64,000 bases of DNA. It comes from Chloranthus sessilifolius. Taxonomy: Eukaryota; Streptophyta; Magnoliopsida; Chloranthales; Chloranthaceae. This document shows, in pieces, positions 1 to 64,000 of the stretch. The position numbers and the translations under genes were made by a program. The stretch is from contig CM037598.1 in assembly GCA_021018995.1 (NCBI GenBank), forward strand, positions 77,084,671-77,148,670, in the 5' to 3' direction. Positions within the stretch are counted from its first letter, which is position 1. The number at the start of each line of letters is the position of its first letter. Below the pieces are notes generated by a model. It saw only the letters and a list, made by a program, of their open reading frames with translations, made no database searches and was not told the DNA's origin.

Positions 1-802
1 TATAGATAACAACTGCCTATTTAGACGACGATGGTGGGTATTACATCGGGGCTTGATGTTTTATTGCTCGAAGATTACTTAAGTTGAAGATTTAAGTTTT
101 TTTGGGCCGAATTAGTGTAATTCATGAACAGTTTGAGAATAAATGAAACATGTAAACCACCCAATAAACTTCAATGCATATTATAATCATTTAAACTATT
201 TTCTAGCAAGTTCATAAATACATCATGCTAAGAATATTATGGAATATATGTGAGGATTTGACTTATATGTTCATTGTGTTGTTCCCTATTGAGCTAGGAT
301 GTAGCTCACCCCTTTAGACTATACGTCACAGGTCCTTTGCTTGCAGCTGCTGAGGTTTCGGGACACGCGGATCCGGGTGATTTGAATTATGTGCCCGGGA
401 AAGAGTTAGAACCTCCTCCCGAGGACTTCTTCTAGGAGACTTCGTTGAGTACTTTGATAGGGAGAGTTTTGAGAGCATTTTGTGCGGCTTGGTATGTCAA
501 GCCTTTATTTTGAGAAATAATGTATTTAAATGATATAATTCTTTTTGGCGAACCATCTGAGCTGATCTGTTTATCACCGATGGTTCGAATCGGTTCTCTG
601 TTCATGCGTCGGCATGAAAGTAGAACTGTCTTTTGAGTTTATGCCTAGATTAGCATATTTATTTCTGCATCGTGTAGTTATTTATCTTATCTTGTTTAGT
701 TGTTGCTTGCTATACCAATGTTCCACACAGATCTATGAGGCACTGTCTGAAGGATCGTGCTGATGGCACGGGTTTCGGGGTGCCGAAATTCGGGCTGTCA
801 CA
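1..802. mobile_element. LTR end of an unrelated retroelement (partial)
   Basis: The block ends at 802 in a GC-rich tract finishing CGGGCTGTCACA, the kind of terminus seen in LTRs of many plant Ty3/gypsy chromoviruses. From 803 the sequence changes to the AT-rich 3' noncoding region of element A. No coding sequence is seen. It could be a solo LTR or one LTR of a longer element starting before the window. No primer site follows 802, so it is not a plus-strand 5' LTR. The left end is missing, so no target-site duplication can be checked and the orientation is uncertain. Confidence 0.4.
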
Positions 803-1188
803 TGATTTAAGGCCATCTTTTATTTAAACCAGAGTCAAAAAGCCAAAATCTCAGAACATTTTATCTTTTGAACCAATATTAGAAGCCTAAAACGAAATTT
901 CTTTGTACCAAAATTTTATAAACCTTTAAACATATGTACTACCCAAAGCTTTCTACCTTTAACCTTTATAATTTCTGAGAATTTAGAAGGGAAGGAATGA
1001 AAGGAGTAAAAGAAGAACAGATAAAGGGAATGCTAGAAGAGGTATAGAAAAGAAAATAAAAAAAAATACGGGAAAAGAAAGAAAAATTGTAACAAACGAT
1101 TTATTTTGAAAAAGAAAATTACGATTTAGCAAAAAGCTATAGAGAAGAGAAAAATCATAAAAGACGATTTTATAGCTGAAGAACTAAG

Positions 1189-1222
<34 letters not shown>

Positions 1223-2091
1223 TATAAAGAAATAAATGGGAAGAAGTTATCCAATCATGGATACTTACTGAAGTAGAATGGTAGAAGAAGATAGGAAAAA
1301 AAAGAAGCTAAATTCTCAAAAAAAATTTGAATCATTTTCTACCTTTCCTTGATACCTTCTGAAACCCAAAACCCCATTACAAGCTGAAGGAAAGACCTTT
1401 CTAATTTACGATTTGTAAAGGCATAAGCCTTGTAAAGATAAGGATAATAGATATTATGGATTGTACAGAAAATCATAAGAATATAATTGGATTATCTTTT
1501 CTATGAGATTCATTTTTATAATTATCTTCGACTGAATTCTTCTAAAAAATAGAATGAGAGAACTCAAAAGTTTTAATATCATTTTGGGAGTATGCCAATA
1601 GTGAGTTTTTTGAATGAAAATATTTTCTAAATCTACAGTTTAGAAAAATTTATGAAGAATAAATTGTTCACTAGTACATATAAACTCTGTGCTTATTATG
1701 AATTGAAATTATTGGAGTTTTAATCAGGGAAAACTGTTGTAATGAAAAATAAGGATAAAAGATTGGTAATTTTAGAAAATAGTAATAAACTATGTATTGA
1801 CCAATTTGGCCACTTAGGTAATTTAGTTAATTTAATTAGTATACAAAGTTAGTTTAGAAATTTTATTTTTGAAAAATATTTTGAAACAAAATCCAAAAAG
1901 ATTTGACGTTTGTAGGCAACTTCACTGAAAACCTTCAGGAGACTACAACTCCTCCACTAAGCATGACCTAGGGGCTTAAAGGCTTGTTGCATCCGCTAAA
2001 TGCAATCGTGCTCTCTACGAAAGTGGCATTTAATTTCTTAGTTTATATTTTCTTGTTTTCTAGGGACTAGCAAAACTTAAGTTTGGGGGTG
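803..2091 (+). other. Element A 3' noncoding region
   Basis: AT-rich sequence without a convincing ORF. It contains a TA dinucleotide microsatellite at 1189-1226, A-rich stretches at 1040-1330, the conserved hairpin-rich domain at 1908-2034 (listed separately), and a polypurine tract just before the LTR (TTTGGGGGTG, 2082-2091). From 1333 on, the order matches the region after 52280 in element B. The part at about 840-1330 is longer than in B or has diverged beyond recognition by eye. Confidence 0.65.
1908..2034 (+). other. Conserved 3' hairpin domain, copy in element A
   Basis: This segment is nearly the same in A, E (15380-15504) and B (52786-52911), although E belongs to a different family. 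Three potential hairpins are seen: AGGAG...CTCCT, CTAAG...CCTAG (one mismatch here, perfect in E and B), and GTTGCAT...ATGCAAT around the loop CCGCTAA. It lies about 60 bp before the polypurine tract. A structured RNA role (packaging, export, strand transfer or 3' processing) is possible but only inferred. Confidence 0.6.
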
Positions 2092-3614
2092 TGATTAGTC
2101 ACAGATTATACCATTTTATCACCCTTAACTTAGTGATGCTAGGACTTAGTTTGCTACTAATAAGATGATGATGCACAGATATTAAAGAAAAATAGTAAAA
2201 AAGAGCCAAAGTGTTAATATTCATCAAAATGAACTTAAAAAGTAGTAAAAAGACAATTGAACATAACAAAACGATTCGCCACCTACTGAAAGCTGAGAAA
2301 TCATATTTTATGATTAAGCGCTAATACTGAAGCTAAAGAAGAGAAAATTAAAAAATTGTAATTTACGATTCTTCAAAAGACGATTCTTCATAAAGTGACA
2401 AAAGAGTAAAAGACGATACAAAAGAAGGCAATCGTTTGTTATAGAGAATTGTCCAGTATGAAAGTCATGGAAGCTGAAGAAAGAGAAAATCATGATTTAC
2501 GTTTTTCTAAAGAAAAAGAATAATCATGATTTACGATTGTATAAATAGAAGCTTTCTCTTCACTATTGTTGCTGATCACGTGAGAATTTGCACCGCTAAG
2601 AACAAAATTAGAAGAACTCTTTAATTAGAAGTTTTGCTAATCACGGATCAGAGAAGATTGATGATAGACTCCTAAGATCTCTGCCGCTGATATCAAGGAA
2701 AGAGATTTGAAACACATCAACCGTTGAAAGCAAGGAAGAATAAAAATAGGAATTAGAGTTATATTAGGAATATTTTATTTTAGTAGTTTCTTTTATTAGA
2801 ATTAGAACTCTGTAAACTGACTCCTTATGATTTATAAATAAGAGGGCTCAGTATAGGAATAATCATCGAAGAATTTTACAGCATCAATTTACAACTGAGG
2901 TCTGTGTTGTCTCCTTGTCTGTGTTGATCCTTGTCTCCTGATCAAAGTAGTTTAGGATTTACAGAGTAACATCGTCCACAATTCTCTAAGGTTTTGCCAG
3001 ACAACTAAGGCTGAGGAAGCTGAAGGATCAACCCTTTGGATAGTTCTACTTTTGCTTTCTAATTTAGATTTTATTTAATTTTTAGTTTACATTTTATATG
3101 CTTTATAAACATCTTCGAATTTTGATTTGAATTAACCACTCAGGTTAAAGTTTGCATATTAGTGTAACGATTTTTCTTTTCCATCTTCAATTTTCTCGAA
3201 TTTGATTGACGTCCAGATTTTAGGAGATTATTGGTTAAATTAAATCTGTGTTGAAGAATTTTAGTTTTTGATTGACGACCAAATTCTGGAAGACTATAAT
3301 ACGGTGTAACGGTATTTTAAATTTGTAAATATCCGATAGCTGAAGGTTGAGATTGACGACCTCAATATGAAGGAGGATTAGGATTTTTTTTTATGCAATT
3401 AGATTAAGAAACCCTTTCTTTTATTCATATTTATCCAGTAGTTTAGGACTTAAAAGATAAAGATAGTTTTTAAAAGAGGAATACAAAAATCTATAAGAAG
3501 ATAATCACGTCTTTGTGAGATCGATCCTATCGCTACGCTATAATTTCCATTTTGTGCTTGCAATAGGTTAAGGCTTGATTTTAATTTAAATATATACATA
3601 CTATAAGCCGGTTA
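2092..3614 (+). repeat. 3' LTR of element A
   Basis: The LTR starts TGATTAGTCACAG directly after the polypurine tract TTTGGGGGTG and runs 1,523 bp to GCCGGTTA, against GCCGGTCA in B's 3' LTR. It is homologous along its length to both LTRs of B. U3 carries inverted repeats of the type AATCGT-n-ACGATT (2352-2370, 2484-2503, 2520-2538), followed at once by a canonical TATA box GTATAAATAG at 2539-2548. The U5 motif CTTTGTGAGATCGATCC near 3511 corresponds to CTTTGTGGGAACGATCC in B. Confidence 0.8.
2539..2548 (+). promoter_or_regulatory. TATA box of element A LTR
   Basis: GTATAAATAG lies immediately 3' of the last palindromic motif copy in U3, in the position expected for an LTR core promoter. The 3' LTR of B has TTATATAAAGC at the homologous place (about 53420). 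Confidence 0.6.
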
Positions 3615-3712
3615 GATATGCATGTAGGGTAGGTATGTATTGTCTACATTGTCAATTTCTTAGCTTTTCGAGTTTCAGATTTACTGATAGTTGTTCCCTT
3701 GTTTCTGGTTGT
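3615..3712 (+). pseudogene. Intron end of element C's antisense gene, left of E
   Basis: These 98 bp lie between the end of A's LTR and the start of E. With E and one copy of its target duplication removed, the tract reads ...TTCCCTTGTTTCTGGTTGTAG followed by GTGATTTGGAGG. That is a pyrimidine-rich tract and AG acceptor directly before the exon that starts at 17023. A GTATGT donor-like sequence occurs at about 3632. This piece is therefore best read as the last intron upstream of that exon. Upstream exons should lie beyond element A, outside the window. Confidence 0.55.
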
Positions 3713-5141
3713 TGATGAGTAGTGAAATATGATGATATTTCACCCCTAATGACTTACATTTAGCCATCCGATGAAAGCTATTTAATAAGATTTGTGAAGT
3801 TTTATGACTTTCAGGTCAAATTGGTCATTAAAAGCATTAAGGAGCATAAAAGGATGCAAAGTGGACTGACACCAGAGCAGTGAAGCAAAGAATACATGAG
3901 TCCAGACCATTTTACTATGTCAATCGATCGACCCTTGTAAATCGATCAATCGACATAGTTCGAAGAATTTTAAATTCAAAAGTTTAAACTCTAATCTGGT
4001 GGATCGATTGACCACTTAAGTCGATCAATCGAGCAAATTCAAATTTGAATTTGAATTCCGGAATTGGATGATATTTAAAGAAAAATCTGAGGATTCGAAA
4101 AGGGATCTCGCCGCTTGCATGTTTCTGTTTTTCTGCTTTTCAATTCTCAAGGGCATTGAGTCTCAGAGTTTTTTTCAGTTTGGAGTGTTCATTTTTCTAG
4201 ACGTGAGGTTTTGATTAGTTTTATTTATGCTCTTTTGAAGAAGAATTGTAGAGACCTGGATTAAAGCTTTTTGTGGATTTAGTTAAAGCTTAGTACAATA
4301 TTTTAATATTTATGTTCATTTACTTTCTCATGATTCTGTTTAATTTAATGATGTGTGGCTAGTTTCTTCAAGGATGGGGATCTGATGAACCCCATCCGAG
4401 GGATTCAATTATATTAGTATAAATCTATGGTTGAGGTATTAAATTCTTTTAAAGGCCCTAGTGTTATTATTAATATGAATATGATCTGATTGTGGTCTGA
4501 AATCTAGGAGCTAATCATGCCCTATGATTCCAGCATTACAATGAAGATTTTATCCTAATTATCACTTATCTCAGGATTAGGTTCTACTACTATCTGAGGT
4601 ATGAATGTTAATCACACACTCATGAGGGGTTAATCACACCTCTCCGTGATCTTAGATCGGTAGTGCGGAGTCTACCCTAGAGATTGGGTTCTAAATGTTG
4701 TTCGAGGTGTGAGTGTTAATCATACACTCATAAGGGATTAATCATACCTCTCCGTGATCTCAGATCCACAAGTTAGAACTCAGGTGTGTTCTGGTCCGGT
4801 GCTCCTTCATAAATATCTTATAAGAATCTCATATCTTAATTCACAGATTTATATTGTGTAAATGATAAACCTACTATGGGAGGATTCAGCATTCTAATCC
4901 TTATCGTTTATTATTTGCTTAAATTTCCAGTTTGTGTTAGTATTTATCTCATTCATCAAAACTCTCAGAATCTTAAATTAGTGGTTACTGTGATAGATAT
5001 GTGGTTATTCCTTCATTAATTACTACTTCCTCTTTTGAATTTTCTCACTAATCCTCATGGGAACGATCTCGTACCCTGCATCCACTGATTGCAAACCGAT
5101 TCGTGCACTTGTGAGTAAAACACAACTTAAAAATTACAACA
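3713..5141 (+). repeat. 5' LTR of element E
   Basis: 1,429 bp from TGATGAG to ACAACA. U3 holds two inverted pairs of the motif TCGATC[AG]ATCGA. The first (3914-3959) forms an 18-bp stem with outer arms ACTATGTC and GACATAGT; the second is at 4002-4032. A TATA-like GATATTTAAAG follows at 4070-4080. A direct repeat of about 110 bp beginning 'ctgaggt(a/g)tga(a/g)tgttaatca' occurs at about 4594-4705 and 4707-4775. The U5 end holds the GTGGGAACGATC-type motif shared with B and H, here slightly altered to ATGGGAACGATC at about 5057. Confidence 0.88.
3914..4080 (+). promoter_or_regulatory. U3 palindrome pairs and TATA-like box of E
   Basis: Two hairpin-forming pairs built from TCGATC[AG]ATCGA (3914-3959 and 4002-4032) precede GATATTTAAAG at 4070-4080. 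The 3' LTR has the same layout at 15791-15836, 15877-15908 and 15947-15957. The stem in the 3' LTR is better paired than in the 5' LTR. This is probably the core promoter and an enhancer-like array; protein binding is inferred only. Confidence 0.55.
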
Positions 5142-5147
5142 AGTTTT

Positions 5148-5165
5148 TAGCGCCGCTACCGGGGA
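5148..5165 (+). other. Primer binding site of E (tRNA-Asp type)
   Basis: TAGCGCCGCTACCGGGGA lies 6 bp after the LTR end. It matches the plant Athila-type primer site TGGCGCCGTTGCCGGGGA, present perfectly in element B, except at three positions. Confidence 0.8.
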
Positions 5166-5812
5166 TTGGGCGTAGAAAATTTAAAGTTTTTTTTGGAAAT
5201 AGAAAATTAATTTTAGGAACTTCTGTAGGTTTCAATAAGTAATTATATTAGTTCCAAAAAAAAAAAAAAATGAGTAAAAACTTTTGAGTATCGATCGATC
5301 GACCTAAACCCTCGATCAATCGAACTAGCACAAAAAAAAAAATCAAAATTTTTTTGAGATCAATCAATCGAGCCAAACACTCGATCAATCGACTCCGAAA
5401 AAAAAAATCCTAGAAATTTTGCCACCATAATCTTTGGATTTTTATTCAAAAATTTTGAATTTCAAAATTTTAAAAAATAAATAATAAATTTTGATTGATT
5501 GACCTAAACCTAGATCAATCGGAGACTGCTCTGGAGCGATCGATCGACCTAAACCCTCGATCAATCGACACTTAAAAAAAAAAAATCAAATATCAAACTT
5601 TATTTTTCTCGATCGATTGACCTAAACAGTCGATCAATCGAACAAACAAATTCACAAAGTAAAACCTGTGCAGCTTGTGTATGCACACGAGGTCTTCTAA
5701 AGATAAATCTTTAAAACCTTTCAATTCTAAGATCGAGCGAACTTATCGTTCGAATCGAAAAGAGATTAGAATAGGGCGAGAAGCTAGAAGTGAAACATTA
5801 ATTTAATTCGAA
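5166..5812 (+). other. Element E 5' leader with palindrome pairs
   Basis: Noncoding leader between primer site and gag. It contains five pairs of TCGATC[AG]ATCGA-type arms with spacers of about 7-10 bp, often the word CCTAAACC: 5290-5323, 5358-5393, 5491-5521, 5537-5569 and 5609-5641. A-rich runs separate them. No TATA-like box is evident between the last pair and the gag start. Confidence 0.7.
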
Positions 5813-7504
5813 ATGAATGCAAACGGTTGTGAAAATCACCCACATGAAAATGAGGAGGAGCTAACTCTGAGAGAGTTATTTGCTCCTATAACTACAAATA
5901 CCCCTTCTTGTATCACGTACCCTACCACACCTGGTGGCAGATTTGAGATCCGTACAAATGTGATTCAAATCCTTCCAATCTTTCACGACATGGATAGAGA
6001 AGATCCATACCAACACATCAAAGACTTCGTTGAAGTCTGTTCATCAGTATATCAGAATTTCAGTGAGGAATCTATGAGATTATATTTATTTCCTTTCTCT
6101 ATAAAGGATAAGGTTAAAGCCTGGTTAAATTCCTTACCAGCTGGATCCATAACCACCTGGGATCAGATGATTAAGAAATTTTTGTCAAAATTTTTTCCCA
6201 TGGCCAAGACTTTTTCCTTAAGACGTGAAATCACCGATTTTACACAAGAAGAGGATGAGAGATTCTATGAAGCTTGGGATAGATTCATGGATATTCTATT
6301 GAAGTGTCCACACCATGGATTCTCAAAATGGAGATTGGTCAAATGTTTTTACAATGGACTGGATCAGGCCAATCGACATCTGATCAAATCAATGAATAGT
6401 AGAGGATTCCTTGGACTGAGGGAAACTGAATCCTATCAATTCTTATAAAAGTTGGCTGAAGATTCACAACAATGGGACTTCTAGAAAACTCGAGGTCAAC
6501 CAAACAAGAAGCGAGATCAAGCAGGAAGCTCAACAAAGAAAGGAGGATTGTATGTGGTGAAAGAAACACCTAATCTTATGACAAAAATAGATTTTCTCAC
6601 TCAACAAGTTGAGGAATTGAAGTTGAAGAAGAACGTGAGTGTTGTAAATGTGCATCCAGATCCATATTTATATTGTGCAAGTCCAATGCACACATCTGAC
6701 GGTTGCCCTTCAATGCATAATTACTCAGAAGACCCTTGTGAGCAATTGAACGTATTGAACACTTACGGTCAGAATCAGGGAAATATTTTCAATGAAAACA
6801 ATCCAAATAATTGGAAATATCATCAAAATTTCTCATAGAAGCAAGAAAATCAAAAACCTCACGGGAGAGGCCAAGGGATGAATTTTTATCCAAATCAAAA
6901 TTTCAATCAAGGACCACAACAACAGTTTGGTCTAGGACAATTCCAACAACAACACTATGTGGGTGAAAACCAATTCCACCAAAATCAAAGTTAGAATGGA
7001 CAACTCAGGCAATCCAACCAAAATTATCAATTCTCACAACCAATGTTGGGATATCAGAACCAACCCGCACAACAACTCGTGAGTCAACCTGGTTTTGTAA
7101 AAAATTTCCCACCGCCTGGATTCAACAATCAACAAGGAAATGCTGCACCACGTCATCCTCCGAACTAATATCCTCAGAGTGAGGATATGCGGAAGTTCAT
7201 CCAATCCAATACTCTTTCAATATCAAGAATAGAAACTCAACTGGGTCAGCTGGCAACACTCTTATGTGAGAGAGAAAAGGGATCATTTCCTAGCCAGCCA
7301 ATTTCAAACCCAAGAGGACAGATGATTGTTGAGCAGGCCTCGACCTCATCACATGAAAAAAATTAGCAATAAATCAAAGCAATCACAATGTTGAGATCTA
7401 GAAAGTAGATTGACAACAAAGTGGAAATGCCTGAAGAAGATGAGAAATCTGAGCTTGAAGACAAAATTGAGATGAATGTGGAAGTCGAAATAAAGGAGAA
7501 ATAA
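5813..7504 (+). pseudogene. gag: Element E gag (broken)
   Basis: One reading frame of about 563 codons with in-frame stops at 6446, 6482, 6836, about 6991, about 7169, 7364 and 7502. The first 211 codons form the capsid-like retrotrans-gag domain: FEI..N.IQ, then HIKDFVEVC, RLYLFPFSIKDKVKAWLNSLP, TTWDQMIKKFLSKFFP and ERFYEAWDRF. A Gln/Asn-rich segment follows (about residues 300-440), then an acidic tail. No CCHC zinc knuckle is seen, as is common in Athila-like gag. The start follows the leader and precedes the first homologous residues. Protease lies in another frame, so a frame change falls at about 7505-7545. The product would form the virus-like particle. Confidence 0.82.
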
Positions 7505-7545
7505 GAGAAAAAACTGAAGAAAAGAATGAGAGAGAAAGAAGTTTT

Positions 7546-8709
7546 GTGCCCAAAGTCCCATATCCTCAAAGATTAATGGGACCAAAGAAAAATCACAATC
7601 AGGAAGGGATTATTGAAATGTTCAAGCAGTTAAAAATAAATATCCCCTTTCTAGATGCCATTCAGCAAGTATTGGCATATGCAAAATTTTTGAAGGATTT
7701 GGTTACGATCAAGAGAAAGACCAACGTCCTGAATAAAACTTTCTTAGCAGAGCAGGTAAGTTCAGTATTACAAGCAAGACTTCTAATTAAATATAAGGAC
7801 CCTGGCTGTCCTACAATTTTAATAATTATAGGGGAGAATCGCATTAATCAAGCACTTCAAGACCTTGGAGCAAGTGCTAATCTGTTGCCCTACTCTGTGT
7901 ACAAGGAACTTGAGCTGGGAGAACTTAAGCCCACAACTATGACCCTTCAACTTGCCAATAGGTCAATTAAGATTCCCAGGGAAATAGTCGAAGATGTCCT
8001 TATTAAAGAGGATACTTTCTATTTTCTCGTTGATTTCGTTGTCTTGGATACAAAACCCATTCCAAAATGAATAAATAATGTTCCAATAATACTAGGAAGA
8101 CCTTTCCTAGCAATATCGAATGCATTAATTAATTGCCGAAATGAGATAATGAATCTGTCATTCGGGAACATGACTGTCGAACTGAATATTTTTCACATTA
8201 CAAATCAACCAGTTGAAGATGATGAACATGCACAAGTATGCATGATTGATAGTATTATGGAAAATATATTTTTTACTTTAGAATATGAGGATCCTTTAGA
8301 GGCTTGTTTAGCATATTTTGGTAAAGACTTCGATGTGGATAAGGTGATAAACGAAGTTAATGAGATGTTAAACTCGACGCCACTCTTGGGAGAAAATGAA
8401 GGGCAAATGAAAGATGAGGTCAAGGAGGAAGAAAGTAAAGAAGAATTAAGAGAAGAAGAGAAGTCAAGGCTGGAACTGAAATCTCTCCCTGCCGATTTGA
8501 AATATGCATACTTGGGAAGAGATGAAACTGATCTAGTAATTATTTCAGCAAAACTGAATGAGGATCAAGAGGAACAGCTCATTGAAGTACTCCAAGACCA
8601 CAAAAGTGTAATTGGATGGTCTATTAAAGACATTGAGGGTATTAGTCCAACGGTGTGTATGCACCGAATTCATTTGGAGGAAAGCGCTGAACCCTCTAAA
8701 GAACTATAA
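7546..8709 (+). pseudogene. Element E protease and linker (broken)
   Basis: Aspartic protease (retropepsin) region of the polyprotein. The active-site motif DLGAS followed by ANLLPYSVYKEL lies about 105 residues in (7860-7900). The typical downstream IILGRPFL block is at about 8093-8110, just after a stop at 8068. An acidic, Glu-rich linker (about 8390-8470) leads to LEL-KSLPADLKYAYLG, which normally precedes RT in Athila-like elements. Apart from the stops at 8068 and 8707 this is one frame, shared with RT. The enzyme would cut the Gag-Pol precursor. Confidence 0.8.
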
Positions 8710-8739
8710 TGCAGATTAAATCCAATAATATAAGACGTT

Positions 8740-9690
8740 GTGAGAAAGGAGGTTATCATACTGCTGGATGTTGGGATTATATACCCTATTTTCGATAGTA
8801 AATGGGTGAGCCCGACACAAGTGGTGCCCAAAAAGTCTGGAGTGACTGTGGTGAAGAATGAGGAAAATGAGTTGGTACCAACTATGGTTCAAACTCGCTG
8901 GAGAGTGTGTATCGATTACAGAAAGTTAAATTCAATGACCAGAAAAGATCACTTTCCTCTCTCATTCATTGATCAAATGCTTGAGAGATTGGTTGGACTT
9001 CAATACTATTGTTTCCTCGGTGACTATTCTGGATACAATCAAATAGTCATTGCACCAGAAGATCAGGAGAAGACAACATTTATATGTCCCTTTGGAACAT
9101 TCTCCTATCGAAGGATGCCATTCAGACTTTGCAATGCCCCAACTACATTCTAAAGATGTATGCTGAGTATATTCTCAAATATGGTGGAGAGGTTCATAGA
9201 GGTCTTCATAGATGACTTCTCTACTTACGGAAATAATTTTGGTGATTGTTTAAACCATTTATCCCTCGTTCTTGCAAGATGTCAGAAGAAGAACCTTGTT
9301 CTAAATTGGAAAAAATGTCATTTCATGGTTCAAAGTGGAATAGTTCTTGGACATATTATTTCATCCAAAGTCATTGAAGTGGACAAGGCGAATGTAGATT
9401 TGATTTTAAACCTACTGCCTCCCAAAACAGTCAGAGAAATTAGGTCTTTCCTTGGGCATTTTGGTTTCTACCGACAATTTATCAAGGACTTTAGTAAGAT
9501 TGCAAAACCTCTCTGCAACTTACTCAGCAAAGACGTCCCATTCCTTTTTGATGAGAAATGCCTGAAAGCTTTTGAGGTAATCAAAGCTGAACTTGTTCAA
9601 GCTCCAATAATCCAATCTCTGGATTGGAATTTACCGTTTGAGATAATGTGTAACGTATCTTATTATGCGATAGGAGCAATATTGGGATAA
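8740..9690 (+). pseudogene. Element E reverse transcriptase (broken)
   Basis: RT fingers, palm and thumb in order: LLDVGIIYPIFDSKWVSPTQVVPKKSG, then RVCIDYRKLNSMTRKDHFPL, the SGYNQI and TTFICPFGTFSYRRMPF blocks, a stop at 9151, then EVFIDDFSTYG with the catalytic pair in the context FIDD, and GHIISSKVIEVD plus SFLGHFGFYRQFIKDFS. FIDD or FMDD instead of YVDD is usual in the Athila lineage. The frame runs on into RNase H with a stop at 9688. It would copy genomic RNA into cDNA. Confidence 0.85.
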
Positions 9691-10013
9691 AAGGTGGAGA
9701 AAATTCTGCATGTAATTTACTATGCGAGTCGCACACTTAATGATGCACAATTGAATTATTCCATCACAGAAAAGGAACTCCTAGCTGTAGTCTTTGCGCT
9801 AGATAAATTTTGATCCTATTTGTTGGGATCAAAAGTTGTGTTTTCAGATCATGTGGCTCTTCGTTACCTCTTTGCGAAGGAGGATGCAAAGCCCGTTTGA
9901 ACTGGTGGATTTTACTTTTATAAGAGTTCGATCAGGAAATCAAGGATAAAAAGGGATTAGAAAATGTAGTAGCTGACTATTTATCTCGAATTGTTGTTGA
10001 AAAATTTGACGAT
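9691..10013 (+). pseudogene. Element E RNase H (broken)
   Basis: Continues the RT frame with further stops. Recognisable blocks are [32 protein letters not shown] and VVFSDHVALRYLF, typical of the Ty3/gypsy RNase H. A stop interrupts after DKF (about 9811) and another at about 9897. The frame is then lost before the integrase zinc finger. The domain would remove RNA from the RNA-DNA hybrid. Confidence 0.75.
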
Positions 10014-11216
10014 TTGATTCCGATCTTGGTGACGGATCAAGTACCACAACATTGGAATAAGAATGAGAAAACTATTTTTCTAGCACGAGCAAAGCGCCAT
10101 TGTTTCAAGGATTTGCACTTATTTAATATTGTGCTGATCAAATCATTCGAAGCTGCATTCCGAAACATGACCAGTCAAAAATTATTTTATTCTGTCATGA
10201 GTTGTCTTGTGGAGGACATTTTAGCTCGAGAAAGACTGCTACTAAGATCCTCCAATGTAGATTTTATTGGCCAACAATTTTCAAAGACTGTCACCAGCAC
10301 TGCATTTCATGTAGTAACTGTCAAATGTTAGGCGAATTTCAAAGAGAAATATGATGCCTTTAAATCTAATTCTTGAGGTTGAGGTGTTCGATGTATGGGG
10401 AATAGATTTCATGGGCCCATTCCCAAATTCTTTTAGGAATTCATATATTCTGGTTGCTGTGGATAATGTTTCAAAATGGGTTGAAGCAATAGCCTGCAAA
10501 ACTAATGATTACAAAGTGGCTGTTAAATTTCTTAAGAATGAGGTATTTTCGAGATTCGATACTCCACGCGCTATCATTAGTGATGGTGGAAAGCATTTCT
10601 GTAACAAAGTTTTTGCTCAACTAATGAGAAAGTATGGGATCACCCACAAAGTGGCTATACCATACCACCCTCAAACCAGTGGGCAAGTTGTGGTTTTGAA
10701 TCGGAAAATAAAATACATTTTAGAAAAAATGAAAAAGCCAAATCGTAAAGATTGGTCGTTAAAATTGAACGATGCACTTTGGGCTTATCGAACGGCATTC
10801 AAGGCTCCCATTGGAATGTCTCCTTATAGGATGGTTTTTGGTAAAGGTTGTCATCTACCTGTTAAATTAGAACACCGGGCTTATTGGGCTATTAAGTCTT
10901 TGAACTTTAGCTTGCAAAAAATTGGTGAGAAGCGAAGATTAGAAATTGTAGAGTTGGAAGAAGAGCTGAAGCATATGATTGTGCAAAATCTTCCAAGGAC
11001 CGCATGAAGCGGACCCATGACCAGTTTATTCTAAGAAAATCATTCACTGTGGGTCAAAAGGTATTGTTATACAAGTCAAGACTTCATCTCTTTCCGGGAA
11101 AGCTCATAACCCGATGGAGCGGTCAATTCCAAATAAATCGAATATTTTCAAATGGAGCAATTGAACTCTGTAACCCTCGAAATGACAGTAAATTTGAGTC
11201 AATGGGCAACAGGTGA
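10014..11216 (+). pseudogene. Element E integrase (broken, catalytic Glu changed)
   Basis: The zinc-finger end FYWPTIFKDC...CSNCQ is at about 10261-10330 in a different frame from the core. The core from 10351 shows [10 protein letters not shown] (first Asp), [10 protein letters not shown] (second Asp) and [17 protein letters not shown], where the third catalytic residue Glu of the usual SGQVEV is Val. The C-terminal part ([23 protein letters not shown] and onward) crosses to a third frame at about 11004, ending in the DNA-binding tail. It would insert cDNA into the genome; this copy cannot. Confidence 0.85.
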
Positions 11217-12002
11217 AACCGTTTCTAGAAAATATAATTAAAATTTTTGATGAAATTGTGTTAAGCAATCCCGATCAATCGGGATGAAATCGAAAAATTT
11301 AGAATGTCGGGCTAGCGACACTAAATTAGCGCTTCTTGGGAGGCAACCTAAGTGTCTCAAAAAATAAAATAATAAATAATAATAATTTTGATGACTGATC
11401 AATCGACATTACACGTCGATCGATCGACAATGAGACGAATGATCAATTGATCGACCGACTTTTGTCGATCAATCGGCATTCATTGTGGACATTTATTGGC
11501 ATGTTTTCTCTGGCTATTTGCCTTTACTATCGATCAATCGAAGTTTTTATTTGATTAATCGACCGTTGCACATTTCTGAGGTGAATTAACTGCCATGTCT
11601 TTTCGTACTCTGCATGTGCTATTTACAATTGATCGACATGTAAGGTCGATCAATCGACTTTATCAAAAGTCAATGCCCGCTTGCTAACGTACTGTTCCAA
11701 TGCCTGGGGAAGCTCTACATGTCAGTGTCGATCAATCGACCCCCAAGGTCAATCAATCAACCCCCAAGGTTGATCAATCGACCATATTTGAAAAGGGAAC
11801 CACATTAATGTCACGTCTTTTCAATGTCAGGGTCGATCGATCGAGATATACAACTTGATCGATCGAAGTGAAGCATTGCACCCGAGAGTGAAGAGGTGCT
11901 TCTGGGTTTATTTAAAGGACTGAACGTCCTTTCTTTTCCACATTCTCTCCAACATTCCTAGTCCTCTTCGAGTTTCTCTGACTTTCCCCAACATTCTCTG
12001 CG
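11217..12002 (+). promoter_or_regulatory. E intergenic region: palindrome array and internal TATA-like box
   Basis: Noncoding, between integrase and the env-position ORF. It carries many TCGATC[AG]ATCGA arms (11396-11475, 11528-11566, 11627-11660, 11727-11782, 11831-11868), then a TATA-like GTTTATTTAAAGG at 11906-11918, then 85 bp of pyrimidine-rich leader to the ATG at 12003. This repeats the U3 layout of the same element, so an internal promoter for the downstream ORF is plausible. A TATA box in the matching place of B (about 52153) supports it. Confidence 0.5.
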
Positions 12003-13112
12003 ATGGCGTCATCTTCATCAGCAAGACTTCCTCAGCGACTAGAAGGAGTTTTTCGAGAACGACCCAAAGGTCATTTTGCAACCAAAGATATCTCATCAGA
12101 ATATATATAAGATCTGCCAGCATTCCAAGCAATGCCCGAGTGCGCAATTTCACTTGCGTACATTGCTGCTCTAAATCTCCACTTCCTAATGATGCCACGA
12201 GCCATCAACGTCTCGGAGCATGTGATCTGTCTGTTCTATCAAAATATGAAGTGGGAAAATGCATCGGACGAGACCAATGATGATGCCCATTTCACCATCT
12301 CCATTGACGGTTGGAAAAGAAAATTTTATCCGGATACAGTCGCGGATGTTTTTAACATCCCTACGGTGCGTCCACTGAATCATCAACTTAGAGAAGAACT
12401 CGATGTCGATCAAAGATCAATGATTGATGATATGTGCAATGGCATATATGCATCACGAGGAAATGCTACTAAACGATCGGCTGTCTCGCGTAATTTGTTA
12501 TTATGGGACATCGTCGTTTCTTGTAGTCTTTGCCCACGAGGTCATGCTTCCGAACGAACTGGACCTCGGGTGAAGGCTTTGTTTGGTGGTTATAAATGAT
12601 CATGACTCAATATTTCATGGTTTTTGCATGATTCGATGTGGCGATGCCACGATGAGATAGTCAATCCTCCTGCTGGTGATGCCGCACTCATTTATTTCCC
12701 CCATCTGGTGATGCAACTCCTGCATTACCTTGGTTTCCCTTTTTATCTTGATGATAATATTGGGGACCTTCAATTTTATTGCTGGCCGACGCAATGGAAT
12801 CGAAGTATGCGTATGTTGGGAAATGTTGACGTCCAACCTCCTGCTCAGCCTGCCTGACAACGCCGTCGAGTGAGCCAAGAAGAAGCCGCCGCCGAGCCCG
12901 AACCAGCATGCAATGGGGGAGTTTCCCTCGAGGTCATGCAAGCTCAGATCAACTCTTTGATCGATGAGCAACAGCGGCAGAATAATCAAAATCTCCGTCA
13001 CAACCGCTATGATCGGGCCTTCATGCATCAATTGGGCCAATGATTGTGGCCCGATGGATATGACGAGATGAGGGCTCGTGCAAGGCAGGCAGAAGAAGAA
13101 GAAGACGATTAG
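12003..13112 (+). pseudogene. Element E env-position ORF, 'plant transposon protein'-like
   Basis: One frame of 370 codons from ATG at 12003 to TAG at 13110, broken by stops at 12106, 12597, 12603, 12855 and about 13038 but not frameshifted. The body shows LNLHFLMMPR, FTISIDGWKRKFYPDTVADVFNIP, NLLLWDIVVSCSLCPRGH and LHDSMWRCHD. It resembles the putative plant transposon protein domain found in the env position of some Athila-type elements. The tail is Glu/Gln/Arg-rich (ARARQAEEEEDD). No signal peptide or membrane segment is visible, so it does not look like an envelope glycoprotein. Function is unknown. Confidence 0.65.
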
Positions 13113-13491
13113 GATTAGAATTTCTTTTTACATCATTTGTCTTAATTTTTAGTTTTAGAATTTTTAATTTTTAAGTTTGATTAGGTTTAGGATTTCTCTT
13201 TTTAAGTTTGTGTAGGATTAGGGACGTGTAAAAAATCAATGAAAAAATAATAATTCCATTTTCGCATATACTTCTCAGCAAAAATTCCAACAGTCGATCA
13301 ATCGACCCAGTGCTCGATTAATCGAGTCTGTAAAAAAAAAAAGAGTATGTAAAGTGTCTATGTTCGGATAGACACTCGATTAATCGACTCACACTGTCGC
13401 TTAATCGAGGTTCTATAAAGTCAACAAATGTTGACTTGAACTGGTCGATTGATCGACCACTTCAGTCAATCAATCGACTGAGAAGTTTTCG

Positions 13492-13529
<38 letters not shown>

Positions 13530-13700
13530 AAAAAAATCTGTACAAAATCTTTTTAATTTTAGCAGTTTAGTACTTTCGGACTCTTCTTGTTCCTCCATAG
13601 GACTCTTTTAGGTATTCTCAAACTCTTTCTCTATTTGTTTCAAACGTCCTGAGGACTTTTCCCAAATTATCACCATAAATTAATCCTCTCAATTCTATCA
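13113..13700 (+). promoter_or_regulatory. E region upstream of the extra ORF: palindromes and AT tract
   Basis: Noncoding. Palindrome-type arms lie at 13289-13325, 13374-13408 and 13442-13480. An alternating AT tract at 13495-13525 ending in TATAAAAG could serve as a TATA box. A pyrimidine-rich leader of about 170 bp then leads to the ATG at 13701. The layout matches that before the env-position ORF. Confidence 0.45.
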
Positions 13701-14279
13701 ATGGCCGGAAGAGCTTATCGTACATGGGCAACAATGAAGAAAATGGAAGAAATTGTAGGGAAAAGGGAAAGGCCTAATGGAACACCGACTCCATTAGATC
13801 TCACTAAGGTTGATATGATAGATCTTGATCCCGTGCCTCTTCCAATTTGGAAAGAACTTGCACGAAAGAGGACCAATCGATCAGCTAAGCCCACGCCAAT
13901 CATATCAGGTGATATAGAGATGATTGATCTGGATTCAACACCATCACCCTCCCCCATCACCAAATCACCATCACCCATCCCTTCCTCTTCATCATTAACA
14001 CGACCAACCCCAACTCCATGCCACAATCCATTAGCGGCCTTCATTCCAAGATCAATCCCGAAAGAGATTATCGATCTAATCCCTACTGAAACTTGGACAA
14101 TGTTGTATCCGGCGCCTACACTCCAGGATCTGGCCACCAGTAGCACAGTCAAGCCATCAACCCCGCCACCCCCTAATGACACTCCGGATTCCTCGAATCC
14201 AGAGAGTATCACCGAAGCGATGTGGAATTTCGCTTTTCCTAAACCGAAGCCAGGGTCAGGAACTGATGCGGATGTTTGA
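13701..14279 (+). CDS. Intact 192-aa extra ORF of element E, function unknown
   Basis: The only long unbroken sense ORF of E. It starts MAGRAYRTWATMKKMEEIV and ends GSGTDADV. The N-terminal 50 residues are basic and may be helical. The middle is Ser/Pro/Thr-rich and low in complexity. Three similar acidic-hydrophobic motifs recur: DMIDLDPVP (about residue 38), EMIDLDSTP (about 73) and EIIDLIPTE (about 121). They resemble SUMO-interacting motifs (a hydrophobic core beside acidic residues); that is inference. It has no zinc finger, signal peptide or membrane segment. It lies between the env-position ORF and the 3' LTR with its own palindrome/AT-tract upstream region. I do not recognise a family. 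Intactness may be chance, because low-complexity sequence has few stop-prone codons. Confidence 0.55.
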   Translation: MAGRAYRTWATMKKMEEIVGKRERPNGTPTPLDLTKVDMIDLDPVPLPIWKELARKRTNRSAKPTPIISGDIEMIDLDSTPSPSPITKSPSPIPSSSSLTRPTPTPCHNPLAAFIPRSIPKEIIDLIPTETWTMLYPAPTLQDLATSSTVKPSTPPPPNDTPDSSNPESITEAMWNFAFPKPKPGSGTDADV

Positions 14280-15589
14280 AAGAGAAAGTTGAAAATTTTT
14301 AGGATGTTTTAGGAAATTTAGGATGTTTTTAGGATTTATTAGTTTTGCATTTTATTTTTTTTTAGGTAGATTTAGGATTTAATACTTTCTGTTTTTCAAT
14401 AAGTGTAATTCACATTATTTACTTAATAATTTTTTTTTTAGTTTCAATGATGCATTGTTTACCTATTTTGTCTTTTGGTCTATGAGTGTTTTGCTGCAAG
14501 TTTGGGGGTACCCCACAATTCTGGTACAATGAGGACATTGCACGTTTTAGGTTAGGGGGTGGTAATACGTTATTTTGTTAAATTTTTAAAAAAAAAATGT
14601 TGAATTTAGTTGATTGATCGACCAATCTTGTCGATCGATCGACTATGCACTTTGAAGATATTTTTGAGAAATTTTATTTTATATAATTGATGTGTGGAAT
14701 TTAGAATTGTTAGACTATGCAATCTCACCGGAAGAATATTGAATGCCATTTTTAAATGATTGCTATTGGGAGAGGAAAGTTAAGGTGGAGATTAGCATAA
14801 AAATTTAAACCCACTTTTAGAAGTTATGGTGTTTGACTCAGTTCGAAAAGCTAAACATTAAGATAATTTATCTAAAATTGTGAACTGCAGGATCTTAGTG
14901 GAGATTAGACCCATGAGTTTTTAGAGCCAATTTCACGTCTTTGATGAGTTTACATAAATTCGGAGTTATCTTTGAATACGAATTATTTTTGTATAATCTC
15001 ATACTTGTTGTTTTGACTAGTGACTTTGCATGACATTAAATTCATATTATTGTACTAGAACGTATTGTATGTCTACTCAAGACAAATAGGCAGAGTTATC
15101 ATCTTTTGAGGATATGATTGAAGGCAATCTTTGGCTCGTTTATGCTTAAAATGCTCTACCTCATGTAAATTTATCTTTCTAGTATCCCTTGAATTTGGTC
15201 TGATGATTACACGTGACACATTCAAGGATGGGTGATGAATTTATCTGCTAATTGAAACATTAGCTTAGCTTAACTAATTATCAATGAGAATGAAATGGCA
15301 TGCATATTATTTGAGGAGAAATTACATGATACGCGCAATTAACAAATCCCACGAATCAATTACATAAAATGTCTTGAAGTTTGTGAGTAATTTCACTGAA
15401 AACCCTTAGGAGACAAAACTCCTCCACTAGGGATCACCTAGGGGTTTAAAGGCTTGTTGCATACGCTAAATGCAATCGTGCTCCCTACGAAAGTGACATT
15501 ATTTATTTTTCTTAGGATGCTAGTTTATTTTTCAATTTTGTTTATCTTTTACTTTGCTCGAGGACTGGCAAAGTATAGGTTTGGGGGTG
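14280..15589 (+). other. Element E 3' noncoding region
   Basis: No convincing ORF. It holds a second purine tract AAGTTTGGGGGTA at 14498-14510 similar to the true polypurine tract, another pair of palindrome arms at 14609-14644 with no ORF after it, and the conserved hairpin domain at 15380-15504. The polypurine tract AGGTTTGGGGGTG lies at 15577-15589, directly before the 3' LTR. Confidence 0.7.
15380..15504 (+). other. Conserved 3' hairpin domain, copy in element E
   Basis: Shares long identical stretches with A (1908-2034) and B (52786-52911), such as CACCTAGGGGTTTAAAGGCT and CGCTAAATGCAATCGTGCTC. Three stems are possible: AGGAG...CTCCT, CTAGG-GATCA-CCTAG and GTTGCAT...ATGCAAT. It is far more alike between the families than the sequence around it. 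It ends about 70 bp before the polypurine tract. Confidence 0.65.
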
Positions 15590-17015
15590 TGATGAGTAGT
15601 GAAATATGATGATATTTCACCCCTAAAAACCTATATTTAGCTATCCGATAAAAGCTATGTAATAAGATTTGTGAAGTTTTATGAATTTTAGGTCAAATTG
15701 GTCATTAAACGCATTAAGGAGCATAAAAGGATGCAAAGTGGACTGACACCAGAGCAGTGAAGCAAAGAATACATGAGACCAGACCATTTTACTATGTCGA
15801 TCGATCGACCCTTATAAATCGATCAATCGACATAGTTCGAAGAATTTTAAATTCAAAAGTTTAAACTCTAATCTGGTTGATCGATCGACCACTTAAGTCG
15901 ATCAATTGAGCAAATTCAAATTTGAATTTGAATTCCGAAATTGGATGATATTTAAAGAAAAATCTGAGGATTCGAAAAGGGATCTCGCCGCTTGCATGTT
16001 TCTGTTTTTCTGCTTTTCAATTCTCAAGGGCATTGAGTCCCAAAGTTTTTTCAGTTTGGAGTGTTCATTTTTCTAGACGTAAGGTTTAGATTAGTTTTAT
16101 TTATGCACTTTTGAAGAAGAATTGTAAAGACCTGGATTAAAGCTTTTTGTGGATTTAGTTAAAGCTCAGTACGGTATTTTAATATTTATGTTGATTTACT
16201 TTCTCATGATTCTGTTTAATTTAATCATGTGTGGCTAGTTTCTTCAAGGATGGGAATCTGATGAACCACATCCGAGGGATTCAATTATATTAATATAAAT
16301 CTGTGGTTAAGGTATTGAATTCTTTTAAAGGCCCTAGTATTATTATTGATATGAATATGATCTGATTGTGGTCTGAAATCTAGGAGCTAATCATGCCCTA
16401 TGATTCCAGCATTACAGTGAAGATTTTATCCTAATTATCACTTATCTCAGGGTTAGGTTCTACTACTATCTGAGGTGTGAGTGTTAATCACACACTCATG
16501 AGGGGTTAATCACACCTCCGTGATCTTAAATTAGTAGTGCGAAGTCTACCCTAGAGATTGGGTTCTAAATATTGTCTGAGGTGTGAGTGTTAATCATACA
16601 CTCATGAGGGGTTAATCATACCTCTCCGTGATCTCAGATCCACAAGTTAGAACTCAGGTGCGTTCTGGGCCGGTGCTCCTTCATAAATATCTTATAAGAA
16701 TCTCATATCTTAATTCACAGATTTGTATTGTGTAAATGATAAACCTACGATGGGAGGATTCAGCATCCTAATCCTTATCTTTTATTATTTGCTTAAATTC
16801 TCAGTTTGTGTTAGTATTTATCTCATTCATCAAAACTCTCAGAATCTTAAATTAGTGGTTACTGTGATAGATCTGTGATTATTCCTTCATTAATTACTGC
16901 TTCCTCTTTTGAATTTTCTCACTAATCCTTGTGGGAACGATCTCGTACTTTGCACCCACTGACTATAAACCGATTTGTGCACTTGCGAGTAAAACACAAC
17001 TTAAAAATCACAACA
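15590..17015 (+). repeat. 3' LTR of element E
   Basis: 1,426 bp, TGATGAGTAGTG to ACAACA, colinear with the 5' LTR. The U3 hairpin (15791-15836) and TATA-like box (15947-15957) are kept. It is followed by the duplication GTTGT at 17016-17020. Confidence 0.9.
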
Positions 17016-17022
17016 GTTGTAG

Positions 17023-19139
17023 GTGATTTGGAGGCCCTATGTGGTTGGGGAGGATGTCGAGCAGCCGGTGATACAGTATGGCCAACCCTTCTTCGCCGTG
17101 GACATCTGGGTCCACTACTTTGAGAAGGAGGAGCGTATCCACCTTTCTTGGGTAGCTAGACAGCTGGGGCTCCCTTAGGGAGTCCCCTCGGAGATTCGCC
17201 ACAGGGTGGCCAAGAGGATGACCAGTCCCCATGGCCGAAACTTTACATCGCGGATGGAGGCTCAGATTACAGATTTTAGAGATGGGGGACTAGGGTTACC
17301 GGGGCACACGATGAGGTGGATGCCTGAGAGTTCATGAGGTGGTTCCGAGAGCTCGGTGGGGGTCGGCTCTTTACGCGTCCCTTCCATGGGAGAGGTTCTT
17401 TTATTGTTAGCGGTCTTGAGTCCGCCTCGACATTGAAGGAGAGGTTGGCTACACTCGAGGAGGGCCACCTTGGTGCGGGTGTTCGTGGAGTGATAGACGC
17501 TCTTCACCGGGCGATGGAGTAGACGGGGCATGCTCCTCGACTTGATGAGGAGATGTTGCACTCTTTGATAGATTTCATCTTCGAGGCCAGGAGGGCGGAG
17601 GACGAGCTGAGGGCTTAGCTGGCAGAGACTCGATGATTTCTGGTGAGTTGGTTTACTTATTTTGGTTGTTGTTTAGCACATGTTTGTTTGGTTTCTCGTT
17701 AGTTTAACGTCATTGCTTTGTTTGATCTTCCTTATGTGTGCTAGACTGAGAGGGAGGGTGAGGTTGCCCGCCAGACGACATTAGTTGAGCCGCTCAGGGG
17801 CCAGCAGCAGGCCGGTTGGGAGGTAGAGGCCAACCTATGTTCGGAGATTGATTGATTAGTGAGTGTTTTGTCTTAATTTTGGATTTTATTAATCTTTAGC
17901 ATTATTTGCTTCGTCACTTCTTCTGATGCATTTGTCATATGCATTGCAGAGGTCAGAGTTAGCGAGTGCTGGGAGGTCCGCTCCATCATTCGATCCTTCT
18001 TCGGTCGCTTCATCGAGTTAGGAGGATCCTGTGATAGCTCAACTCTGGGCCGAGCTAGAGCACTGGGTGAGTTTCTTCGGTCTTCTGAGTTGTTTTGTCT
18101 TGTGTTGTCTAACATCATTGGTTAATAATGCGTTGTATATTTTCAGCGTCAGGTTACCGAGGACTTCTAGACGTGAGAGGCGGCAACCACCTCTTTACGT
18201 CTGGAGAGTCAGGTATGGGTGTGTATGTGTGTGTGTTAGTTTGTTTCGCTTATGCTAATTTAGTTTTATCTGACTTGTTTCGTTGGTTGGCTTGGTTCTG
18301 GTGCAGGTCATCCCTGACTCTGCTCCTGAGGCTCCTCCTCAGGGGTCTACTCCTATCCCTACTCAGGTATATTATAGTTGACGTAGTTATATTTCATTTT
18401 TTATTCTTCACTCATAATACTATCTAACGGTTTTTTTCTTTCTGCCTTGTGTTGTAGCCATCTACGCTTGAGGTTGCTCCTCCGCCACCTATCGATCTAG
18501 TGACCATTGCAACTGTAGAGCGTCTTCTTCGGGAGAGGGCGAATCTGGTATGTTTCTCATTCTTTCTTCAGTTTTCCCTTCTTTGGTGAGTGTGTTCGGT
18601 TCTTGAATTCATGTTCTCATGCAGGCTCATCAGCTCCAGGAGCGAGGCATGTTTTTGGAGATATGCATAGTCGTGAGGACCTGCTAGTTGACATGCTTAT
18701 CGCGTAGGGGACTCAGACTGAGATGATAGAGGCCGCTCGCCAGTCAGTGCGGTCGGAGATGCAGGCTACTATAGATTGGCTGTAGTATCGACTGACGAGG
18801 AGTGAGCGAGGAGTTCGTGGGATGGTCGGTCATCTTATCGAGTCCGAGTCGGTGGGCACTGGCTCTCGGGCTGGCCAGCCTCGTCGTATGACGTGTGAGC
18901 GTGTCAGGGACTATGCTCGTGAGGATTCCATTATTCAGGAGTTACTTGCTGAGGGCCCTTCTTGCTCACGGTCTAGACGGGTTGTCAGTCAGGTGAGCAA
19001 GGGGGGTTTAGTTGCTGGACCTTCCCTTCCTAGGGAGTGTCCACCTACTCCTGGAGCTTAGATGGAGACTTTAGAGGTTCAAACTCCTGATCCACATATA
19101 GATGACATCGAGGATAGCGACCGACCTCCCCAGAGGTAG
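17023..19139 (+). pseudogene. Antisense spliced gene of element C, plant-mobile-domain-like C-terminal part
   Basis: A decayed gene with clear GT-AG introns on the strand opposite C. Predicted exons: 17023-17642, 17745-17858, 17950-18066, 18147-18212, 18307-18366, 18458-18547 and 18625-19139; introns are 77-102 bp with pyrimidine-rich acceptors. Exon one reads VIWRPYVVGEDVEQPVIQYG, then DIWVHYFEKEERIHLSWVARQ, like the region after the core of plant mobile domain (PMD) proteins with its conserved Trp and the 'RQLGLPQG'-type block. Then comes MRWFRELGGGRLF. Later short exons are Pro/Glu-rich. It contains several stops (for example at about 17176, CAG to TAG) and at least one frameshift. Upstream exons lie left of E and A. 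Antisense extra genes are known in Tat-lineage elements; the PMD assignment here is moderate. Confidence 0.6.
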
Positions 19140-20723
19140 GGTAGGGAGTAGGGTGGATTTCATTTCGTTTTGTTCATTATATATACAGGGGGTATTCCCT
19201 CGGTGTCATCTGTAAAAGAAAAGTTTTGATATATATATAGAGATTTTTGGGTTTAGATGTACCTGGCTTCACTTTTCCTTTCTTTTACCTTGCATAGTTT
19301 AGATGGCGACTTTTGATCTCGTCGTCTATCATTGGGACTTGGACGCTCTTTGGGTTGGCCCAGTGATAGCCGGGGGTCGTTTTATATCTGCACATGAAGA
19401 TAAAATTATTAGTAATATTATTTTCCCCCTTGCTGATCATTAAGGAGGGAGGTGTCTCAGACCGAAGTTTGGTAATAAATGGTGGATCATTGTATCATTT
19501 TTTTTCTTTCCTTTCCTTCTTATTTATTTTTCTATTGCTACTATTACAAAAAAAAGAAAAAAATGCAAGAGGAAAAATGAATAACTGAAAGAAAAATCTA
19601 GAACTAAAAAATGCCCCAGTATAGGAGCGTGATAGAATAGGCAGTGCGGTATCTTCAACGGTCTTCTTGGAGTAATGACTTCATTATTCTGTACCTGTTT
19701 GTGAACAAGAAGGGGTCTCAAATTGACTCCTTTCCCCCAAAAAAATGCCCTAGTGTTAAGGTGCGATGGAGCATTTCTGATTCTTTTGAGAGTACTTGGG
19801 TCTATGAGGAGCGACATGTGTTTTGGTGAATTAGTGTCGAGGAAATTCCTTGAGGCTGTCACCAAATTGGGAGATTCATCATATCAGTTGTATACTAGGG
19901 TTCTACCTTTGGCAGTAATCATCCTATCTCATAGTCAGTAGTAGAGGGTGAGCGGTAGATAGTGAGTGGTTACATCAATCGTCATTCACGAGTTTTCAGT
20001 TTCATATTTGGGGATATCGTAGAAGTGTTCTGACTCATTGTCCGAAAATATAAATTAAGGGTGAAAAGGGGTAAGGCTCAATGATGTGAGGGATTAGCTT
20101 GTATGTGACAATTTCGAAAAGAGATAAGTAACAATCTTTTTCTCGGGAGGATGGGGGTGCCATGATTGAGCTCTCTGTCATGCTTCGGCACTATCAAAAT
20201 CTCACATTCTATGGTTAACAAGAGTTTGTCCTCCTCCCTCCACCTTACGACGATATCTAGTAGTATTGGGACACCAGGGATGCCCTCGCAGCTTGCTTAT
20301 ACTTTCTTAGTAAGATTATCAGGAATGTCCTCACGATTTGCTTATGCTTCCCTGAGCTCATTGACTTGTTCACCCGTCGTATTGCTCTCGCTCAATTATG
20401 CATATATATATATATGAAAGCAACCTGCTGATGCAAGAATGATGAGTTTTAATTGAACCTAACATTTTTATTTTTTTGTGCTCTAACATCTCCTCCAATG
20501 GCGGGGGAAAGGGGGTGAGAATCGGGTGTTACTTATATTTTTGGAAAAGGTCAAGTGTTCCACTAGTCCTTTCGATCAGGTTGCTCGAATAAGAAGGTGG
20601 GCAGTGGGTCAGAAGCCTTCAAGGGTATCCTGGAAATGAAGGCCTACATCTAATGAATGAGTCTTGATGACTGTAGGGGTGGTAGATATAGGTATCTGGA
20701 TATGAGCTGTGATTATCATGATG
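19140..20723. other. Noncoding spacer between antisense gene and integrase of C
   Basis: No supported gene. The ATATATACAGGGGGT tract near 19178 and AT-rich sequence to about 19270 could hold the 3' end of the antisense transcript. The rest is the 3' untranslated region of C. Short TA runs occur at about 20401-20416. Small ORFs here show no family features. Confidence 0.6.
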
Positions 20724-22087
20724 TTAAGGATCGTATTTCTTGAGGTATATGGTGTTTCAGGGGTTAAGGAGTTCTTCCCCGTCTTGGTTCACCAACTTGT
20801 ATACGTTCCCTGGGTATGTGGCTGCTATGACATATGGGCCTTCCTAGTTCAGTTTTAGTTTTCCCTTTGGATGGGCGTGTTTGGAAGGCATGAATTTTTT
20901 CAAGATTAATTCCCTAATTTCAAAAGTTCGCTCGAGGACTTTCTTATCGTAGGCTCTGACCATCCTCCTCTGGTATACTTGAGCATGATTAGCTGCCCTT
21001 AGACGCATCTCATCGAGTTGTTCTAGCTCGACAAGTAGAGCAATCCTCCTTTCGTCTAAGGATAGCTCATCATCAAGTTGGATACGTAGGGACGGTACTT
21101 GTATTTCATAAGACAGGACTATTTCCATCCCATACGTGAGGAGATAGGGAGTTTGGCCAATAGTCGTGCGAATGGAAGTTCTATAGGCCCAGAGTGCTTT
21201 TGATAGTCATTCAGGCCAGTCGGCTCCAGTGCTCATCTCCACTGTTCGTTTTAGAATCTGAATTAGAGTTTTATTTGTGGCCTCTGCTTGTCCATTTCCA
21301 TGGGGGTAGAATGGTGATGAGTGATGTAGGTCGATGTCGAATCTTTTGCATAGTCTCTTCATCTTTTCTGTGATAAACTACGGTCCATTATCGGTGACGA
21401 ACATTTCGGGTACTCCAAAAAGGGTGATAATGTTTCAAATGATAAACTTTATGAGCATGGAAGTAGTGAATCTGACATATGACTCGGCTTCTACCCATTT
21501 GGTGTAATATTCTGTCGCTGTGAGTATGAATGCATGCTTGTGAGTATTTTCGACTGTGTCCGTGAAGGGTCCGATGAAGTTGAAGACCCACATTAAGAAT
21601 GGCCATGGTGAGGTTATAGGGTTCAATGCAACTGATGGAGCATTGATGAGCGTAGCGTGTCTTGACAGTGCTTACAGCATTGGACGTAGAGGTGGCAATC
21701 CCTTATCATCGTTGGCCAAAAATAACCTTATCGTATGATCTGATCTGTGAGTCTTTGTCTGTCGGCGTGAGCGCCGCAGGCACTAACGTGTGCCTCTCGG
21801 ATGATGTATTATCCTTCAATAGTCATGATGCATCACCGTATTACTTCGTTGGTGAAGGCTTCTTTGTATAGTGTTTCGCCTAGGATGCAAAACCTTGCGC
21901 ATCTATTTCTGATCGTCTTTCGTTCAATCTTTGTAGCGTAAGGAGGGACATGGCGATACTTCAGGAAGTTCCATATATCGAAGTACCATGGTTGTCTATC
22001 ATCGGTTGATGATTTCTCTAATCTGAAGGTTGCGACGTAGGCTTCTTTCTTTGTGGATTTGCTCGAGTTAGGTTGTTCTTTGTTCAT
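20724..22087 (-). pseudogene. Element C integrase (broken)
   Basis: From right to left: N-terminal region YFDIWNFLKYRHVPP (about 21980), a CxxC finger half (CCKHCQ, about 21690), core with MWVFNFIGPFTDTVENTHKHAFILTATEYYTKWVEAESY (21610-21480; the first Asp has become Asn in FNFIG) and FVTDNGP (second Asp, about 21400). The third block ...GNGQAEATNK retains Glu (about 21310). The C-terminal part (21128-20844) reads GMEIVLSYEIQVPSLRIQL and onward, with the final chromatin-interface-like block to the stop at 20724. Stops and at least two frame changes break it. It would catalyse cDNA integration. Confidence 0.78.
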
Positions 22088-22160
22088 GAAGGCTTCTGGT
22101 GGAGTTGGCAGTTCCGGCTTTATTTGTCAGGCGACTTCATGTGCTGGGATAGTTAATCTC

Positions 22161-22600
22161 TCAATGAAGAAGGATTTGGTGTTCTGATTGACTGGTATTT
22201 GAATGACTGAGGCTAATATGGTGAGAGTCTGCGAGCTCGTTCTCCAGTCCAGGGATGTGCCTGAAAGAGATTCTTTTAAACTTTTTTATCAGAAACTGAG
22301 CTGTCTCCAAGTATGCCATCAGTCTTGTTTCTTTGGTCTTCCATTCCTCGATGACTTGCGATATCACAAGCTTGGAGTTGCCTATTGTCTTCAACTGCTT
22401 GACACCTCACTGAAGCTCTATTCATAGTCCGATGATGAAGGCTTCATATTTAGCAACGTTATTAGTAACTGGGAAGTCGAGTTGAAAGGCTTTCAGTATG
22501 ACAACTCCTTTTGGGCTCAACAGGACTATCTCGATGCCTTTTCCTTTGTGGTTAAGAGCGTCGTCGAAGTAGAGGGTCCATGAAGTCTTGTCGATCTCTT
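22161..22600 (-). pseudogene. Element C second (archaeal-type) RNase H (broken)
   Basis: Begins WTLYFDDALNHKGKGIEIVL (about 22594-22535) and continues with FPVTNNVAKYEAFIIGL, TIGNSKLVISQVIEEWKTKE and ISFRHIPGLENELADS. This block order is the additional RNase H that marks the Tat lineage of plant Ty3/gypsy elements. It lies between the first RNase H and integrase, as expected. Stops occur after IIGL and nearby. The second residue of the usual FDG is Asp here (FDDA). Confidence 0.75.
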
Positions 22601-23111
22601 CATTGTGAATTTAGAGGAGATCTTTGTCGGAAAAGTCTTTTGTGTACAGGCTCGTTACCCGGGAGTGGAAGGTTTGCGAGGTAGTCGGCGATCGCTTGTC
22701 CTTTGATGGACTTTTGCGTGACATACGTGATGTCGAACTCTTGTAGGAGCATATGCCATCGGGTGACCAGTTCGAACATAGCGAGTTTCTCAAATATATA
22801 CTTTAGAGGATCCATATGTGCTAGGACTAGTATCTTGTGTGCCCCTAAGTAGTGTCGTAATTTTGTTGAGGCCCATACTAGTGCGAAGCATGTCTTCTCC
22901 ATTGGCATGTATTTGCATTCGTACTTGACCATTGTTCTACTGAGGTAGTAAATGACCTTCTTTCCCTTGGCATCTTCTTCGTATTGCCCAAGGATTACTC
23001 CGATAGCCTTGTCATTTGCTGACACGTAGAGGATCAAGGGTCTTCCAGGATTTGGCGGTGATAGTATATTGGCAGGTTAAGGAGGTATTTCTTAATATTT
23101 TCGAAGGCTTA
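22600..23111 (-). pseudogene. Element C RNase H (broken)
   Basis: A 145-codon open stretch (23037-22600) carries MILYVSANDKAIGVILGQYEEDAKGKK, YYLSRTMVKYECKYMPMEKTCFALVWASTKLRHYL and HMDPLKYIFEK, the usual Ty3/gypsy RNase H blocks. The catalytic Asp of the first strand is in SANDKA rather than the usual SD/SDxA spacing. It follows RT after a frame change near 23105. The last residues run into the linker before the second RNase H. Confidence 0.75.
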
Positions 23112-23990
23112 CTAACACTGGTCATCCCATACGTACTCGGACCCTCCTTTAAGTAGTATGCAGAAAGGATTGCATCTATCTGAGTGCTGGGAGATGAATC
23201 TCCTAATGAATTGTAGTCTTCCTATCAGGCCTTGTAGTTCTTTGATGTTGCTGGGAGGTGGCATCTCGAGAATGGCTCTGACCTTCACTGGATCGACTTC
23301 GATTCCTCGCTTGCTAACTATGAATCCCAGTAGTTTTTGAAAAGTTACTCCGAACATGCATTTCTTCGGATTCATCTTTAGTTAATACTTCTCTAATCTC
23401 TGTAATACCAGTTGTAATGCTTTAGTATGTCTTGCCCGAGTCTGGGACTTCACCAATATGTCATCGATGTAGACTTCCATGCACTTGTGCATCATGTCGT
23501 GAAAAATAGCCATCATAGCACATTGAAATGTGGCTCCAGCATTCTGAAGCCCAAAAGGCATGACAACATAACAATATGTTCCCCATGGCATAGTAAAGGA
23601 AGTCTTCTCTTGGTCAGATTTTGCTAATTTAATCTGATTGTATCTTGAGAAACCATCCATAAAAGACAACATCTCATGTCTGACAGTATTATCGACCAGA
23701 GTGTCGATGTGACGGAGCGGGAAGTCATCTTTCGGGCATGCCTGGTTGAGGTTTCGAAAGTCGATACATAACCCTTACTCTACCATCTTTCTTGGAGACA
23801 AGTACTATGTTTGCGACCCATTTGGGGTAGAGGATGACTCGTATGAATAGCTAGCCAACTTCCTCCTTGACTTGCAGCGCTGTTTGCTGGTGCATTCTTC
23901 AAAGTTTCTCCTTGACGGGTTTTGCATCAGGCTCTAGGACCAAGCGATGTTCTACTAAGCTCAGGTCCAAGTCAGGCATATATTCATAGG
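23112..23990 (-). pseudogene. Element C reverse transcriptase (broken)
   Basis: The palm lies in the stretch 23672-23382: LSFMDGFSRYNQIKLAKSDQEKTSF, MPFGLQNAGATFQ and MEVYIDDILVKS, so the catalytic YIDD is intact. After a stop at about 23382 the same frame goes on with MNPKKCMFGV, LGFIVSKRGIEVDPVKVRAILEMPPP and LQGLIGRLQFIRRFI (thumb and connection). Upstream, the fingers part (WVANIVLVSKKDGRV, about 23820) is in other frames. It would copy the element RNA. Confidence 0.82.
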
Positions 23991-25843
23991 ACCACGCGAA
24001 GGAGTTGAGGTGATCTTGGAGAACTTGGATGATCTATTGTCGCTCCTTGGGGCTGAGTGTTGCACTGATTAACAGCTTCTTGGGCTTCTTTTCAGTCCCG
24101 AAATTGATCTCTTCGATAAGTTTCACGGCAGCTTGGGTTTGCTCGTCGAAGCGTTTGATGACCCATTGGAAGTCCTGTGTCTCCTTAGCAGCTGGTGCTC
24201 CTTCTTCATCGTCTGTGAGCTCATATATTGCAAAATGGATACATTGGGGGGTTAGTTTTGCTGGAGGTAACCCTTCATCGACATAATTTATGACCGCAAC
24301 ATCCTTTGTCAGGTGTATGTCGAGGCTATTCATCCTTCTCTCGAAGTCATGGAGTATCTCGTCGAGTATGATTACGGGCTTGTTACTTCATCGGGATGCT
24401 CGACGACTTAGTGAGGAAGAGGCAGTAGGGTCACTTCGAACCTAGTCAAGGCAGGGTTCTTCAATGTTGAGGGTGGGACGATGACCATGTGTGATCATGT
24501 CGGTTATTCCTTTCTTGATTCTGTTGAGATGATCACTACTCGTAGTCTTATGAGAAAAGTCTCCTTGCTGGTCGCTAAATGGGTTTGGGATGAAGGGCTC
24601 CCTCCCTTTTCTGTGGTCTTCTAATTTTTTGGCATTTTCTATTTTTAAATTTTTATGGGTTTTAGGATTTTCTATTTTTTTAATTTTTGATAAGAGATAT
24701 GGTACAGGGTCGGTTGCCTGAAGAGGAATCGGAGGAGAGGCTTCTTCTAGTGGGGGAAGTTGGACGGCTGCTGAAGCTGTTTGTGCAAGTCTTCGGATGA
24801 TGTGGACCCGTTTAGAATTTGATTTATTTTTAGAGTCCTCATCTGAGGTGATCCTCCTGATGAGTGAGAATGGCGATGGTCCAGCTGATGTTCCTTCTTC
24901 TTCTATCATATGAACTGTTTCATTCTTGAAAAGGGCGAAAAGAACAGAGCGGCAATAGTCGTCTAAGCTCTCATCTTTAGAATCAATCTGGAGGTTTCCT
25001 TGTTGCTGAAGTTGTTCGAGAAATTCTTTTGGACCGGTGAGTTCTCGGTTTTGCACCTCGTAATATACTGGTATGAATATGCACACTCGACAGAGAAGTT
25101 GGTAGGGTTGGGAGATGCAGGGATATCCCCAAGGGCATTCCCATCTTGAGAGGATTGATTCGGCATCTGCGTTGCTATTGGAGTCTGAATCTTCGTGTCA
25201 GAGTTCATCCTCTTCTTCAAATAACCTTTGGAGGTCCTCAACTAGCTGTTCTTCCATCTCAAGGGCAGGGAGATCCAACCAGTAGTCTCATCATCGCTCG
25301 ACGACGGTTGCCATTCCCCCTCCAGTGAGTTTCAGAATATCTGAAGTTGTGGCGCGCCCAGAGATTGGGGAGCGTTGAGCTCTATCTCTTCTTGAAATTC
25401 TATAAAGGTGACGCAATGATTTTCCTCCCTTGTTGTTCATCGTATGTCGCACAAGATCACTCTTTCACACCGCGTTAAGACGGAAACACAGATTGCGAGG
25501 GTAATTCTGGGTAAGTGCAGCAACGCAGCACGCTAAGCCGCTCTGCTCTTAAGTGATCTCCAAGTTTTATTTCTGTAAGGCTAGTCCTGTAATCTTCTTC
25601 CTCACTTGACATTTGAGAGCCAATCCTCTCTTCCCGGTCCATGGGACTAGGGTGTCCCTGACTCTGGTTCTTCCTCATTTCCTACTGCGGCGATGTGGAA
25701 GTCCTCCTCGTCGGTCGACTCCCAGTCTTCTATGTGTGGCTCTGATTCCGATAGTTTTCTTCTCTCGGCAGTGCAGGGTTCCTTAGTGTCGAAGAGCGGT
25801 CCTACGCCTTCAAGTGGCTTGTCAATGTCGTCGTCATTTTGGT
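23991..25843 (-). pseudogene. Element C protease-RT linker (broken)
   Basis: Several open pieces in order: 25678-25475, 25241-24963, 25086-24442 and 24333-24034. The last has LTKDVAVINYVDEGLPPAKLTPQ and EEINFGTEKKPKKLLISATLSPKERQ, which normally sits just upstream of RT in Tat-like elements. The middle is Glu/Lys-rich with low complexity. No enzyme motif is seen, and frames shift between pieces. I assign it as inter-domain polyprotein sequence by position and its RT-proximal end. Confidence 0.6.
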
Positions 25844-27124
25844 TTAAGCTTGTCTGGTCTGCAAAGGCTTTGACAATCTGCTCGACTCTAGTTGCCTATG
25901 GTTCGGTGAGGGATGTTTCCTTTCTTCTTGGCACGTCGACCTTTTCGGTGGTTCTGTAAGTGAAATGGTCGTAGAGTGACCATTTAGGTGAGGTCGACAG
26001 GAGGTCGGCTTATTTACCATCTGACTGGTAACCCAATCTTGTGTGCTTGTGAACTTTCTTTGGGACGAGTGACCCCATTCGTCCTTATCGATTCTTGTCA
26101 GTCCTGTATGTAGGATGTATCCGAGCTGGTACATGAGGTCCCATCCCTTTGTCGTTGTAGGGTTTATATCATACAGCCGAGTGAGGTCAGGTCCAGCTGC
26201 TCTCTTCGTTAATCTTGATTGATATGGAGGCGAGTTAGGGTCAGTGACTTCTGCTATTGCGGTATCGTTAGGAGATCGTTCCTTCCTAATGTGGCCGGTA
26301 GATAGGACGGAGTCATGAGCCGTTGGAATACTTGCTCGTAATCAATATCTACTTCTTTAAGGGGCGCATCGGCGTATATCCTGATAATAGAGTCTTCGTG
26401 GAGGAACTTGATGCATTAATGATATGTACATGCCACAGCTCTCATAGACTCCAGCCATTTCCTCCATAGGATTAGATTGTAGGTACTAGACAAGTCGGAA
26501 ACATGGAATGTAACGCCTTTAGTGACCAATCCAAGGCGGACTTGCAACTTAATGGTTCCTTTAATAAAATGTCGGGACCTGTCATATGCAATGAGGGACA
26601 AAGAGGAGGGCTTTATGTCCTGTTCAGTATATTCCAGCATCTTGAGTGTGGTTATGGGACATATATTAAGTCATGCTCTTATGTCGACCAATGCAGGTGG
26701 TACCGAGAAGCCTCTAATCATAACAGTCAGGTATATTGAGGCAGAGCTCCAGCGCAGTGATTCCTTGGGCATATCAACCTTAATGAAAGTGAGCGCTGGA
26801 GGCTGTGCCAGGATTGAGGCGATTTCATGTAGCTCATCCAAGGTTGTATCTTCATTTACATGCGTCTCATCTAGTGTCTCTATCAATAGTTTGTGGTGTT
26901 CCGGTGACTTCTTGATGAGCTCAAGGATTGATATCTGCATTGGTATTTTCCCGAGGTGTCACAGAAGATCGTGTTCCTAGCCTGCCTCTAAAACTAGATC
27001 TTTGTCAAGGTGGTGAGCTCATTCAAGATTTGATTGAGGTGGTGGAGGTGCTGGTCCTGGAATCAGAGGTGGCGAGATCGTATGAGGAGGTGGAGGTAGG
27101 TTTACTACTTGTTCCCTTGTTATC
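25844..27124 (-). pseudogene. Element C protease region (broken), cut by D
   Basis: The stretch 26940-26671 reads ISILELIKKSPEHHKLLIETL and ends in IYLTVMIRGFSVPPALVDIRA, followed by a stop and LNICP. This is the retropepsin active-site region of Tat elements, where VDNGSA is usual; here the Asp is kept but the Gly-Ser are lost. The stretch 26640-26416 continues VTFHVSDLSSTYNLILWRKWLESM, the flap and ILGRPWL-type block. After that, 26134-25844 starts MYQLGYILHTGLTR, a glycine-rich post-protease block. D entered at TTATC (27120-27124); the upstream gag end continues at 45379. Confidence 0.7.
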
Positions 27125-28767
27125 TGTAGACACCCAAATTTGGCCCAAGGCCTGATCGAAACATATTTCGAGAAAGGTGCACTTCCGAGATTTTGATGGC
27201 ATGCATGGAACCTTTAGGAACCATCCTAGAACCCTTAAATAACCCCTCTAAACCCTTAGGAATCACCCTAGATCCCTTAGGAACCTGCCCCGAACCCTTA
27301 GAAATCAATCCTAACCCTTAGAATCCGCTCTGAACCTAAACCTAACCTTTCTGAACAATGGATAAGGAGTGGTAAACTGAAACTAGCTATGACCTTCTAC
27401 TATAATCGAATCCTATACCATTAAAAAGTAGAAGCCGTCAGCTTTCTAACAGTTCAGGAATCGCCCCAATCGGAGTTGTACATCAAAAGATATGGCGGTT
27501 CAAACACAGAGGGCAAAAAAGTAATTTCAGGAGGGCCCCCCTTGGGATTTGGCGCAACTAATAGTTGCGCCAGTCATAATTTCACCTAGTGCAACTATTT
27601 GTCGTGTCAGGCCATTTTCTTAGAATTTAAGCCTGGCGCAACTAATAGTTGCGCCAATATTAAAGTGGGCCCCACCCTTGCAAGGCAACTTCCAGGCCAC
27701 TGTTCAGCACTATTTTACTATGCATTTATTGGGCGCAACTATTAGTTGTGCCAGGCATATGAATAGTAACTCTGTCTTTTTACCTCAAAATTCGTGATTA
27801 GGGTTTGACTTGTTGACCACCTTGACCTTTGGGGTGTGTTTTGAAAATTCTGTTGCACCCTTTTGCACCTTATTTGTAATCCATTAAGTGGCTTAAAGCC
27901 TCACCCCATCATCCACCATTGGAGGAAATTCTCACACATTTCAAGGCTCCAAAAATCCTAAGAAATCTTAGATATTAGATTACCTAATTCTTAACCTTGA
28001 TTAGCATTTAAACACTCTCCTAATCCACCCATTTCCTATAAATAAAATCCCCCACCCCTTGGTTTAAGGGCTGAGAATTTTAGCCTAAGAGAGAAAGAGC
28101 TTAAAGTGAGAAGAACTTTCTCCCTTTGGTGCATACTTCCCATACAAATTCCAGATTTCAAAAAGCTCCCTTAAACCTTTGCACTTTATGAAAAGCCTCT
28201 AGGTTAGGTGTGTGTGATCCTCTAGCCTTCTTTCTCTACCCCTTAGCTTCAAGCCTTAGGAGTTAGAACCCCATTCCATACCATACAAGCCTTCAAGAGC
28301 TCATCAAAAGCAAGCCACGCAAGGCTCTCCTATGGTGCTACAAGGGTCCGAGGGCTCCGGCTCTCCCCTTTCTTCTCTTATCTCTTTTTGGCTCTTCTCA
28401 TCCTCCCATTTGTGCCGTTATGCCGCCGAATTTTCAGTAGGAACGGAGGAACATAAATAGGATTCTAAGCCCTTTTGGGCAAGAGAAAGTCATTTTCTTT
28501 TCTTTTACTTTATTTTTATTTTGGCAATTAGTAGAGACCGCGTTAAGCGGGTTGATCGGGTGCCTAACACCTTCCCTATCGATAACCGAAGCCCTTACCC
28601 AAGAGCCTTTGGTGTGGACCGGATTCATAGTCATATTTTTAGCACTTCGGTGCTCATAAAAATGAACTAGGTTTCCCGGGATACCAAAAGCTCCTGGTGG
28701 CGACTTTATATTTTTGCAACCGAGCGCATCGCTGCGACGGGATCGGCACAAATCCCATGGTTGCATA
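27125..28767 (+). repeat. 5' LTR of element D
   Basis: 1,643 bp. U3 holds four copies of the palindrome GCGCAACTAATAGTTGCGC (27550-27572, degenerate about 27593-27612, 27634-27656, 27730-27753). A strong TATA box CTATAAATAAAA is at 28036-28047. The U5 part, with GACCGCGTTAAGCGGGTTGA near 28538 and a GGTGGCGACT-type word near 28694, is typical of Tat LTR ends. Confidence 0.88.
28036..28047 (+). promoter_or_regulatory. TATA box of element D LTR
   Basis: CTATAAATAAAA, followed about 30 bp later by a pyrimidine/purine-mixed start region. The same box occurs at 44639-44650 in the 3' LTR. It lies about 285 bp downstream of the last U3 palindrome. Confidence 0.7.
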
Positions 28768-28769
28768 GA

Positions 28770-28787
28770 TGGTGACTCTGCTGGGGA
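28770..28787 (+). other. Primer binding site of D
   Basis: TGGTGACTCTGCTGGGGA, 2 bp after the LTR. It differs at two positions from TGGCGACTCCGCTGGGGA, the tRNA-Arg-type site used by Ogre-like Tat elements. Confidence 0.8.
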
Positions 28788-30240
28788 TAGCTTGTAGAGC
28801 TTCCTCTTGAAATTTGGTTATTTATTTTTTATTTTACTAACATTTTTGCTATTTTTTGTGTATTATTTTTTATTTTATTCACCTCTACTTTTCCATCATT
28901 TACGTGCCTTGGCCGATTGGCGGGCCTACATGTGCATTGTCCCTTAATTTTCTTTACTTTTCCATCATTTTAGGTGCCTTAGCCGAATGACGGGCCTACT
29001 TCTACATTGTCTTTCAATTCCCTTTAAATTTATGTCATTTAAAGTGCCTTAGCCGATTGGCGGGCCTACTTGCACACTCATATCCCAACAGTGGATGCCG
29101 GCCCATAGTGGCGGCACGGGGTCATCACCCCTGGTCTTTGAACTAAAGAAAACTTCTATAAAAAAAAATGTTTTGAAAGAAAATTAAAATTGAACCAAGT
29201 TAGGGAGCTTAATTAATTTGCTTTTACAGGGTAGATTTTAAAAGGGTTGAGTTTAGGCACACATACAACTACCCGTGTCTTAGTATGGCAACAGCCCTTA
29301 GTGGTGATGATCTAGAAAAGTCCCAGCCCACCTAGTATCTAAGAAGGCGCTTACGCTAGAGGTATATCGGGTGGGTTCCCATTCTAAAGCTTAAAACCCT
29401 TGGAGAGCGCGCTAGCGAGTTATACCGGACTCAAATCTTTTAGATGCGGTGAGGAGAGAACCGATCACCAAAAAAAATAGCTCAGTTTCTGGAAGCCTAG
29501 CTTCCATAAAAACCAAAAAATGAGACTCATTTCAGGTGTTGGTTGCTGCTGCCATACAGATCTGGAGCCCCATTTTAGCCTGGCGCAAGTATTAGTTGCA
29601 CTAGTGCAAAAAGCTGAAATTTATAACTGGCGCAACTAATAGTTGCGCCAGCTTTAAATCATCAAATTTTACCTTGGTGCAACTAATAGTTGCGTCGGTG
29701 TAAAAAAGGAGTCTTGCTACCTGGGCGCGTGTATTAGTTGCGCCAGGCCTATTATGCACAGCACAAGCCCGAATCTGTGGCCTTTTTCACCTCTCGAGTT
29801 CTCCGATCAGTGTACTTAGTGCCTTTATTTGGGCCCCGCTATCTCTGACACCCAATACACCCCCGCCGATCAAAAGAGGGCAACTTATTTTTGGCACATT
29901 CCGAGGGATCGAGTTGTTTGCCTCGATTTTTTTGCCTTCAATAGATCGAAGGTCCTCCTTCGATTCTTCCGAAGTGCGTCGGAATCATCGCCGCAAGTCT
30001 CAAATTGAGGTACGAAGGCCACCCGAGAAGGGAATTCCAAGGCCTCAGAACCTTTGTCTTACAAAAAAGGTCTTTTCAAAAAAAATTTTAAAAAAATCAT
30101 AAAAAAAAAACCCTAAAAAATAGAGTTTGTGGTGCCGGTACAACGACATCATCTTGCCCTCCACCGTCCTGTAGGGGAAGAAGGAGGAGGATTTTTTAGT
30201 CTCACATCCAAGGCACCCTTACCCAACCCATTCCCGTAGA
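28788..30240 (+). other. Element D 5' leader with tandem repeats and palindromes
   Basis: Noncoding leader of 1.45 kb. Three imperfect tandem units of about 75 bp lie at 28888-29078, each with GCCTTAGCCGATTGGCGGGC or a close variant. Four palindrome copies of the LTR type lie at 29581-29604, 29628-29650, 29675-29697 and 29723-29745. No ORF is supported before gag. Confidence 0.7.
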
Positions 30241-33200
30241 ATGTCGTGGGTAGTAGACCCAGCTTATGCCGATCTCGACACATCCCCACCACACTCTCCA
30301 ACCCATTCCCATTCGGGGGAAGTCTTTTCCACCATCCCCCTCACCCAATCACCCATCACTGTTACCGACCCATTTGGCGCCCCCATTTTCCCAACCAATA
30401 CCCCCCAAAATATCCAAAATCCAACCCCCCATTCTCCATCTTTTGTCCAAGTCATGCCCATGCCAAATCCAACTCCCAAACCCATTCTCCCAATCCACAT
30501 CCATGCCCCATTTCCCATCTTTCCCCTATAGGCCCAATCCACCCACATTCACATACAACACTTCCACCCTATCCAACCCTCCACAAATCCCCCCATATAT
30601 CCGGGTCCTGCCCATTTTTACCGGGCCATGCTTGGTTTTTCCCAAACATCCACACCCCACCAATCACATCCCTAATCCTTCCCCATCCTTTGCCCCACCT
30701 CAACTCTCCAATCCACCTCATACCCCCTCACATACTATGGTTATGCCCAATTATATCAGGGTCATGCCCAATTTTCCTTCCACATCCATCCCATCCATAC
30801 CCAATCATCCCTTAAATCCACCACCCACATCCGATCTTCCTTCCATGACCATGATGGAGGAGATGTTTTAAGCCTACTCCTCATGGAAGGCTTCCCAAAA
30901 TACCTCTCCTCCACACCCCACATCCATGAACCCATCCCAAACCTTAGCCAACCTCCATGCTTCACTCCCCCATGACCCCCATCAACCTCCCATAATTCAC
31001 ACCATCCAAACCCCCACTACCCACTTGCCCCAAAGCCCCCCGGCCCAACCTCCCACCCACATACACCCAAGGCCCAATCCAATATTCAAGGCCCATTGGC
31101 CCAAACCCCTACCCAATGGCCACCCCACCAACCTGGTCAAGGCCCATGGCCCAGACCCACCAAGGCCCATTGGCCCAAACCTACCCAAACCCATCAAGGG
31201 CCCATGGCTCAAACCCATCAATGGCCCATGGCCCAAAATGACCAAGGCTTCATGGCCCAAGCCCAAACTCCACACTCATACCCCAACATTTCACCCAACC
31301 TTCACCGGTCAAACCCACACCCCAAACCCAATTTTCCCATGGCCCCACACCCCAAGGCCATCTCCAAACCTTCCCCTATTTCCAATGGCCCCATCAGGCC
31401 CCACCCCAAAACCTAACTTCCATTTATCCCATCACCTAACAAACCTTTCCTCACCCCCAATAGGCTCACCCAACCCCCGCTCATGCCATTCCCATCCAAC
31501 CCATGCAACACCAACAAGAGAATCGCCTCGCACATTATGCCATCAAGTATGAAGAGGATGGAATAGTGGAGCCTATGTTGGCATTGACCACCTTAACCCT
31601 CCTCCCATAATTGCCCACCCTTGGTGGCCCAGAGTGAAGTCCAACCCAAGAAAGCCTCAGATAAAAGAGTCAGAAAGAACAGCTTGGATAAAATTCAAAA
31701 AGCAAGATGAAAATGGTGGTGCAAACGCCATGGACTTCACAGATTTGTGTTTATTCACGAGGTCCCTTGCCTCTAAATTTAAAATGCCTGACAAATATAA
31801 CGAATCAATCCTATTGCACACCAAGTCCTACTGTGGGGACATGTGCTACACGGAGGGAAAGACTACTAATAAAAGTCTTTCAAGAGTCGACTGTCCTTTG
31901 AGATGGTTCATCTTTGAACCATCCATGATGAAAACATGGAAGGACTTGACCTCTTCAAGAACAATATGTCTAAATGTAGACATTGAGTCGAACTTGGCTC
32001 ATGAGGCGTAACAATGAGACCTTCAAGATTATCTGGGACACCGAGAGCTCAAGTAATAGAATATGATGATGAGCGATAGAGATGATCAAAAATACAAAGG
32101 ATATCGACTTTTGGTGTACCAAGAGCCAAATTTTGATCTAAAAATGCTAGTCGATGTGAGGATGCCATGAAGGCCATCTCAATAAGAAGTGGAGCCAGGG
32201 GGTTGGAGGTTTTCGAAGGAATGAGAAGAGAATCATTTCAAAACATTGCCAATACAGCCCAATAATAATACAATGCTCAATTTCCTACCGCTGTAGAGAC
32301 AAGAGAAAGGAATGGGCAAGGAATGCAAATGACTCGAGAGGAGAGCGCTATGATCGAGTTTTACGCCTGGGCAATTTGTACTTTTGCCTTAGTAGAAAAG
32401 GGATTAGTCACTATTCGTCACAACCTCCTCCCATCCATCCTAAAAACCACTACCATTGTAATTTCCATCGTATCGTCACTGATCGATCACGCGCTTGAAG
32501 CACATCCAAGATTTGATTGACGCGAAAATAATTCCACCACCTTCTCAAGCACAAATGAATCCATCACCATTGCCCACATCCCTATCGGAGAGTCCCTGCA
32601 CCCACCATGGGATGAGAGAAATGATTGAATTTGATCTGATTACATCAATGATCGGAGAGTTATGTAAGCAAGGAATAATGAAGAAAGGAATTGGGGTGAT
32701 TGAACCCCTAATATTATTTCCCACCCACACCACAAACAACCCCAGATCTTGGCATTTTTCACCACACTCCAAATTATGTACATAAATGCATATCAACCAT
32801 ACACCACCACCCCCATCAACTACCCAATGAACCAAAGCCCCAATCCTCCACCGCTAATAAATTATCAATGGCTCGCCACCCCATTACCCCTCAACCATTG
32901 CAAGATCTCCACTCCATCAATTACCCCATGGCCCATCAAACCCCAATCCTCCACCACCCATCAACTACCAATGGCCTTTTACCTTTTCCTCGGTACCACC
33001 ACCTCAAGCTTCACCACCCCATTTGGCCCAATCCACCCAACCGCCACCACCGAATAAACCAAGTGTTGCCCACCTGAGCCACCTGTACATCAAGTACCGA
33101 TAACCATACCTTTCAGCTCGGACTCAATGATCCTCATCTAAGCATGAACAAAGATGTCAATGCCGACAACAAGAGAAGGGCAAGGATTTTGTCACGCTCG

Positions 33201-33354
33201 AGGATATCAAAGCACCGTAAACACCAAAGACAAGCCCAACCAGAGGAAGAAGGATAGCAACCCTTCAAAAATGAGTGAAACATATACTAGAGACTCAAGG
33301 AGAATGCCATATCACCAGGGATCTAATGACGCCCCCACTATTTCCAAGCATTAA
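30241..33354 (+). pseudogene. gag: Element D gag (broken)
   Basis: Starts MSWVVDPAYADLDTSPPHSP at 30241. The first 430 codons are extremely Pro/His/Ser-rich and frameshifted. A repeat like GPMAQTHQWPMAQ lies at about 31190-31260. The capsid core is at 31634-32011 (MDFTDLCLFTRSLASKFKMPDKYN, then LLHTKSYCGDM and LRWFIFEPSMMKTWKDL), matching gag of G at 63974-63717. The C-terminal block KHIQDLIDAKIIPPPSQAQ (about 32495) is the region after the usual CxFH motif. A second Pro-rich stretch (32749-33077) ends it. Stops and shifts are frequent. Confidence 0.75.
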
Positions 33355-34250
33355 TGGGGGCATTGAAAATGCATGTAGTCCAAGTTAAAGTCAAAGATTG
33401 GTCAAGCCCTAATGCCATTTCATTTTCTCGATAATTTACAAGGGAAGGAGGTAGCCACCCAAATCTTTGAATATAACTGAGTCTGAAATATGATTATCCT
33501 TGGTTCTAATTGATAATCCGCAAATATATGCCCATTAAGAACCCACCAAGATGGGGTTGATCCATGCATGTTGAGGCCCAGAACCATAGCAGAGGTTTTG
33601 ACAATACCAGAGAGAAATAATGGGAGAAGTTGATCTGAATTGATAGGCCAATGACCTTTTTCTTGTTTCAAGTAATGGACATCAAATCCTCATTTATCTA
33701 TGCATGAGGTCGAGCCATACCTTCCACAACACCGTAAACTCAAATTTGCATCGGCACAAGATTATCACATCATCGAGGGCATATGAGAAAGAAAAGGCCA
33801 ACAGAAAAACCGGATGTTTGCACATAAGGATGTCGAATTTCATAATTTCAATATGAGGTATCGATTCTGAGCCCATTGAGGGCATCATTCAAAATCAAGT
33901 AAATGGTAGCGGGCTATGCTCCAAAAGTGGGCTATCAGAAGGAAGGGTCCGACCTGGACATAAGGAAGGAAAGAGCGCTTATCGCCAAGGTAAAGGTCGA
34001 TTGTTAGGTTACAAGCCCACTGGAAGAGGTCCGAGAGGCTAAAGAAAGTCCGCAAATGCAAGAGCAAGAGGAATCAACATAGAAGAAAAACCGCCTAGGC
34101 CGATTAGAATCTGGGTCATAAAGATCGATCAAATGGGGTAAACCCATTTGACCTACAAAACCCACAACCCCAATCCATCCCACCAATCCTACATCACCCT
34201 TCCAAGCCTAGAGATAGATTTGGCATATCCTCTTGAGGAATGACGCATCA
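33355..34250 (+). pseudogene. Element D protease remnant
   Basis: No open frame, but scattered blocks line up with the protease of G. HYFQALMGALKMHVV (about 33335-33380) corresponds to YFQALIGALKDAHV in G. NICPLRT (about 33520), PMTFFLFQVMDIKSSF (about 33650) and KLKFASAQDYHIIEG (about 33740) follow. GYKPT at about 34010 resembles the end of the glycine-rich post-protease domain. Pieces fall in all three frames and the catalytic Asp-Gly block is not recognisable. Confidence 0.55.
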
Positions 34251-36290
34251 AGACTAACAAACTCCCGTGGTGAATCACCACAAATGTTAACGCTTGAGGA
34301 TATCATCTCGATGAAATGGGGATCAACATGATGGAGGCGACTCAATAAGCCATATCACGCAAGACTCCATCCAATCGTAAAGAAGCCTCATGCAATTGGG
34401 CATCTTTGCCCAAACTCGAAGAAGTGGCCTAACAGGCACTTGTTTCAAAAAAAACAACCATACATGATAAGACGCAAGGTCAAAAATGCACCTCATTGAA
34501 AAAACAAAATCTCAAAAACATTGAATCAAACATAGTATCAATTCCCTTTCCGTAAAAACAAGAGTATCTGATGAATCTCTTAAACATTTGACTATTTTCT
34601 GATTACATCATGAACAAAATGAATGGTGGACTAAAGATTTAGAATTTGACCAAGAAATACCTCGAGGATCTGATAAGTTCCACATATTATTTGAGATTGA
34701 TTTGATGAAAATCCTCATTAGCATCAATGATAGAAATTGTAATCAATTTGAGATGAAGCCAATCATTAAATAAAGTGGGAGTTTTATGCATTGAGGGATC
34801 ATGTGATCCTTTATTACCGAACATCAAGAAATTGATCCCTCTAAACCTCCAAACTGAGAGGATTAAGACCCATTTCAATCTGGATCGAAAGGAATTATGA
34901 ACATCATCATGGAAGATCCAAGAATCATGAATCCATTCAAGAAAAAATTGCTTTGGAACTAATTTAAAAATGAAGCTCATGGGAATTTCTCCAAGATTAT
35001 CAAGAGAGAATGTCATCACTTGAAAATTGAGGAGAAAGGAGACCATTTTTGACCATTAATATGTTTAAGATTTGAAATAATGCGATGCTACAAGCTATAA
35101 GCAAATTCCATCATCATATGACGACCGCCATCAACAACTGACGCGGCCATTATCACATTAATAAATCATCACAACATCGATACTGACCACTCATTAGATT
35201 TAAACATGTAAATAATGTCACCAAAGAGGATCATCACAACACGAGGCCAGTTATGTATCATTTTACCAATGATATCTCCACATCGATCATTTCATATTGA
35301 CAAATAAGTAGAAGTCATGAAGAATCAAGCACCAAATCTCTCATATCCGATTTAAACTAAGAGTCGGAAGTCACAACACGTCACACAGAAATGAACACTT
35401 ATGAGAGATCCAAAATTTGTTTGTATGGAAAATATAAAATTGCACCATCGTCACACCATCGACTCAAAACTATTGACCAGTAAGAAAGACCGAATCACCT
35501 CATGAATGCTTACCCTGAGACAAGAGTCGCTTGAACAAGTTCATCGATTAACATCCATCTCTCATTAAGTACTATCACAAAGTTGTCGTACCAGAGGTTA
35601 GCACACTAATCCAGAATCAAAGATCAGAGAGAGATCAATTGGAACTTATTAGATAGAGAAGCCTTGTGTCATCAAGTTTATCGGGAATCACCATCTTCAA
35701 GATCCAAGGTAGGAGATACTATCGAAGAAGATCTTCATCTCCATTCCGAGAGGAAAGTTCAAGCCAAACCGATACGACTCTTAATGAGACCACTTCCAAA
35801 AGAGGCGATCATTCTAAACACAGTAGCTAGAAATCATCCCTAAAAATGATGATATCCCTTGCTACCCCATTTGAGCCCGAGCCTTTCTTCCAAAAAAAAA
35901 CCCCTCCCCCAAAAAAAATGTGTGTGTACATATACAAAAAAGAGGAAATAAAGTTACCACCAAAATCTAAAATGATTGAAAAAGCAAAACCTCAAAAAGA
36001 GATTGCCTGAAATGGAGTAAAAATAAAAAATATATCGAAGAATCACGAGGCATGATGAAAACCCCAAGGAAAATCAGGCTGATATCAAAGAAACCCTTTA
36101 GCCTAGCATACCTTCAAATCCTAATCTGGCCAAGCTACCTAAAAGCCTCTTTAGGTTCACCATAATATGGTTAAATACAAGCCAAGTTATGGGACGACAC
36201 CAGAACTCCATCTGGCCGGCTATGACGGAATCGACGTTTATGTCGGGGCTTTTAAAAAAAAAGAAAAAAAAAACTAAAATACAAGCTCAA
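34251..36290 (+). other. Element D middle region, no recognisable gene
   Basis: Where RT, RNase H and integrase would be expected I see none of their motifs in any frame: no [YF]xDD block, no SDGG/TDNG block. The sequence is AT-rich with frequent stops. The only long open stretch (35046-34687, minus) shows no family features. From 35880 homopolymer A runs and TGTGTGTGTACATATAC appear. This part was probably replaced or decayed beyond recognition. Confidence 0.6.
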
Positions 36291-36303
36291 AGCAAGATGG
36301 ACG

Positions 36304-36450
36304 TGGTGAAAACCCGAAAGGGCGCTACGGGTAAAAACAAAGAGTTTGTGCGGACCAGGTGAAAACTCAAAAGGGCGCTTGGGGTAAGAAAGCTAAACCC
36401 ATGGACAGGGTGAAAACCCAAAAGGGCGCCACAGGTAAAAAAGGGAGATA
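36304..36450 (+). repeat. Three tandem GGTGAAAAC-type repeats in D
   Basis: Units starting at about 36304, 36357 and 36408 share GGTGAAAAC(C/T)C(G/A)AAAGGGCGC followed by a GGGTAA-type word; the period is about 52 bp. Similar GTGAAAACC-plus-GGGCGC blocks are, to my knowledge, common in the 3' untranslated part of Tat-lineage elements. Role unknown. Confidence 0.6.
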
Positions 36451-37014
36451 AAAAGAAAAAAAGAAAAAAGAAGAAAGGTTTGAAATGACTGATTGATTAT
36501 TCTTTAAGGAGCCCTTAGCTCTCCGACCCCTTTTTTTTACCATGTTAGTTCAAATTGTCAGTAATTGTTTTTGTAAAACTCCAAGGTAAGGAGAAAGGTT
36601 TGACTCAATCCAAAGGGATTGACATTTCGGCCTTGGTAAAACTGTTAAAATTCTCTCAGAGTCAACCATTAAAAGAGGGGTTCAACCATGCTCAAAAGAG
36701 GACCCAGGGTCACAAGGTTTCACCTAGTGATTAAGGCACCACATCCAAAAAATGCACAAAACAAAAAGACAGAAAAGTCTCTGTAGATATACATAATAAA
36801 CTACCTTTCTTTTATAAAATGCACCGCTTGCAACACATCCCAAAAAATAGCCGGTGTGATGACTAGCTTCCTTTCTTTCTTTCTTTACAAAAATAGCAAA
36901 AAAACAAAAACATAAAGAAAATATGTATATAAAAAATGGTGTATCTGTAAAGGGGTTTTTACGCCCCTTTTTCTATGTATTTGATCTATGCAAAAAGTTG
37001 TGTGCAGGAAGGAA
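36451..37014 (+). other. Noncoding spacer in D
   Basis: A/T-rich sequence with no supported gene, between the GGTGAAAAC repeats and the 3' end of the antisense gene at 37015. GTAAAGGGGTTTTTACGCCCC (36946-36966) gives a short inverted repeat just beyond the antisense stop; it might mark 3' processing, but this is weak. Confidence 0.4.
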
Positions 37015-38345
37015 TTAGTGGCCCAGCTTGCGCTTCAATGTGCTAATCTCGACACGAAAGTCATCTTCCCGGACATTCTGCTCGATCAGCCAGCGACCAT
37101 GCAAGCTTTTGTACCTCTTCCGAGAAGAATCAGTAGCTCCAAGGGCAACATTCAATGATCCCTTCAGACGAAGGACCTTGCTCTCCGCTATCTCTACCCT
37201 GACTTTTTCTTGTGACAAAAGTTCTTGCAAGACCCTCTTCTCGTCCACCAGTAGCTCGATGAGGGCTCAGAGCACCGTCTCTTTCTTTGGCCATGGGCCT
37301 CCAAAGTCAATCATCTTTAATCCATATTGTCAGATTTCGAGAGAAGATGAACCAAATCTCCCCGCTCCATATCACACATCGCCGACTAACACGCTCCCAA
37401 AGAGCAAAGAATCCGATGTCTCCAGAGGACCCCTAGAAAAGATCAAGTCACATAAACGTAAGGCACCACCGAGAGCAAACAAACCGACGAAGTAGAGGAT
37501 GCTGCCAGTCAATCCTAGGAGGGTGATGCCCTCATAGTCTCCAGAGCGAACTACTGGGAAGGTCCGGTCCAACCAAGGAAGCCTCCATATCAGCTCAGCA
37601 TTGGTCAACCAAAGCTTCAGAACTGACAAATTGCCCTACGGAAGCGGGTGGCACCTACCCAAAAAGCACTGAGCCGCCTCACCTCGAGCAATATAAAAGT
37701 GGGGCACAGGCCCCAAGATAGCGAGGTGCTCGCACAACCAAACCTGAAGCAGCAAGGGGCACCCCCGAAGGCCCTCCACCTTGCCCAAAGCAAATGAATC
37801 AAGGCATCGATACAACTCGGCGAGCACCAAATGCATCATGGATCGGCCCGCCTCCAACTCGGTCAGAATATCACAATTGCCAAGGAGAAGCTCTCCCCCT
37901 CGATAAAGAAGAGGATTTCTGAAATGAGACCGACAACTAAAGCTTTCACATTGAAAATGTTCTTAACCGGCAATTTTCGGAGACTTTCATCACTGAAAAG
38001 TTCTTTGAGGAATTTTAGCGAACACCTTGTGGGCCCCCCAATGAGACTTTTCTCATACTCAAGTTTCATCAAACCGAGAGTAAGGTGAATGGATTTTGGT
38101 AACAGAGGACTTCTCATGAAGCTTGACAGATGATTGGATAGTTCCTCAAGGGTTTATTCTCCCCCAAAATGGAATACATGGAAATTTACATGCCAAAATG
38201 AAGCGGCAGCATGAAGAAGGCCCCACCGTGGAGGAACCTCAAGGAAGGAAGGAAGGCGAGATAGCCCAAGGTGTTCCAAGTCGGCGAGCTCACTCTCATT
38301 CAAGCTCCCAAACCAAGTTGTTAGAAATTTGGGCCCCAAGCCCAA
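37015..38345 (-). pseudogene. Antisense gene 2 of D, like the extra ORF of Ogre-type elements
   Basis: About 440 codons on the minus strand with stops at about 38154, 37861, 37636 and 37372 and one frame change near 37860. Blocks in order: WFGSLNESELADLEHLGLSR and FWHVNFHVFHFGGE (38330-38155), RCSLKFLKELFSDESLR and FNVKALVVGLISEILFF (38030-37870), HLVLAELYRCLDSF and CPLLLQVWLCEHLAILG (37830-37710), then RLPWLDRTFPVVRSGDYEGI and LLGLTGSILYFVGLFALGG (37580-37450). A coiled-coil-like C-terminus runs 37248-37015. The block order resembles the DUF7745-type protein encoded by extra ORFs of Ogre and related Tat elements. It has its own TATA box at 38540-38549. Function is unknown. Confidence 0.6.
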
Positions 38346-38539
38346 GGAAGGGGATAAATTGGTTCCGGGCCCTCCACGTAAGGGAGGGTTGGAAAGTGGG
38401 TCTATAGACGTACAAAGATCTATTCAAAAGACAAAAATCGATGCATAGTGATGGACCCACCTTGGAAAAGCAAGAGCAAAAAGAATCGGTCAAAGGGGCC
38501 AAGTCAAACAAAAAAGGGATGATCTTTTGGCTGACACGG

Positions 38540-38549
38540 GTATATAAGG
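38540..38549 (-). promoter_or_regulatory. TATA box of antisense gene 2 in D
   Basis: On the minus strand CCTTATATAC lies about 195 bp before the first homologous Met and just downstream (minus sense) of two palindrome copies at 38634-38656 and 38574-38594. The arrangement resembles that of the LTR but is more compact. Confidence 0.5.
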
Positions 38550-38571
38550 ACCCATAGCTCCCCAGGTTAAG

Positions 38572-38660
38572 CCTGGCGCAACTATTAGTTGCGCACATAG
38601 TTGCGCTAGTACAAATTCCCTGGGATTTTAGCCTGACGCAACTATTAGTTGCGCCAGACT
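38572..38660 (-). promoter_or_regulatory. Palindrome cluster upstream of antisense gene 2
   Basis: Two near-perfect copies of the D palindrome (38574-38594 joined to a half copy ending 38608; 38634-38656). They lie between the two antisense genes, directly upstream of the TATA box of gene 2. Confidence 0.55.
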
Positions 38661-39034
38661 AAAGATCCCCCCTCCTCAGCCATCTCGAGGTCTAATTGGG
38701 GGGGGGGGGGGGCTTTCACCCCTTTTATTTTTTATATATATATATATATATATACATCCGATCATTAACGGTTTGGGAAATTACTTTGTTTATGTGCAGG
38801 ATTGATCCTACATCAAAGCATGCGACCCAAAAAGTCGCTTTTTGAGAGCATTTGGCAAACATGTCCTACAGAAAAATAGATACGATACAAGGAAGCCCTG
38901 GCATACAATCAAGACAAAAGCACTAAAAATATTTTCAAAAAATATATCCAATGTGTCACATCATCCATCCCAAACTGTCTAAAAAACCAAAATCCAATCC
39001 CAGGAGTACTGAGTTTTAAACCATAAACTAAAGC
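38661..39034. other. Spacer between the two antisense genes
   Basis: Contains a run of 15 G at 38698-38712 and an AT microsatellite at 38733-38754. No gene is supported. Confidence 0.6.
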
Positions 39035-41670
39035 CTATTCATTGCCCGCGCCTTTGGACTTCTTCTGATGACGAGAGGAGCTCTGGAAAGTCCGCATATC
39101 CCCCACCCGGGCCCACGCCTGCGAAATCCTACTAAGCAAAGAGCACGACTCCTTGGCACGTGCACGCTGCAAGGCACAGTCGAAATAAAAAATTAGGACC
39201 GATTGAGGGGCAAACGATAAATAAAGGGCATATAGCAAAGCAAAGGTCTCCACCTCCCGAGCTCCATAATAATGGATACTCCATGGCCGAGTTAAAGTCC
39301 TATGTTCATAAAGATACGACATCAGCTATCAGGGCAATCATAAAACATGTGCAAAAGGGAGACCGAAACTAGAAAGAGATGGGTTGTCAGAGGACTTACC
39401 CCTGGGATCACCTCAGGAGGAGGGACACAGGCCGCTTCAGCAGAGAGCTGTGCTTGTCTATCCACATCAGCGTAGAGGCCTGAAAGGAAGCTATCATCCA
39501 AGCGTCAGAAGGTCCCGTAAACTACGGTCGGGTTGAGACCTCAAGCCCATCTCCAAGTGCTTCAGGCCTATGTCACGGCGCTGGGCTGATTCCAGTTGCT
39601 AAGGAGAGGATAGGTGAGCACATCTGAATGGAGAAGCGGGCGCCCGGGGTGGAAATGATGGTACCCCCATACCTGAGAAGAGCATTATACAACAGAAAAG
39701 AGCAGTAGGTCAGTAGCATGAGAGACCATCCAAGTAAAAATAATAAGAATAAGAAGAGTTAGGGATTACCTCCAAGGCCGCCCAAAAGCCGACAACGGAC
39801 TTAGAATCTACGGTCATGACCGGAGCCACATTATACATTATGCGCATCATTTAATCATACCGTGGACGCCACCCGATGTCCATCACGCCAAGAATGCTAG
39901 ACTGACCGCTCACATTGGTAAAAAGGGTTTTGCCTAGCAAAAATAGGAGAGTAATGTGAGCCAGGACGATCGTCATGTCAGAGTGATATAGAGCACCTAT
40001 CTATCCACTATAAAGGGGAGGTCACCATCTTGACCATGAGTCGCCTGTGAGGGGATAGGCCTGGATGATTTACCAGGTCAGCTATCGGTATCCCTCTCAT
40101 CCGGATGCCCATAATCATTGCCCAATCAACAGGGGTTAAGGTGATCTCAACGTACGGCATATGGAAGGTCATCGTCTCAGGGCGAAACCGTTTGATCAAT
40201 GCCTTTAGGTAGGCAGCATCGGCCCTCATAGCAGGGCAAGACAAAAACTCCCCAAAGCCCACCTGTGCCAATAGGAGCTTCACTACAGGAGGGACGTAGA
40301 GGTAGAAGTCTTGAAAATCAAGCCACCCCCCATGGAATACAATGTTGGGCAGGTCCTGCATCCAAAGAAATACGCATCAGGTCACGGAAGTAAAGCAAAG
40401 CCGCACAAAGAAAATAAATTGAACCTGTCTTTTACCTTGCCCTCTATTCAAAAATTTGAAATATGAGTATGTTGTTGATGAAGGAGGCCGACTCGGGCAG
40501 CTTCGCCCTGCATTTCGAGCCATGGGCCCGCTCTCCGCTCTACCCAGAGGAACTGCTCCTCCCACGGTCCATATACTATCTCGGGCCCCTCCTCAAGGCC
40601 CTCCTCAGGAATATGCTCATCATCACCCGACATGCTGGGGCAACAAAAGGCAATCACATCCGGTCAGATTAATGATAAAGAACCATGATATACTATGCAT
40701 CAAGGGGAGGTAAGAATGTTCACCATTTCCCCATTTATTTTCGGAAATGAAGATACACATGCAACAAAAATCTTCTTTAAAAAAAATCATTATCAAAATA
40801 ATAAAAAAATCCTTTTATTTGGTTTACAAAAACAAAAAATAAAAGTCCTTATACTTCAAAAAAAATCAAAACCTTCAAAAAAAAATCCTTTTACTTTGTT
40901 TACAAAAACAAAAAAATAAAAGTCCTTATACTTCAAAAAATCAAAACCAAAAAAATCATTTTACTTTGTTTGCAAAAACAAAAAATAAAAGTCCTTATAC
41001 TTTAAAAAATCAAAACAAAAAAAATCCTTTTACCTTGTTTACAAAAACAAAAAAAAATAATAAATAATAAGAAAAAAGAGGGGGTCCTTATGCATAAAAA
41101 AAAAATCATCAATTAAAACCCAACAAAAGTCCTTCTTTTATAAAAAAAAAAAATAATAAAAAAATAGAGAGTCCTTTCTTTATGCTCCAAAAATCAAAAG
41201 CCAAAAAAAAACCTTCTTTCACAAAAAAAAAAAACAAAAAAAAACACAAAGAGTCCTTTCTTTTTGCCGATAAAATAAAGAAAACCAACACAAAAAAAAT
41301 GCATCCATTCCTTAAAACAAAACAAACAAAACATATAGGCACCGATAAATTCATAAAATAACAAAAATAGGGCATTGATCATAAGAAATCATCCGCACAC
41401 CATCTATAAATACATCCACAACCAAAAATAAACCACTACTCATCCAAAAAGTGAAAGATCATGATCACATTTGCAAGAAAAAGCAAGAAAAATCAATCAA
41501 AAGAAGAGTTTTAATGATTACCTTTTGGAAGAAGAAGGGGTCTCTGATCTAGCGCAAGATGGCGATCGATTAATGCGAGTGAATAAAGGCAATGAAGCAC
41601 GCGTAGATGCAATGTAAAGGAACCCTAAAAGGGGTCGGTTTTTGGTTTTAAGAGAAGAGGGGGGAGAAAA
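39035..41670 (-). pseudogene. Antisense gene 1 of D: spliced plant-mobile-domain gene
   Basis: Exons on the minus strand: 5' untranslated about 41670-41522; 40634-40436 (ATG at 40633, right after a TTTTGTTGCCCCAG acceptor); 40355-39770; 39672-39400; 39299-39035, perhaps with one more intron ending at about 39170. Introns have GT-AG ends (GTAATC, GTAAAA, GTAATC, GTAAGT donors). Exon 3 carries the PMD core: FLSCPAMRADAAYLKALIKR, then RFRPETMTFHMPYVEITLTP and MIMGIRMRGIPI. This domain is found in plant nuclear proteins such as MAIN/MAIL1 and in transposons. Stops (TGA in exon 2 near 40447, TAG at about 40008) break it. No transmembrane segment is seen. Confidence 0.7.
40811..41060. repeat. A-rich tandem repeat in the leader intron of antisense gene 1
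   Basis: Four imperfect units of about 68-76 bp, each with TTTACTTTGTTTACAAAAAC followed by AAATAAAAGTCCTTATACTT. They lie inside the long first intron (41521-40635). Related but less regular A-rich copies continue to about 41330. Confidence 0.7.
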
Positions 41671-41696
41671 TTTCGAAATGAAACCCCACAGCCCAG

Positions 41697-41845
41697 GCTG
41701 TTTAAATTGGTCCCCAGCCAAGCCAGGGGCAACTATTAGTTACGCCAAGCAAAATTAGGCCCATATTTTGCTTGGCGCAACTAATACTAACGCCAAGCTG
41801 TTTTGAGGCCCCTATTGGCCTGGCGCAACTAATAGTTGCGCCAGG
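41697..41845 (-). promoter_or_regulatory. Palindromes and TATA-like box upstream of antisense gene 1
   Basis: Three copies of the D palindrome (41724-41747, 41773-41795, 41821-41843; the last perfect) lie just upstream, in minus sense, of a weak TATA-like tract CCAATTTAAACAGC at 41699-41712. A pyrimidine-rich leader (CTCCCCCCTCTTCTCTT) and the splice donor at 41521 follow. This is the third palindrome-plus-AT-box arrangement in D. Confidence 0.5.
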
Positions 41846-42109
41846 CACTTATGTCCGGTCCCGGGCCTGGTGCGGGCCAAATAGGAAGGCCGGTCCCCCG
41901 CTTTTTTGTTTTATCACTCTGGGAAGATGCACGCGCTCCCAAGACGGCATTTCGATCTTCCTCTGACTTGCCCGGGAAGCCGTGCTAGAATAAAAGCAGG
42001 CTGAGATCAACCGTCATCCCGGTCCTACACAGGAAAATGAGAAAAAGTTCAAAAAAAATGATGATAAAAGCCCCACAGAAAAAGCCAAAACCATTCACAT
42101 AAAAATAAT

Positions 42110-42425
42110 AAGAGAAAATCCAAAAAATAACAATTTGAAAATTCCAAAAAAATCCAAAAAATAACAGTTAAAAAAATCCAAAAAATAACAGTTTGAAAAA
42201 TCCAAAAAATAACAGTTTGAAAAATAATAAAAAATCCAAAAAAAAATAGTTTGAAAAACAAAAAAAAAATCCAAAAAATAACAGTTTGAAAAAAAAAAAA
42301 AAAAATCCAAAAAATAACAATTTGAAAATTTCAAAAACATAACGGCTAGAAAATCCAAAAAATCACATAAAATAACAGCTTCAAAATCCAAAAAAATAAT
42401 AATAGAAAAACCACGAAAATAAAAA
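42110..42425. repeat. Short A-rich tandem repeats in D
   Basis: About ten degenerate units of roughly 25-33 bp with the core CCAAAAAATAACAGTTTGAA. The Phe-rich ORFs on the minus strand here are by-products of this composition. Confidence 0.7.
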
Positions 42426-43726
42426 CAAATTTCTATTCCCCCGCAGAGACGCACAAGCATAAGGACGTAAAATGTCAATATTTTATCAGCAATGCAGCTG
42501 TGCCATACTAAAGTCCTGAGTCTAAGGTTCGCCTCGGATCTTTGGATCCTGCTTTAAGGTAGGAGCAACGGTGTCAGTCCCGATCAAATAGTCAATGTTT
42601 CGATCGAGTCGACTCCACTGCAAAATCTTTGCGATGAGCGCTCTGTTTTGGATTCATATGAACTTAAGTGTCTTAAGCTTCAGATTCTTCGTTGGAAAAG
42701 GTCAATCGTTGGTTGAGACTAACCTGTTGAGCATGAGATTACGTATCAATCAAACTATGTTCAACCATGCATCTAGAAGGGTTCATTCCCCCTTTATTTT
42801 CTACAGGCTTAAAACCTGTATTCGCAGTGGTATCCCTGTAAAGTGTACTCCATGCGTCTGGGTATCCGTATGATGGTCGTTTGTTCCCGTAAATTATACT
42901 CGGGTAGGTCCGGGTCGGACCTTCCATCGCTTTTGTTACTTATCGGCCCTAATGGGTGCATGTTTATGCATAGTTAAATGATGTTTATGATCATTATTGG
43001 CAAAAACTAGGATTGGATGCCCCTTTTGAGAGATGCCCAATATTTGGTTGGATCTGTTCAAAGTAGTTGAAGCTGGATGCTCTAGATCATGTTGATCTGG
43101 GGCACATCTTCAAAAATGGCACGTCCTCCCCAAAAAGTGCTATGACATCTATTCACTTTGCTAGGGCAGTCATGCTAAATAAACTTCGAGATTGATGGGC
43201 TCGCCCAAAGACCTCGAACCCTGCGTTCAGCAGGGGCACCCGCGAATAGTTAGATGGGGCAATCAAATGCCTCGTAAGATTGGATGCAAACTGTGGAGCC
43301 TTGTGTATTTTTGCTTTGCACCTATCGTTGAGTGTGGGTCAATCACCCCTCTTACTTACGAAGTTGTTGTATTCAGAATAAATCTTGAACATCAATCACC
43401 TTCAAATCATCTCGAGGAGCGGACATTTTTCCTGACTAAAGGGCTTTCGTAACTTGAGAAGCGAACATTTTTCCCAGCTATTGGGCTTTTGCAACTCATT
43501 TCACCTCGGTTATGCCCAGTAATGTCGCTAAGCACTTGGGGACCGATTACCTTGAGAGACAGACATTTTTCCTAACATACAGGGCTTTCATTTTCTCACC
43601 ATTACTCACCTGATGTTTGAAGTTCGTTCTGAATACAGCTGACCCATCAATAATGCCTTGGGCCACTTTAGATGTCTCTTTTCTTGGTATTCGATCATTA
43701 GTGATAGGATACCAAAGTGGGACATC
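42426..43726 (+). other. Element D 3' noncoding region
   Basis: No gene is supported. Three imperfect repeats at 43411-43450, 43453-43500 and 43551-43590 share GA(A/G)(C/A)G(A/G)ACATTTTTCC...GGGCTTT. The purine-rich CCAAAGTGGGACATC at 43712-43726, directly before the 3' LTR, is the probable polypurine tract. Confidence 0.55.
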
Positions 43727-45373
43727 TGTAGATACCCAAATTTGGCCCAAGGCTTGATCGGAACACATTTCGAGAAAGGTGCACTTTCGAGCTTTTGATG
43801 GCATATATGAAACCTTTAAGAACTACCCTAGAACCCTTAAAGAACCCCTCTAAATCCTTAGGAATCACCCTAGATCCCTTAGGAACCTGCCCCGAACCCA
43901 TAGAAATCAATCCTAACCCTTAGAACCCGTTCTGAACCTAAACCTAACCTTTCCGAGCAATGGATGAGGAGTGGTACACCAGAACCAACTACAACCTTCT
44001 ACTACGATCGAATCTTATACCATTAAAAAGTAGAAGTCGTCAGCTTTCTAACAGTCTAGGAATCGCCCCAATGGAAGTTGTACATCAAAAGATATGGCGG
44101 TCCAAACCCAAAGGATAAAAAGTAATTTCTTGAGGGCCCCCCCCTTTGGATTTGGCACAACTAATAATTGCGCCAGTTATAATTTCCCCTGGCACAACTA
44201 TTAGTCGCGCCAGGCCATTTTCCTAGAATTTAAGCCTGGCGCAACTAATAGTTGCGCCAGTATTAAAGTGGAACCCACCCTTGCAAGGCAACTTCCAGGT
44301 CACTGTTTAGCAATGTTTTACTGTGCATTTGCCTGGCGCAACTATTAGTTGTGCCAGGCATATGAACAGTAACTCTGTCTTTTTGCCCCAAAATTCATGA
44401 TTGGGGTTTGACTTGTTGACCACCTTGACCTTTGGGGTGTGTTTTGATAGTTCTAGTACACCCTTTTGTACCCTATTTGCAACTCATTAAGTGGCTTAAA
44501 GCCTCACCCTATCATCCACCATTGGAGGACCTTCTCACACATTTCAAGGCTCCAAAAACCCTAGGAAACCTTAGATGTTAGATTATATAATTCTTAACCT
44601 TGAATAGCATCTAAACACTCTCCTAATCCACCCATTTCCTATAAATAAAGACCCCCACCCTTTGGTTTAAGGGTTGAGAATTTTGGCCTAAGAGAGAAAG
44701 AGCTTAAAGTGAGAAGATCTTTCTCCCTTTGGCGCACACTTCCCATACAAATTCCAGATTTCAAAAAGCTCCCTTAGACCTTAGCACTTCATGAAAAGCC
44801 TCTAGGGTAGGTGTGTGTGATCCCCTAGCCTTCTTTCTCTACCCCTTAGCTTCAAGCCTTAGGAGTTAGAACTCCATTCCATACCATACAAGCCTTCAAG
44901 AGCTTATCAAAAGCAAGCCACGCTAGTCTCTCCTACGGTGCTATAAGGGCCCGAGGGCTCCGGCTCTCCCCTTTCTTCTCCTATCTCTTTTTGGCTCTTC
45001 TCATCCTCCCATTTGTGTCGTTACGCCGCCAAATTTTTGATAGGAATGGAGGGGCCGCACAAATAGGATTCTAAGCCCTTTTGGACAAGAGGAAATCATT
45101 TTCTTTTCTTTTACTTTATTTTTATTTTGGCCATTAGTAGAGACCGCGTTAAGCGGGTTGACTGGGTGCCTAACACCTTCTCGATCGATAACCAAAGCCC
45201 TTACCCAAGAGCCTTTGGTGTGGACCGGATTCAGAGTCATATTTTTAGCACTTCGGTGCTCATAAAAATGAACTAGGTTTCTCGGGACACCAAAAGCTCT
45301 GGGTGGCGACTCTATATTTTTGTAAGCGAGTGCATTGCTGTAACAGGATCATCACAAATCTCACGGTTGCACA
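43727..45373 (+). repeat. 3' LTR of element D
   Basis: 1,647 bp, colinear with the 5' LTR. Four palindromes lie at 44153-44175, 44190-44212, 44237-44259 and 44334-44356, and the TATA box at 44639-44650. It ends GGTTGCACA, then the duplication TTATC at 45374-45378. Confidence 0.9.
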
Positions 45374-45378
45374 TTATC

Positions 45379-45823
45379 TTTTTTGACGACTGAGCACCGT
45401 AATTCTACTTTTCTGGAGGTTCGTATTCAGGTTTAAAATTGGACAGTGAGGGAGTTGGATGTGGGTTTGGAGGAGAGAGAGGTTCAAGCAGAGGCTGATG
45501 GAGGTTTGACTTTCATGCCATGAACAATTGGACTCGGATTCGGGTGAAATTTGGGTAGGGAGGCGGACTTGGGGGTGTGACCCGAGTGATTGAGGTCGAA
45601 GGGTGTGGCCGAATAGCTAGGGGCCTTGGAGACTCTACTGGATCGACAATGGCAATAGGTGAGGGAAGGCGAGTGATTATAGAAGAAGGATGGAAAGAGG
45701 GTCGTCCGGAAAGGTCTACTGTAGTGATGTGGGACACTGGCCCTTGGTTGTGGTTTGGCATGGGATGATTGTTAACAATTCCTAGATTTTGCGGTGGTTG
45801 GTTGTGAGAATTTCAGAGAGCTT
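45379..45823 (-). pseudogene. Element C gag end / gag-protease junction between D and B
   Basis: This 445-bp island joins 27120 on one side and 54504 on the other once D, B and their duplications are removed. The minus strand has an open stretch 45761-45513 rich in Pro and Ser (PNHNQGPVSHITTVDLSGRP; SPPPYPNFTRIRVQ), fitting the Pro-rich tail of Tat gag. Reading on through 45430-45379 into 27124 keeps a Pro-rich frame (LPPPPHTISPPLIPGPAPPP). This continuity is good evidence for the nesting. Confidence 0.65.
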
Positions 45824-47341
45824 TGATCAATCACAGAATTTACCATTTTATCACCCTTAACTTAGTGATGCTAGGACTTAGTTTGCTACTAACAAGTTAA
45901 CGATGTGCAGATATTAAGGAAAAATAGTAAAAGAGAGCCAAAGTATTAATATTCATCAAAATAAACTCGAAAAGCAGTAAAAAGACGATTGAGCAAAGAG
46001 AAGACGATTCGCCGCTGCTGAAAGTCAAGAAATCGTACTTTACAGTTGTGTGCTAAAGCTGAAGACGAAAAGAAAGTGAAAACTAAGAAATCATAATTTA
46101 CGATTCTTCAAAAGGCAATTCTTCAAAAAGTGAAAAAGGAGTCAAAAGCGATAAAGAAAAGCAATCATTCATTATAGGAAATCGTCTAGTAAGAAAGCTG
46201 TGTGAAAATGAGAAATCGTGATTTACGATTCTCTAAAAAAAGAACAATCATAATTTACGATTGCGTAAAGTTATTCCCATTGCTACATCTGCTACTGCTG
46301 ATGGTTACGTGAGTGAAGATTATTACCGCCATGCACTAAATTAGAAGATCTCTGAAATTAGAAGTTTGGTGAATCACGGATCTAAAAAGATTGATAAAGA
46401 TAAGTTCTTAGGAAATCTCGATTGCTGAAATAAAGGAGAACAATCTAGAAGCACATCTACAGTTAAAAACAAGGAAGAATGAAATTAGGAATTAGAATCA
46501 TATTAGAAATTTTTTAGTAGTTTCTTTTATTAGAATTATAAGTCTTTATAAACTGACTCCTTATGATCTATAAATAAGAGAGCCCGGTGTAGGAATAAGG
46601 GATCGAAGAATTTCAGCATCAATTGACAACTGAGGTTGGATTTTCTTCCGATCAGTAGTATAAAGTAGTTAGAGTAAATTAGATATCAGAGGTTTCTCAA
46701 GAGCAATTGATGACTGCTGTTGGGTACTGAAGATTAGTGTAGGTATCCTAGTTTCTCAGAAGCAATTGATGACTGCGGCTGAGGAGTGAAAGATATAGTT
46801 ACTTTGCTTTTTAGTTTAGATTTTATTTGCTTTTTTACTGCTTTATAAATATCTTCAAGTTTTAATTTGAATTGACAACTCAGGTTGAGATTTGCAAACT
46901 ACTATAACGGTTTTTATTTTTCCATCTTCAATTTTCTAGAATTTGATTGATGCCCAGATTTTAGGAAATTGTTGATTATATTAAATTTGTGTTAAAGAAT
47001 TTTAGTTTTTTATTGATGCCCAAATTCTAGAAGATTATAATATGGTGTAACGGTACTATTTATTTTTATAAATATCCAATGGTTGAAGATTGGGATTGAC
47101 GACCTCAATCTGAAGAAGGAGGATTATGATTTATTTTATGCATCTTAGATTAAGAAACCATTCTTTTATTCATATTTCTCAAGTAGTTTAGAACCTTAAA
47201 AGATAAATATAAACTTTAAAATAGAAATATGTAAATAAGATAACACTTCTTTGTGGGAACGATCCTATACTAGCTCTACAATTTTCATTGTGCGCTTGTA
47301 AAACGTTAAGACTTAATTAGACATACATAGTAACTTGTTCA
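45824..47341 (+). repeat. 5' LTR of element B
   Basis: 1,518 bp, TGATCAATCACAG to TTGTTCA. Palindromic motifs AATCGT-n-ACGATT and variants lie at 46088-46105, 46212-46230 and 46244-46262. The TATA position after them is degraded here (GCGTAAAGTTA), although it is intact in the 3' LTR. The U5 motif TTTGTGGGAACGATCC lies at about 47252. Confidence 0.88.
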
Positions 47342-47347
47342 AGTTTT

Positions 47348-47365
47348 TGGCGCCGTTGCCGGGGA
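47348..47365 (+). other. Primer binding site of B (tRNA-Asp type)
   Basis: TGGCGCCGTTGCCGGGGA begins 6 bp after the LTR end. This is the standard Athila-lineage primer site, complementary to the 3' end of plant tRNA-Asp. Confidence 0.88.
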
Positions 47366-47645
47366 AGTCCTTGTCTTTTTATATTTCTGTTTTAATAAAT
47401 AAATATTTATCTTTCTCTTTTTATATTTCTTTGTATTTTTAACTTTCTTTGATCACTTCTTATGCTTTCGTAGGTTTATTTGGAGCAATAGATCAGAACT
47501 TCAACATTCCTGTTGGCCACAGAGACTAGAGGCTCAGATTTGTTTCTCTCTGCAATCTAAAAAAAATAATAATAATAAAATATTATATATATATATATGC
47601 TCTCAATCCATTGCAAATTAAGGGACCAAAGTTGAACAAATAGCC

Positions 47646-47915
47646 ATGCAAAGGGAGAGAACGGGAGACAACCAAGGTTGTTTCCCAACAGGGACCAATA
47701 TAAGAGGACAATCATGTAAGGGATTTACACCAACTCCTACACCTCACATTCAGGCTATTCAAACTCTACGAAGTGGAAAAATTATTGATATTAAGGTAAA
47801 TATGCCTACACCATTAGTCGCCCCTGAACCCCATATCAAAGAAAAGCGAACCCTAGAAGAAATCCCCTTGCCAGAAAAAAAAAAAAAAGTAGGAAAAGAA
47901 AATATAAAAAAATAA
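47646..47915 (+). pseudogene. gag: Element B gag C-terminal remnant
   Basis: 89 codons with IQAIQTLRSGKIIDIKVNMP and a Lys/Glu-rich end, matching the last part of E gag (IKAITMLRSRK at about 7375). The capsid domain that occupies 211 codons in E is absent; only about 280 bp separate the primer site from this remnant. So B could not make particles itself. Confidence 0.7.
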
Positions 47916-49150
47916 GTAATGAGGAGGGTACACCAAAATCCGTGGCTAAAGTACCTTATGTACCGAAGTTACCTTATCCAATGGCTTTGGTACACCATCT
48001 CCTTCTGATAAAAATCCAAAAAAATTAGAAGAAATTACCGAAATCTTCAAGGAAGTAAAGATTAATTTGCCTCTCTTAGAAGCAATTAAACAAGTCCCCG
48101 CCTACGCAAGATTCCTAAAGGAGATGTGTATGCAGAAAAAAAAAAAAAAAAGGCGAAAAAATATCTCGCAAAAAGTTTTCTTGACAAAGCAAGTAAGATC
48201 AATCTTACAAGCCAAAACCTTGCCTAAACATAAGGATCCTGGAGTGCCTAAAATTCCATGTATTATAGGCAATCATGCTATAAATAAAGCACTTCTTGAT
48301 CTGGGAGCCAGCGTAAATCTGCTACCATATTGCGTCTACAAAAAATTGGGGCTGGGAGATATGAGTCCTACTTCGGTAACTCTTTAGTTAGCAGATAGAT
48401 CAGAAAGAAGGCCAGTAGGAGTCATTGAAGATGTTATGATTGGGGTCGACAAATTTATTTTCCATGTCGACTTCTTATTGCTAGACATGGAACCCAGTTC
48501 GAAATCTCCAACACAAATTCCCGTTATACTCCGTAGACCATTCTTGGCCATGGCCAATACATGCATCAACTGCAAAACTAGAGTAATGGAAGTTTCTTTT
48601 GGAGAAATGTGAATCCAGTTAAATGTTTTCTCGACAGCCAACCAAATGGCTTAAATTTACGATGAGGAATGCTTCAGCATAGATGAAATTGAAGAACTGG
48701 TGGAAGAAGCATTACCTCTAGTATTATCTAAGGATGTGCTTCAAACTGCATGATGGTATACGGACCCAGAAGAATCAAACTACCAACTAAGGGAGGTGAC
48801 TTCTATGCTGAACACTTCTGTCTGTGAACTCCAGTCCCAAAACATGGAAGCCGTGGATAGAACCTTTGCCCACTACCTCCAATGAACCATTGCAACCTTC
48901 CATCGAAAAAGCACCATCCCTAAACTAGAACTACTTCCCAACACCATTAAGTACGATTTTCTTGGGCCAATGAAACTCTCTTAGTGATCATTTCATCTGC
49001 TCTTAACAAGGAGCAAGAGAGCAAGTTGCTGGCCATACTTATAAAATATAAACGTGCAATCGGGTGGACACTTGCTAACCTTAAAGGGCTTGATCCGTCA
49101 ATTTGTATGCATTAAATTCATCTAGAGGACAATGCCAAAACTACACGTGG
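47916..49150 (+). pseudogene. Element B protease and linker (broken)
   Basis: The stretch 48067-48387 reads MPLLEAIKQVPAYARFLKEM, a Lys run, and LLDLGASVNLLPYCVYKKLGLG with the retropepsin active site DLGAS. Beyond a stop at 48385 the frame goes on with GVIEDVMIGVDKFIFHVDF and RRPFLAMANTCINC. A degraded acidic linker reaches LPNTIKYDFLG before RT. The poly-Lys stretch at about 48137-48150 comes from a 16-A run, a possible slippage frameshift site. Confidence 0.75.
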
Positions 49151-50060
49151 AAGTCAATGATGGTTAAATCAAAACATGAAGGAAGTAGTCCAAAAGGAAA
49201 TCGTGAAACTATTAGACGCAGGTATTATTTATCCGACTTCTGACAGTAAGTGGGTGAGTGCCATTCAGGTAGTCCCAAAGAAATCTGGGATTACCGTAAA
49301 AGAAAATGCATCTGGTGAGCTAGTACCATTATGTAAAACCACAGGATAGTGTGTATGCATTGACTACCAGAAGCTTAACTCCATGACACGCAAGGATCAT
49401 TTTCCACTATCCTTCATTGACCAAATTTTGGAAAAACTTGCGGGTCAGGAATATTTTTGTTTTCTAGATGGTTACTCAGGGTATAACCAGGTTTCGGTCT
49501 ATCCGAAAGACCAAGAAAAGACCACCTTCACGTGTCCTTCTGGGGCATTTGCTTATCATTGCATGCCCTTTGGGCTATGCAATGCACCCGCAACCTTCCA
49601 AAGATGCATGATGGCAATCTTTTCTGATATGATAGACAGGTTTCTAGAAGTATTCATGGATGATTTTTCGATATTCGGCCGGACCTTCGATTCCTGTCTT
49701 GATCACCTTGCCCTCATTCTAGAAAGATTTACTAGGAAACGAACTTGGTACTAAGTTGGGAGAAGAGCCATTTTATGGTTCAAGAAGGCATAGTCTTTGG
49801 GCACATTGTCTCCGAAAGAGGAATAGAAGTTGACAGGGCTAAAATTGAAGTAATATCAAATCTGCCACCACCAACTTCGGTACGGCAAATTTGATCTTTC
49901 CTTGGCCATGCCGGCTTCTATCGACGCTTTATTAAAGGTTTCTCAAAAATCTTGAGACCTCTTTGCCATTTATTAGCAAACGATGTACCTTTTAACTTCG
50001 ACGATGCCTACCTTGACGCGTTTAATAAACTTAAAGCCCTTCTCTCATCTGCACAAATCA
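49151..50060 (+). pseudogene. Element B reverse transcriptase (broken)
   Basis: KLLDAGIIYPTSDSKWVS, then after a stop at about 49348 CIDYQKLNSMTRKDHFPLSF, SGYNQVSVYPKDQEKTTF, MPFGLCNAPATFQRC and EVFMDDFSIFG with FMDD as the catalytic motif. The frame is lost near 49735 (TRKRTWY then stop) and resumes in another frame with GIVFGHIVSERGIEVD and FLGHAGFYRRFIKGFSKI. Same blocks and order as E. Confidence 0.82.
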
Positions 50061-50583
50061 TTCAATCACCTAACTACTCCTTACCTTTTGAAGTAATGTG
50101 TGATGCTTCTGATTACACAATAGGTGTCGTCCTATGATAGCGTAAAAACAAGATTCCGCTCGTAATTTATTATACGAGGCGTACCTTGATCGAAGCTCAG
50201 CTTAACTACACTACGACTAAGGAGCTTCTTGTTGTCGTATTCGCATTGGATAAATTTCGACAGTACCTATTGAGATCAAAGATTGCCATTTTCTCTTATC
50301 ATTTTGCACTAAAATACTTTTGCAGGAATTCAATTTCAAAATCAAGGACAAGAAGGGTGTTGAAAATGTGGTAACTGATCACCTGTCTAGAATCGAACTG
50401 CCTGAAACCAGCAGTAGAGAGTCTTTGCGCAATACCTTCCCAGATGAGCAACTTTCTGCCATCCAAGCAACAGTGCCATGGTACGCAAACATCGTAAATT
50501 ATTTGGCAACAGGTAAGATTTCCCCGACCTGGTCCAATCAGGACAGGTACATTTTCTTTTCTAATGTAAAATATTATATTTAG
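50061..50583 (+). pseudogene. Element B RNase H (broken)
   Basis: SLPFEVMCDASDYTIGVVL (stop), then IEAQLNYTTTKELLVVVFAL and KFRQYLLRSKIAIFSYHFAL in one frame. A frame change follows at about 50320 into FNFKIKDKKGVENVVTDHLS, the usual end of RNase H in Athila-like elements. A segment after the LKYF block appears shortened relative to E (the LF-KED region is missing). Confidence 0.72.
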
Positions 50584-51719
50584 GAGGATCGCGACCTATT
50601 CAAAATACGCCTAAACCAAATAATTCAAAAAAATGTGCCTAATAGTGACACCCATAATATTTTATAATTTTGCCACACATATGCTTGTGGGGGCCACTTC
50701 GGAGGCAGGAAAATGTTGCTAAAGTACTGCAATCAGGATTTTATTGGCCATCATTATTTAAGGACGCCCAAAAAAATTTTCAGGCCTGCGATCGTTGCCA
50801 GAAGTCAGGAGCTATGTCCCGAAGGAACATGATGCCCCTCCAACTGATTTTGATCGCAAAGCCCTTTGACGTCTGAGGCATAGACTTCATGGGTCCATTT
50901 CCACTTTCGTTCGGATTCACATATATACTTGTAGCCGTTGACTACGTATCAAAATAGGTAGAAGCAATAGTTACAAGAAAAAATGACCATAAGGTGGTAG
51001 TCTCTTTTATTAGGGAAAATATATTTTCGCGGTTTGAAATCCCACAAACCATTATAAGTGATGGAGGAAGTCATTTTTGCAACAGGCATTTCGAGAGCTT
51101 GCTCAAGAAATACGGTGTCACCCATAAAATCACAACCCCCTACCACCCGCAAACTAGTGGGCAAGTTGGGGTTTTCAATTGGGAAATAAAGAAAATATTG
51201 GAAAGAACTATTCAACCTGACAGAAAAGACTGGTCTCTGAGACTAAATGATATCTTATGGCCTTACAGAACGGCCTATAAAACACCTATTGGCATGTCCC
51301 CTTTCCGACTGGTGTACAGTAAGGCCTGCCATCTACCTATGGAATTAGAGCATAGAGCCCTATGGGCTATCAAACCATTAAATTTTGAACTAGACGCATT
51401 TGGAGAACAAAGAAAGCTTGAGCTTAATGAACTGGAAGAAATTCCCAATGATGCCTATCAAAATGCTCGAATTTACAAGGCCAAAACTAAAGCATTTCAT
51501 GATAAACACATTTTGAGGAAGAGTTTTGAGCCAGGCCAACAAATTTGGTTACACAATTCAAGGTTAAAACTGTTCCTAGGAAAACTACGAAGTCGTTGGG
51601 AGGGACCTTACAATGTGGTCGAAACATTCCCTCACGAGGCTGTCACTATTCAGGATCCCAAGGATAATCGTACATTCAAGGTTAATAGGCAAAGACTTAA
51701 ACCTATGGTATCTTTATAG
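50584..51719 (+). pseudogene. Element B integrase (nearly open, catalytic Glu changed)
   Basis: The zinc finger spans CHTYA..GGHF region to CDRCQ (50660-50800). The core has [19 protein letters not shown] (first Asp, after a stop at 50874), [11 protein letters not shown] (second Asp) and [17 protein letters not shown], where the expected catalytic Glu after SGQV is Gly. The last 241 codons (50994-51719) are open, including the C-terminal [20 protein letters not shown]. It is more intact than the rest of B but should be inactive. Confidence 0.85.
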
Positions 51720-52978
51720 TAGAAAGGGATAGTGACCACTATGTCACTAAAAGACTCGGAGTATGTCTGATATGCTCTTGGGCACTGTCGTGCTACTGAC
51801 TCACCCGTAGAGATTTTATGCAAATTGCTTCCCTAATTTTAGTTGTACAATATTAGGTGACTACATATTTCAATATATGTTCTGAGGGTACGAGATATCA
51901 TAGTGATTATGATTTTTCAGCCATACGTTTTTCATATACAAGAGTGATACTCACGATTGCTGGAAATACGATTTGTTCAGACCTTATACACTTCTATCAG
52001 AAGGGCACGACTTTTGATATCAATGGCGTTGCCTCATTTCACACTGCACAGACACGTCTTCCAACATTAATAAAAGTACCAACCAATTTGCATTCTTCAA
52101 CGCCAACCATAACTCCCATTTATGACAACCCTTCGTATTCCCTATCTCAGATTGCTTATAAATAAGCATTCTTACCATCCGTCACTACATTCAATTCTTT
52201 TTGCTTCTATCTTCATGACCAACTTCCTTGCCATGGCGAGTCCATCAAATTGCTTTAAAATCTCAGAAACTTTTGAACCCTATCTGCCTTTCTTTGAAAT
52301 CTTTTAACCCAAAACCCCATTACAAGCTGGAGAAAAGACCTTTGTGATTTATGATTTGCAAAAGTATGAGTCTAATAGAGATATATGAAATAGATACTAT
52401 GAATAAATGAAAAATTCATATGATCAGAATTGATTATCTATTTCATGAGATTTACCTTCTTAGTTTATTGTCCTTTGAAAAAAGTATCATACATATCATA
52501 ATGAGAGAATAAAAAATTTTGATATTTTTTTGAGTATGCCACTAGTGAGAGTTTGGATGAAAATGTTTTCTAAATCTGCAGTTTAGAAAAATCTATGATG
52601 AATAAACTTTTTCACTAATAAGCACACACTCCACGCAGTATAGAATTGAAATTGCTAAGTTCTGATCAAGGATAATTACAGTGATGGAGAGTAAATGTCA
52701 AGTTTGAAATTTTTTAAAATCATAACAAACATATGATGATTAATTTAATTAGTAATATATTTTGAAAAATCTAAAAATATTTGAGGTTTGTAGGTAACTT
52801 CACTGAAAACCTTCAGGAGACTACAACTCCTCCACTAGGGATCACCTAGGGGTTTAAAGGCTTATTGCATCCGCTAAATGCAATCGTGCTCCCTATGAAA
52901 GTGACATTTAAATTCATAGTTTAGATATTTTATGTTTTCTTGTTTGCTAGGGACTAGCAAAACTTAAGTTTGGGGGTG
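51720..52978 (+). other. Element B 3' noncoding region with env-ORF stub
   Basis: A TATA box TGCTTATAAATAAGC is at 52152-52166. ATGGCGAGTCCA at 52233 opens a 24-codon ORF that stops at 52305. Its place and start resemble those of the env-position ORF in E (ATGGCGTCATC at 12003, TATA-like box 85 bp upstream). The conserved hairpin domain is at 52786-52911 and the polypurine tract AAGTTTGGGGGTG at 52966-52978. Nothing else is supported. Confidence 0.6.
52786..52911 (+). other. Conserved 3' hairpin domain, copy in element B
   Basis: Same segment as in A and E. The third stem is one full Watson-Crick pair longer here (ATTGCAT...ATGCAAT, where A and E have G opposite T). The second stem CTAGG-GATCA-CCTAG is perfect. 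It ends about 55 bp before the polypurine tract. Confidence 0.65.
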
Positions 52979-54498
52979 TAATCAGTCACAGAATTGACTA
53001 TTTTATCACCCTTAACTTAGTGATGCTAGGACTTAGTTTGCTACTAACAAGTTAACGATGTGCATATATTAAGGAAAAATAGTAAAAGAGAGCTAAAGTG
53101 TTAATATTCATCAAAATGAACTCGAAAAGTAGTAAAAAGATGATTGAGCAAAGAGAAGACAATTCGCTGCTGCTGGAAATCAAGAAATCGTACTTTACGA
53201 TTGTACGCTAAAACTGAATACAGAATGAAAGTGTAAACTAAGAAATTATAATTTACGATTCTTCAAAAGGCTATTCTTCAGAACGCGACAAAGGAGTAAA
53301 AAGTGATAAAAGAAAAGCAGTCGTTCAATATAGGAAATTGTCTAGTAAGAAAGCTGTGTGAAAATGAGAAATCGTGATTTACGATTCTCTAGAAAAAGAA
53401 GAACAATCATAATTTACGATTATATAAAGCTTTTCTCGCTGCTACATCTGCGGCTGCTGATGATCACGTGAGTGAAGATTATCATCGCCATGCACTGAAT
53501 TAGAGGATCTCTGAAATTAGAAGTTTGGTGAATCACGGATCTGAGAAGATTGATGAAGATAAGCTCTTAAGAAATCTCGGTTGCTAAAATAAAGGAGAAC
53601 AATCCAGAAGCACATCTACAATTGAAAGCAAAGAAGAATAAAATTAAAAATTAGAATCATATAAGAAATCTTTTGGTAGTTTCTTTTATTAGAATTAGAA
53701 GTCTTTGTAAACTGACTCCTTATGATCTATAAATAAGAGAGCCCAGTGCAGGAATAAGGGATCGAAGAATTTCAGCATCAATTGACAACTGAGGTCGGAT
53801 TTTCTTCTGATCAATAGTGTAAAATAGTTAGAGTAGATTAGATATCAGAGGTTTCTCAAGAGTAATTGACGACTGCTATTGGGTATTGAAGATTAGTGTA
53901 GATATCCTAGTTTCTCAGAAGCAATTAAAGACTGCGGTTGAGGGGTGAAAGATATATTTACTTTGCTTTCTAGTTAGATTTTATTTGCTTTATTTACTAC
54001 TTTGTAAAAATCTTCAAGTTTTAATTTGAATTGACAACTCAGGTTGAGATTTTTATATTAGTGTAATGATTTTTACTTTTCATCTTCAATTTTCTAGAAT
54101 TTGATTGACGCCCAAATTTTAGGAAATTGTTGATTAGATTAAATCTGTGTTAAGAAATTTTAGTTTTGATTGATGCCCATATTTTAGAAAACTACAATAC
54201 GGTGTAATAGTACTGTTTATTTTTATAAATATCCGATGGCTGAAGGTTGGGATTGACGACCTTAATCTGAAGAAGAAGGATTAGGATTTATTTTATGCAT
54301 CTTAGATTAAGAAACTATTCTTTTATTCATATTTCTCAAGTAGTTTAGAACCTTAAAAGATAAATATAAACTTTAAAATAAAAATATATAAATAAGATAA
54401 CACTTTTTCGTGGGAACGATCCTATACTAGCTCTACAATTTTCATTGTGCGCCTGCAATAGGTTAAGACTTAATTAGACATACATAGTAAGCCGGTCA
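52979..54498 (+). repeat. 3' LTR of element B
   Basis: 1,520 bp, starting TAATCAGTCACAG (TG changed to TA at the terminus) and ending GCCGGTCA, then AGCTT. Palindromic motifs lie at about 53243-53261, 53366-53384 and 53404-53421; TTATATAAAGC follows at 53420-53430 as TATA box. Colinear with the 5' LTR and A's LTR. Confidence 0.9.
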
Positions 54499-54503
54499 AG
54501 CTT

Positions 54504-56040
54504 TCTAGTCAATTTGGTTTCTATCATCCATATCATAAATCATGTCTCAGAGGACCCAATAGTCTTTCAAGTTGTGTCCCATCGTATCGATGAAATGCGC
54601 ATAACTTACTATGGTCCATATTTGCCGGCTAGGGTTGCGGCCATTCTAGTGATAATCTAAGAAGGTTTTGGTTGCTCAGGAGGCAAAAGATATTTGGGAT
54701 GGTGTCGAGTAGCGGAGGGTAGTGCTCTCTTTTTGGCTGGTATGGCCCTCTAGTTTGTTGATTGAAATTTTACGGCGGAGGCACGTTATAGTAATTCTGG
54801 GCGTTGATTGGCCAAGTTTGCGCTGTGTTTTGATTTTGGTGCTGGTGGGCATTAGGATATTGATTCCTATTTTGATATTGACCATGATTTTGATTTTGGT
54901 TCAGATACCTTTGCTGGTTCTGACCTTGATTTTGATTCGAGTATCATTACTGGCCCTAGTTTTGATACTGATTTTGATCGAAATTCCTTGGCGGGTAGTT
55001 TCCATTGCCAGAGTTTTGACCCTGATTGACGATGGTATTGACTTGCTCCGAGCTAGAGGCTTTCTTGTTGTTCTTATACTTTGAATCGTTGAAAGTAGCG
55101 GTCTTCGAGGTTACTATCGAAAAGGAGAGATATCCTCCCTTTATATGCCGTTGGATGAGGCTGTCATGTACGTGAAGAGTAGCGAAGTTTGGATAATCAC
55201 TTATGATAAGAGCGCTTTGGAGAGGTTCCCTGACATTATTTATAATGATGTCGATTGCATCCTTCTCCTTCATCCGACTTCCAGTGCGGGCGGCCAACTT
55301 CCTCCAGCGCGCTACGAACTAACTATTTCTTGTATCAGATGTTTATACTGGTTCAGGAATTGTTTGGTCAGGTCATCGAATGTGTTGATTTTGTGGAGCG
55401 AAAGTCTGGAGAACTAGTCGAGAGTTTCTCCTTCTAGTGATCTCTGGAAGTAGTGTATCAGGAGCCCTTGATTGTCACGGATGGGTCGACAGTCATTGCA
55501 GAAAAGCGCCAAATGGTGGTTCATGTTTCCCGTACTGTTGTATTTGTTAAACTTGGACAGCTTGAAACTTGCAGGTAGGGTGAACTCTAGGTCTTGACAA
55601 AACTTATCAAATCTGAATGGGTAACCTGGGCGTTCTCTCTTAGCCATGTATTTATCGAGCATTTTGGGGAAATCCTCTACTCTTACAGTGGCGTCTTTTT
55701 GGGTAGTTCGATGGAGAGTTCGGTCTTGGCAATTGCTGCTGAAGAGGGCACAAGCGACCCGACCAAATGGTGACACGTAGGCTGAGACTGTGCTTGGTGT
55801 GGGTGGTGACCGCCTTAGTCGTTCTTGCTCCTGTCTATCATGTCACTCCTTGATGGTTTCATATGCAGTTGCCAGGCCTCAGAGTAGTTCTTCGGCGTCC
55901 TCGCCCCCCTTTTGTAACTTCTGGACGCTGAGCTCCACAAGTTGTCGAGCGGTAAAGTTTTGCCTGATACTCTCATCTCTTCCATCGTGATTATTGCTAG
56001 TACTTGGAGGAGTCAAGGGGTTTTCCTATTCGCCTGCCAT
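54504..56040 (-). pseudogene. gag: Element C gag (broken), cut by B
   Basis: From ATG at 56040 (MAGE then stop) leftwards. RQLVELSVQKLQKGGEDAEELL lies at about 55950. The open stretch 55776-55414 contains ASFKLSKFNKYNSTGNMNHH and GLLIHYFQRSLEGETLD, the capsid core of Tat-like gag. Then TFDDLTKQFLNQYKH, a Gln/Asn/Ser-rich middle (about 55010-54720) and KLCAFHRYDGTQLERL (about 54595-54550), the CxFH region near the gag C-terminus. B entered at AGCTT; gag goes on at 45823. The Leu/Ile-rich plus-strand ORF at 54722 is a shadow of the Gln/Asn-rich part. Confidence 0.78.
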
Positions 56041-56464
56041 GTTTATCTCGGGTTTGTATTGAGCGGACTTGCTAGACAGATCCTGGCCGTATACCGGGTT
56101 GCCATGGTAATTCTATAACGGAAGATTGTTGTGGTCAGTGATATTTATTCTTCGAATCCCCGCCATCTCGAGCTTTTGACGAATGCTCATGCACCTTCGG
56201 GAAACCCTTGGTAGTCAAACGGATATAGGGAGAGAATTGAACAAGAGAAAGAAAACTTAAACTAAACGAAGGAGGCTTTGGTGACAAGAAGTCTCATCGC
56301 GGTCGCTAGTCTATTAGTACGCGTTTTTTCTGGGTCGCTTTCGATTCCCGGAAAGAGTGGTCCAAATTGGTTTATGTGGACTTTGACGTAAGGTGATTGA
56401 TGGTGAGTGGAAAGGATGGAAATAAAAAAGGAAAAAAAAGGTAAATTCTGGGAAGAAAATACTT
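56041..56464 (-). other. Element C 5' leader
   Basis: Noncoding sequence between primer site and gag of C, 424 bp, pyrimidine-rich on the minus strand near the primer site. No ORF or repeat is seen. Confidence 0.6.
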
Positions 56465-56482
56465 GGTTCGTTGCGATCGCCA
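56465..56482 (-). other. Probable primer binding site of C
   Basis: On the minus strand TGGCGATCGCAACGAACC lies 2 bp after the LTR end TTTGCA, the same 2-bp spacing as in D. It starts TGG as required for pairing to tRNA CCA. I cannot name the tRNA with certainty. Confidence 0.5.
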
Positions 56483-56484
56483 GC

Positions 56485-58409
56485 TGCAAATGTTTATCGA
56501 CACTGCAACATGTGACTGATCACGCCTTTTCGAGGTGTGGGTTTGACTTCTTTACTGAATTATTGGCCTGCCGATGTCAGCAGCATTGGGTCACCTGGAT
56601 GTTTAGTTTGTTTCCCTTCTTTTCCTTCTCTAAATCTGATTGTCTTTCAATCTTTCCTATTCCTACTGAGAGTCTAAAGTTTTTTTAATTATTCCGAAAG
56701 TTTAATTAAACTTGTCTCCTAGTTCTACTAGCAATCTAATTATCTGAAGAGTCCTAATCTTATTAGAAGTCTAATTAATATAAATATCCTAATTCTATTA
56801 AGAGTCTAGTTAACTTAAATACCCTAATTCTGTTAGAACTCTAATTAATTTAAATATTCTAATTCTTCTAGAACTCTAATTAATTTAAATATTCTAACTA
56901 CATTAGGAATCTAATTAATTTAAATGTTCTAATTATATTAGGAATCTAAAAAAAAGGGGGGGTTGGGCCCGCTATGCTGAGGAGGATCGGCCCTGTTCCC
57001 GGGTACCCTCTATAAGCTCCCTCGGGCCAATCAGTTGGTTTAAGGTTTTTTTTGGAAATAATTTTGATTGAAAAATGGTTAAGTTTGAATTAAAAAATTG
57101 TAGATTTGCGAATTGAAATCTGTGAATTTATAAAATTTGGAATTTGGAATTTAGACTGGAATTGAAGGCTATAATTACAGTCTAGAATTAGAACTAAAAA
57201 ATTAAGGTAAAAAGAGCTTAAGAACTAGAATTTAAAAGCTAAAGAAATTAAGAACTAACACTTAAAATCAAATCTAAATTTAGGAATTTAAAACCTATAA
57301 ACTGAAATAAGAATTTAAGAACTAGAATTCGAAAACTGAAGACTAAAATTAAGAATTGGTTCTAGAAACCTAAGGACTAGAACCAGAAACTAAGAACTAA
57401 AATTAAAATTATGATTAACACCTAAGATCTAAGACTAGAAATTAAGAACAAAATAGCTAAAAGTTAAGAACTAGAACCTAGAACCAAAACTAAAAAAAAA
57501 TTTAGAACTAGAACTATGGAAATTACCTAAAGCTAGGCGTTGAAGAGAGAATCCTCGAAATCTCTAAGCTTTCAAAAATTCCAAGGCTGGACGCATTGTG
57601 ATGTGTTTGATGTATGAGGTAAGGGGGTCTATTTATAGGTATTCCGGCAACTGCGCGCCCTGCGGGGTGCGCTTAATTGGTCGATGGAATTCAATTGCGC
57701 GCCCAGTATGGGTCACTTAATTGAATTATGAGCCCTGTTCTAGGCGCTTAATACACTTTGAGTTGGCCACGACTCAGTGAGTGGTCGGCTAACTGGCTCA
57801 GCCGAGTGTCCTAGTTCCAGTCTACTTGGAAATAATTGCGCACTCTATTTAATGTGTTCAATCCAATTAAGTGCTCCATTCAAGGCGCTTAATTGGGGAG
57901 TTTAGGCGGTCTAGGGAATTAGAGTACAGGTTAAAAGGAAACCAATTGCGCGTCAGTGATTGAGTGTGCAATCTGATCGCGTGTGCCATGTAGGATGCAG
58001 AATCCACTCTTAAGGTGGTCCGGGGGAAGGATAAGTCTAGTCCAAGGGGACCAATTGCGCGCCAGTGATCAAGCATGCAATCGAATTGCGCGTGCCTGGA
58101 AGGGCACAGAATTCAGGACTTTTCCCAGACTAAGTCGGGTCCGAACCACAGGGCTATTGTTTTAGCCTGTGTTTCGACCATATACTATTATTTCAATATA
58201 TGGTCCCCATATTAGGGTTGTGGGGTCTGAGCTACATAACTATTGTTTCGGCCTGTGTTCAGTCATATACTATTGTCTCAGTATATGATCCTGTATTAGG
58301 GTCTTAAAGCTTTAAGAGAAGATAAGTCATTTTTGAAAATCATGGGCAAGGTCAAAGGTTGACCGAACAAATTCGTATATTCTGAGAGGGAAAAATTAGA
58401 GTGTCTACA
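56485..58409 (-). repeat. 5' LTR of element C
   Basis: On the minus strand it starts TGTAGACACTCTAATT at 58409 and ends CATTTGCA at 56485, 1,925 bp. U3 has repeated AATTGCGCG(C/T)-type words paired with GCGCTTAATT (57652-57684, 57690-57755, 57830-57897, 57940-57980, 58050-58100). A canonical TATA box CCTATAAATAG follows at 57639-57629. Tandem TCTAATTAATTTAAATA[TC]TCTAA words (56690-56950) make the R/U5 side AT-rich. The partner LTR is outside the window. Confidence 0.72.
57629..57639 (-). promoter_or_regulatory. TATA box of element C LTR
   Basis: Minus-strand CCTATAAATAG, directly downstream of the GCGCGC-containing motif array. About 30 bp further a start region with CATACATCAAACACATCAC follows. 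Confidence 0.65.
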
Positions 58410-59615
58410 ATGTGATGCTGCACCTTTACCTGCTCTGATGGAGGAGGCTAATTGGGGTGGATTTTGGGGGTTTGCCTCCATCATATTTATCTTGGGCTCG
58501 TCCAGGACTCTGTCTTCAAATATTAGCACTGGTTTGTGGTGGTTTATCATAGGGGGTTGTATTGACAGGGGAGCTTCCTCCTCAAAGAGGGATAGGGAGG
58601 CCAGGTCTATCCCTAAAGTGAGGGGAAAGATATGGGGAATGGTTGGGTGAGTTGCGGCTATCAATTTGTATGGGGTTAATTGTGTTGCCCCATTCGGATC
58701 AACCTTTACGATCCCCGCACTTACGAAGGTACTCCTGATGTGAGGTCTAGGGCGGGGTTCTTCCTCTAAGTCTATTCCCCGGGCTTTTGCAGCAGCAAGG
58801 GATTGAGCATTTTCTTTAGCCTCTCAGACTTCTTCTTCAGTAGGCCTATAGCCTAGGCCGAATCTAACCTGCTGTCCGCTTCTGACTCTAACTGGATCCC
58901 TCCATCCTTGCAGACAAGGTCCCAACCCCTTACTTTTCTGACAACCCCATTTCTGGAGCATGACTACGACTGCAACCATTCCACCACCGGTTTTCAACGT
59001 GATCCTTTCGAGGGGCTGGGGGATTACCGTTGATACATCGTACTTAAAGCTATGGAGGTCTATATCTTCGGTTGTGTGTGGCACATCCAACACTTTGGGA
59101 TTCTCAATGTTGTGGGTAGCTTTTTCTCTTTCCTCCTGTCCCTCACCTAGAATGGTGGAAATCTTTTGCTCCGACACAAATCTAAGCTTTTGATGCAGGG
59201 TTGAAGGTATTGCCCAGACCTCGTGTAACCAAGGGCACCCTAACAGCAAATTGAAAGTGGATTTGATGTCCATAACTTAGAAGGGTATGGAAAAGGTCAT
59301 TGGCCCGATGACGAGCTCAAGGTCAACTTCTCCGATTATCTCTCTTCTCGTGTTATCAAATCCTTTGACACTTGTTTTCGTTGGCCTGAATGCAGAGGGA
59401 TCTACCTCTATCTTTGTTGTGGTTCTGAGAGGGCACACAGTCAAAGCAGACCTATTGTCTATTAACACCAATGGAATCACCAGGTTCCCAGTTTCTACAG
59501 TGATGTTGGGGGGTTTGGAGTGATTATTTCTCTCATCCGATAAATCAGCATCTGAAACAGGTGATACATGTGCATCTTTTAATGCTCCTATCAAAGCTTG
59601 GAAATAAAGCGGTGA
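58410..59615 (-). pseudogene. Element G protease and post-protease domain, truncated by C
   Basis: The stretch 59594-59277 has MIGALKDAHVSPVSDADLSD, VIPLVLIDNRSALTVCPLRT (active site; the usual Gly of DNGS is Arg) and FDNTRREIIGEVDLELVIGP. After one stop the frame continues 59273-58824 with VMDIKSTFNLLLGCPWLHEV, LHQKLRFVSEQKI, and a G-patch-like end (QKWGCQKSKGLGPCLQGW; RFGLGYRPTEEEV). The piece 58664-58410 is a Pro-rich linker cut by C's LTR at 58409. The arrangement is typical of Ogre-like Tat elements. Only two or three lesions are visible, so G decayed less here than C. Confidence 0.78.
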
Positions 59616-62096
59616 TGTTGTTAATCACTGATTTTTGCCACTTTCTACACCTTTAAACTTGACTTTTGCTAAGCCTTAGAGTTGTTTATAATTACTTTTA
59701 GCTTGTTTTGCAGTTTAGGAATAAAATACAGCATAGTGCAGAAATCTAGTTAAGAAGTGCCACAAAGAACAGAACTAGAGCCATTCATTGGAACTGAAAC
59801 AGGTGAAGCCCATGGTTGGAAAAGATAGCTGATGATTAGAGCAAAACAACAGCTTATTGTGTGTCTGAGATAAAGAGAAACTGCAGCTATGTGCAAACTT
59901 GGGCAGCTCAGCATATTCCAATTGTGTTCATGCTATGGAGAACTGCACATTCACAGTTTTAACAAGGAGGACTTGAGCAGCTCAGCAAAGGATGAAAGGC
60001 ACTCTAATCTCGAAGCACTCAAATGTAGCAGGTGTAAGCAAAGCAACCCAAGCCTCAACTCTGCATACATTATTGCAGCCAGATGAACACCCTTGGAAAG
60101 CAGCTACACCTTCAGCTTTGTGCACAAATGAAGGCTTCAACATCTGTAGCTGCAGTAGCATTACACTAGCGGTGAAACTTGGTTGCAGCGCTCAAGCTCC
60201 GACAAACATCAATGAGCAGCCTTTGGGAGTGCATACATCTACATAGGTGCTGAACCAACATATAAAAGGGTGCTACTGCTGAAGCTAGAGAGGTCCCCAG
60301 CTGGAAACTCGAGCTGCTGAGTGGATCTGCACCTGGTCAGCCCACTTGTCAAACAGTGCAAACCATAGTTTATGCAACATGTCGAATGGAGCCCAGCACA
60401 TCGCACTTACCTCTCAAAACCATTGATGGACCTGCAACCATCAAGATGTGCTCACTTGAAATTGCCAAGACAGTTGCAGATATATCCATATCCATACATA
60501 TATATATATATATACATAAATGCAGAATCAGGTGCACACTCTAGCAGCAGAAGAGATCTGTAGTCCAAGCCTTGCAAAAATGCAGCAGACCAACAACCTA
60601 TCGAGGTGCCCAACCTGTCGAGTTCAGCAAGTTGCACCTTGCACCTATAGAACTTTCCATCTAATCCTATCGACTGCTAGAGCCATCCTCCCAGCAACCT
60701 ATCGAGCAGTTCAAAGGGCCGGAACCTATCAATAGCTTACTCGTTCAGCTACAGAAAGAACCTATCGAAATGTAGTTTGAAGCTGTCGACACCTTGCTGC
60801 AGCTCCCACCTTTTCATCCTATCGAATCGGTCAAAGTGCAGCAGCAACCTATCGAACTCTTCAAGTGTTGGGTTTTAATCCTATCAAAACACCAGCTGCA
60901 GCTGATCCTATCAAAGGGATTCATCTCTGCTCTCTGATTGGCTGAAACCCAAGGCACAAAGATCAATGCACACTTATAAATACCCATCTATTTTGCTATT
61001 TTTCGGCAGCAAGGAAAGTAGGAACAAAGGAATAGCCTGAGTTCTCCTTAGCTCATTTAAGTTTAGCTTAGGTTTTTATTTTCCTTTTTCTCTTCCCTCT
61101 TCTCTCTCTAATCCAGCCTATTGGATTAGATCTAGATAACAGCTCAGATCTGTTTTGTAATTGTAATTTCGGCATGAAGAAATGTGGATCGATGCACAGA
61201 CTACAAATCTGGGAACAAGTTTATTATAAGTGGTTTTGTTTGAAGCAATAAATTGTTGATTTTAAAGCTTAGTTAGATCTAAAGATCTTGTGGTCCCATT
61301 AAATTCTCGATCGGATTTGTGTAGAGGAGTTTGTTAATCAGCTCACCCACTTAATTGGTAGATCTCTTGATGACCATCTGATTTCCTTGGGTTTGACATG
61401 CCTGTAATTCCCTGAGTCTGTGACCTTGGAATTGCAGCAACTGTAGTGATTTTAATTGTTCTAATTGATGCTCTGGCTTTGAAGGGGATCCCTAGGATGG
61501 TCTGTGAACAGTAAAGTGGACAGATCATAACCTTAAGATGAATCTAAGCTTAGGCTCCAATTGGATTCATCTGCTGCAATTCATGGATTCGATAAAGTCT
61601 ATAGGATGGTCTGTGACCATTAAAGTGGACAGATCATAGCCTTAAGACCAGGTGGATCATGTGATTTGGAGTGGAATTTATACCCTGCAGTGCTTATAGC
61701 CAGTTGAGAGATGGTTGCATATCCTCAAATCTTGATCTGTTTTGCAATAAGAACCAGGTCCTGGATGCCTATTTCTCACCATTTGATCTTTATTTGTCCA
61801 TCCATCTTCCTCCATCTTTTAGTTTAGTTTCATTTCAGTTTTATAGAATTAGATCTAGTGACACAGAAAACCTCTCTTTCTTTTTCCTGTTTTCGTAGAA
61901 TTGCCAGATCTGGAGGTCTACTATACTCCTTCTAGGTTTAGATCACTACTCCCTGTGGGACAAACTCTTACTTATTAAAACTTACTATAAAGGACCCTGA
62001 ATCTTGCAGGTCTATGATATTTTAGATGTGCTGAATCCATCCTATGTTTTATTTTAATTTTATTTGGCTTTTATTATTACACAATAATCAGCACAC
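59616..62096 (+). mobile_element. Element H: probable solo LTR of an Athila-like element
   Basis: A 2,481-bp block with no ORF of known type, starting TGTTGTTAATCACTG and ending AATAATCAGCACA. It has LTR hallmarks: a TATA box ACTTATAAATA at 60972-60982, a pyrimidine-rich start region and a U5 motif CCCTGTGGGACAAACTC near 61949, like the GTGGGAACGA motif of E and B. Upstream of the TATA box about eleven copies of CCTATCGA-type words lie at 60595-60915. No matching 5-bp duplication could be found for these ends (GGTGA left, CTAGA right), so borders may be off by a few bases or altered. Confidence 0.55.
60595..60982 (+). promoter_or_regulatory. CCTATCGA motif array and TATA box in H
   Basis: About eleven copies of [AT]CCTATC[GA]A or CTGTCGA in 320 bp, then ACTTATAAATA at 60972-60982. 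It has the same plan as the arrays in the other LTRs, but the motif is a short direct word, not a full palindrome. Confidence 0.5.
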
Positions 62097-64000
62097 TAGA
62101 AATTCCCCAACATATGTCATTAGCAGGTCCCAGACCTTGATGTGTACGGGCATTCTTTTCAATTGTGTTTTGAGGATGTGCTCTCAGCTCATTTTTTCGA
62201 AGGGGGTTTACAACTGTAGGTTCTTTCTTCTCTTTTGGTCAGGTTGGTGCTGGTACTTCTGGCTACCTTGAGATTTTTCCTGATCGAGTGACGAAATTCA
62301 TTGACCCCTCTCTACCACTGCCCGCATTGATAACAGTCTGATCATAATTGAGCGGGACCTGATGGGGATCATAGCTTAGCCCCAGGATGGAATGGAATGG
62401 ATATAAGCCTCAAAGGAGCCTGGACTGGTGGATTTGAATGGGTGGATAACACTTGGTTAAACTCTGTTGGATAGATCAGGGGAGTGACGAAAATGGGCCA
62501 CATGGGGTTAGTGGGGATTATGAATGGATGCATTGGGGGTGGTGTGATAGGGGTAGGCCATTGATAATTAATCGATGCCGGAGGGAGATATGGGGCAAAA
62601 TCAGCCATCGAGTAATTGGTGGGGGTTGATGCTGCGTATGGTTGATGAGGGTTGGTTTGGACATAGCTGACGAGAGCTGGTGATGGAAAGTATGCCCTTA
62701 CATCTAAGGGTTGGTGCGGGATTAGGAAAGTAATTGGCCAAATTCAGAGGCTTAATTACTTTGATGCTTCTATCCTCTTGATCTCTCTACCTTGGTGTTA
62801 TAAAGTCTTCCAGGGTGCGGATATACTCTGAAGGGTCAAACTCCCCCATCATCCTCCTCTATCATGCTGACGGTCGGCCTTGGGTTGCTCCACCTGGTGG
62901 ATGTGGTGGTAACGACACCTGATATATATTGGCATGCTGGTTGGCCTGGGGATGTGCCGGAGTAATGATCTTGCCAACCTCTATTAAGTCTTATATCGCA
63001 TGCTTCAAAGGAAAACAACGATCAGTTGGATGGCCTGGTCCTTCATGGAAATTACAATGGGTATTGAGGTTGTAATTCCTTGGGATCGGATTCGGCAGAG
63101 GTCATGGTTGGAGTGCAGTGACCAAGCTTTTTTCAATTAGCAAAGGCAGAAGGACATTCAAGGGCTGCCCTAAAGGTGTAAAGACTCGATCAAAACAGGT
63201 CCTTCTCTGTTCTGGGGTCATTTGTGCCCTTTGTCCATTTCCAGTCCTCTGTATTGGCTTGCTTCTAGTTGGGGCTGACTGTGCTGCTTTGAACTGAAAT
63301 GGAGTTATGCTGGTATTGGGTCGTGTATTTACGATCGTCTGTACATTCGCCCCAGTTCTTCTATCATTCCTTTGTTCAATGAACCTTCGAATCCCGCTAT
63401 TTACGATTTTATTTAACCATCCTTCTCTTATGGCATCGTCACATCGATTGGCATTTCTCACTAAGTCAACAAAATTGGACTATTGTTGGTATACTAGAAA
63501 ATCTTAGATGATCGGCAGAGTATTTTTAGAGATCATCTCGATTTGCTCATCATCGGGTATCCTATTCCTGACCTGGGCCACCAATGCCCTCCATCACCCC
63601 AAGTAATCGCTGAATACTTCATCAAGCCTATACTTTAGCCAGGCTAGATCTGACTTGTGAGGTTCAATGTCTATGTTGTAGACATATTATTCTTGGAACA
63701 GGTGGGTCAGATCTTTTCATGTTTTGATCATGGCAGGTTCCAACAATATGAACCATCTCAAAGTCGGGCCCGTAAGGCTATTCTGAAAGACTTTTATGAG
63801 CAAGCGCTCATCCCCTCTATACTGGCACGTCCCTGCAATAGGACTTGAGGTGTGCAATGAGGTTGCCCCTGCCATTGTATTTGTTGAAGATTGACACTTT
63901 GAATTTTGGGGGCAAAGGGACTTCTGCGAATAGGCATAAGTCAGAAAAGTCCATGGCATGGATTTCAGCTCCACCCATCTTCATTAGCTGTTTTTGGATC
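62097..64000 (-). pseudogene. gag: Element G gag (broken, partial)
   Basis: Leftwards from the window edge: PLPPKFKVSIFNKYNGRGNL (about 63880), LLIKVFQNSLTGPTLRWF (about 63770), then GWLNKIVNSGIRRFIEQR (about 63420) and FTPLGQPLNVLLPLLIEK (about 63190-63130). CNFHEGPGHPTDRCFPLKHA lies at 63050-62995, the CxFH-GH-C motif of Tat gag, and is intact. A Pro-rich tail follows (PYLPPASINYQWPTPITPPP at about 62590). The 119-codon stretch 63461-63102 is fully open. Stops occur elsewhere. The N-terminus is outside the window. Confidence 0.78.

Follow-up and report, generated by a model that had tools for sequence, protein, structure and literature searches.

The window, the whole 64,000-nucleotide stretch of Chloranthus sessilifolius DNA that was analyzed, contains a large LTR element, here called element D, whose two LTRs are 90.5% identical to each other. 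Besides degraded coding regions on the sense strand, D carries two genes in antisense orientation and a repeated 23-bp dyad, TGGCGCAACTAATAGTTGCGCCA, which occurs as 17 copies and one half-site, all in five arrays, one in each U3, one in the leader, and one upstream of each antisense gene. The features, in their order along the window, are as follows.

27125 to 45373: element D, 18.2 kb, with the target site duplication (TSD) TTATC at both ends
27125 to 28767, plus strand: 5′ LTR, its U3 with four palindromes; TATAAATA at 28037
5′ U3 array, 29-bp form of the palindrome: core starts at 27552, 27589, 27636, and 27733
29578 to 29748, plus strand: leader array, core starts at 29583, 29630, 29677, and 29725 (steps of 47, 47, and 48 bp)
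30242 to 32011, plus strand: gag region with broken frames; the presumed ATG at 30242 is our reading
33333 to 34160, plus strand: remnants of protease and of the pre-RT linker, weak matches (E values, 0.006 and 2e-4)
37015 to 38445, minus strand: antisense gene 2 (plant mobile domain [PMD]/DUF7745-like), broken frames; its start is our reading
38540 to 38549, minus strand: TATA-like box of gene 2, CCTTATATAC
38571 to 38659, no strand assigned: gene-2 array, palindromes at 38576 and 38636, half-site at 38598
39035 to 41700, minus strand: antisense gene 1 (PMD gene), broken frames; exon borders are our reading
40663 to 40451, 40376 to 40008 and beyond, minus strand: coding pieces of gene 1, by our reading
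Leader exon of gene 1, minus strand: ends at a donor-like site at 41521, followed by an A/T-rich intron, by our reading
41701 to 41706, minus strand: TATA-like TTTAAA of gene 1
41722 to 41846, no strand assigned: gene-1 array, palindromes at 41727, 41775, and 41823 (48-bp steps)
43727 to 45373, plus strand: 3′ LTR with four palindromes
3′ U3 array: core starts at 44155, 44192, 44239, and 44336

Going by its PMD extra gene, LTRs, TSD, and size, the D family appears to be an Ogre-type (Tat, Ty3/gypsy) retrotransposon. The features of the Ogre clade present in D are the LTRs, a 5-bp TSD, the large size, and an antisense PMD extra open reading frame (ORF) between pol and the 3′ LTR. The sequence TGGTGACTCTGCTGGGGA follows the 5′ LTR and presumably resembles the Ogre primer binding site (tRNA-Arg). 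Ogre elements typically carry PMD as their extra domain, and it was found in 57% of them (PMC6317226). Part of the gag region (31728 to 31889) is 46.7% identical over 60 amino acids to a gag-like piece of element F. When the RT, RNase H, and INT pieces of the window itself were used as queries, none of these domains was detected in D. Two pairs of neighboring stretches of the genome, L018/L019 and L024/L025, were each read as separate pieces of one orientation, leaving 1.6 and 3.6 kb between them unread; in both pairs, gag and RT are located close to antisense genes, so the absence of pol in D is probably not a general feature of its relatives. The RT in five of the stretches from relatives is 59.7 to 63.6% identical to the RT of element C.

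Antisense gene 1 reaches 33.7 bits against PF10536 in a single frame and 36.5 bits when its pieces are joined (Pfam cut-off, 34.9). The joined pieces of gene 2 give 24.5 bits for PMD and 16.8 bits for DUF7745, both under the respective cut-offs, and as its PMD score falls short of the required 34.9 bits, gene 2 is called PMD-like only. Across 190 pairs from 20 copies, the PMD exon of gene 1 has a median dN/dS of 0.113 (dS, 0.907; dN, 0.096), with dN biased low by the sampling of copies from the 150 best protein matches, and 15 of the 20 PMD pieces contain no stop codon. These comparisons indicate that the exon is under purifying selection. A search of the gene-1 piece against PDB sequences gave nothing significant (best E value, 0.49), the PMD piece found no relative among viral contigs, and the joined pieces of each antisense gene had no match in a set of 5.8 billion proteins. 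Gypsy-encoded PMDs form the separate clades PMD-A1 and PMD-A2 (PMC5418596). What PMD proteins do biochemically is described as open, and the antisense genes that giant plant retrotransposons carry are described as being without an established role (PMC7264820, PMC9899485).

Searching with the 19-bp core and allowing up to 3 mismatches yielded 30 strand-wise matches in the window (one site is usually scored on both strands), every one inside D, and 0 in 100 shuffles. The 29-bp form was found in 17 copies at up to 7 mismatches, and extending the limit to 11 added just two matches, both at 11 mismatches (one within the 3′ U3 array and one at 51059); these are at chance level, because a Markov null of 20 simulated D-size sequences produced similar ones (11 matches at 11 mismatches and 1 at 10). 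On the empty shuffles and the Markov null, we reject a chance cluster of palindromes. An earlier, sequence-only reading of this DNA had described about 18 copies of a 23-bp dyad in only five places and none inside ORFs. The number and the places agree with ours once the half-site at 38598 is included, and the length is borne out by the conserved span of ±11 bp in 221 labeled copies. None of the 17 palindromes lies in the gag region, the pol pieces, or the bodies of the antisense genes as we placed them. The leader array precedes the presumed gag ATG by about 500 bp, and the last palindrome of the gene-1 array, at 41823, is a perfect 29-bp dyad. When positions in D were drawn at random, all three internal arrays lay as close to gene starts as observed in 13 of 400,000 trials, or in 116 of 400,000 when gene bodies were avoided, figures that are illustrative only, as the reference points were picked after the fact.

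Arrays and TATA-like boxes keep a regular distance. Of the 11 gene-2 arrays, that of D and those of 10 copies, 10 are followed at 21 to 25 bp by a TATA-like box, with TTATATA at 21 to 24 bp. The TATA that the sequence-only reading had placed at 38549 to 38540 is thereby kept in position, but it can be read in both directions: on the plus strand it also reads TATATAAGG, so this box alone sets no direction for transcription. The TATA-like tract claimed for gene 1 is likewise present, as TTTAAA, which is not a canonical TATA; it follows the array at 10 to 15 bp in 14 of 19 arrays and is absent there in the other 5. Some TATA-like word occurs within 60 bp after the gene-1 array in 17 of 19 cases, compared with 25 of 74 control windows farther downstream. 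In the LTRs, 7 of the 8 U3-bearing loci examined have TATAAATA at a distance of 302 to 498 bp past the palindromes, the exception being L028, where no TATAAATA was found at the U3. The spacing within arrays is equally regular, as 121 of 156 steps between neighboring palindromes less than 150 bp apart measure 47 to 48 bp. Another 10 measure 37 to 38 bp, one DNA turn short of the main step, and with so few of them helical phasing is not claimed.

Exact 19-mers of the palindrome number 12,638 (6326 + 6312) in the C. sessilifolius genome (2.17 Gb), and the reversed control gave 0. Elsewhere, the exact 19-mer was found in one stretch among viral contigs and in four stretches among contigs of prokaryote genomes; by our arithmetic, about 2 are expected by chance in 257 billion bases. 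Twenty stretches of the genome selected by exact palindromes (L014 to L033), each spanning only part of an element, have arrays in the U3 (17/20), in the leader (9/20), upstream of gene 1 (9/20), and upstream of gene 2 (8/20). One of them, L015, contains gene 1 without an array within the stretch. In L027/L028 (about 20 kb), gag, RT, RNase H, and INT were found and no antisense gene was found; the palindromes there occupy the U3 and the leader only.

Two further samples were drawn blind to the motif. Twenty copies of gene 1 were chosen manually, at about equal intervals, from 149 scored non-self matches, and in 18 of them an array lies 1278 to 1845 bp ahead of the PMD exon, with none elsewhere in the 2600 bp covered. 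Ten shuffles of each of the 20 regions gave no match. The array is absent in L037, where the flanks remain, and in L041, where the promoter region was also not found. For gene 2, 12 copies were taken in the same manner from 149 matches and read only 450 to 1050 bp upstream; the array is present in 10, about 590 to 790 bp upstream of the query piece, and absent from that interval in L074 and L078. Among the sampled regions, L052 has a single palindrome, with 8 mismatches. Random placement of the motif in relatives, which the sequence-only reading had named as evidence against a control element, was thus not seen. The 221 labeled palindromes (up to 8 mismatches of 29) comprise 17 from D, 128 from L014 to L033, and 76 from the blind regions; those from L014 to L033 were labeled by place ranges that we set, and those from the blind regions were all assigned to the array of the respective gene. 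Another 13 palindromes in L014 to L033 fall outside these ranges: 10 lie 38 to 96 bp from a listed array, and the remaining 3, in L026, lie just ahead of the gene-1 leader of a neighboring copy, so that by our sorting none in these stretches stands away from any array. A second PMD group, from which 4 of 128 matches were examined (L086 to L089), has another repeated motif upstream and no D palindrome (best, 13 to 14 mismatches of 29). That motif may represent transposon-end repeats, since homology among the copies stops close by, and it is no proof of PMD binding.

As the four places are common by descent, position alone provides no independent evidence of function, and selection on the dyad is argued only by unequal divergence. 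Among the 18 gene-1 copies with an array, the dyad diverges by 3.5% in its central 11 bp, by 21.4% at positions 6 to 11, and by 12.8% over the whole 23 bp, or 9.5% when the two CpG positions are left out. These values flatter conservation, because a palindrome was counted only up to 8 mismatches of 29, and they come from a comparison mixing palindromes of different rank within the array. In the PMD exon, 42% of four-fold sites differ (20 copies, about 37 sites per pair). When D was aligned with nine copies whose three palindromes are spaced 48 + 48 bp, pairwise identity came to 0.859 for the dyads, 0.728 for the spacers, 0.641 upstream, and 0.778 for the downstream leader. The earlier proposal, that a family-specific control element serves sense and antisense units alike, is well supported: position, TATA distance, spacing, and the dyad are retained in most relatives picked blind to the motif, and the center of the dyad is far less diverged than four-fold sites of the adjacent gene.

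Taken together, the palindrome is, in our view, likely to be a double-stranded DNA site for a dimeric regulator that couples the sense and antisense promoters of this Ogre-type family. The two-fold symmetry of the 23-bp dyad would suit binding by a dimeric factor, and arrays with a 47- to 48-bp step would place that factor at every transcription unit of the retrotransposon family: about 300 to 500 bp ahead of the LTR TATA box, within the leader that precedes gag on the sense strand, and 10 to 25 bp ahead of the antisense TATA-like boxes. A single factor could then switch the sense unit (genomic RNA) and the antisense units jointly. If the binder were the PMD protein of the element, the circuit would be autoregulatory, and the additional arrays in the U3 and leader would suggest a VANC-like opening of the element's own chromatin rather than plain repression. 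The promoter role of the arrays, their binding by a dimer, and the identity of the binder are what we infer from this arrangement. Weighing against this reading are the leader array, which lies inside the transcript, where a classical promoter element is unexpected, the outer dyad positions 6 to 11, which have already diverged by 21%, the gene-2 box that reads in both directions, and the 5 gene-1 arrays that lack TTTAAA at 10 to 15 bp.

Two readings would dispense with a DNA-binding regulator altogether. The palindromes could work as RNA hairpins in the genomic RNA, in packaging, dimerization, translation, or dicing; that RNA would contain the 3′ U3 together with the internal arrays, and the leader array folds very strongly (z score, −7.95), although strong folding is expected of any palindrome. 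A hairpin kept in genomic RNA should accumulate G-U changes in excess of A-C changes on the sense strand, whereas mismatched pairs there number 197 G-T versus 174 A-C at positions 2 to 14 and 102 versus 90 at positions 2 to 11, with no clear wobble bias. We therefore reject the hairpin as the main role and consider it very improbable; the missing bias and the coupling of the arrays to TATA-like boxes of the antisense genes, 10 to 25 bp away, favor a DNA site with two-fold symmetry, and the palindrome seems, from its pattern of substitutions, to act as DNA. Alternatively, the arrays might be neutral tandem repeats, born by duplication and shared by descent only. Their 47- to 48-bp tandem step would fit such an origin, as would the alignments of the leader with the U3 (80 bp at 76%) and of the gene-2 array with the U3 (68 bp at 79%), both of which take in palindromes and the intervening spacer. 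Yet significant similarity was confined to the two spacers inside the gene-1 array and was not seen between spacers from one array to another (a comparison of little power, with spacers of 8 to 19 bp), and the dyads are less diverged than the spacers and much less than four-fold sites. On the spacer comparison and the unequal divergence we reject a plain tandem repeat, to which we give the smallest chance of all the readings.

Within the preferred reading, that of a regulatory DNA site, the binder is a separate question. The PMD protein of the element may be the binder, since the element encodes a PMD under constraint, host PMD proteins are required for genes carrying a promoter motif (PMC7156037), and VANDAL elements provide a precedent in which a self-encoded protein binds noncoding motif arrays and undoes silencing (PMC5735166, PMC10398659). 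Against this, we could point to no known DNA-binding fold in PMD, and a host factor would account for the arrays equally well. A host transcription factor might instead bind the dyad, the element having taken over and multiplied a host site while PMD acts otherwise. The copy in L027/L028, with palindromes yet no antisense gene found, would fit this rival, and promoter hijacking by LTRs is common, but plant factors typically have sites shorter than a symmetric 23 bp. The host-factor reading opposes only the PMD part of our explanation and leaves the regulatory part standing. By our own estimate, the PMD protein and a host factor each have a slightly less than even chance of being the binder, and some other factor is an unlikely third; an antisense product of the element, which the sequence-only reading had suggested, is thus a putative binder and a lead only.

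Several components of this picture are already known separately: genes in antisense orientation, the PMD of Ogre elements, and arrays of motifs in transposons of other kinds. Extra antisense genes of retrotransposons have been reported (PMC7264820, PMC11963269), and the available part of PMC11963269 describes tandem repeats and no motif shared by sense and antisense units, the string "palindrom" appearing there only in a reference title. In the open literature, outside of which most subscription papers lie, we found no report of a shared, conserved dyad array that marks the LTR, the leader, and both antisense promoters within a single family of LTR retrotransposons, and two 13-letter forms of the motif did not occur literally in the best-ranked 20 of 98 papers. 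A conserved dyad common to the LTR and antisense PMD promoters offers a concrete DNA target for asking about PMD function. If PMD binds it, sequence-specific regulation by a self-encoded protein would be a trait that LTR retrotransposons share with VANDAL elements, and it would become possible to test how a host silencing pathway (MAIN/MAIL1) arose.

Among known systems, the VANC/VANDAL system of Arabidopsis shares with D the dense, family-specific motifs in noncoding parts, introns, upstream regions, and tandem repeats, and VANDAL encodes its own regulator (PMC5735166). The VANC motifs are 8 to 9 bp long and in one orientation, with no palindrome mentioned in the available part of that source (PMC5735166), whereas the dyad of D is 23 bp long. 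VANC belongs to a DNA transposon and is a proven binder, whereas D is an LTR retrotransposon with a candidate binder; D thus has the dense motif arrays in noncoding regions that characterize the VANC type and is not VANDAL-encoded. In the MAIN/MAIL1/PP7L system of Arabidopsis, genes whose promoters contain a motif are expressed less when the PMD proteins are lost (25 of 26 genes; PMC7156037). MAIN/MAIL1 are genic PMD-C proteins, their DOWN motif CATGCAGTTT in the MORC1 promoter is unlike the D palindrome, and direct binding is not demonstrated in the available part of that source either (PMC9899485). A broader conjecture, which we regard as rather doubtful, is that retrotransposon PMDs may be sequence-specific dimeric anti-silencing activators with one motif array per PMD family, such that the Ogre PMD would bind the 23-bp dyad at all its promoters and MAIN/MAIL1 with DOWN would be a domesticated PMD-motif module. 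The antisense gene23 of Grande is transcribed from a promoter upstream of gene23 (PMC7264820), and TRP28 of Retand has a Transposase_28 domain, whereas the D genes are PMD and PMD-like. With the Ogre clade, D has in common the large element and the antisense extra gene that scores as PMD (PF10536); it differs from Ogre as described in having two antisense genes, one PMD and one PMD-like, each with its own palindrome array and TATA-like box.

RT, RNase H and integrase were not detectable in the Ogre-type LTR retrotransposon D (window 33100-36200), yet its antisense genes and palindrome arrays have been retained. In its present state, D looks non-autonomous. The repeats around it and around gene 1, its antisense plant mobile domain (PMD) gene, are as follows.

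Window 3713-17015: LTR element A
Window 17016-27119 and 45379-63980, minus strand: gypsy pieces on both flanks of D
Window 40803-41267 (gene-1 intron) and 42101-42429 (between gene 1 and the 3' LTR): A-rich tandem repeats with 69- and 81-bp units as well as units of 22-58 bp

To the left of D the gypsy pieces comprise RT and RNase H, and those to its right are gag-like. D itself and a further LTR element, at 45826-54504, split them apart, an arrangement that looks like nested insertion.

Directly beyond the TATA-like word of gene 1, some copies carry a second dyad, CAGCCCGANNTCGGGCTG, which is exact in 4 of the 20 gene-1 regions (L036, L039, L040, and L042) and present in D in a shorter form (window 41680-41700).

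Element A, whose gag looks Athila-like, has a dense motif of its own, TCGATCAATCGAC, together with near-palindromic variants. When the whole window was searched with up to 2 mismatches, 49 of the 50 strand-wise matches fell within A, in the LTRs, the leader, and the stretches preceding its downstream ORFs, and none was found across window 5813-11270.

A different repeated motif, GTGGGTGGATTTAAAGGTACTC with variants, lies in both orientations upstream of the PMD gene in a second PMD group, of which four copies were read (L086-L089). Because homology between these copies stops near the motif, this group may represent a DNA transposon with subterminal repeats.
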